A stretch of DNA of 27,067 nt, taken from positions 1 to 27,067 of IMG/VR virus record IMGVR_UViG_3300025921_000065; one strand, written 5' to 3'. Position 1 is the first letter of the stretch. Each line of letters opens with the position of its first letter. The notes beneath the pieces were generated by a model. It saw only the letters and a program-made list of their open reading frames with translations. It was not told the DNA's origin and did no database searches. Origin of the DNA: a virus. This document shows positions 1 to 27,067 of this stretch, one piece after another. The translations under genes were made by a program, and so were the position numbers.

Positions 1-34
1 CGGACGACGCTCTCGGCTCTAGCGCGACTCAGTC

Positions 35-127
35 ATGTACCGCGTGCCGGTCTGGCACTGCACCAAGTGCGACACCGTCTTCGCCGTCTTCGACGGCGAG
101 CTCGCAACTGACACGGAGGCGAAGTGA
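35..127 (+). CDS. Putative 30-aa microprotein with one CxxC
   Basis: ATG at 35 opens a 30-residue frame that starts MYRVPVWHCTKC and is acidic toward the end. An in-frame TAG at 20-22 fixes the upstream limit. The stop overlaps the GTG of the next gene (GTGA at 124-127), the coupling pattern used throughout this operon and the main reason to believe it. A single CxxC (residues 9-12) suggests half a metal-binding knuckle. No good ribosome binding site is visible, and the frame is short enough to be chance. Function unknown. Confidence 0.4.
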   Translation: MYRVPVWHCTKCDTVFAVFDGELATDTEAK

Positions 128-414
128 AGCCAGCCGAGGCCGCGGCCGAGTACTGGGCCACGATCGACGAGGTCGAGGCGCACAAGCCGGTCGCACGTCG
201 TCACGACGCTGCCTGCAAGGTGCTCAAGGAGTACATGAGTGAGCGCGGCAGCGAGACGTTCCGCGGCATCAAGCTGACGGAGACGTCCGGCGGCCGCCGG
301 CTGGACCAGAAGGCCGCGCTGCGCAAGTTCGGCGACAAGCTGAACGACTGCTTCGTTGACACCGTCCGTCGCGCGCTCATCCCGGTGAAGCGTCCTGCCG
401 CAAAGGCGTCCTGA
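124..414 (+). CDS. Hypothetical phage protein, 96 aa
   Basis: GTG start overlapping the preceding stop by GTGA. The product is mostly helical in appearance, mixed in charge, and ends in a basic tail (VKRPAAKAS). It has no cysteine pair or membrane segment that I can assign. The central part (residues 40-70) holds alternating charged residues with Gly-Gly-Arg-Arg, which could contact nucleic acid, but this is only a composition argument. It lies in the run of small genes just upstream of the HNH and terminase genes. I do not recognise the family. Confidence 0.6.
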   Translation: MKPAEAAAEYWATIDEVEAHKPVARRHDAACKVLKEYMSERGSETFRGIKLTETSGGRRLDQKAALRKFGDKLNDCFVDTVRRALIPVKRPAAKAS

Positions 415-416
415 AC

Positions 417-593
417 GTGGGTGGCAGCGTCTTCCCGTGCAGCTGGCACTCGGCCGATGATGAGTGCCGACGCCCTGCTATCGCGGCCGTCGAGCCTCCT
501 CGCCGCTTAATCCTCGTCTGCGCGAAGCACGTCGCCCGGGCCGCGACAGCGGCACGGCACCTGGGCGTGCCCGTTGAGATCGGGCGCATCTGA
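417..593 (+). CDS. Small Cys/His-rich protein, 58 aa
   Basis: GTG start two bases after the previous stop. The 58-residue product carries Cys8, His11, Cys17, Cys35 and His38, spaced as in a small zinc-binding fold. The stop codon overlaps the next start (TGATG at 591-595), which supports translation. Function unknown; zinc binding is inferred from residue spacing only. Small Cys-rich proteins are common just before the packaging genes of actinobacterial phages. Confidence 0.5.
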   Translation: MGGSVFPCSWHSADDECRRPAIAAVEPPRRLILVCAKHVARAATAARHLGVPVEIGRI

Positions 594-721
594 TGTGTTC
601 TCGCTGCGGACGTGTGATCCGCGCCGGCGAGACCGAACGCAGTTATCCGCGCGAGCTCCCCGGCGGTCTTGTCATCTATCTGCGCGAGCACATGGATTGC
701 CCGGAGTGGATCTACGACTGA
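593..721 (+). CDS. Small zinc-knuckle-like protein, 42 aa
   Basis: ATG at 593 overlaps the preceding stop (TGATG), and its own TGA overlaps the following ATG (TGATGA at 719-724). The product begins MCSRCGRVIRAGE, a CxxC plus turn typical of a rubredoxin-like or zinc-ribbon knuckle. The distal part has His35-Met-Asp-Cys38, which could complete a four-ligand site. The sequence ends PEWIYD. Being coupled at both ends argues that it is real despite its size. No specific function can be assigned. Confidence 0.5.
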   Translation: MCSRCGRVIRAGETERSYPRELPGGLVIYLREHMDCPEWIYD

Positions 722-963
722 TGAGCAACTGCGCGCGGACACGCCAGCTCGAGGAGCGCCTGGCCAAGGCCGAGTCGCTGTTGCTCGAGGCTGCCTGGGC
801 GTTCCGGCACTGGACTGCTGGCGGCGACCAGCAGTCCGAGGCTTATCGCATCGCGCTGCATCTGCAGACCTTTGAGCTCGAGTGGCATGAGCGCCGGCGT
901 CGCGCCGCACCGCTCGCGCACTGCACCCTCGCGCACAGTGTCGCCGCGACCAGCTCGAGATGA
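721..963 (+). CDS. Hypothetical helical protein, 80 aa
   Basis: ATG at 721 is chosen because it overlaps the previous stop (TGATGA); the frame also stays open upstream to 574. The first 60 residues form a likely amphipathic coiled-coil helix (RQLEERLAKAESLLLEAAW), and the end is Arg/Ala-rich. The stop overlaps the HNH start (ATGA at 960-963). Function unknown. Confidence 0.5.
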   Translation: MSNCARTRQLEERLAKAESLLLEAAWAFRHWTAGGDQQSEAYRIALHLQTFELEWHERRRRAAPLAHCTLAHSVAATSSR

Positions 964-1274
964 CGGCCTGGGCCGGCTCGAGTCGCCGGAGTCGGCTACC
1001 TGACGACTGGTCGCGGATCCGCGATGCAGTTCTGCAACGTGACGTGCTGTGTCGGTGTACTGGTTGCCCGAAGTGCTCGCATCAGCTGCGCTGCGTGCGC
1101 GCGTCGACTGACGCCGACCATGTCCGCCGCGGCGACGACCATGGCCTGGCGAACCTGGCCGGCAAGTGCGGTCAGTGCCACAGCTACAAGTCCTCAAGCG
1201 AGGGCGGCCGCGCCGCTGCCGCAATTTGCGGCAGTCGCCGGCGCCCCGCTGAACGCCACCCAGGTCTGAAGTAG
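960..1274 (+). CDS. HNH endonuclease next to terminase
   Basis: The 104-residue protein has an HNH (beta-beta-alpha metal) nuclease pattern: a Cys-rich stretch (Cys31, 33, 36, 39, 45), then Asp53-His54 as the catalytic pair, Asn65, and a closing CxxC-His (Cys70, Cys73, His74) followed by Lys77. Small HNH proteins encoded beside the terminase are known in many cos-type siphoviruses to help the terminase cut DNA at the packaging site, so a packaging role is the expected one. The start is ATG at 960, overlapping the previous stop. The extra cysteines probably hold a structural zinc. Identity as HNH is clear from motif order; the packaging role is inference from family and position. Confidence 0.85.
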   Translation: MTAWAGSSRRSRLPDDWSRIRDAVLQRDVLCRCTGCPKCSHQLRCVRASTDADHVRRGDDHGLANLAGKCGQCHSYKSSSEGGRAAAAICGSRRRPAERHPGLK

Positions 1275-1282
1275 GAAACGCG

Positions 1283-1486
1283 ATGGCCAACTACACCTCG
1301 GTGGTGACACGCGATCCAGGGACGGACCCGCTTGTGCCGCAGCCGCTAACGCTGCGACGCGCCGGCATCGCCCAAGTGAAGCGTTCGCTCAAGGCCCGCG
1401 GCGTTGGTTCGCCGGCGAGCATGGCGCTGCGCATGGCGAACGTGCCGCGCAAGACCGCGCGGGTCAGCCGGATGGCCGGCCCCTGA
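1283..1486 (+). CDS. 67-aa basic protein with capsid-like N-terminus
   Basis: ATG at 1283 follows a usable binding site (AGGAAA, about 1273-1278). The first residues, MANYTSVVTRDPGTDPLVP, align without gaps to the start of the major capsid protein encoded at 6971 (MATYNSLVSRDASQDPLVP). Through residue 21, 13 positions are identical. The match stops abruptly near residue 22. The rest is strongly basic (RRAG, VKRSLKARG, PRKTARVSR) with no capsid similarity. The stop overlaps the next ATG (TGATG). It could be a duplicated capsid N-arm grafted to a nucleic-acid-binding tail, or an independent protein sharing an assembly motif. Function unknown. Confidence 0.7.
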   Translation: MANYTSVVTRDPGTDPLVPQPLTLRRAGIAQVKRSLKARGVGSPASMALRMANVPRKTARVSRMAGP

Positions 1487-1725
1487 TGGCGAGAACCAGC
1501 ACGCGCAACCTCGGCAGCGCCGAGCGTCTACGTCAGTACTGGGAGCACGGCGAAGGCGCAGCGAAGATCCGCTGGGGTCAACCGGGCGACTACGACCGGT
1601 GTGTCACGTTGCTCACTCCGCACCTGGGCGAGCGGGCACACGGCTACTGCCAGCTTCGTCACATGGCCGCGACTGGAATGACCACCACTCAGCACGCCGA
1701 GCTCGAAGGCAAGAAGAAGCGCTAG
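1486..1725 (+). CDS. Conserved actinophage-type protein, 79 aa
   Basis: ATG at 1486 overlaps the previous stop. The compact product (GSAERLRQYW, GAAKIRWGQPGDYDRC, HGYCQLRHMAATG) resembles a small protein type seen near the terminase or capsid genes of actinobacterial phages and prophages; this resemblance is from memory, not from a search. The Trp-Gly-x-Pro-Gly-Asp core and paired Cys/His residues suggest a small folded domain. The tail is basic (KKKR). It is the last gene before the non-coding region preceding the small terminase gene. Biochemical role unknown. Confidence 0.65.
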   Translation: MARTSTRNLGSAERLRQYWEHGEGAAKIRWGQPGDYDRCVTLLTPHLGERAHGYCQLRHMAATGMTTTQHAELEGKKKR

Positions 1726-1939
1726 CCACCCGCGGCGACGCGGCTCGGCTCGCGTAAATGCAACAGCAAGAAGGCCGGTAGATCCCACTCCACCACCCCA
1801 GGGGGAGGGACTCCCTACCGGCCCGCACGCCAGACCGGAACGTGCTGCCGCTCGGGCTGTGCATGCAAAATCCCCGGCTTTTTTGGCGCCCCGCCGGCAC
1901 GGCGGCCGCGCTCCACCGTCCCGACACGGGAGCACCCGC
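1726..1939. other. Non-coding, inverted-repeat-rich region before terminase
   Basis: This 214-base gap in an otherwise tightly packed operon holds several symmetric elements. GGCCGGTAG (1773-1781) pairs perfectly with CTACCGGCC (1815-1823) around a C-rich then G-rich loop that could pair further. TGCATGCA (1860-1867) is an 8-bp palindrome. A T6 run lies at 1879-1884. CCGCC-GGCAC-GGCGG (1891-1905) is a small hairpin. A GGGAG binding site for the terminase gene begins near 1928. The position between the HNH gene and TerS makes it the best candidate in the window for a cos or packaging site, or for a structured leader. No cohesive end can be defined from sequence alone. Confidence 0.45.
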
Positions 1940-2326
1940 ATGCCTACCGACGCCCGCCAGCCCACCGGGCTGAAGACGGCCGGCAAGGCGTTGTGGAAGC
2001 AGATCACCGACGGCTATGAGCTGCGCCCCGACGAGGTGCGCATCCTCGTCGACGCGGCCCGCGAGGCCGACCTGGTCGATCGGCTCGAGAAGGCACTGTC
2101 CTCCGAGCCTGAGCTCACGACCGAAGGGTCGATGGGCCAGCTGGTCATCACGCCGTTGCTCGCCGAGATCCGCCAGCACCGGGCCGTGCTCGCGAACCTG
2201 CTCAAGGCGTTGAAGCTGCCCGCGGGCAAGCCGGGCGCCGGCGCGCAGAGCGAGCTCGAGCGCATCGCCGAGGAACGGCGCAGGGCCGCCCGGGCGCGTT
2301 GGGACCGCCACGCCCAGACCGGCTGA
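1940..2326 (+). CDS. terS: Terminase small subunit
   Basis: This 128-aa protein is the likely DNA-recognition subunit of the packaging motor. ATG at 1940 is chosen because of the upstream GGGAG; the frame runs further upstream to 1859 but without a ribosome site. The product has the usual small-terminase look: an N-terminal helical segment (GLKTAGKALWKQITDGYELRPDEVRILVDAAREADLVDR, cited in parts), a central helix pair around TPLLAEIRQHRAVLANLL, and a basic C-terminus (EERRRAARARWDRH). Its stop overlaps the large-subunit ATG (TGATG at 2324-2328). The assignment relies on size, helical pattern and position. Confidence 0.8.
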   Translation: MPTDARQPTGLKTAGKALWKQITDGYELRPDEVRILVDAAREADLVDRLEKALSSEPELTTEGSMGQLVITPLLAEIRQHRAVLANLLKALKLPAGKPGAGAQSELERIAEERRRAARARWDRHAQTG

Positions 2327-3978
2327 TGCCGCCGGTAGACGTCCGAGGGCGCCTCGCATTGGTGCCGCTCGGCGATGACGGCCTGCCCGTCGGCTGGCCG
2401 CAGGACCACGACCTTCCCACCCTGGGCCCCGACGTCCTCGCCTGGGGCGAGACCGAGCTCATCCAGCCCGACGGCGACGACGCCGGCGAACCGTGGCAGT
2501 GGCGCGACTCCCAAGCCCGCTTCCTGTGTTGGTGGTACGTCGTCGACGACGGCGGCGAGTTCGTTTTCCGCCGCGGTCAGATCGTGCTGCCGAAAGGCAC
2601 CGGCAAGTCCCCGCTCGCCGGCGGCGTTTCCTGCTGCGAGCTCGCGGGCCCGGTCCGCTTCGGCGGCTGGGACGGCGACCTGCCGATCGCCATCCCGCAC
2701 GCCTCCCCGCACGTGCAGCTCGCAGCTGTCTCCCGCGACCAGACCGACAACACCATGTCCGTCGTCGTCGCGATGCTGCGCGAGGCGAAGGAGACCGGCG
2801 CGATCCCCGGGCTCGACGCCGGCGTCACCCGGGTGAAGACCCGCAACGGCCTGCTGCAACCGGTCACCGCGTCCGCGCCGTCGAGGGAAGGCGGCCGCAC
2901 CACCGCGGCGATCCTCGATGAGACGCACCTGTGGACCCCGCAGAACGGCGGCGTCCGGCTCGCGGCGGTCATCCGCCGCAACCTCGCCAAGATGCGCGGC
3001 CGGTCGCTGGAGACGACGAACACCTGGACGCCCGGCGCCGGCAGCGTCGCGGAAGCCACCTCGGAGACCGCCGACAAGGCGGCCGCCGGCGAACTGCGGC
3101 AGACCGGCATCCTGCGCTGGCACCCGAGCGAAGACGTCGAGGACCTCTCCGACGAGCCCGCACTGCGCGGTGCGTTGGGCCGGCTGTACGTCGACGCGCC
3201 GTGGGTCGACATCGACCGGATCGTCGCCGAAATCTACGACCCGGCCACACACCCGTCGGACTCGCGCCGGTTCTACCTCAACCAGGTCTCCACCGCCGAC
3301 GACGCCTGGGTCGCCCAGCACGAATGGGCCGGCCGGCTCGACAACGACAAGTTCATCACCGACAACGACGCCGTCACCCTCGGCTTCGACGGCTCGCGTT
3401 CCCGCGCCCGCGGCATCACCGACGCCACCGCCCTGATCGGTTGCCGCGTCGCCGACGGCCACCTGTTCGAGATCGAGGTCTGGGAGCAACCCGAAGGCCC
3501 GGTCGGTGAGAACTGGCAGGTTCCGACCACCCTCGTCGACGCCGCCGTCCGCGACGCGTTCGGCTCCTACAACGTGGTCGGCTTCTACGCCGACCCGGCC
3601 AAGTGGGAGACCTACATCGCCGCCTGGGAGGCGGCGTACGGCACGCGGCTGAAGGTCAAGGCCTCCCGCGAGCACCCGGTCGAATGGTGGATGACCGGCG
3701 GCCGTTCCGGGCTCATCGTCCGCGCGCTCGAGCAGTTCCACAACGCGATCGTCGACGGCGAGCTCACCCACGACGGCGCCTACCACCTCAGCCAGCACGT
3801 ACTGAACGCGCGCCGCCGGCCCTCCCAGGCCGGGCTGCAGATCGCCAAGGACCACCCGGACTCGCCCCGCAAGATCGACGCCGCGATCGCCGCCGTCCTC
3901 GCCTGGCAGGCCCGGCTGGACGCCCTCGCCGTCGACCTCAACCCGCCGCGCCAGTCCAAGACGCTGCGCCGCTACTAA
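2326..3978 (+). CDS. terL: Terminase large subunit
   Basis: The 550-aa packaging ATPase and nuclease pumps DNA into the prohead through the portal and cuts it at the ends of packaging. The N-terminal ATPase has a Walker A motif LPKGTGKS (residues 88-95) and a Walker B motif ILDETH (196-201, with Asp198 and Glu199). The C-terminal RNase H-like nuclease begins at LGFDGSR, where Asp355 is the first metal-binding acid. Further segments such as VVGFYADPAKWE fit the same domain. ATG at 2326 is preferred over an upstream TTG at 2299 because it overlaps the TerS stop. The length is normal for actinophage large terminases. Confidence 0.95.
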   Translation: MPPVDVRGRLALVPLGDDGLPVGWPQDHDLPTLGPDVLAWGETELIQPDGDDAGEPWQWRDSQARFLCWWYVVDDGGEFVFRRGQIVLPKGTGKSPLAGGVSCCELAGPVRFGGWDGDLPIAIPHASPHVQLAAVSRDQTDNTMSVVVAMLREAKETGAIPGLDAGVTRVKTRNGLLQPVTASAPSREGGRTTAAILDETHLWTPQNGGVRLAAVIRRNLAKMRGRSLETTNTWTPGAGSVAEATSETADKAAAGELRQTGILRWHPSEDVEDLSDEPALRGALGRLYVDAPWVDIDRIVAEIYDPATHPSDSRRFYLNQVSTADDAWVAQHEWAGRLDNDKFITDNDAVTLGFDGSRSRARGITDATALIGCRVADGHLFEIEVWEQPEGPVGENWQVPTTLVDAAVRDAFGSYNVVGFYADPAKWETYIAAWEAAYGTRLKVKASREHPVEWWMTGGRSGLIVRALEQFHNAIVDGELTHDGAYHLSQHVLNARRRPSQAGLQIAKDHPDSPRKIDAAIAAVLAWQARLDALAVDLNPPRQSKTLRRY

Positions 3979-4002
3979 CCGAAGCCTGAAGGAGCCCTGC
4001 CC

Positions 4003-5442
4003 GTGGCGATCGACACCACGGCCGGCTCACCCGGCTTCTGGCTGCTGCGCCTCGGCAACCGGCTCGCCAACGACGCTGCCCGGCTCGACAAGCTCTACCG
4101 CTACTACGACGGCGACCACCCGCTGCCCGAAGGTCACCGCCGGCAGAAGGCCGTCTTCCGACAGCTGCAACGCCAAGCACGGTCGAACTACACCGCGCTC
4201 GTCGTCGAGGCCCTCAACGAGCGGCTGCACATCGACGGGTTCCGCGCCGGCACCGGCGCCACCGTCACCGACGACGCGGCCGCCTGGCGACGTTGGCAGG
4301 CCAACAGCCTCGACGCGGACAGCGAACAGGTGCACGTCGACGCGCTGATCGCCGGCCGCAGCTACGCGATCGTCGGCGTCAACGACGACGACCGGACAAC
4401 GCCGCTCATCACGCCGGAAGACCCGCGCGAGGTCATCCACGAAGCCGACCCGGTACGCCGCCGCACGGTCCGCGCCGCGTTGAAGACATGGGTCGACGAC
4501 GTGTCCAAGGAGCGGCACGCGGTCGTCTACCTCGACAACGTCATCAGCTACTACGTCGCGCCGGCGAAGTCCAAGCAGTGGACCGCCGACGTGTGGACGC
4601 TCGACCTCGACGAAGGCGACGACGGAGAAGCCGACAACCCGTTCGGCGAAGTGCCCGTGGTGCCGTTCATCAACCGGCTCCGCGGCAAAGGCGAGTTCGA
4701 GGACGTCACCGACGTCCAAGACCGGATCAACAACACGATCCTCGACCGGCTCGTCACCCAGAAGGCGCAGGCCTACCGGCAACGCTGGGCCAAAGGCGTC
4801 AAAACCGAGGACGAGAACGGCAACCCCGTCCCGTTCGAAGCCGGCGCCGACCTGCTGTGGGCGGTCGAGAACGACAGCGCGCAGTTCGGCGACTTCCAGC
4901 AGTCCGACATCACCCAGCTCCTCAAGGCTGCCGACGCCGACATCCGCGACCTGGCCGCCATCAGCCGCACCCCCGCGCACTACCTGCTCGCCGAAATGAC
5001 CAACATCGGCGCCGAAGCGCTGCTCGCCGCCGACATCGGCCTGGTCGCCAAAGCACTCGCCCGGCAACGCCACTTCGGTGAGTCGTGGGAGAAAGTGCAG
5101 CAACTCGCCGCCGTCGCCGCCGGCGAGGATCCACGACCGGACGGCGAGGTCGTCTGGCGCGACCCGCAATACCGCACCATCGCCGAGCTCTACGACGCCG
5201 CCAGCAAGGCTTCCGGCGCCGGCGTGCCCTGGCGCGACCGGATGGAGCTGCTCGGCAAGACCCCGCAGCAGATCGACGCGATGGAAGCCAACCGCACCGC
5301 GGACGCGCTGCTCCTCGCGCAGTTCCCGCAGCTCGAGCCGCCGGGGACCCCGGTCCGCTACACGGACACGATGCACGCGCCGGTCCCGGACGCACCGAAC
5401 AGCAGCAATGGCAACCAGCCGCAGCCGCCTGCCGGCCGCTGA
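4003..5442 (+). CDS. Portal protein (SPP1 gp6-like)
   Basis: The 479-aa product should form the dodecameric ring at the unique capsid vertex, the channel for DNA entry and exit and the docking site for the terminase. GTG at 4003 follows GAAGGAG at a normal distance. The sequence has the SPP1 gp6-type arrangement: an N-terminal RLDKLYRYYDGDHPLP segment, a DALIAGRSYAIVG strand region, a central VPVVPFINR with a following DVTDVQDRINNTILDR helix, and TPAHYLLAEMTNIGAEAL. The Gln/Pro-rich C-terminal end is overlapped by the next gene. It sits between terminase and MuF-type genes, as expected. Confidence 0.92.
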   Translation: MAIDTTAGSPGFWLLRLGNRLANDAARLDKLYRYYDGDHPLPEGHRRQKAVFRQLQRQARSNYTALVVEALNERLHIDGFRAGTGATVTDDAAAWRRWQANSLDADSEQVHVDALIAGRSYAIVGVNDDDRTTPLITPEDPREVIHEADPVRRRTVRAALKTWVDDVSKERHAVVYLDNVISYYVAPAKSKQWTADVWTLDLDEGDDGEADNPFGEVPVVPFINRLRGKGEFEDVTDVQDRINNTILDRLVTQKAQAYRQRWAKGVKTEDENGNPVPFEAGADLLWAVENDSAQFGDFQQSDITQLLKAADADIRDLAAISRTPAHYLLAEMTNIGAEALLAADIGLVAKALARQRHFGESWEKVQQLAAVAAGEDPRPDGEVVWRDPQYRTIAELYDAASKASGAGVPWRDRMELLGKTPQQIDAMEANRTADALLLAQFPQLEPPGTPVRYTDTMHAPVPDAPNSSNGNQPQPPAGR

Positions 5443-6244
5443 CGCGCTGGCCGCCGCCAACCAGGCCCAGTCCGCGCAGCTACGCGCCGCGCTGCTCGCA
5501 GCTCTCGCCACGCTCTGGCGTGGCCTCGGATCCTGGCACGGCAGCGACGTCGACCGGTTCCTCCGCCTGGCCCGGCCGGTGCTGCTCGGCGCGCAACAGC
5601 GGATGACCGCGCTGACCGCCGCATACCTGACCCGGCAGGTCGCGCTGCTCACCGGCATGCCGCACCAACCGGCAGGCATACCCACGCCGGCCGCCGGCGA
5701 CCTGCGCGGCCTCCCACTCGACGAGGAGTACACCCGGCCGTTCCGCACCGTCTGGACCGAACTCGCCGCCGGCACCGACCTGCCGGCCGCTGTCGACCGC
5801 GGCCAGCAGCGGCTGGAGAACCTTGCCGCCACCGACCTGCAGCTGGCCAAGACATACGCCTCCCGCGAGCTTCTCCGCGATAACAAGCGGGTTATCGGCT
5901 ACCGGCGGGTGCTCGAAGGCGCGCAGTCCTGCGGCCTGTGCATCGTCGCGTCGACGCAGCGCTACCACAAGGCCGATCTGATGCCGATCCATCCCGGCTG
6001 CGACTGCTCCATCGCGCCGATCGTCGGCACCGCCGACCCCGGTCACGTGCTCGACGAGCAACGGCTCGACGACGTGCACGCCGCGATCGCCGACCGGTTC
6101 GGCAAGTCGACCGCTGACGCCCGCGGCGGTACCCGAGTACCGGACTACCGCAAGGTCCTCGTCGTCCATCAGCACGGCGAGATCGGCCCGGTCCTCACCG
6201 TCCGCGGCCAGCGCTTCACCGGCCCTTCCAACCTGCCGGCCTGA
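5408..6244 (+). CDS. MuF-like minor head protein
   Basis: ATG at 5408 lies within the last 35 bases of the portal gene, in another frame; upstream sequence in this frame is portal shadow. The 278-aa product has a helical N-terminal half and a characteristic C-terminal Cys/His cluster: CGLC (Cys175, Cys178), then YHKADLMPIHPGCDC with His195, Cys198 and Cys200. This is the pattern of the MuF-type domain common in actinophages, often labelled capsid maturation or minor capsid protein. It is likely incorporated into the prohead with the portal. No toxin domain is fused at the C-terminus. A protease activity cannot be read from the sequence. Confidence 0.85.
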   Translation: MATSRSRLPAADALAAANQAQSAQLRAALLAALATLWRGLGSWHGSDVDRFLRLARPVLLGAQQRMTALTAAYLTRQVALLTGMPHQPAGIPTPAAGDLRGLPLDEEYTRPFRTVWTELAAGTDLPAAVDRGQQRLENLAATDLQLAKTYASRELLRDNKRVIGYRRVLEGAQSCGLCIVASTQRYHKADLMPIHPGCDCSIAPIVGTADPGHVLDEQRLDDVHAAIADRFGKSTADARGGTRVPDYRKVLVVHQHGEIGPVLTVRGQRFTGPSNLPA

Positions 6245-6268
6245 CTCCGCCACGGAGCAGCCCGGAAT

Positions 6269-6278
6269 TTCGCGCGAA
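6269..6278. promoter_or_regulatory. TTCGCGCGAA palindrome upstream of scaffold gene
   Basis: The short gap between the MuF-like and scaffold genes contains a perfect 10-bp palindrome within an unusually A/T-rich patch (AATTTCGCGCGAATTACG) for this GC-rich operon. It could be an operator, a small mRNA hairpin that raises scaffold and capsid expression, or chance. Only symmetry and position support it. Confidence 0.2.
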
Positions 6279-6317
6279 TTACGCGCACCCACCGACCCGT
6301 CACGGGAGAGGACACGC

Positions 6318-6896
6318 ATGCCCGAGGCCACGACGACGACCGGCACGGTCGACGACGACACCACGGCAACAGGCACCATCACCGCAGCCGGCGCGACCGA
6401 CGACGGCGCCACCGGCGCCGAGGACGAAGACGCGGCGCTCGAGGCGCTGCAGCAGCTGCTGAAGGAGTCCGGTCTGAAGCCGGAGCAGCTCAAGGGCCGG
6501 CTCGAGGCTTCCCGCAAGTGGGAGCAGCGCGCCAAGAGCAACGCGGCGGCCGCGCAGAAGCTCGCTGAGCTCGAGCGGTCGACCATGAGCGACGCGGAGA
6601 AGATCGCCGAGGCGCACATCCGCGCGGCCGAAGCCGAACTGTCTCTGACCAGGTTCACCGTCGCGGCCGCGAAAGGCCTGCCGGCAAGCGCCGCGCAGTT
6701 CCTCTACGGCGACGACGAGGACGAGATCAACTCGGCCGCCGACGACCTGCTCGCGTTCGCCAAGACCCTCGGCGGCACGGCGACACAGACACCGGCTCCG
6801 GACCTCAAGCAGGGCCGGCGCGGGGCCGCACCCGGCGCGCAGACCGACCCCAACGCCTGGTTCCGCGGCCTGGCGCGAGGCCGCAACACCACCTGA
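6318..6896 (+). CDS. Scaffolding protein
   Basis: The 192-aa product is placed directly before the major capsid gene and has classic scaffold composition: a low-complexity Thr/Ala/Asp N-terminus (residues 1-35), an acidic patch, a long charged helix (about 38-125: KESGLKPEQLKGRLEASRKW, AEKIAEAHIRAAEAELSLTR), and a short C-terminal region ending in basic residues that would touch capsid subunits. ATG follows GGGAGAGG. It would direct capsid assembly and then leave. Assignment is from position and composition, since scaffolds diverge quickly. Confidence 0.85.
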   Translation: MPEATTTTGTVDDDTTATGTITAAGATDDGATGAEDEDAALEALQQLLKESGLKPEQLKGRLEASRKWEQRAKSNAAAAQKLAELERSTMSDAEKIAEAHIRAAEAELSLTRFTVAAAKGLPASAAQFLYGDDEDEINSAADDLLAFAKTLGGTATQTPAPDLKQGRRGAAPGAQTDPNAWFRGLARGRNTT

Positions 6897-6970
6897 CCCC
6901 TGCAGCACCCGGACGTAGCCGCGACCGGATCGCTGTCTTCACCCGACCCCACCCGAATGTGAGGTAACCC

Positions 6971-7912
6971 GTGGCTACGTACAACAGCCTGGTTTCCCGC
7001 GACGCGTCCCAGGACCCCCTTGTCCCGGAACCGGTCGCGGCGCAGATCATCCAGGAGCTGCCGAAGGCATCGCACCTGCTCTCGCACGCCCGCAAGGTGA
7101 CGATGTCGTCACTGACCACCCGCCAGCCGGTCCTGTCCGTGCTGCCGCAGGCCTACTGGGTCGCCGGTGACACCGGCATGAAGCAGACGTCCAGCCAGGA
7201 CTGGAAGAACGTCGTGCTCACCGCCGAGGAGATGGCCGTCCTCGTCCCGATCCCCAACGCCTACATCGACGACGCCCAGGTTCCGGTCTGGGACGAGGTG
7301 CGGCCGCGGATCGTCGAGGCCTTCGGCTACCTGCTCGACGCGGCCGGCCTGTTCGGTGTGTCCGCGCCGGCGACGTTCTCCACCGACATCTACACCGGGG
7401 CGGTCGCCGCCGGCAACAAGGTCAACGTCGGCACACTCGCCGACGTCGGCGCCGACGTCACCGAGCTCGGCGTCACCCTCGCCAAGCAGGGCTTCACCAT
7501 CAACGGCTTCGCACTCGCGCCCGGGTTCGAGTGGAACCTGGTCGGTATCCGCGGCGCCAACGGCCAGCCCGTCTACACCCAGAACCCGGACGGCAACAGC
7601 CTCTACGGCCGCGCCTGCTCCGAGCTGGAGAACGGCGCGATGGACCCGACCAAGGCCTCGGTCATCGGCGGCGACTGGAGCAAGGCCGTCGTCGGCCTGC
7701 GCCAGGACATCACGTTCTCGATGCACGAGGACGGCATCATCAGCGACGACAGCGGCGCGGTCGTGTTCAACGCGATGCAGCAGGACTCGACCATCCTGCG
7801 CGCCGTGTTCCGGGTCGGCTTCGCCACCGCGAACCCGGTAACGCGCCTGCAGTCCGACGAGACCAAGCGCTACCCGTTCGCGGTCCTGTCGCCGATCGCC
7901 GAGCTCAGCTGA
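6971..7912 (+). CDS. Major capsid protein (HK97 fold)
   Basis: The 313-aa product has features of actinophage HK97-fold capsid proteins: an N-arm (MATYNSLVSRD), then VAAQIIQELPKASHLL, LSVLPQAYWVAGDTGMKQTS, and VLVPIPNAYIDDAQVPVWDEVRPRI (shown in parts), consistent with E-loop and spine-helix regions. The A-domain side includes GFALAPGFEWNL and DITFSMHED. GTG at 6971 follows GAGGT. No long cleavable delta domain is fused, in line with a separate scaffold gene upstream. The first 21 codons are echoed by the small gene at 1283. It is followed by a glycosyltransferase gene instead of a connector. Confidence 0.93.
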   Translation: MATYNSLVSRDASQDPLVPEPVAAQIIQELPKASHLLSHARKVTMSSLTTRQPVLSVLPQAYWVAGDTGMKQTSSQDWKNVVLTAEEMAVLVPIPNAYIDDAQVPVWDEVRPRIVEAFGYLLDAAGLFGVSAPATFSTDIYTGAVAAGNKVNVGTLADVGADVTELGVTLAKQGFTINGFALAPGFEWNLVGIRGANGQPVYTQNPDGNSLYGRACSELENGAMDPTKASVIGGDWSKAVVGLRQDITFSMHEDGIISDDSGAVVFNAMQQDSTILRAVFRVGFATANPVTRLQSDETKRYPFAVLSPIAELS

Positions 7913-7954
7913 CCAGCTGACCGGCAGTAGCAGATAAACCGGGGCAGGGGAGAG

Positions 7955-8929
7955 GTGGCACCGTTGCGGGTCCTCGCGATGGTGCACCTCTTCCCGCCCC
8001 GGCACTGCGCCGGCGCGGAGCTGATGCTGCTGTCGATGCTGCGGCCGCTCGCCGACCGTGGCCACACCGTCGACGTGCTGCTGTCACGGCCGACACCAGA
8101 CACCGGCCCGTACGACCTGCACGGCATCACCGTGCACCCGCACAAGGGCCGCAACGACCCCTGGCCCTTCGTCGAGAACGCCGACGTCGTCATCACCCAC
8201 CTGGAAAACACCGCCCGGGCCGGCGCGCTGTGCGCGATGGTCAAACGCCCGCTCGTCCAGGTGCTGCACAACACCCACCCGACCACCAAGACGTTCCTCA
8301 CCGGCTCGACCGCGCTCGCGGTGTTCAACAGCCAATGGATGGCAGACGACTTCGCCTACACCGGCCGGCAGCTCATCGTCCGGCCGCCGGTGTTCGCCGA
8401 GGAGTACCGCACCAAACCCGGCCGCGCGGTCACCCTGATCAACCTCAACGAGGCCAAAGGCGCGCACACGTTCTACGCGCTTGCCGAACGGCTACCTGAC
8501 GTCGAGTTCCTCGGCGTGGTCGGCGCCTACGGCGAGCAGCTCATCCGCACCGACCTGCCCAACGTCACCGTCCTCGAGCACGGCCAGGACATGCGCGCCG
8601 TCTACTCGCGCACCCGCGTGCTGCTGATGCCCTCGTCCTACGAGTCATGGGGCCGCGTCGGCGTCGAAGCGATGTGCTCCGGCATCCCGGTCATCGCCAA
8701 CCCGACACCCGGTCTGCGCGAAGCGCTCGGCGAGGCCGGCACCTTCGCCGACCGTGATGACATCGACAGCTGGCAGGCCGAGCTCAGCCGGCTGCTGCAG
8801 CCGACCGCATGGCGCGCCGCGTCCAAACGCGCCAAGACCCGCGCCGGCGAACTCGACCCGACCGTCGATCTGGACCGCTGGTGCGCCGCGATCGAATACC
8901 TAGCCCGAGGAGCGCGTCGTGTCGCTTGA
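7955..8929 (+). CDS. GT4-like glycosyltransferase in head operon
   Basis: The product (324 aa) has the two-Rossmann plan of a GT-B retaining glycosyltransferase. An N-terminal LRVLAMVHLFPP with CAGAELMLLSMLRPLADRGH binds the acceptor. The C-terminal half has NEAKGAHTF, a loop around LLMPSSYESWGRVGVEAM with the EX7E pair Glu230 and Glu238, and PVIANPTPGLREAL, which are the usual nucleotide-sugar contacts of family GT4. No signal peptide or membrane segment is seen, so it acts in the cytoplasm. GTG at 7955 is listed, but TTG at 7964 is better spaced from GGAGAGG and may be the true start. It lies directly behind the capsid gene and overlaps the connector gene by 11 bases, so capsid or tail glycosylation is the natural inference. 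Donor and target are unknown. Confidence 0.85.
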   Translation: MAPLRVLAMVHLFPPRHCAGAELMLLSMLRPLADRGHTVDVLLSRPTPDTGPYDLHGITVHPHKGRNDPWPFVENADVVITHLENTARAGALCAMVKRPLVQVLHNTHPTTKTFLTGSTALAVFNSQWMADDFAYTGRQLIVRPPVFAEEYRTKPGRAVTLINLNEAKGAHTFYALAERLPDVEFLGVVGAYGEQLIRTDLPNVTVLEHGQDMRAVYSRTRVLLMPSSYESWGRVGVEAMCSGIPVIANPTPGLREALGEAGTFADRDDIDSWQAELSRLLQPTAWRAASKRAKTRAGELDPTVDLDRWCAAIEYLARGARRVA

Positions 8930-9533
8930 CCCGCTCGCGACCGAGGACGACGTCGAGACCGAACTCACCCGCGCTCTCACATCGGCTGAAGCCGTCCGCG
9001 TCGCCGGGCTGCTGACGCAAGCGTCCCGGCTGGTCCGTCGCAAGACGCGCCAGACATTCACCCTGGCCACCAGCACCGACGTGCTGCGCATCACCCACAG
9101 CGAGATCCGGCTGCCGCAACGGCCCGTCACCGCCGTCAGCGAAGTCGCGCTCGTCGGCTACGACGGTGTGACCACCTACCCGGTGCCGTTCGTCTGGGAC
9201 GGCCTGGACATGGTCACCCTGTTCGGTGAGCAGCAGGTGCTCAACCTGCCCGAGCTGCTCAAGGACTACGCCGCCTCCACCGCGGCCGTCACCTACACCC
9301 ACGGTTACTCGACGATCCCGGACGACGTCGTCGGCATCACCGCCCGCATGGTCGCCCGCGTCTACCTCGCCCCCGGCACACCGGGCGTGTCCTACCAGAG
9401 CACCGGCCCGTTCTCCTACCGCGTCACCGACGGCTACAACCCCGGCCTGGTCACCCTCGCGCAAGAAGACGTCGACGCGCTACGCGACGGCGGCTACATC
9501 CGCGAGATCCGCTCCATCGGCACTCTGCGATGA
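8919..9533 (+). CDS. Head-to-tail adaptor
   Basis: GTG at 8919 follows GAGGAG inside the end of the glycosyltransferase gene. The 204-aa product has the gp6/gp15-type adaptor plan: an N-terminal helical domain (PLATEDDVETEL, AVRVAGLLTQASRLVRRKT) and a long beta-rich insertion (VLRITHSEIRLPQRPVTAV, TAAVTYTHGYSTIPDDV), followed by a helix VVGITARMVARVYL. It would form the ring under the portal. The order adaptor, stopper, gp10-like, terminator is well conserved. Its stop overlaps the next start (ATGA at 9530). Confidence 0.8.
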   Translation: MSLDPLATEDDVETELTRALTSAEAVRVAGLLTQASRLVRRKTRQTFTLATSTDVLRITHSEIRLPQRPVTAVSEVALVGYDGVTTYPVPFVWDGLDMVTLFGEQQVLNLPELLKDYAASTAAVTYTHGYSTIPDDVVGITARMVARVYLAPGTPGVSYQSTGPFSYRVTDGYNPGLVTLAQEDVDALRDGGYIREIRSIGTLR

Positions 9534-9868
9534 GCACCGTCACCATCCTCAGCCGCACCCTCGCCGTCGACGGCGACGGTCAGCCGATCCGAGACGCGCA
9601 AGGCAACGACACCTACACCCCGACGTCGACCGACGTCGCCGGCGCGACCACGTGGCCACGCGCCAGCACCGAGAACGTGCAAGACGAAGACCTGGTCATC
9701 GATGGGCTCAACCTGTTGCTGCCGCCAGGCGTCACCATCGGCGCGCTCGACCAGGTCGTCGTCAACGACCTCACTTACGACGTGGACGGCGCGCCCGGCG
9801 CCTGGACTAACGGCCTCACCGGCTGGAACGCCGGCACCCAGGTCGCGCTGATCCGCACCACCGGGTAG
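9530..9868 (+). CDS. Head-to-tail stopper
   Basis: The 112-aa beta-rich protein starts with an ATGA overlap. It carries a Trp/Arg loop (TTWPRASTENVQDEDLVIDG), a turn LLLPPGVTIGALDQVVVND and a GAPGAWTNGLTGW segment, similar in layout to stopper proteins that close the connector channel after packaging and bind the tail terminator. Assignment is from position, size and the beta-barrel look. A head closure name would mean the same. Confidence 0.72.
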   Translation: MSTVTILSRTLAVDGDGQPIRDAQGNDTYTPTSTDVAGATTWPRASTENVQDEDLVIDGLNLLLPPGVTIGALDQVVVNDLTYDVDGAPGAWTNGLTGWNAGTQVALIRTTG

Positions 9869-9873
9869 ACGCG

Positions 9874-10200
9874 ATGACCGCGAAGTTCCGCGGCGACTAT
9901 GACGGCATCGGCCGGATGCTGCGCAGCGAAGAAATGCAGCTGGCGATGGCCGACCGCGCCGAACGGATCGCTGAAGCCGCCCGCGCCGACGCACCTGTCG
10001 ACGAGACCGGCCCGCACCCCGGCCGCTACCGCGACAGCTTCGAAGTGACCCACTTCGTCCGCGTCCTGTCCGGCGGCGACCGCCGCGCCTGCGGCCGCGT
10101 CACCAACACCGCGCCCGAAGCCGTCTTCGTCGAGTTCGGCAGCAAGAACAACGACGCGCACCACACCCTGCTGCACGCCATCGACGCCGCCCGCGACTGA
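9874..10200 (+). CDS. HK97 gp10-like neck/tail-completion protein
   Basis: The 108-aa product fits the HK97 gp10-like family: an N-terminal helix (MLRSEEMQLAMADRAERIAEAARADAP, in parts), then GRYRDSFEVTHFV, and a C-terminal strand ending GRVTNTAPEAVFVEFGSKNN followed by a His-rich helix. The N-helix, RDS strand and VEFGS end are recurring features of the family. It likely takes part in joining head and tail or completing the tail tip; its exact place varies among phages. ATG is five bases after the stopper stop. Confidence 0.75.
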   Translation: MTAKFRGDYDGIGRMLRSEEMQLAMADRAERIAEAARADAPVDETGPHPGRYRDSFEVTHFVRVLSGGDRRACGRVTNTAPEAVFVEFGSKNNDAHHTLLHAIDAARD

Positions 10201-10211
10201 CAAGGCCACCC

Positions 10212-10583
10212 GTGAACGTCGAGACCCTGCTCACCAGCTGGGGCCCGACCGTCGTCGAGGCCCGCTGGGTCACCGAACGACCAGCGGACCTTGCCGGCAA
10301 CGTGCCGCTCGTCCTCGTCCGTCGCGTCGGCGGCCCCGACACCGACCCGACCATCAGCCTCGCCACCGTCGACCTCGAGTACTACCAGCGCGACCGGGTC
10401 AGCGCCGGCGACGGCGCCGAAGCCCTCCGTAAGGCGTTGCGATACCAGCTGCCCGGCTACACCACCACCGACGGTGTCGTCGCCAAAGTGAGCGTCCTGT
10501 CCGGTCCGGCCTGGCGCCCGTACGACGACCCGAACGTGACCCGCTACGGCCTGTCCTGCCAACTCGCGCTGCACACCGCCTGA
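10212..10583 (+). CDS. Tail terminator protein
   Basis: The 123-aa product begins MNVETLLTSWGPTVVEARWVTE and continues with VPLVLVRRVGGPDTDPTISLATVDLEYY, then a helix GAEALRKALRYQL and a last strand ending YGLSCQLALHTA. This alpha/beta layout and the position before the major tail gene match tail terminators of the gpU/gp17 type, which cap the tail tube when its full length is reached. GTG at 10212 follows a weak AAGG. No other role is suggested. Confidence 0.75.
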   Translation: MNVETLLTSWGPTVVEARWVTERPADLAGNVPLVLVRRVGGPDTDPTISLATVDLEYYQRDRVSAGDGAEALRKALRYQLPGYTTTDGVVAKVSVLSGPAWRPYDDPNVTRYGLSCQLALHTA

Positions 10584-10601
10584 CCGGCCCGCGAGCCGCT
10601 T

Positions 10602-10616
10602 TATTCCGCCGGAATA
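10602..10616. repeat. Palindrome copy 1 (TATTCCGCCGGAATA)
   Basis: A 15-bp inverted repeat with 7-bp arms and a single central base, located between the tail terminator and major tail genes, 51 bases upstream of the major tail ATG. The same core occurs at 22471, 23999 and 26301. It is A/T-rich for this operon. This is the only copy lying fully outside a coding region, so it could act as an operator, a transcript processing hairpin or a recombination site. Confidence 0.85.
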
Positions 10617-10666
10617 TCCGGCCCCCACGCCTGCCCTGACGCGACCCGCCCCCTTGAGAGGACCGC

Positions 10667-11251
10667 ATGACCACGCAGAACAAGAACATCCTCGCCGGCG
10701 TCGAAGCCGGCGGAACCGGCGGGTCCCTCGCCTGGTTCGCCCCCGAGGGCACCGCGCTCCCCACCAGCGTCGAGGACCTCCTCAACGAAGCGTTCCAGGA
10801 CGCCGGCTGGGTCACCAGCGACGGCCTGTCCGCGAAGAAGAACGTCTCCGCCAACGACATCAACGCCTACGGCACCACAGTGCCGGTACGGGTGTTGAAG
10901 ACGTCGGTCAAACGCACCTTCGGCCTGACCTTCCTCGAGTCCAACGCCACCTCGATCGCGGTGTACAACGAGCTCGCACTCGACGCCATCACCGTCGACC
11001 CGACCGACGGCTCGTTCTCCTTCCAGGAGGGCCCGCCCGCGACGCAGTACTACTCGGCCGTGTTCGACATCGTCGACGGCAACAACCACATCCGCGCCGT
11101 CTGCCCGATCGTGGAAAACACCACCCCGGGCGACTTCAACGCCAAGGCCGGCGAGGCGATCGGCTACCCGGTCGAGCTCACCGCCTACCCGGACACCAGC
11201 GGCTTCTCCGTCTACTGGTACTACCTCGTCGACGCGCTGAAGAGCGGCTGA
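10667..11251 (+). CDS. Major tail protein
   Basis: The 194-aa product builds the tail tube. It starts MTTQNKNILAGVEAGGTGGSLAWFAPEGTALPTS (in parts), typical of actinophage tube subunits, followed by a beta-sandwich with YGTTVPVRVLKTSVKRTFGLTFLES and GYPVELTAYPDTSGFSVYWYY. It lies just before the frameshifted tail chaperone genes, the hallmark position. ATG follows TTGAGAGGA. The C-terminus ends shortly after the last strand (DALKSG), so no Ig-like domain is fused. The upstream gap holds a palindrome copy. Confidence 0.9.
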   Translation: MTTQNKNILAGVEAGGTGGSLAWFAPEGTALPTSVEDLLNEAFQDAGWVTSDGLSAKKNVSANDINAYGTTVPVRVLKTSVKRTFGLTFLESNATSIAVYNELALDAITVDPTDGSFSFQEGPPATQYYSAVFDIVDGNNHIRAVCPIVENTTPGDFNAKAGEAIGYPVELTAYPDTSGFSVYWYYLVDALKSG

Positions 11252-11252
11252 C

Positions 11253-11576
11253 GTGGCCGCACTGGACAAGCTCGCGGCTGAAGCCGCGACCAGCACCAGC
11301 ACAGTGACCGTCCCGCTCGGCCCAGACGCTGTCGACATCGACGTCCTGCCTGTACGTGACTGGCGGCCGCGGCACCTGCGTGCCATCGCCGACGGCGACT
11401 ACGACAGCTGGGCCGCCGGCTGCCTCACCGAGGCTTCCCTCGCGTCCTGGAACGACGTCGACCCGACCCTCGGCGACATCGACGCGTTCTTCACCGCCTG
11501 GATGGCCGCCACCGGCCAGGACCCGGGGAAATCACCGGCCTCGCAGCGTTCCTCGAGGAGCACTGCGAGGCGGTAG
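11253..11576 (+). CDS. Tail assembly chaperone, short form
   Basis: The 107-aa zero-frame product corresponds to lambda gpG. It has strands LGPDAVDIDVLPVRDWRPRHLRAIADGDYD (in parts) and a helical end (IDAFFTAWMAATGQDPGK). After the slip point the zero frame runs only 14 more codons through low-complexity SPASQRSSRSTARR and stops. That tail looks like non-functional read-on, which supports frameshifting as the main purpose. The GTG start is one base past the major tail stop. It should coat the tape measure during tube growth. Confidence 0.88.
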   Translation: MAALDKLAAEAATSTSTVTVPLGPDAVDIDVLPVRDWRPRHLRAIADGDYDSWAAGCLTEASLASWNDVDPTLGDIDAFFTAWMAATGQDPGKSPASQRSSRSTARR

Positions 11577-11989
11577 AGGCGGACCTCGCCCGGTTCTACC
11601 CCGGCGTGCGGCTGCGCCAGCTCTACACCGGCGAGCTCACCTGGCGTGAGCTCGCCGCATACCTGGCGCAGCTGCCGCTCGAGTCAGCCACCCAAACCCT
11701 GCGGATGGCCGAGCTCAGCGACAACGACTTCGCCGAACTCGCTGAGCAGGAACACACCCACGGGCCCTGGTCACACACGGACCTGCTGCTCGCCGCCCTC
11801 ATCGACTCCGTCGAACGCCTCACCTACGTGCAGGTACGCCGCGGCGGGGTGAAGACCGCGACCCCACCCAAACCGGTGCCGCGGCCCGGCATCCCCGCAG
11901 CCGCAAGCCGCGGCCGCCCCACGGCGAGCGCCGAGAGCCGCGCCTACCTCGAGCGGCTCCGCGCCCGGCACCGCACCACCCAGAAATGA
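11253..11989 (+). CDS. Tail assembly chaperone, -1 frameshift fusion
   Basis: The second frame, entered by a -1 shift near 11525-11531, continues GEITGLAAFLEEHCEAVEA, DLARFYPGVRLRQLYTGELTW, RELAAYLAQLP and on to 11989. The fusion corresponds to lambda gpGT. The new frame joins the helical end of the short form without a gap in sense, and FYPGV-LR-LYTGELTWREL is a typical T-domain motif. The C-terminal part is a Pro/Arg/Ala-rich tail. No start codon suited to independent translation of the T part is apparent (an ATG-like start at 11606 would remove its first conserved segment). Confidence 0.85.
11525..11531 (+). other. -1 slippery site GGGGAAA
   Basis: In the zero frame this reads as the last G of CCG followed by GGG and AAA. 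Slipping back one base re-pairs Gly tRNA on GGG perfectly, while the Lys tRNA would face GAA, so P-site slippage or imperfect A-site re-pairing is implied. It lies in the overlap of the two chaperone frames, 48 bases before the short-form stop. The heptamer type is common in actinophage chaperone genes. Confidence 0.75.
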
Positions 11990-12014
11990 ACAACCGACCG
12001 AAACGGAGCCACCG

Positions 12015-14936
12015 GTGAGCGACGGCGGCATCCGGGTCGGTGAAGTCACCGTCGACGTCGTCCCCGACGGCGGCGAGTTCTGGAACAGGTTCAAGGCCGG
12101 CGCCGAACCCGGTGCCACACAGGCCGGCGACAACCTCGGCAAGACCATCGCCGACCGCATCGCCGCCAAGGTCCGCGACGCGCTGCCCGGCGCGCTCGCC
12201 GCCGGCACCCGCGCCGCCGGTGCGCAAGGCGCTGCCGCCGGCGACAGCTTCGGCGGCTCGTTCGCGCGGACCGTCCGCACCCGCATCGACGCCGCGCTCC
12301 GGGACCTGCCACAGCCGCACGTCGGCGTCGACGCTACCGAGCTCGACGCCGAACTCGCGGACATCCGCGGCCGGCTCGAGGCGTTACGCGACGTCCGTGT
12401 CGGCGTCGACATCCAGACCACCGACGCCCTCGCCGAGCTGGACCGGCTGACCGCACGGATCGACGAGCTCGGCGCCCGCTCGCCCGACATCAACGTGCAA
12501 GTGGATGCGGTCAAGGCCTCCGCCGAGCTCGCCGCCATCCAGGCCGAGGTCGACGCGCTCGACGGCGAAGACATCACCCTCAATGTGGCCGCGGACACCG
12601 GCCCCGCGCTGTCCGGGCTGTCCGCGATGGAAGGCGTGATCGCCGGTCTCGGGCCCGCGCTGATCCCGATCGGCGCCGCAGCGACCGCCGGCCTCGCGGG
12701 CATCGCGACCGCAGCCGCCTCTGGCGCCGCCGGACTCGGCGTCCTCTACCTCGGCGCGTCCCAGGTGAGCGCCGCTGTGAAGCTCCTCGGCCAGGAACAC
12801 ACGGCCGAAGCCCAGCAGGCCGCGAACGCCGCCGCCGGCGAGACCGCCGCGGCATCAGCTCAGGCCGCCGCCGCCAGGCAAGTCCAGGCTGCCACCCAAT
12901 CGCTCGCGCTCGCCCGGCAACAGGCCGCCTCGCAGGAGATCTCCGCGACCGAGGCCGTCGCCGCCGCGCAGTACGCCAAGACCCAAGCCGACCAGCAAGA
13001 GGCCGCAGCCCAGCAGGCGCTCAACCAGGCCCGCGAACAAGCCGCCCGCGACCTCGAGTCCTCGTCCAACCGCGTCGTCGACACCCAACTCGCCGCACGC
13101 CAGGCCGCGATCGATGTGCAAAACGCGCAGGCCACCTACAACGCGACGCTCGCCTCCGGCACCGCGACGACGCTGCAGAAACAGCAAGCCGCTCTCGACC
13201 TCGCGAAAGCCCAACAGGCACTCGTCGAGGCGAACGAGGCCGCCAAGCAAGCCGAGCAAGACAACAACGCCGCGCAGAAAGCCGGCGTCGCCGGCGCCCC
13301 CGGCGTTGTCGCCGCCGCGAAGGCCGTCGCGGACGGCCATCACAACCAGCAGCAGGCGGCCCAGCAGCTCGCCGACGCCGAACGCAACCGGGCACTCGTC
13401 GAAAAGCAAGCCGCGGCCAGCATCACCCAGGCCAGCAACGCATTGACGGCCGCGCTCGCGCAGCAGCAGAAAGCCGCGCAAGGAACCGGCACCGCCGGCG
13501 CGACCGCGTTGCAAACGATCCGGGGCGAACTCGCCAAGACCAACCCCGCCGTCCTCGCCTTCGCCCAGTTTTGGACCGGAACCCTCGTCCCCGCTTTCAC
13601 GCAGCTCAAGAACATCGCGGCCGCCGGCTTCCTCCCCGGGCTGCAGGCCGGATTCAAGGCGATGACACCGCTGCTGCAGCCGTTCGCCGCCTTCGTCAGC
13701 AGTGTCGCGGTCGCGCTCGGTTTCCTCTTCCAGCAAGCCGGCCAGGCGCTCACCGCACCGTTCTGGACCCAGTTCTTCGCCTACATCCAGCAGACCGCCG
13801 GACCAACCCTCATCGAGATGGGCCAAGCCTTCGGCAACATCGCCAAAGGCTTCGCCGGACTCTTCGAAGCGTTCGGCCCGATCGTCAACACGATCGGCGC
13901 AGGTTTCGTCAGGTTCACCGCAGCGTTCGCGCAATGGGCAGCCGGCCTGTCCTCCAACGGCGGCTTCCAGAAGTTCCTGCAATACGTGCGGACCAACGGC
14001 CCGCGCGTCGTCGACCTGTTCGTCAACCTCGCCGGCGTCCTCGGCAAGCTCATCACCGCCTTCGCCCCGCTCGGCGCCGTCATCCTGCAAGTCGTCGGGT
14101 TCATCGCCAGGCTGCTCAACAACATGAACACCGACCAGTTGCTCGAGTTCGTCGCCGGCATTGGGCTGCTCGTCGCATCACTCACTGGCGGCGCCGGCCT
14201 CGCTGTCGCTGTCGTCGCCCTGGCCACTCTTGTGGTCAACCACTGGACGCCGATCAAGAACTTCTTCCTGCACCTGTGGCAGGACATCGTCAACGAGTTC
14301 CACCGCAACATCCAGACCGTCGAGTCAGTGCTCGGCGCGTTCAGCACAGCCGGGCTGGCAGTCGGCCGGTTCTTCTCCGGCCCGTTCGTCGGGTTCTTCA
14401 CCGGCATGTGGCGCGACATCGTCAACGAGTTCCACCGCAACGTCGCGACCATCACGCACGCCGCCGACACGATCGTCGGGTTCTTCCAGAAGCTGCCCGG
14501 ACGCATCGCAACCGCCTCCACCCACATGTGGGACGGGATCGCGTCCGCGTTCCAAGGCGTCATCAACATGATCATCGGCTGGTGGAACGGCCTGAGTTTC
14601 AACCTCGATATCCCCTCAAACATCGTGACTCGGTTCCTGCATCTCGCCGGGCAAGGCTTCACCCTCAGTACCCCTGACCTCCCGCTACTGCATTTCGCGG
14701 ACGGTGGCATGGCCACCGCGGCAACCCTCGGCGTCTTCGGTGAAGCCGGCCGGGAAGCAATCCTGCCGCTGGACAACCCGAACGCGATCGCCGCGATCCG
14801 CGACGCCCTCGCCCCGCGCGGGCATTCCGGCCCGCTTGTCGGCGAGCTGGTCATCAACAACCCGAAGCCGGAGCGCTCCTCAACCGCGCTGCCACGCGCG
14901 CTGCGCAAAGCCGCCTACCAGCTGGGCTACGCATGA
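12015..14936 (+). CDS. Tape measure protein
   Basis: The 973-aa product sets tail length and is probably ejected with DNA. Residues 1-200 are mixed helix and strand with repeated Asp-Val motifs; 208-248 form a hydrophobic Ala/Gly-rich segment; about 260-495 is a long Ala/Gln coiled coil; 500-800 holds further hydrophobic segments (VAVALGFLFQQAG, GGAGLAVAVVALATLVV); then two copies of a W-x-DIVNEFHRN unit; the end has FADGGMATAATLGVFGEAGREAILPL, a common tape-measure ending. With the usual estimate of 1.5 angstrom per residue the tail would be about 145 nm. GTG follows CGGAG. No lytic transglycosylase or peptidase motif is recognised. Confidence 0.93.
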   Translation: MSDGGIRVGEVTVDVVPDGGEFWNRFKAGAEPGATQAGDNLGKTIADRIAAKVRDALPGALAAGTRAAGAQGAAAGDSFGGSFARTVRTRIDAALRDLPQPHVGVDATELDAELADIRGRLEALRDVRVGVDIQTTDALAELDRLTARIDELGARSPDINVQVDAVKASAELAAIQAEVDALDGEDITLNVAADTGPALSGLSAMEGVIAGLGPALIPIGAAATAGLAGIATAAASGAAGLGVLYLGASQVSAAVKLLGQEHTAEAQQAANAAAGETAAASAQAAAARQVQAATQSLALARQQAASQEISATEAVAAAQYAKTQADQQEAAAQQALNQAREQAARDLESSSNRVVDTQLAARQAAIDVQNAQATYNATLASGTATTLQKQQAALDLAKAQQALVEANEAAKQAEQDNNAAQKAGVAGAPGVVAAAKAVADGHHNQQQAAQQLADAERNRALVEKQAAASITQASNALTAALAQQQKAAQGTGTAGATALQTIRGELAKTNPAVLAFAQFWTGTLVPAFTQLKNIAAAGFLPGLQAGFKAMTPLLQPFAAFVSSVAVALGFLFQQAGQALTAPFWTQFFAYIQQTAGPTLIEMGQAFGNIAKGFAGLFEAFGPIVNTIGAGFVRFTAAFAQWAAGLSSNGGFQKFLQYVRTNGPRVVDLFVNLAGVLGKLITAFAPLGAVILQVVGFIARLLNNMNTDQLLEFVAGIGLLVASLTGGAGLAVAVVALATLVVNHWTPIKNFFLHLWQDIVNEFHRNIQTVESVLGAFSTAGLAVGRFFSGPFVGFFTGMWRDIVNEFHRNVATITHAADTIVGFFQKLPGRIATASTHMWDGIASAFQGVINMIIGWWNGLSFNLDIPSNIVTRFLHLAGQGFTLSTPDLPLLHFADGGMATAATLGVFGEAGREAILPLDNPNAIAAIRDALAPRGHSGPLVGELVINNPKPERSSTALPRALRKAAYQLGYA

Positions 14937-15676
14937 CCGCGCCGCTGCAGTACCTGCTCGACGGCGTCGACGTGGCGAACTACGCCCGCACACTGCTCAC
15001 CAACGGGACCGACCTGCCGATGGTGGGCGACGACAACGCCGTCCCGTTCGCGCCGGGCGCGAAGTTCCGCCGCCGCACCCCCGGCCCCGGCGAACTGCAA
15101 ATCGGGCTGCTCATCAACGGCACCAACGACGCCGGCGACCCGGAGACCGTCGCGCAGTGGCAGCAGAACTGGGCCGACTTCAAGGCCTTCGTCTGGAGGC
15201 CGGAGACCGCGCGCACGCTCACCCGCCGGCTGCTCACACCGTCCGGCGTCGTCGAGTCCTCGGCGCTGGTCACTCTCAACCAGCTGCCGCAGGAAACCAT
15301 GCAGAGCGACCGGACCTGCACCACGGTGCTCGACCTGCGTGTCCTCGACGGCTACCTGTACGACACGGCCGCGGTCACCGTCACCGCACCCGGCACCGAC
15401 ACCATCGCCGGTGAAGCCCGCACCAACCGGCTCATCATCACCATGGGCGCCGGCACCCTCACCAACACCACCACCGGCGCGATCCTCACCTACAGCGGCG
15501 CCGGCACCGTCACCATCGACGTCGCCAACTGGACCGCGACCTCTGGCGGCAGCTCCGTCATCGGTGACCTGTCCTGGCCGGCCGCCGGACACGACTGCTG
15601 GTTCGACCTCGACCCCGGCGCCAACGTCCTCACCGGCACCGCGTCGATCGAATACAACGCGGCCCGGCTGCCATGA
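14933..15676 (+). CDS. Distal tail (Dit-like) minor tail protein
   Basis: The 247-aa product begins immediately after the tape measure (ATGA overlap). Its N-terminal half (LQYLLDGVDVANYARTLL, FRRRTPGPGELQIGLLINGT, WADFKAFVWRPETARTLTRRL in parts) resembles the ring-forming domain of distal tail proteins, and the C-terminal half (VTVTAPGTDTIAGEARTNRL, TIDVANWTA, WFDLDPGANVLTG) looks like the galectin-like beta-sandwich fused in many Dit proteins. Such rings close the tube end and anchor the fibres. Position is the strongest support. Confidence 0.78.
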   Translation: MTAPLQYLLDGVDVANYARTLLTNGTDLPMVGDDNAVPFAPGAKFRRRTPGPGELQIGLLINGTNDAGDPETVAQWQQNWADFKAFVWRPETARTLTRRLLTPSGVVESSALVTLNQLPQETMQSDRTCTTVLDLRVLDGYLYDTAAVTVTAPGTDTIAGEARTNRLIITMGAGTLTNTTTGAILTYSGAGTVTIDVANWTATSGGSSVIGDLSWPAAGHDCWFDLDPGANVLTGTASIEYNAARLP

Positions 15677-17271
15677 CCGTGCCGGACCGGATCTTCGCCT
15701 CGGTCTGGACACCTGACCTCGCTACCTGCCTCGCCGTGCTGCCCGACCGGTGCAACCTGTCATGGCAGGACCCGCTGAACGGCTCCGGCCTGGGCTCGCT
15801 CGACGTCCCGTACGACGACCCGGCCGTCACCTACCTGCGTGACCGCAACATCGTCCGGTTCTGGTGGGCCGGTGATTACCGGTACGCGTTCCGGATCCAG
15901 AACCCGAAGAACGTCGCCGTCGACACCGACGGCGAGGTCGACCAGTGGCTGACCATCACCGGGCCAGGCGTGCAAGACGTCATCAACGACGCGATCCTGT
16001 TTCCCGAAGGCGGCTTCAACCGCGACGCCGGCGACCAACGCACCTTCAACTACTCCTCCGCCGCCGGCGATTGGTACGTCTCCAGCGAATGGGCCGCACC
16101 CGCCGGTGTCGCCTGGACAGCTGACACCACCGCACGCGCCGGCTACCCGAAAGGCTGGCCGGACAGCTCGGCCGAATGGATCTGGGACACCAACCCGGAC
16201 ACCGACGACACCGACCTGAAAGTCGTCTACTTCCGCGCCACCTTCACCCTCACCGCGAACTCGCCGGTCGCTATCTACGCCACCGCCGACAACTTCCTCG
16301 ACCTGTACCTCAACGGTCAACAGATCATCACCAGCGACCTGACCAACCCGCTCACCTGGCGGGCCGCGACCCCGTACAACGTCAACCTGCCGGCCGGCAC
16401 CTACCTGCTCGCCGCCCGCGTGCAGAACGCCGCCAAGGCATGGCCGACCCAGCAGAACCCGGCCGCGTTCCTGTGCACCGTCGCCACCACCAGCAGCGCC
16501 GGCGTCATCGACACGGTCGTGCTGCGCAGCGACACCACCAGCTGGCTGTGCCGCCCCGAAGGCACCACGCCGCCCGGCTGGCACGCGGCGCTCATCCTCA
16601 AGACATTCGTCGAAGAGGCGCAGGCGCGCAGCGTCACCGCCCTCGCTCCGCTGACGCTGGACTACACCTCAACCGACGACACCGCCGGCGTCGCGTGGAC
16701 CGACATCGTCGACACCGCCTACAACGTCGGCACCAAAGGCGCCGACCTCATCGAGAAGCTCACCGAACTCGGCATCGACGTACAGGTCGACGCCAACCTC
16801 GTGCTGCACGCCTGGACTCAACGCGGCACCGACCGGTCCACCGGCGCCAACCCGGTCGTGCTGCGCCCGGCGCTCAACCTCGACCAGCTCGAGCTCGACA
16901 CCGACCTCGGCATCACCACGCACCTGCTCGTTCGCACCCCCAATGGGTGGGTTGAGATCGCCGCCGCCAACGAAGCCACCGACGGCCGGGTCGAAGACCT
17001 TCTTTCCCTCGGCAACGCCGGCAGCGACGCGCAGGCCACCAGCCAAGCCGAAGCCGCGTTCACCGACATCGCCACGCCGACCACCACATTCACCGCGGCC
17101 TGCGTCCCGGTCGAGGGCGCAACACCCTACGTCGACTTCGACAACGGCGACACAGTCCTCGCACCCGACGGCACCGGCGGGGCGGCAGCGCTGCGCGTCA
17201 TGTCCATCAGCGTCAGCGAAGACGCGACCAGCGGCGCGATCAGTTTCGTCCCCGAGCTCTACGAGGCATGA
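15673..17271 (+). CDS. Tal-like minor tail protein with inserted beta-sandwich
   Basis: The 532-aa product follows by ATGA overlap and has the layout of actinophage base-of-tail proteins. It starts with a hub-like segment (CNLSWQDPLNGSGLGSLDVP, RNIVRFWWAGDYRYAFRI). Residues about 165-290 form an inserted domain with a sugar-binding look: AEWIWDTNPD, VVYFRATFTL, VAIYATADNFLDLYLNGQQI, YLLAARVQNAAKAW, which resembles galactose-binding or fibronectin-like sandwiches. The hub fold then resumes (LIEKLTELGIDVQVDANLVLHA) and ends with the usual FVPELYEA. It likely forms the tip hub and touches cell-surface glycans. Substrate unknown. Confidence 0.8.
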   Translation: MTVPDRIFASVWTPDLATCLAVLPDRCNLSWQDPLNGSGLGSLDVPYDDPAVTYLRDRNIVRFWWAGDYRYAFRIQNPKNVAVDTDGEVDQWLTITGPGVQDVINDAILFPEGGFNRDAGDQRTFNYSSAAGDWYVSSEWAAPAGVAWTADTTARAGYPKGWPDSSAEWIWDTNPDTDDTDLKVVYFRATFTLTANSPVAIYATADNFLDLYLNGQQIITSDLTNPLTWRAATPYNVNLPAGTYLLAARVQNAAKAWPTQQNPAAFLCTVATTSSAGVIDTVVLRSDTTSWLCRPEGTTPPGWHAALILKTFVEEAQARSVTALAPLTLDYTSTDDTAGVAWTDIVDTAYNVGTKGADLIEKLTELGIDVQVDANLVLHAWTQRGTDRSTGANPVVLRPALNLDQLELDTDLGITTHLLVRTPNGWVEIAAANEATDGRVEDLLSLGNAGSDAQATSQAEAAFTDIATPTTTFTAACVPVEGATPYVDFDNGDTVLAPDGTGGAAALRVMSISVSEDATSGAISFVPELYEA

Positions 17272-18296
17272 TGGCACGCAAACCGCCCCGCAGCCGCGAA
17301 CAAAGGCAGACCCGCTGGGCCCAGTCGATGACACCCGGCACCCTCGGCGGCCGCGTCGCGGCCGCCGCCCCGCTCAGCGTCGACATCACAAGACTCGCGG
17401 CCCGCATCCGCGGCGCCTCACTGCCACCCGGCGAGACCGGCTTCGACCCGAACGCCGACCCGATCATCATCGGCCAATTCGCGAGCGCGTCCGGCGGTGC
17501 GCGTGGCATCGCGATCGGTGTATCCGCGGAGGACAACGGGTCGGAAGCCATCGCCATCGGTTGGTTCTGCACAGCCGGTGGCGCTGACTCAGTCGCGCTC
17601 GGACCGAACTGTGAGACCTCTGCTATCGACGCGGTCGCTGTCGGGTCCGACGCGGGCGCCGATGGCGTGTCTTCCGTCGCCATTGGCGACCATGCCCGCG
17701 GTTGGGGTGATTACGGCGTCGCTATCGGTGCCCTCGCCGAAGCGACTACGGGTGTGTCGCAGGCGATCGCTATTGGTCGTATTGCTCGGGCTCTCGCCGA
17801 CGAAAGCATCGCGATCGGCCACGATGCGAAGGTCAATACTGGCGCGACCGGTGGAGTCGGCTTAGGTCAGGGTGCACTATCGCAAGGCGTCCAAGCCATC
17901 GCGATTGGGCAGACCTCCGTCGCATCCGCCGATTACACCGTCGCGATCGGTGAGGCAGGCGCAACTGCGCTACGGGCCACAGCAGTCGGCGATAGTTCGA
18001 CGGCTGCTGGCCAATTCTCCACAGCACTTGGGTATGGATCGGATGCCGAACCTGATTACGCCACTGCGATCGGCACGCATGCATTCGTCGCAACGGCGCA
18101 TACTCACTCCTCCGCGATAGGCGCAGACGCCGCGACCACCAAAGCCAATCAAGTCATGCTCGGCACAAGCAGCGACTTCGTTGAGATCCCCGGCAACGGC
18201 GCCACGAACGGCATTGTCTTCACGGACACCGCAACAAGCACCCGCTGCCTGATCCAGGTCACCTCAGGTGCCCTAGTGCTGAACGCCGCGCCGTGA
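17268..18296 (+). CDS. Tail fibre with YadA-like beta-roll repeats
   Basis: ATG at 17268, or 17271, overlaps the previous stop. Residues 1-70 are a basic, Pro-rich attachment region. Residues about 78-300 hold roughly fifteen degenerate 13-17-residue repeats each ending in [IVT]A[IVL]G, for example GIAIGVSA, SIAIGHDA, TAIGTHAF, the signature of the left-handed beta-roll heads of trimeric adhesins such as YadA. The C-terminus (QVMLGTSSDFVEIPG, CLIQVTSGALVLNAAP) resembles phage fibre ends. The repeat section uses noticeably more A/T-ending codons than its neighbours, suggesting separate ancestry. Probably a trimeric receptor-binding fibre. Confidence 0.8.
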   Translation: MMARKPPRSREQRQTRWAQSMTPGTLGGRVAAAAPLSVDITRLAARIRGASLPPGETGFDPNADPIIIGQFASASGGARGIAIGVSAEDNGSEAIAIGWFCTAGGADSVALGPNCETSAIDAVAVGSDAGADGVSSVAIGDHARGWGDYGVAIGALAEATTGVSQAIAIGRIARALADESIAIGHDAKVNTGATGGVGLGQGALSQGVQAIAIGQTSVASADYTVAIGEAGATALRATAVGDSSTAAGQFSTALGYGSDAEPDYATAIGTHAFVATAHTHSSAIGADAATTKANQVMLGTSSDFVEIPGNGATNGIVFTDTATSTRCLIQVTSGALVLNAAP

Positions 18297-18430
18297 CGAA
18301 CGAATCGGCCGTCCTCGGCCTGCTCGCCGACCTCTACCGGCAGATCCACGCGCTGCAGACTGAGAACACCCAACTCCGCGACCGCGCAGCCACGCTTCAA
18401 GCCGCGCTCGACCGCGCCGCGGCGATGTAG
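18293..18430 (+). CDS. 45-aa coiled-coil protein
   Basis: GTG overlaps the fibre stop as GTGA. The product is one continuous amphipathic helix (LLADLYRQIHALQTENTQLRD) with heptad-like Leu/Ile spacing and ends at Met before TAG. It resembles short leucine-zipper proteins near tail fibre genes. It may chaperone or trimerise the fibre, or belong with the following membrane protein. Support is the start-stop overlap and clean helical pattern. Confidence 0.6.
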   Translation: MTNESAVLGLLADLYRQIHALQTENTQLRDRAATLQAALDRAAAM

Positions 18431-18479
18431 CTCGCTCTTCTCGACTTCCGCGCCCACCTGGTGAAGGGGACAGCTTGTC

Positions 18480-18776
18480 ATGCCTCCCCGGCCCCGCACT
18501 CCTATCGACGACATCACCATCGGCGAGCTCGGTCGCCGACTCGACGAGATCCGCGGAGACGTCCGCGAGCTCACCAGTTACATGCGTGAGCACGTCGAGA
18601 ACCTGCCGGCCAACTACGTGCCGCGCACCGAGCTCGACGGCCGGCTCGGCCGCGTCGAGACCGACGTCACCGCGCTGAAGAGCGACCAGGTGTCCGGGCT
18701 GCGCTCCACCCTGCTCACCCTCGCCGCCTCCCTTCCCGGCCTCGCTGGCCTCGCGCTGGCCGTCGTCAAGCATTAG
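18480..18776 (+). CDS. XhlA-like membrane protein
   Basis: The 98-aa product has a charged helical cytoplasmic part (GELGRRLDEIRGDVRELTSY, LDGRLGRVETDVTALKSD) followed by one C-terminal hydrophobic segment (LRSTLLTLAASLPGLAGLALAVV). This is the layout of XhlA-type hemolysin or lysis accessory proteins, found beside endolysin and holin. ATG follows AAGGGG. It could assist the holin at 19560 in permeabilising the membrane, or act as an antiholin. Clear as a tail-anchored membrane protein, less so as to role. Confidence 0.7.
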   Translation: MPPRPRTPIDDITIGELGRRLDEIRGDVRELTSYMREHVENLPANYVPRTELDGRLGRVETDVTALKSDQVSGLRSTLLTLAASLPGLAGLALAVVKH

Positions 18777-18785
18777 GAGATCTCG

Positions 18786-19550
18786 TTGCGCACTTCCACG
18801 GTCAGCGCGCTGCTGCGCGTCCTGCGCGCCCAGCTCGGCTATGTCGAGCAGGGCGGCAGCGACGGCAAGAGCGGCAACATCACCAAATACGGCGCCGCGT
18901 TCGGATGGAACGGCGTCGCCTGGTGCTCCATCTTCGTCTGGTGGGTCTTCGCCCAGATCGGTGTCGACCTCGAGCAGCTGTTCACCCGGTTCTGGGCCGG
19001 CTGCGCGGAAGCGGTCGACGCCGCCCGGCGCAAGGGCTGCTTCCACCCCGGCGTCCTCGGCATCCGCGCCGGCGACATCGCCTACTTCCACTTCCCAGGT
19101 GAGGCCGCGGGCGCCGATCACACCGGCATCGTCGAGTACCTCGACCGCAACGGCGTCCACACCATCGAAGGCAACACCACGCCCGCAGCGGCGGTCAGCG
19201 ACCCGAACGGGGGAGGGGTCTACCGGCGTTTGCGGCCGACGTCGCAGTTCATCGGTCACACCCGCGTCCCGGGGCTGCGTTATGACCTCGGCACCAAGGT
19301 CAAGGCCGCCGTCAAGAAGGTCACGGCGAAAACCTATCCGCCGCTGCACCGCGACTCGACCGGCAAGAACGTCGTACGGCTGCAGAAGCTGCTGAAAGCC
19401 GCCGGCGTCCGCGTCGACGGACACCCACTCACCGTCGACGGCGACTACGGCGACAAGACCGAACGCGCCGTCCGCGGCTTCCAAACCAGCCACCACCTGC
19501 ACGTCGACGGCGACGCCGGGCCGAAGACGCTCGCCGCCCTCAAGTTCTAG
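18786..19550 (+). CDS. Endolysin: CHAP amidase plus PG-binding domain
   Basis: The 254-aa lysin has an N-terminal CHAP-type cysteine hydrolase domain (about 10-165). The catalytic Cys47 lies in GVAWCSIFVWW, His112 in ADHTGIVEYL, and the third residue probably in TIEGNT (Glu128 or Asn130). A linker (KAAVKKVTAKTYPP) leads to a PG_binding_1 domain (about 186-252: GKNVVRLQKLLKAAG, VDGDYGDKTERAVRGFQ). It cleaves peptide or amide bonds in peptidoglycan at the end of infection. No signal peptide, so release needs the holin. TTG at 18786 follows AGGAGAT at proper spacing; no competing ATG keeps the N-terminal helix. No mycolyl esterase (LysB-like) gene was noticed nearby. Confidence 0.93.
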   Translation: MRTSTVSALLRVLRAQLGYVEQGGSDGKSGNITKYGAAFGWNGVAWCSIFVWWVFAQIGVDLEQLFTRFWAGCAEAVDAARRKGCFHPGVLGIRAGDIAYFHFPGEAAGADHTGIVEYLDRNGVHTIEGNTTPAAAVSDPNGGGVYRRLRPTSQFIGHTRVPGLRYDLGTKVKAAVKKVTAKTYPPLHRDSTGKNVVRLQKLLKAAGVRVDGHPLTVDGDYGDKTERAVRGFQTSHHLHVDGDAGPKTLAALKF

Positions 19551-19559
19551 GAGCCCGCG

Positions 19560-19919
19560 TTGCGCCTGTCCGAGTCCACCAAACGCACCGTCCGCACCGC
19601 CTATGTCGTCGTGCTGACCCTCGCCGTGGTCGTCATCCCCGGCCTGCTCACGGTCGTTCCGGCCCGCACCTCGGCGTACGTCGTGCTGTCCGGCTTCGCG
19701 GCCGCCGTCGTCGCCGTCAACCGGGTCGTCGCCTTCCTCGAGGACCGCGGCGTGCTGCCGGCGTTCCTGCGCGACGTCGAGCCACGCGCCGACGTCGTCG
19801 ACGCGATCGCTTCCGCGGCCGCCGACGCCGTCGCCCTCCAGCCGCAGCTGCCCGGCGCGCACACGGTCGACGAGGTCGCCCGGGCCGTCACCGACCCGAC
19901 CGGCTCGCCGGCCAGCTGA
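19560..19919 (+). CDS. Holin, two transmembrane segments
   Basis: The 119-aa product has two strong hydrophobic helices: TAYVVVLTLAVVVIPGLLTVV and AYVVLSGFAAAVVAVNRVVAF, separated by a short PART turn, after a basic N-terminus. The acidic C-terminus would stay in the cytoplasm. This fits a class II-like holin, placed directly after the endolysin with TTG nine bases downstream of its stop and GGAG overlapping that stop region. It would form membrane lesions that free the endolysin. Confidence 0.85.
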   Translation: MRLSESTKRTVRTAYVVVLTLAVVVIPGLLTVVPARTSAYVVLSGFAAAVVAVNRVVAFLEDRGVLPAFLRDVEPRADVVDAIASAAADAVALQPQLPGAHTVDEVARAVTDPTGSPAS

Positions 19920-19951
19920 GCCGCTTCCACCAAGAGACGAGACGCATCCTC

Positions 19952-20218
19952 ATGGCTTTCAAGTCCGCCCAAGTCACTGTCGGCACGTCCCCGACGGCGA
20001 TCAACGGCGCCGACGCCGACCACATCTTCGGTCAGTCCCTGACGTTCTGGTGTTCCGTCGCTGTCGCGATCGGCGGCGAGGACGTCGCCTGGGCGAACTG
20101 CGCGCAGATCCCGGCGAACACCTTCTACCCGGTCGACTCGCTCGAGCCCGGAGAGGTCGTCTACCTCGCCACCCAGTCCGGCAGCGCGACTGTGCACGTC
20201 GTGCACCAGGGGGTCTGA
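19952..20218 (+). CDS. Small beta-sandwich protein, 88 aa
   Basis: The product (QVTVGTSPTAINGADADHIF, GQSLTFWCSVAVAIGGEDVAW, EPGEVVYLATQSGSATVHVV) reads as a compact all-beta domain with a pattern seen in small actinophage proteins encoded near tail fibres or capsids: a VTVGTSPTAIN start and a GSATVHVVHQGV end. A decoration or fibre-accessory role is possible. ATG follows a weak GAGACGAGA site. I do not know an established function. Confidence 0.65.
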   Translation: MAFKSAQVTVGTSPTAINGADADHIFGQSLTFWCSVAVAIGGEDVAWANCAQIPANTFYPVDSLEPGEVVYLATQSGSATVHVVHQGV

Positions 20219-20221
20219 CCG

Positions 20222-21019
20222 ATGGGGATGGACCCTCGACCACTGCCCGGCATCACCGGCGCCGTGTCATCGGTCAACGGCCACACCGGCACCGTCGTCC
20301 TGGCCGCGAGCGACGTCAGCGCTGACGCCTCCGGGGCCGCCGCGGCCGCGCAGACGGCCGCGGAGGCCTACACCGACACCGCGGCAGCCGGCAAAGGCAA
20401 CGTCGTCGTGCACGGCTCGACCGCCGGCACCGCCCGTCCCGCCGGCGCCGCCTTCGTGCACTGGATCGGTTCGGTCGCGCCGACCAACGCGACCGGCAAC
20501 GACGAGTGGACCGACACCGCCAACAAGGCGCTGAAGCGGTGGAACGGCAGCGCGTTCGATGCGCTTAGTGGCGCCTCTGTGCCGATCGGGTTCCTGCTAG
20601 GCGCGACCGGCGACTACAGCGTCTGGCCGCCGGACGTCACGACGTGGTCCGCTCAATCTGGACAGACCCAGCCCGATTGGATCACCATCGATGAGTCTGG
20701 CTCGGTGAGCCTGGCTCCCGGCATGTATCAGTTGACCATCGACGTCGAGATCGGATTCGCGACGCCGCCGACCACAGGCTCAGTCGAATTCCACGCCCAG
20801 GTAACCGACAGAATGTTGTTCGACTATGTGCTGTCAGCAGCGGAGATCGCTGCCGTTGGCAGCGACGGCGATATCGTTCGTGTCGGGTTCCCGAGCATTG
20901 TTCAACCCACGGATGGCGGCACGGCGCTTGAGTTCAGCACGGCCGGTTCCGGAACGCTTGACCAGGCGGTGACGCTCGACTGGGCGGGCATCGCGATCGT
21001 GCGGCTGGCTGAGGGTTGA
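20222..21019 (+). CDS. Tail fibre protein, 265 aa
   Basis: The N-terminal region has SVNGHTGTVVLAASDVSADA, the collar motif frequently seen in actinophage and Gram-positive phage fibres, then an Ala-rich helix (AAAAAQTAAEAYTDTAAAGK). Residues about 60-110 include a small domain with FVHWIGSVAP and KRWNGSAF. The C-terminal part (PGMYQLTIDVEIGFA, DWAGIAIVRLAEG) is a C1q/TNF-like jelly-roll in appearance. The frame ends at TGA 21017-21019 but stays open in phase afterwards into the propeller at 21131. ATG at 20222 or 20228 are both possible; the first is nearer the usual spacing. Confidence 0.8.
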   Translation: MGMDPRPLPGITGAVSSVNGHTGTVVLAASDVSADASGAAAAAQTAAEAYTDTAAAGKGNVVVHGSTAGTARPAGAAFVHWIGSVAPTNATGNDEWTDTANKALKRWNGSAFDALSGASVPIGFLLGATGDYSVWPPDVTTWSAQSGQTQPDWITIDESGSVSLAPGMYQLTIDVEIGFATPPTTGSVEFHAQVTDRMLFDYVLSAAEIAAVGSDGDIVRVGFPSIVQPTDGGTALEFSTAGSGTLDQAVTLDWAGIAIVRLAEG

Positions 21020-21130
21020 AGAGAACCGCCGCCGCCGCCACCGGCGACGATCACAACCTCGCAACTTGCTGCGCCTAGTCTGATCGCGGCGCAGGCGACC
21101 TCTACAGGCAAGCAGGTCCACCGGCTCTCA

Positions 21131-22027
21131 TTGTGGTCGGATCGCGTCTATGTCGCTTACGGCGACTACGGCGCGAACACCGGCCCGATCCATGCGCTGT
21201 CCATCGACCCCGGCACCGGCACGGTCAACGACGAAGCGACTCTCACGACTGATGCAACCTGGATCTTCCGGACGACAAGCCTAGGTCTGACCGCACCGTT
21301 CGTAGACCCGCAGGGTTCGTTCGACCCGTCCACCGGACAGTACGCCCACGCCTTAACCCCCGACTCATGGACCATCGCCACAGACGTCGCGCCGGTCCCT
21401 GAGCATGTGTTCGACGTTGTCGAAACAGTCGAGGGGCTGTGGCTATTCGGCTCGGCAGGCATGAACGCGATCATCTGGCGTTCCGCCGACGGCGGGGCCA
21501 CATGGACGGCGTCGCTCACGGTCGCGGGCACCGGGCTGGCCCGCTTCTACAGCGGCATGGCTTTCACCGATGGCACGATCCTCACAATATTCGAGGACAC
21601 CGCTGCGACCAGCCTCTATCAGTGGTCGGCCGGGACGTGGACGAATCTGGCCGGGTCACCCGCGACGGTCGGCGACGCTGTCCGATTTGCTCGCAACGGG
21701 GTGGAGTTCTTCTATTGCATCGACACGTCTAAACAGGACGGTCTAGCGGCCGACTCCGCTTGGCATGTCGTCACGAAACCGGGTGTCGACCCTTCGCCGA
21801 TCACCGCCGCACTTCCGTCTGGGTTCGTGCTGGACGCAACCGTGACGCCAGACGGACAGAAACTGCTGATACTTGCAGGTAACGGCACCGTCTACCGGAT
21901 CGGGCAGACAGGAGCCCTCGAAACGCTCGGGCAGCTCGACGTTCCCGCGACGGCACTCGCCGCTGACAACGTCGGGAATCTTTACCTAGGCACGACGGCA
22001 GGCACCATCCGGACGGCGACCGTCTAA
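21131..22027 (+). CDS. Beta-propeller tail fibre domain (in-frame after TGA)
   Basis: The 298-aa frame has propeller-type repeats: VFDVVETVEGLWLFGSAGMN, IIWRSADGGATWTASLTVAG with a clear Asp-box (S-x-D-x-G-x-T-W), LYQWSAGTWTNLAG, and late blades GQKLLILAGNGTVYRIG and NVGNLYLGTTAGTIRTATV. A glycan-binding or sialidase-like fold is likely, though no catalytic set can be named. The only start codon is TTG at 21131, with a poor binding site, and it falls inside a strand (RLSLWSDRVYVAYGDY). The frame is open back to 21020, adding a Pro6 linker and 37 codons in phase with the preceding fibre gene. The propeller is therefore probably the C-terminal part of that fibre, made by readthrough or separated by a mutation. 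Confidence 0.65.
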   Translation: MWSDRVYVAYGDYGANTGPIHALSIDPGTGTVNDEATLTTDATWIFRTTSLGLTAPFVDPQGSFDPSTGQYAHALTPDSWTIATDVAPVPEHVFDVVETVEGLWLFGSAGMNAIIWRSADGGATWTASLTVAGTGLARFYSGMAFTDGTILTIFEDTAATSLYQWSAGTWTNLAGSPATVGDAVRFARNGVEFFYCIDTSKQDGLAADSAWHVVTKPGVDPSPITAALPSGFVLDATVTPDGQKLLILAGNGTVYRIGQTGALETLGQLDVPATALAADNVGNLYLGTTAGTIRTATV

Positions 22028-22163
22028 TCGTTCCTGTCCTGCCTCTAACCCGCCTCAGTGGCGTCCAAGATCGAATTAGATTTGCCCCCATTAAGCGGTC
22101 CGCTGCACGGCTGCCGACGCTATCGCCCAACCGGCACAGAGTGCCCACTAAAAGCGACGGGAA

Positions 22164-22189
22164 GGGGCCGGGACACTAAGCCCGGCCCC
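22164..22189. terminator. Hairpin terminator after fibre operon
   Basis: GGGGCCGGG (22164-22172) pairs perfectly with CCCGGCCCC (22181-22189) around an 8-base loop. It sits between the last plus-strand fibre gene and the 3' end of a minus-strand gene, so it can stop both transcripts. No U-tract follows on the plus strand; the minus strand has CTTTTAG about 15 bases beyond. The remaining intergenic sequence (22028-22243) shows no gene. Confidence 0.65.
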
Positions 22190-22243
22190 AACACGCATCC
22201 TTTCGCCGCTCGGAATGTATGTCGCCGCGGCGAGAGTGTCGAC

Positions 22244-22465
22244 CTAACCGGGATTCTGTTCGCCGAACAGCCGCACGAACGCGGCCCGCTCGTCGATGCT
22301 CGCTGCGTCCTTGGCGACCCGCACCCAGCGTTCCAGCTCGCGCATCGTCATCTGGCCGGACGCCGCTTTCGCTTCGACCTCGCGCATGGTGAGCCGGCCG
22401 AACGTGTCCGGCTCGGGCAACAGGTCGAGCAGCCGGAGCAGCAGGCGACGGAGCAGCTCAGCCAC
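22244..22465 (-). CDS. Hypothetical protein, 73 aa
   Basis: GTG at 22465 is chosen because it overlaps the previous gene by GTGGCTGA; earlier in-frame codons would translate the palindrome. The product is two or three charged helices (LLRRLLLRLLDLLPE, FGRLTMREVEAKAASGQM, MRELERWVRVAKDA), with Leu-rich N-terminus and acidic/basic alternation. No known motif. It is the last gene of a four-gene coupled minus-strand operon (23246 to 22244). The palindrome lies three bases before the start in transcription direction, so it may affect coupling. Function unknown. Confidence 0.6.
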   Translation of the reverse strand: MAELLRRLLLRLLDLLPEPDTFGRLTMREVEAKAASGQMTMRELERWVRVAKDAASIDERAAFVRLFGEQNPG

Positions 22466-22733
22466 CCGGATATTCCGCCGGAATATTCGGCAGCTTCGGC
22501 CGCTCATCGGAACGCTCCGGCCAATGCCAGGTACCGCCGCCGGGATGCTCACGGCCGTCGTACGACGTGGTCGGCTGGAAGAACAAGCCGGTCGGGTTCA
22601 GCACCGCCAGCCCGACCACGCCTTGGGTCTTGCCGACCTGGGTGACGATCGCGGCCCGGCACTCCTTGCCGAACTCCCCGCCCGGCGTGCCGTGCGACAC
22701 GTAGTGCACGACCCGCCCGACCGTCGGGGTCAC
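22458..22733 (-). CDS. Conserved actinophage-type hypothetical protein, 91 aa
   Basis: GTG at 22733 overlaps the upstream stop as GTGA. The sequence GRVVHYVSHGTPGGEFGKEC, then RAAIVTQVGKTQGVVGLAVLNPTGLFF and GGTWHWPERSDE, is a type often found as an orphan small gene in actinobacterial phages and prophages; this is recollection, not a search result. It appears to be a small beta-barrel (SH3-like). The normal ending seems to be near the WPERSDER region; the last residues KLPNIPAEYPGG come from the palindrome, so the C-terminus may be a later addition. Role unknown. Confidence 0.72.
   Translation of the reverse strand: MTPTVGRVVHYVSHGTPGGEFGKECRAAIVTQVGKTQGVVGLAVLNPTGLFFQPTTSYDGREHPGGGTWHWPERSDERPKLPNIPAEYPGG
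22471..22485. repeat. Palindrome copy 2 (TATTCCGCCGGAATA)
   Basis: The core is identical to copies 1 and 3. Here it lies within the last codons of the minus-strand gene ending at 22458, encoding the peptide end NIPAEYPGG, and just before the start of the next gene. Flanks extend the symmetry on one side (GGA to the left, TTCGG to the right). Confidence 0.85.
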
Positions 22734-22912
22734 CCCGCAACCACCGCGGCGGCCAGCTGCGCCGGGCCATCAAGCAGGACGACTTCCTCCGCGGCGCCGG
22801 TGTGCCGCTCGAGCACGACGCCGCCATCGTCGAAGATCCGCACCACCTGGTAGCGGTTACGGCTTTCCGGCCACTCGACGACGTCGCCTTCGCGCAGCGG
22901 CTGTTCAGCCAC
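22730..22912 (-). CDS. Hypothetical small beta protein, 60 aa
   Basis: GTG at 22912 overlaps the previous gene by GTGGCTGA. The product starts with LREGDVVEWPESRNRYQVVRI and continues FDDGGVVLERHTGAAEEVVLL, a short beta-barrel pattern of the KOW/SH3 kind. Longer upstream reading in the frame is Arg/Pro/Ser-rich shadow of the neighbouring gene and is rejected. Coupled both sides. Function unknown. Confidence 0.62.
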   Translation of the reverse strand: MAEQPLREGDVVEWPESRNRYQVVRIFDDGGVVLERHTGAAEEVVLLDGPAQLAAAVVAG

Positions 22913-23246
22913 GCGCCGCGGCCGTGAGCGCCGGCGTGACGACGTCGGTCCCGGCCCACGACGTCGGGATGCCCCAGCCTTGGCCGAGGGTGAGCTCGCA
23001 GTTGCGGGCGCCGGCGACCAGCGGCACTGCCGCCAGCACGTCACCGGCCTCTCCGAACAGGGCGAAGCCCTGCGCGTCCGGCACGTACGGCAGCTCGACC
23101 TGGTCGAGGAACTCGATCCGGCCGAGGTCCTCGTGCACCCGGTAGCGGACCGAATGCGTGATGTTGCCGATCACGTCGACGTCGCCGGGCGACGTCGCGT
23201 TCTTCCGCTGCTTGATCGGGCGGAGCGATCCCATCAGTTCGGTCAT
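22905..23246 (-). CDS. Hypothetical protein, 113 aa
   Basis: ATG at 23246 is preferred over TTG at 23267 because of a GGAAAG site about nine bases upstream and a natural MTELMGSLRPIKQRKN start. The beta-rich body (GDVDVIGNITHSVRYRVHED, LGRIEFLDQVELPYVP, AGARNCELTLGQGW) has no motif I recognise. First gene of the four-gene minus operon, starting only 29 bases from the divergent integrase start, so their promoters must lie inside or overlap the coding regions. Confidence 0.6.
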   Translation of the reverse strand: MTELMGSLRPIKQRKNATSPGDVDVIGNITHSVRYRVHEDLGRIEFLDQVELPYVPDAQGFALFGEAGDVLAAVPLVAGARNCELTLGQGWGIPTSWAGTDVVTPALTAAARG

Positions 23247-23275
23247 AAGCGGATCTTTCCACCGCAAAGGCGGAT

Positions 23276-24220
23276 ATGAACAGCAACGAGCTTGCGGTGC
23301 GCGCGTCGGCGCCTGTCGACCGCGCGGCCGGCCCGGTCATCAACTCACCGACGCAACTCGTCGCCGCGGCGTTCCTCGCCGGCTACACCGGCCGCACCCG
23401 CGAGGCCTACGACACCGACCTGCGCCAGTTCTTCGACTGGTGTGCATGCGTGCAGGTGGATCCGCTCGCGGCCGCCCGCATGCACGTGCAGGTCTACATC
23501 CGTGAGCTCGAGGAGCGCCTGGTCGCCTCGAGCATCGCCCGCAAGCTCTCCGCGCTGTCCGGCTTCTACTCCTACGCCGCGGCCGAGGACCTCATCAAGC
23601 GATCGCCGATGACCGGGCTGCGCCGACCCAAGGTGTCCGACGAGTCCCCGCGGTTCGGTCTCGACCGGCACGAGCTCGCCCGGCTGTTGGAAGTTGCCAA
23701 CACCCACAGCCCGGTCGCGTACGCGCTCGTGTGCCTGCTCGCGTTCAACGGGCTGCGCGTGTCCGAAGCGTGCAAGGCGACCGTCGCCGACCTGGCGGAG
23801 GAGCGCGGGCACCGGCTGCTCACGGTCACCCGAAAGGGTGGCAAGCGTGCAAGGATCCCGCTCGCGCCGCGCACCATCGAGGCGATCGCCGCGCTACCGT
23901 CCATGACTGACGTCGGCGCGTCTGCCCCCGTGGGCGCGTCGGCGTTGCTGTTCGGCATCGACCGGTTCGCCGCGTGGCGGCTGATCCGACGGCTCGCTTA
24001 TTCCGCCGGAATATCCAAGCCGATCTCGCCGCACTCGCTGCGCCACACGTACGTGACGCTCTCGCTGGACGCCGGCGTCGAGCTGCGCGACGTGCAAGAC
24101 GGCGCCGGGCACGCGGATCCGCGGACCACCCGCCGCTACGACCGCGGCCGCAACTCACTGGACCGCGCACCCACCTACCGGCTCGCCGCGTACGTCGACG
24201 TCGACGAGGACGTCGCCTGA
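23276..24220 (+). CDS. int: Tyrosine integrase (XerC/D-like)
   Basis: The 314-aa site-specific recombinase would insert and excise the phage genome. The N-terminal core-binding (SAM-like) domain spans about 24-105 (LAGYTGRTREAYDTDLRQFF, SIARKLSALSGFYSY). The catalytic domain has all expected residues: Arg161 (NGLRVSEAC), Lys187 (VTRKGGKRARI), His253 and Arg256 (PHSLRHTYVT), His279 (GAGHADPRTT) and nucleophile Tyr288 (RRYD). There is no arm-binding domain, so it resembles Xer-type more than lambda Int. ATG follows AAAGGCGG. Codons 242-246 (YSAGI) are formed exactly by palindrome copy 3. No excisionase is recognised nearby. Confidence 0.93.
   Translation: MNSNELAVRASAPVDRAAGPVINSPTQLVAAAFLAGYTGRTREAYDTDLRQFFDWCACVQVDPLAAARMHVQVYIRELEERLVASSIARKLSALSGFYSYAAAEDLIKRSPMTGLRRPKVSDESPRFGLDRHELARLLEVANTHSPVAYALVCLLAFNGLRVSEACKATVADLAEERGHRLLTVTRKGGKRARIPLAPRTIEAIAALPSMTDVGASAPVGASALLFGIDRFAAWRLIRRLAYSAGISKPISPHSLRHTYVTLSLDAGVELRDVQDGAGHADPRTTRRYDRGRNSLDRAPTYRLAAYVDVDEDVA
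23999..24013. repeat. Palindrome copy 3, inside integrase
   Basis: TATTCCGCCGGAATA occupies codons 242-246 of the integrase in phase, encoding Tyr-Ser-Ala-Gly-Ile just before the HxxR catalytic motif. Such a position matches a natural Ala-Gly-Ile turn in the family, so the site may be coincident with protein constraint or a functional site embedded in coding DNA. Confidence 0.85.
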
Positions 24221-24260
24221 GCCGTGGGTTCAGTCTTTTCTAAACCTCTTTTGAAACCGT

Positions 24261-24290
24261 CAGCCCCTCACCCTCGTGGGTGAGGGGCTG
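24261..24290. terminator. Strong bidirectional terminator hairpin
   Basis: CAGCCCCTCACCC (24261-24273) pairs with GGGTGAGGGGCTG (24278-24290) around TCGT, a perfect 13-bp stem. The plus side is followed by ATATTGCGTTTTGGG, the minus side by ACGGTTTCAAAAGAGG. It separates the converging integrase gene and the minus-strand gene ending at 24307. Confidence 0.9.
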
Positions 24291-24306
24291 ATATTGCGTT
24301 TTGGGT

Positions 24307-24654
24307 TCAGCGACGGGCGGCCGGCACTGCCATCGGCACGACCAACCCGGGGCCCGTCATATGCCGCTGCGGGAGGGTCTCCGCCTGCTGCTGCTCGAGC
24401 GTCTCGTTAAGCCGGCGGGTCGCGTCGGCGAGCGCGAAGGTGCCCAGCGCCTGACCGAGCGCGATCGCGCGGTCCACATTGTTCGACGGGCCGGTGCGTT
24501 GCGACAGGGTGCGATGCGCGGTGAGCAGCAGGGAGCCGGCGAGTGCGAGCGGGTCAACGCCGCTGACGTTCTCGTGCTCTGCCTTTGGTTCCTGTTGGTC
24601 GTCGACGATGGCGATCGCCTCGTCGTCGACGACGGGCGTTGCGGTCTCGCTCAA
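24307..24654 (-). CDS. Hypothetical protein, 115 aa
   Basis: TTG at 24654 follows AGAAGGAGAGCTG, the best ribosome site on this strand, and is preferred to an ATG at 24714, which would add 20 residues upstream of that site. Residues 1-40 are acidic and disordered (VVDDEAIAIVDDQQEPKAEH); 42-95 form helices (LALAGSLLLTAHRTLSQRTG, AIALGQALGTFALADATRRL); the end is Pro/Ala-rich. It converges on the integrase terminator. No motif suggests repressor or excisionase function. Possibly the last gene of the leftward early operon before the IS remnant entered. Confidence 0.6.
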   Translation of the reverse strand: MSETATPVVDDEAIAIVDDQQEPKAEHENVSGVDPLALAGSLLLTAHRTLSQRTGPSNNVDRAIALGQALGTFALADATRRLNETLEQQQAETLPQRHMTGPGLVVPMAVPAARR

Positions 24655-24770
24655 CAGCTCTCCTTCTTGAAACAAAGTTTCGTTGTTACATGCCACGGCC
24701 GAGTGTCGGCGCACCGAGCGCGCGGAGTCCGGCGGCTAGCTGTAGTACTTCATGACGTTGGTGACACGGG

Positions 24771-25193
24771 TCACCGTCCATCCAGCTCGTCGAAGATGGT
24801 GAGCTGGTCGTCCGTCACCTCGGGCCATTCCTCCACCTCCTGCGGCTCGACCTTCGGACCCACGGCGGGCACTCGGGTGATGGGCGGGAGCCAGCCGAGG
24901 GCTGAGTGCTTCCGCTCGAAGTTGTAGTAGTTGAGGAACTCGGCGAGCGCCTGCGTTCGATCCTGCTCCGAGTCGTAGGGCCGGCGGCGCAGCCACTCCG
25001 CGAGCATCGTCTGGTTGTACCGCTCGACCTTGCCGTTCGTGCGCGGCGTGTAGGGACGGGTCCGCTTGTGCCGGGTGCCGGTCTTGGTCAGCGCCTCGGC
25101 GAACGCTCGGGAGCGGTAGGGCGAGCCGTTGTCGGTCAGCACCCGGATGAACCGGTATGGCGTCCCTCGCCGGTGCTTGCCCGCGTACCTCAT
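24771..25193 (-). pseudogene. IS481-type transposase remnant (C-terminal part)
   Basis: The 140-aa frame starts with ATGA overlap at the end of the zinc-ribbon gene (MRYAGKHRRG) and runs into a rve-type integrase core: FIRVLTDNGSPYRSRAFAEA holds the second catalytic Asp, RPYTPRTNGKVERYNQTMLA the Glu, then LAEFLNYYNFERKHSALGWLPPITRV. The whole N-terminal half, including the helix-turn-helix and first Asp, is missing, so it cannot be active. After PPITRV the frame continues into unrelated acidic sequence (EVEEWPEVTDDQLTIFDELD). An expected closing TRVTNVMKYYS appears in another frame at 24736-24770, as though about 100 bases had been inserted. The first ten residues may belong to a phage gene cut by the element. 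Confidence 0.75.
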
Positions 25194-26110
25194 CCGGCCT
25201 CGGTCCACCGCGACAGCTGCTCGTCGCTGAGCCGGCCGCGGCCGCGGACGTCGGGCTCGTCGACTTCGACCCAACGCTCTTCGCCGGCGAGTTCTTCGAA
25301 TTGGAACCGCCAGCACCTGCGGGTGCCGTCGCCCCGGCGGCAGTCCGGGTTGCGGCACACCGCCCGGTCCTCGTCGGCGACGACGGTCTGCTGGTAGCAG
25401 TACATGCATTCGTTGACCGACGCGGTGAACCGGTTGCCGAGCACCATCGCCGCCGCCCGGCCGAGCAGACGCAGCGCTTCGCTGCGCACGGTCTCGGCGA
25501 GCATCGGCGCCTCATCGACGAGCTGGTCGGCGTGCAGCGCAAGGAACGCGAGCGTGTCGAGGACACCGTCGTCGATGCCGAGACCCTCCGCCGTCGGCCT
25601 GGGTCGTGGCGTTAGGCGGAGGGCCCGGCAGACGGAACGCTCCAGCCCGCGGAGCGTCACGACGAACCCGGGCCGATAGTTGTCCGGGTCGTCCAGTGTG
25701 GTCTCCGACGGCGCGAACTCGCTGGCCCAGTACCGGCCGGTCAGGAAGTCCAGCGCCAGCAGGTCGATCGGCACGGCGATGCCGCCGCCACCGCCGCTGC
25801 GGCCCTTCGTCGTACGGGTGCCGACGAGCTCGAGCAGATGCGGGTAGAACCAGGCGAGGCCGTGACGGTCCCAGTCCGGGTCGCACCACCAGGCGTCCTG
25901 TTGTGGCGCGAGCGCGGCCGCGCGGCGCTGCTCGAGCGTCAGCCTGGCGCCGGCCGTGCCGACCGGGCGTTCGCAGGCGCGGGTGTCCATCGGGTCGCGG
26001 CCGTTACGGCCGTCGGCGTGGTTGGCCGTGAGCAGCCGACGGAGCATCTCGCCGGGGGACGGTGGATCCGCTACCGCCCGCAACGTCAAATCGAACGCCT
26101 CCCCGCACAC
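25190..26110 (-). CDS. Zinc-ribbon conserved phage protein
   Basis: The 306-aa product from GTG at 26110 (ATG at 26047 is an alternative, after GGCGAG) resembles a phage protein with RACERPVG, a QQDAWWCDPDWDRHGLAWFYPHLLEL stretch (in parts), a low-complexity GRSGGGGG linker, and LLALDFLTGRYWASEF. The C-terminal third has a zinc ribbon: CMYC and, 15 residues later, CRNPDC, then RRCWRFQFEEL. Such genes are found in early regions of actinophages; the function is not established to my knowledge. The stop overlaps the transposase remnant start, which suggests the element entered just behind this gene without breaking its main body. Confidence 0.7.
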   Translation of the reverse strand: MCGEAFDLTLRAVADPPSPGEMLRRLLTANHADGRNGRDPMDTRACERPVGTAGARLTLEQRRAAALAPQQDAWWCDPDWDRHGLAWFYPHLLELVGTRTTKGRSGGGGGIAVPIDLLALDFLTGRYWASEFAPSETTLDDPDNYRPGFVVTLRGLERSVCRALRLTPRPRPTAEGLGIDDGVLDTLAFLALHADQLVDEAPMLAETVRSEALRLLGRAAAMVLGNRFTASVNECMYCYQQTVVADEDRAVCRNPDCRRGDGTRRCWRFQFEELAGEERWVEVDEPDVRGRGRLSDEQLSRWTEAG

Positions 26111-26281
26111 GTCTGTCTGAGCGCTTGGTGCTGCAGCTCCGACCCGAGTGCGGCTCCGTCACCTTGCCACGGTGATCGGCAGGAACCGGCCAACCAGCAA
26201 GCAAGATCCCTAAAAGGGACTAACCGTTCCGACCGATCGAACGACGGCGGCCGCGACAACGGCACGCACACCACGTCGGTG
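26111..26281. promoter_or_regulatory. Intergenic region with two inverted repeats
   Basis: Upstream of the zinc-ribbon gene (minus strand) and downstream of the gene ending at 26282. TCCCT-AAA-AGGGA lies at 26207-26219 and CGTTC-9 bases-GAACG at 26225-26243. The sequence is less G/C-rich around CAAGATCCCTAAAAGG. It may hold a promoter and operator for the leftward operon, but no clear -10/-35 pair is visible. Confidence 0.35.
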
Positions 26282-26500
26282 TCACGGCGCTGGCTCCGGA
26301 TATTCCGACGGAATAGCCGGCGCTGGCGGTTCGGCTTCGATGATGTCGACGTCCAGGTTCCACCCGTCACCGCGGGCGATCGCGGCCGCTTCCAACGCGT
26401 CGGTGATCGCGTTGCAGATCTCTTCGGCCTCCTCCAGGTCGCCATAGGTGGAGGTGACGATCCAGTACCGCGCGCCGTTGCGGCGGGTGCCGGCGCTCAC
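26282..26500 (-). CDS. Hypothetical protein, 72 aa
   Basis: GTG at 26500 overlaps the upstream stop (GTGA), so the longer upstream reading is rejected as shadow. The product reads ARYWIVTSTYGDLEEAEEIC, NAITDALEAAAIARGDGWNL, DVDIIEAEPPAPA: a small alpha/beta fold with one amphipathic helix. The end AIPSEYPEPAP is made by palindrome copy 4, like the end of the 22458 gene. Function unknown. Confidence 0.6.
   Translation of the reverse strand: MSAGTRRNGARYWIVTSTYGDLEEAEEICNAITDALEAAAIARGDGWNLDVDIIEAEPPAPAIPSEYPEPAP
26301..26315. repeat. Palindrome copy 4 (TATTCCGACGGAATA)
   Basis: Same arms as the other three copies with A instead of C at the centre, so both arms stay perfectly paired. It lies in the last codons of the minus-strand gene ending at 26282 and encodes IPSEYP. 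The flanks GGA and GCCGG extend partial symmetry. Confidence 0.85.
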
Positions 26501-26799
26501 TTCGCTGCCTCGAGCCGACCGCCGCCGGGGCGACGACGGAACTTGGTCGGCCAGCGGCCCCACATGGTGAAGTCGACGTCGTCGCCGTACGCCTGGTACC
26601 ACAGCGGGGTCTCGCTGCTGGCGCGCAGCGTGATGATGGCCGGAACCGGGTCGAGGCAGCCGGGCCAGGAGTCCCGTTTGCGGCTGGCGCCCATCTTGGT
26701 GATGAAGTCGACGTGCCGGCATGGGCCGCCGGTGGAGATGGTGACGGCCGTGTCGCGGGGCAGCATCGCGAGGATCTCCTCGAGCTCGCCGACGGTCAC
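26497..26799 (-). CDS. Hypothetical protein, 100 aa
   Basis: GTG at 26799 overlaps the upstream gene (GTGA). The N-terminus MTVGELEEILAMLPRDTAVT is a pattern of small phage proteins of unknown role (a helix, then a strand with VxIxxGG). Middle part has CRHVDFITKMG and LDPVPAIITLRASSETP; the end is basic (KFRRRPGGGR). A membrane segment or catalytic motif is absent. Confidence 0.62.
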   Translation of the reverse strand: MTVGELEEILAMLPRDTAVTISTGGPCRHVDFITKMGASRKRDSWPGCLDPVPAIITLRASSETPLWYQAYGDDVDFTMWGRWPTKFRRRPGGGRLEAAK

Positions 26800-27008
26800 G
26801 ACGATCCTTCGATCAGTTCACGGCATGTTCTCGCGTCGAGCAGGCCGGACAGCGCGTGCATGCCGAGCAGCTCGATCGACGCGTGGTGCTCGGTCTCGGG
26901 GTGCTTGCCCAGATCGGAGACCCAGGAGGCCATCGCGTTCGGGACGTCGCCGGGCAGGTAGGCGAGCGCACGCTCCTTCGCCCAGTCGATGTGTTCGGCC
27001 CGGTTCAT
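26796..27008 (-). CDS. Hypothetical protein, 70 aa
   Basis: ATG at 27008 overlaps the upstream stop (ATGA), favoured over a longer start at 27059. The product begins MNRAEHIDWAKERALAYLPG, with helices DVPNAMASWVSDLGK and ASIELLGMHALSGLLDART, a compact helical protein often seen in early regions of phages; similar small proteins are commonly unannotated. It is coupled to the following gene by GTGA. Function unknown. Confidence 0.65.
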   Translation of the reverse strand: MNRAEHIDWAKERALAYLPGDVPNAMASWVSDLGKHPETEHHASIELLGMHALSGLLDARTCRELIEGSS

Positions 27009-27067
27009 GACCGGCCGCCGGTGGCGAGCCACGCCTTGACTTGCCGTTGCGCGATCCATAGCTCGCC
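27005..27067 (-). CDS. Partial gene, C-terminal 20 aa
   Basis: The frame enters from the right edge and ends at TGA 27007-27005, overlapping the next ATG. Visible residues are GELWIAQRQVKAWLATGGRS, a short amphipathic end. The overlap pattern and the open frame support a real coding end, but the gene cannot be identified. Confidence 0.5.
   Translation of the reverse strand, partial: GELWIAQRQVKAWLATGGRS

Follow-up and report, generated by a model that had tools for sequence, protein, structure and literature searches.

Selected readthrough of a stop codon is documented for the RNA phage Qbeta, in which the coat protein ends at a UGA that is misread about 1 in 15 times; the resulting A1 protein has been shown in virions, and its in-phase extension comprises a separate domain and has a polyproline II helix at its start (PMC8067240). 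In the luteovirids, which are plant viruses, eukaryotic ribosomes read through a UAG at the end of the coat protein. This stop lies at a domain joint with a C-rich tract and a proline spacer just downstream, and its readthrough depends on five or more CCXXXX repeats, the first of which begins about 16-22 nt downstream (PMC3719023). Gp45, the receptor-binding protein (RBP) of Staphylococcus phage phi11, a phage of Gram-positive bacteria, consists of a fibre-like stem followed by a receptor-binding beta-propeller head. Its gene is uninterrupted and its structure is solved; the propeller has five blades, and an N-terminal strand closes the last of them (PMC4901313).

Here, we describe a locus in a soil phage that resembles each of these systems in part. 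As in Qbeta, a virion protein ends at UGA, and an in-phase extension with a proline-rich start carries a separate domain; however, the protein is a fibre of a tailed DNA phage rather than the coat protein of an RNA phage, and it is known from sequence only. As in the luteovirids, the stop coincides with the joint between two domains and is followed by a C-rich tract and a proline spacer, but this is a short CCG tract that starts 7 nt downstream and has no known effect on bacterial ribosomes. As in phi11, a fibre precedes a propeller, but in Gp45 the propeller is not preceded by a jelly roll, and no stop codon intervenes. Calling the two halves fibre and propeller is plausible but provisional. 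The explanation that we consider best, tentatively and with somewhat less than even confidence, is that a once-fused receptor-binding module is truncated by the UGA at the joint, or seems so through an assembly error, and that the long form is at most a minor leak product. The likelihoods that we attach to this and to three other explanations are judgements and not computed values.

The phage and its late genes

The window, i.e., the whole stretch of DNA analysed, is a linear IMG/VR virus record of 27,067 bases with 69% GC. The phage is actinobacterial and, judged by PHROG and Pfam matches for terminase (2299-3978), portal (4003-5442), tape measure (12015-14936), minor tail protein (15673-17271), endolysin (18786-19550) and tyrosine integrase (23276-24220), and by portal relatives in actinophages, it is temperate and of the siphovirus type. 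The fibre gene lies at 20222-21019. Portals of Streptomyces and Arthrobacter phages are up to 38% identical to that of the window, and Pseudonocardia sequences are 61-66% identical to the C-terminus of the integrase. The minor tail protein is 26-31% identical to those of KellEzio, DanielleIgnace, Magritte and Huwbert, which are phages of Arthrobacter or Microbacterium. A glycosyltransferase gene is present among the structural genes in three of these four phages, as it is here, where the probable glycosyltransferase gene (7955-8929) lies amid head and tail genes; the Arthrobacter phages KellEzio and DanielleIgnace and the Microbacterium phage Magritte have it at a similar place.

Several further features were observed in the window. 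Directly after the minor tail gene, a gene for a YadA-head-repeat protein (17268-18296; Pfam E 2.5e-24) has foreign-looking codon usage (GC3 0.71) like that of the fibre and propeller module described below, and would be a second acquired adhesion gene. Two short genes at 11253-11989 stand ahead of the tape measure gene, a place taken in Arthrobacter relatives by a frameshifted tail assembly chaperone pair, and a frameshift site may be present there. On the minus strand, an integrase-core (rve_3) transposase-like fragment at 24774-25409, apparently spread across more than one frame, is located downstream of the phage integrase gene. The palindrome TATTCCGCCGGAATA (core of GGATATTCCGCCGGAATATCC) occurs at 10602-10616, 22471-22485 and 23999-24013 and, as a one-base variant, near 26298; these four places lie within or between genes, and the palindrome could be a phage repressor or partition site. 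Finally, 3' of the propeller, a plus-strand 9-bp G+C hairpin without a T-run (22164-22189; fold z −1.9) likely marks the end of the late operon.

A reading frame that continues past the fibre stop

The fibre frame runs on the plus strand from ATG 20222 to an in-frame TGA at 21017-21019, i.e., for 265 codons, and then continues for 335 more without a stop until the TAA at 22027, giving 600 sense codons in a single phase. The base after the TGA is A, and the sequence following the stop begins REPPPPPPATITTS. The preliminary description had the coordinates of this frame and its 600 residues right. The first 37 sense codons past the TGA (21020-21130) encode a REPPPPPP linker and the probable first propeller strands and, by direct reading, contain no ATG, GTG or TTG; the first in-frame canonical start is TTG 21131, from which the remaining propeller ORF extends to the TAA (21131-22027). 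In-phase neighbours are common in the late operon (TerL to portal, 18480 to 18786, and 19952 to 20222), but in these three pairs the next start follows at +8, +3 and +1 codons, respectively. Among 25 genes, the fibre gene is alone in being followed by a long, codon-biased stretch in the same phase that lacks a start within 8 codons.

By itself, the length of the downstream frame is weak evidence for a gene at 69% GC, as 16 of 805 stop-to-stop runs reach 335 codons. It is therefore conceivable that the frame does not encode a real protein and is either long by chance or left over from an old, decayed gene. The GC3 of only 0.76, codon scores near or below zero in some windows of the frame, and the lack of a homolog in the collections searched would fit this explanation. 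However, three observations make it very improbable. First, only this frame shows coding bias, and the bias stops at the TAA: frame +0 has a codon signal over most of 21062-22027, and the score over 21131-22024 is +0.15 bits per codon in this frame versus about −1.05 in the other two forward frames. Second, the encoded sequence is protein-like, with an Asp-box, and its codon usage is the same as that of the adjoining jelly roll. Third, the 335 codons contain no stops or shifts and no second lesion.

Alternatively, the locus might encode two proteins, with the propeller translated alone: ribosomes could reinitiate at TTG 21131, begin at a non-AUG codon within the linker, or use TTG 21016 and then slip frame in the CCG tract. 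The preliminary description held that the downstream part has no credible start, and our analysis agrees as regards ATG, GTG and TTG; non-AUG or frame-slip starts are conceivable. The anti-SD pairing at TTG 21131 is −5.0 kcal/mol, with an AGG about 15 nt upstream, which is a long spacing; this value does not stand out from random expectation (5th percentile −6.9, median −2.7), whereas the fibre's own start reaches −10.1. A start at TTG 21131 would also leave a gap of 111 nt, compared with 3-32 nt between neighbouring late genes. Moreover, the protein made would lack the N-terminal strand by which propellers are usually closed, for instance in the phi11 RBP (PMC4901313); if this strand closes the last blade here, residues from about 21044 are needed, and the product of TTG 21131 would be an unclosed propeller. 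Anti-SD scoring revealed no ribosome site of note at the non-AUG codons in the linker. TTG 21016, an option absent from the preliminary description, overlaps the stop as TTGA, a layout that resembles the four ATGA overlaps used in this phage (starts at 9530, 14933, 15673 and 17268). However, this TTG is out of phase and its plus-strand frame (21016-21078) meets a TAG at 21076-21078 after 20 codons, so that the propeller could be reached only after a frame slip in the CCG tract. Two proteins would agree with a fibre that looks complete by itself and with a codon signal in the linker that is too weak to prove that the linker is read through. Weighing these points, we regard separate translation of the propeller as unlikely.

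Two heads in one foreign-looking module

At its N-terminus, the fibre matches families of phage virion and tail proteins, namely a virion structural protein (phrog_2824, E 3e-5) and a minor tail protein (phrog_2952, E 0.01). The N-terminal part of the gene (20222-20557, plus strand) encodes a VNGxTG motif, a coiled-coil-like stretch and a WNGS domain. AlphaFold was run without an alignment and gave a pLDDT of 40 for both the fibre half and the propeller half; the fold matches are therefore hints only. For fibre residues 137-265, nearly all top fold matches of the model with pLDDT 40 belong to the TNF/C1q superfamily (Z up to 7.9, 115 aligned residues, rmsd 3.4), a consistent hint that the C-terminal part of the fibre (20558-21016, plus strand) is a TNF/C1q-like jelly roll. 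In the model, the last strand stops four residues short of the TGA, and the fold matches extend to residue 265; thus, the 265-residue short form looks complete. The downstream part contains one exact Asp-box motif, SADGGATW. BNR and propeller profiles gave only matches below the cut-off (BNR PF02012, E 0.5; Reg_prop PF07494, E 0.026), and the top Foldseek matches of the model with pLDDT 40 were mostly propellers but non-significant, with probability under 0.5 and TM about 0.15. Reading the sequence by eye rather than by computation suggests about seven blades, of which the last would lack its outer strand.

Codon usage bears on the relationship between the two heads. We scored synonymous codon choice along 20222-22024 and evaluated change points by permutation. 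A single change point is present at nt 20558, inside the fibre gene (mean +0.31 before and −0.26 after; permutation p about 0.001); there is no further one in 20222-22024 (second change point p 0.62), at the TGA or elsewhere. Before 20558, codon usage is native, with log-odds of +0.3 like core phage genes, while the C-terminal part of the fibre does not differ from everything past the TGA (Mann-Whitney p 0.75). Similarly, GC3 drops from 0.89 to 0.77 within the fibre and is 0.68 in the linker and 0.76 in the propeller. Codon usage of the linker (−0.19) equals that of both neighbours (−0.21 and −0.19); with 37 codons this is too little to prove translation, and it cannot tell a translated from an untranslated linker. 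Because there is a single break at 20558 and none at the TGA, jelly roll, Pro6 linker and propeller make up one foreign-looking module, which is carried by a native N-terminal anchor (to ...KRWNGSAF) and contains the TGA. The break at 20558 is apparently a swap of the receptor-binding module. The common codon usage demonstrates a shared origin but does not demonstrate a fusion: the pattern would be equally expected of two separate genes that had moved together.

Searches of viral, phage, plasmid and genome collections yielded no homolog of either half, and a comparison of the stop site with relatives therefore failed. No relative of either half was found in viral contigs, by tblastn of phages and plasmids (down to E 10 and 0.1), or in the examined regions of KellEzio, DanielleIgnace, Magritte and Huwbert; nor was a relative of the propeller found in genome contigs. 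A scan for further viral contigs did not detect the joint elsewhere, whichever codon was allowed in place of the TGA. Degenerate motif scans returned one match, which is unrelated. When whole genomes were searched for the propeller (297 of one family and 396 of a phylum), the single match was a BNR-type cellular protein of one actinobacterium, which aligns over 74 residues only (38% match). With the fibre, 11 matches were obtained in 399 genomes of an order; each was inspected, and they are due to chance (dehydrogenases, shadow frames and the like). Two IMG/VR contigs of the same population, L002 (100% identity) and L003 (99.7%), cover only the left end of the window, at 23-6773 and 4402-8815, respectively. 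As no fused relative was found, we infer the ancestral fusion from composition only.

Truncation or readthrough at the joint

UGA is the default stop in this phage, as 14 of 17 core genes end in TGA; a reassignment of UGA (genetic code 4 type) is rejected on these grounds. The sequence after the TGA has no special RNA structure (fold z −0.9 and 0.1) and the stop has no Rfam match at gathering level; with neither an exceptional fold nor such a match, selenocysteine at the UGA is without support.

In the case of selected readthrough, a near-cognate tRNA, probably tRNA-Trp, would extend a fixed minor share of the fibres at the UGA-A, so that each virion would bear a few fibres with two heads, comparable to A1 in Qbeta. 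That the stop lies at a domain joint favours readthrough or a gene boundary over random nonsense, and UGA followed by A is described as particularly prone to misreading by tRNA-Trp in E. coli (PMC5289835). In addition, a Pro-rich linker opens the extension, as in Qbeta A1 (PMC8067240) and the luteovirid readthrough domain (PMC3719023), and the 335-codon extension is intact, with coding bias and without a start. However, special RNA structure is missing past the stop, UGA is the default stop, and the UGA-A context recurs in 3 of 20 TGA-ended genes and so is not unusual in this genome. Moreover, there are no relatives to show conservation, and our literature searches did not turn up an example among tailed DNA phages, though examples may still exist. 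Altogether, we consider selected readthrough to be a real rival, albeit somewhat unlikely, and infer that a selected signal for it is absent. A more specific version, in which readthrough at the joint of jelly roll and propeller, across a short proline spacer, yields few two-headed among many one-headed fibres and thereby two receptors from one gene, is doubtful to a slightly greater degree. Readthrough and a recent nonsense mutation were the two outcomes offered in the preliminary description. Both survive. The case for one module is now stronger because codon usage breaks once, at about 20558, and is continuous across the TGA, while nothing here shows readthrough.

We return to truncation as the preferred explanation. 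We suggest that the phage acquired a two-headed receptor-binding module of jelly roll, proline linker and propeller, which replaced the old fibre C-terminus and at first was translated into a single long polypeptide. The joint between the two heads would now contain a UGA, and ribosomes would normally stop there to give a complete 265-residue fibre with a trimeric jelly roll cap. The propeller would have been cut off by a recent nonsense allele or, less likely, by an assembly error, and would then be made only at the low background leak of UGA-A. This model is favoured, first, by the lack of a start and ribosome site where a second gene should begin, unlike in the other in-phase neighbours; second, by the one change point at 20558 with none at the TGA and by a coding bias that is kept to 22027; and third, by a short form that looks complete, by UGA being an ordinary stop here, and by the lack of a stimulatory RNA structure and of an Rfam match. 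Against it, a random nonsense mutation or assembly error is not expected exactly on a domain joint; this argument is blunted by the fact that a fibre would still work only if it were truncated near the joint. It also counts against truncation that the 335-codon remainder is undamaged and that no fused relative was found, and adjacent separate genes transferred together would likewise share codon usage. Under truncation or readthrough, the propeller would be either lost or made only by occasional misreading of the stop.

If the stop is a truncation allele, the phage sheds one of two receptor-binding heads at a clean joint after having acquired both as one module. If readthrough is real, the principle of Qbeta A1 would extend to the fibres of tailed DNA phages and would provide a simple genetic tuning of receptor-binding stoichiometry.

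Follow-up and report, generated by a model that had tools for sequence, protein, structure and literature searches.

The window analysed here, the whole stretch of 27,067 nucleotides (27 kb) from a soil phage, carries four exact copies of TATTCCGNCGGAATA, a 15-base perfect palindrome with an odd centre. For its 13-base core, with one mismatch allowed, 0.03 copies are expected by chance, and four copies were reached in none of 100 shuffles. The copies and the genes around them are:

10602-10616, copy 1, TATTCCGCCGGAATA, intergenic, in a gap of 83 bases before the tail-tube gene
10667-11251, tail-tube gene (Phage_TTP_17, E 2.1e-10)
22244-22465, minus strand, small gene whose GTG start overlaps the end of the gene at 22458-22733
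22458-22733, minus strand, 91-aa protein related to PHROG 2293 (E 1.5e-27), with a 14-residue extension after WHWPERSDE
22471-22485, copy 2, TATTCCGCCGGAATA on the plus strand, source of NIPAEYP in the last codons of 22458-22733 (minus strand)
23276-24220, plus strand, tyrosine integrase (Phage_integrase, E 2.4e-21), with copy 3
23999-24013, copy 3, mid-gene in the integrase, codons TAT TCC GCC GGA ATA (YSAGI)
26282-26500, minus strand, 72-aa protein without an assigned family, ending in AIPSEYPEPAP
26301-26315, copy 4, TATTCCGACGGAATA, source of AIPSEYP in the C-terminal tail encoded by 26282-26500 (minus strand)

These copies are dispersed over 15.7 kb and have only about 18 bases in common, with different flanks. 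In all four, TCC stands at the 3′ side when the transcribed strand is read, which gives them a single orientation relative to transcription (1/8 by chance), and copy 2 lies 5 bases ahead of the next small gene, at its probable GTG start (22465). As minus-strand codons, copies 2 and 4 share one phase, an agreement that is weak by itself (1 in 3), and copy 3 is read in a different one (YSAGIS). An RNA hairpin or terminator was rejected, as judged by eye, with a 6-bp stem, a 3-base loop and no T-run.

A preliminary description of this DNA had proposed that the palindrome writes the C-terminal ends of two unrelated small proteins, NIPAEYPGG and AIPSEYPEPAP, in the same phase, and the codons bear this out: the gene at 22458-22733 ends in CCG AAT ATT CCG GCG GAA TAT CCG GGT GGC TGA (PNIPAEYPGG and stop), and that at 26282-26500 in GCT ATT CCG TCG GAA TAT CCG GAG CCA GCG CCG TGA (AIPSEYPEPAP and stop). 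The lack of similarity between the bodies also holds, as an alignment of the 91-aa and 72-aa proteins covers only a 12-residue tail (7/12 identical, E 0.005). The first protein had been taken to be complete before its tail, in agreement with its homologues, 75 of 80 of which end 3-7 residues after WHWP, as compared with 19 in the window protein. IPxEYP is encoded in none of the 80, whatever the codons, and the counter-evidence named in the preliminary description, the same peptide kept through other codons, therefore does not occur among them; nor does the box stand at the end of that gene in any of the 80 homologue loci, of which one has the 11-base palindrome core, at a distant place. Judged by this comparison, the tail is an extension that the 80 homologues lack.

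Less can be said of other proteins. No homologue of the 72-aa protein was found in phages or IMG/VR, and a profile search on its longer 146-aa ORF gave no family above threshold; the mechanical start of this gene at 26722 is probably too early, and a GTG at 26500 shares bases with the stop of the gene before it. A profile search found no family for the longer ORF at 22244-22552, and relatives of the right-most protein of the window were sought and none found.

Copy 3 covers the conserved AGI of the integrase, whose best 20 phage records listed are 44-45% identical and belong to Arthrobacter phages; no integrase relatives were confirmed in IMG/VR. Three homologues write AGI as GCA GGG ATC or GC(T/C) GGC ATC, and the window as GCC GGA ATA, where GGA makes up 4.8% of Gly codons and ATA 1.4% of Ile codons. 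That copy 3 lies in another phase over conserved residues written in rare codons indicates that it is the DNA that is retained, with the peptide as an incidental result; protein-level selection for IPxEYP was rejected on these rare codons and on the 0/80 homologues with the motif. The preliminary interpretation thus survives in part. Selection that retains the palindrome at tolerant positions fits the data, as does the tail extension, whereas insertion at gene ends as a rule is not supported: copy 3 lies in mid-integrase and copy 1 between genes, on which grounds insertion only at gene ends was rejected, the copies have no more than about 18 bases in common, and five residues (RPKLP) separate WHWPERSDE from NIPAEYP.

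A likeness that was absent from the preliminary description is that between the palindrome and boxes at parAB genes of actinobacterial genomes and plasmids. Streptomyces mexicanus has five copies of the 15-mer at parB-parA, S. paradoxus four exact copies and one with one mismatch at parB-parA, and the Streptomyces plasmids NZ_CP013744 and NZ_CP108729 five copies each at parB-parA and none elsewhere in either. Four copies surround parA/parB in Kitasatospora humi, with two more on another contig, and a Propionibacteriaceae bin has two copies at most 2 kb upstream of a more distant parB and one elsewhere. ParB and ParA at box-bearing loci were confirmed by Pfam, and, compared with the sixth box-associated ParB, the other five show 29-83% identity, which indicates that the pairing of box and protein persists as the proteins diverge. 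The 15-mer occurs in 8 of 392 Streptomyces genomes and in 2 of 391 genomes of the order of the bin, more than once only in the two genomes that prompted the search, and its backward control never more than once per genome; these counts refer to box copies only, in sets that include the prompting genomes. The sites are clustered at parAB in the plasmids and dispersed in the phage window.

No ParB_N match was found by profile search in the 27-kb window, the rest of the genome being outside this fragment, and tblastn of the box-associated ParA and ParB against it gave no match at E 1 or better. In IMG/VR, 65 stretches (not whole contigs) contain the 15-mer, one copy each; a ParB alongside the box was found in none of them, the best ParB match covering 32 residues (E 0.037), and the S. 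mexicanus ParB as a single query found no relatives there. Two of the pieces examined, L019 and L070, are identical and come from the window's own phage. L057, with the same metagenome number as L070 and similar flanks, looked promising but was discarded, since its sequence is read as that of another phage, in which the box falls within a coding region. Single copies in G004, G005, G007 and the IMG/VR stretches were treated as chance.

Dispersed palindromes are also found in five other phages with HTH_ParB genes, each with 6-10 copies of a sequence of its own:

G789, 6 copies, one 234 bases before parB
G790, 6 exact and 4 one-mismatch copies, one 279 bases before parB
G791, 8 copies, one 22 bases ahead of the start of one of its two parB genes
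G792, 7 copies and 2 with one mismatch, one 18 bases before the in-frame ATG of one of two parB genes
VarioGold, GTGCAGANNTCTGCAC, 3 exact and 3 one-mismatch copies, one inside parB

A palindrome thus lies about 18-280 bases upstream of a parB in four of the five (G789, G790, G791 and G792); in the stretches read, the second parB of G791 and of G792 has none at its start. The mechanical ORF of the G792 parB starts further up than the in-frame ATG. No ParA (PF13614) was found in any of the five, and a tyrosine integrase is present in G790 and VarioGold and was not found in G789, G791 or G792.

Among 14 ParB-bearing phage stretches (10 from IMG/VR and 4 annotated phages), 6 have two or more palindromes with arms of 7 lying at least 1 kb apart; no such palindromes occur in L351, L353, L354, L356, L359, L360, L375 (Ewald) or L376 (FP_Taranis), 6 of the 10 IMG/VR loci lack them, and the repeats of L351 and L359 are clustered. 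The Gordonia phages Bowser and Ewald, with ParB-like genes, contain no dispersed family of three or more, nor does Faecalibacterium phage FP_Taranis, with a ParB-like gene, in the 50 of 54 kb seen. The arm-7 pair of L355, whose family has arms of 6, and the pair of Bowser fall outside the families discussed. The contrast between 4/10 IMG/VR ParB loci and 3/150 controls (Fisher, 2.5e-4) is inflated, because the criterion was picked after L352 and L355 had been seen and the ParB stretches are longer on average; with arms of 6 and at least three copies the figures are 2/10 and 5/150 (p 0.06). The 150 controls were taken irrespective of ParB content, and one of them (L070) is the window's own phage.

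The match between the palindrome and the sequence flanking plasmid ParA/ParB genes suggests that the palindrome probably serves a ParB-type clamp as a docking site and is not a protein-coding feature. We give a probability of about 0.65 to the reading, based on sequence, that it is a loading site of a ParB-family HTH protein, of the kind of parS or the KorB operators of RK2. A ParB dimer would read the two TATTCCG half-sites, load at the palindrome as a clamp and then spread along the adjacent DNA; as the copies are spread over late genes, integrase gene and right arm, it would coat the phage genome. The likeliest consequence would be that the prophage is silenced or organised in a KorB-like manner; plasmid-style partition ranks second. 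The boxes would have been placed where sequence is cheap, in one gap, two C-termini and an integrase stretch writable in rare codons, the peptide tails being by-products of the sites, and the parB gene would lie in the unseen part of the phage. That unrelated systems have the 7-base half-site in common by coincidence, given 16,384 half-sites, is guessed to have a chance of a few percent.

Operators or stoperators of a classical immunity repressor, an HTH dimer unrelated to ParB that stops prophage transcription as in Cluster A, represent an unlikely alternative. SP-beta of Bacillus is another prophage with dispersed sites. An odd-centred palindrome suits a dimeric repressor, and the copies are spread through late genes and right arm in a common orientation; however, the Cluster A sites lack dyad symmetry and are bound by a monomer, unlike this perfect 15-bp palindrome, and the identical box at parAB operons would be left unexplained. 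That box and the lack of a ParA or ParB match in the 27-kb window would suit parS mimics, by which a phage without ParB exploits or upsets the ParABS of an actinobacterial plasmid present in the same cell. There is a precedent in SGI1, two parS-like sequences of which are bound by a plasmid ParB, so that SGI1 is stabilised while the IncC plasmid is destabilised (PMC10954446). Still, two copies suffice for SGI1, so that four dispersed ones exceed the need, the rest of the phage lies outside the fragment, and a ParB is encoded by each of the five other phages in which palindromes are dispersed; we consider this improbable. REP and Rickettsia palindromic elements are small mobile palindromic elements, and a similar element at gene ends, without any phage binding protein, would account for a tail missing from 80/80 homologues of the 91-aa protein. 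It seems very improbable in view of the roughly 18 common bases with differing flanks, the overlay of copy 3 on conserved integrase residues and the single copies in IMG/VR stretches.

If the palindrome is a ParB loading site, a broader and frankly tentative proposal, which we regard as somewhat doubtful, can be drawn from the comparison of phages: in a class of temperate phages of unrelated hosts, an orphan ParB clamp without ParA, together with at least 6-10 dispersed perfect palindromes, one of them at parB, might mark, silence or organise the genome. This actinophage would be a member with its boxes squeezed into gene tails and integrase, and with a specificity common to actinobacterial plasmid ParABS, so that mutual interference is possible. 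Were this true, ParB-like genes of temperate phages would gain a testable role, a plasmid centromere sequence would have been seen dispersed through a phage genome, and cross-talk between phage and Streptomyces plasmids (immunity, incompatibility or hitch-hiking) would be predicted. Annotators would also be warned that a C-terminal tail may arise as the by-product of a DNA-binding site.

Several known systems resemble this arrangement. The parS1 site of SCP1 is a 13-bp inverted repeat in three identical copies around parAB1, one of them within parB1 (PMC13245405); the likeness, one of layout, lies in a short inverted repeat in several identical copies, and the difference in the 15.7-kb spread of the phage copies, with no parAB found in the fragment. 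The KorB operators (O_B) of RK2 are odd-centred palindromes scattered over the replicon and bound by a ParB-family clamp that exerts long-range silencing (PMC11790492, PMC5016525). The window palindromes are also odd-centred and scattered, but their sequence is another and their binding is a prediction, whereas that of KorB has been demonstrated. For repression by a ParB-family protein from such sites, the four other phages with a palindrome 18-280 bases before a parB offer an analogy. The IR1-4 sites of N15 lie apart in the phage genome. They are four palindromic ParB(SopB) centromere sites (PMC7205306), a phage with four such sites as in the window, although the N15 prophage is a linear plasmid and the window phage has a tyrosine integrase. 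Cluster A mycobacteriophages have 20-30 stoperators oriented with transcription, of 13-14 bp, which lack dyad symmetry and to which the repressor binds as a monomer (PMC6550527); dispersal and a single orientation relative to transcription are common to both, but the window has a perfect palindrome instead of an asymmetric site. Its copies number 4 in 27 kb. SGI1, finally, is also a mobile element with the parS sequence of another replicon (PMC10954446), in two copies as compared with the four of the window, and hijacking has been demonstrated for SGI1 only.

The record (27,067 bases) follows a gene order of the tailed-phage type, with a terminase first (46% identical to the terminase of Streptomyces phage VWB), then portal (SPP1_portal, E 2.4e-34), capsid (Phage_capsid, E 5.4e-22), tail tube and lysin, 3′ of which lie small minus-strand genes, a tyrosine integrase and more minus-strand genes. 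We have taken the window as a fragment of a phage genome; L070 and L019, both shorter IMG/VR contigs, match portions of the window identically. Between the capsid gene and the structural genes that follow lies one for a group 1 glycosyltransferase (7955-8929, plus strand; Pfam E 3e-15), and 3′ of the tail genes a protein encoded at 17268-18296 (plus strand) carries five YadA-head repeats (E 2.5e-24). A transposase remnant with an integrase core (24771-25409, minus strand; rve_3, E 6.5e-18) runs into gene 25190-26110, which may have been truncated by it.

Four copies of the palindromic box TATTCCGNCGGAATA occur in the window, the whole 15-mer being expected 1.5e-5 times from base composition, and all four are followed 3′ by TCC on the transcribed strand (TATTCCGNCGGAATATCC):

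Copy 1, 10602-10616: gap 5′ of the tail-tube gene
Copy 2, 22471-22485: 3′ end of minus-strand gene 22458-22733 (91 residues), directly before the GTG of the next gene
Copy 3, 23999-24013: within the integrase gene (23276-24220, plus strand)
Copy 4, 26301-26315: 3′ end of minus-strand gene 26282-26500 (72 residues)

At 10602, 22471, 23999 and 26301, the conserved TCC also creates an additional palindrome, GGAATATCC, which is imperfect, overlaps the box and is confined to one of its sides.

The preliminary description held that copies 2 and 4 are read in the same phase as the tails of two otherwise dissimilar proteins, and both points stand: the tails read IPAEYP and IPSEYP, and BLASTP aligned the tails alone (12 residues, E 0.005), with nothing else of note. 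Among homologues of the 91-residue protein (80 of 322 confirmed IMG/VR loci, the frame being read to its stop in 80/80), 75 end 3-7 residues past WHWP and five have longer tails, compared with 19 residues in the window. None of the 80 carries IPxEYP, nor does the peptide appear beyond the stop where the alignment extends past it. The box is likewise absent from the gene end at all 80 loci, one of which (L172) has the 11-base core far from that end. Since five residues, RPKLP, separate WHWPERSDE from NIPAEYP, the loss of the stop took place upstream, so that the frame crosses the box and reaches a stop that overlaps the start region of the next gene. Copy 3 is read as YSAGIS in the integrase; in three homologous Arthrobacter phage integrases, AGI is retained but encoded differently. 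Here the window has GGA (4.8% of Gly) together with ATA (1.4% of Ile), while the codons of copy 2 include AAT (4%), ATT (3.3%) and TAT (10.8%). On the sequence evidence, what is kept is the DNA of the box.

Searching the genome collection for GGATATTCCGNCGGAATA returned 87 stretches, and palindromes repeated at least four times were then sought in the resulting loci, with three N-run loci and one A/T tract set aside. Besides the window, two loci stood out, those of S. mexicanus and S. paradoxus, each with ParB and ParA genes flanked by five boxes, of which one in S. paradoxus carries a mismatch. The S. mexicanus ParB matches HTH_ParB (7.5e-13) and ParB_N (3.2e-7), and the adjoining ParA matches AAA_31 (2e-17).

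Boxes at further ParB loci
Plasmid NZ_CP013744: ParB 78% identical; exactly five boxes, all at the ParB locus
Plasmid NZ_CP108729: ParB 85% identical; exactly five boxes, all at the ParB locus
K. humi: four boxes around ParA (67%) and ParB (50%, N-terminal 219 residues); two on another contig
Propionibacteriaceae bin: two boxes at most 2 kb upstream of ParB (33% over 182 residues, HTH_ParB 2e-13; adjoining ParA, AAA_31 4e-28); one box elsewhere

The two exact boxes on the other K. humi contig, C71 (L331:6384 and L332:6260), lie 40 kb apart, parAB being on the first contig; if both contigs belong to the same replicon, dispersed boxes may exist in a plasmid-type replicon too. Dactylosporangium, Nocardioides and Pimelobacter have a single box each, with no match to these ParA or ParB proteins in the 9-16 kb read. 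The 15-mer is present in 8/392 Streptomyces genomes, more than once in S. mexicanus only, and in 2/391 genomes of the bin's order, more than once in the bin only; by our reading of the tables, 10 and 3 genomes of these sets contain the backward control, never twice in one. In these plasmids, the box is most simply read as parS.

Scanning IMG/VR with a ParB profile gave ten loci, and dispersed palindromes were found in four of these virus records and in a cultured phage, VarioGold.

Dispersed palindromes in phages with ParB-family genes
G790: GCGAACCNGGTTCGC, odd-centred; 6 exact and 4 one-mismatch copies, spread over 1.6-38.3 kb
G789: TTACTANTAGTAA, odd-centred; 6 copies over 44.5-74 kb
G791: TATTTCCNNGGAAATA, even-centred; 8 exact copies
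G792: TATTTCCNNGGAAATA, even-centred, common to G791; 7 exact and 2 one-mismatch copies
VarioGold (OP296522): GTGCAGANNTCTGCAC; 3 exact and 3 one-mismatch copies, one within the ParB gene

Each thus has 6-10 dispersed palindromes, one of them near or in a parB gene: with starts taken from ORF predictions, 22 (G791) or 18 (G792) bases ahead of a candidate start codon, in either case for one of two parB genes, and 234 (G789) or 279 (G790) bases before the parB start. The DNAs of G791 and G792 show only distant similarity (66-72% over short pieces). Odd- and even-centred palindromes indicate that half-site spacing differs from phage to phage. Nor is the pattern universal: in Bowser, Ewald and FP_Taranis, ParB-like genes occur without any such repeat family. 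No AAA_31 ParA was found in the four records or in VarioGold, whose published description places an attachment site within a tRNA-Ser gene and includes a protein with a ParB domain, the words “palindrom”, “inverted repeat” and “pars” being absent from the text searched (PMC9658991). In the portions consulted, a phage-wide survey of the ParB fold covers domain fusions and nucleotides, with no mention of dispersed sites (PMC12704722). More generally, the open literature consulted gave no account of the box, nor of palindromes dispersed in integrating phages that carry ParB.

Sites of this kind serve ParB-family proteins as loading points, the proteins acting as CTP-dependent clamps. One loaded at the box would, in the phage, exert KorB-like silencing or organise the genome; as no ParB was found in the 27-kb fragment, this whole mechanism is one that we infer for the window. 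The phage could possibly hijack a plasmid partition system instead, for which one report offers a precedent (PMC10954446). Because of the dispersion of the boxes, the integrase and the ParA-less analogue phages, we favour, by analogy, a KorB-like silencing or genome-organising role ahead of partition. Phage ParB-like proteins have been proposed to direct DNA modification or packaging (PMC6536676), and KorB is described as a clamp that loads in a CTP-dependent manner and exerts long-range silencing (PMC11790492); the operators from which it acts may be scattered (PMC5016525).
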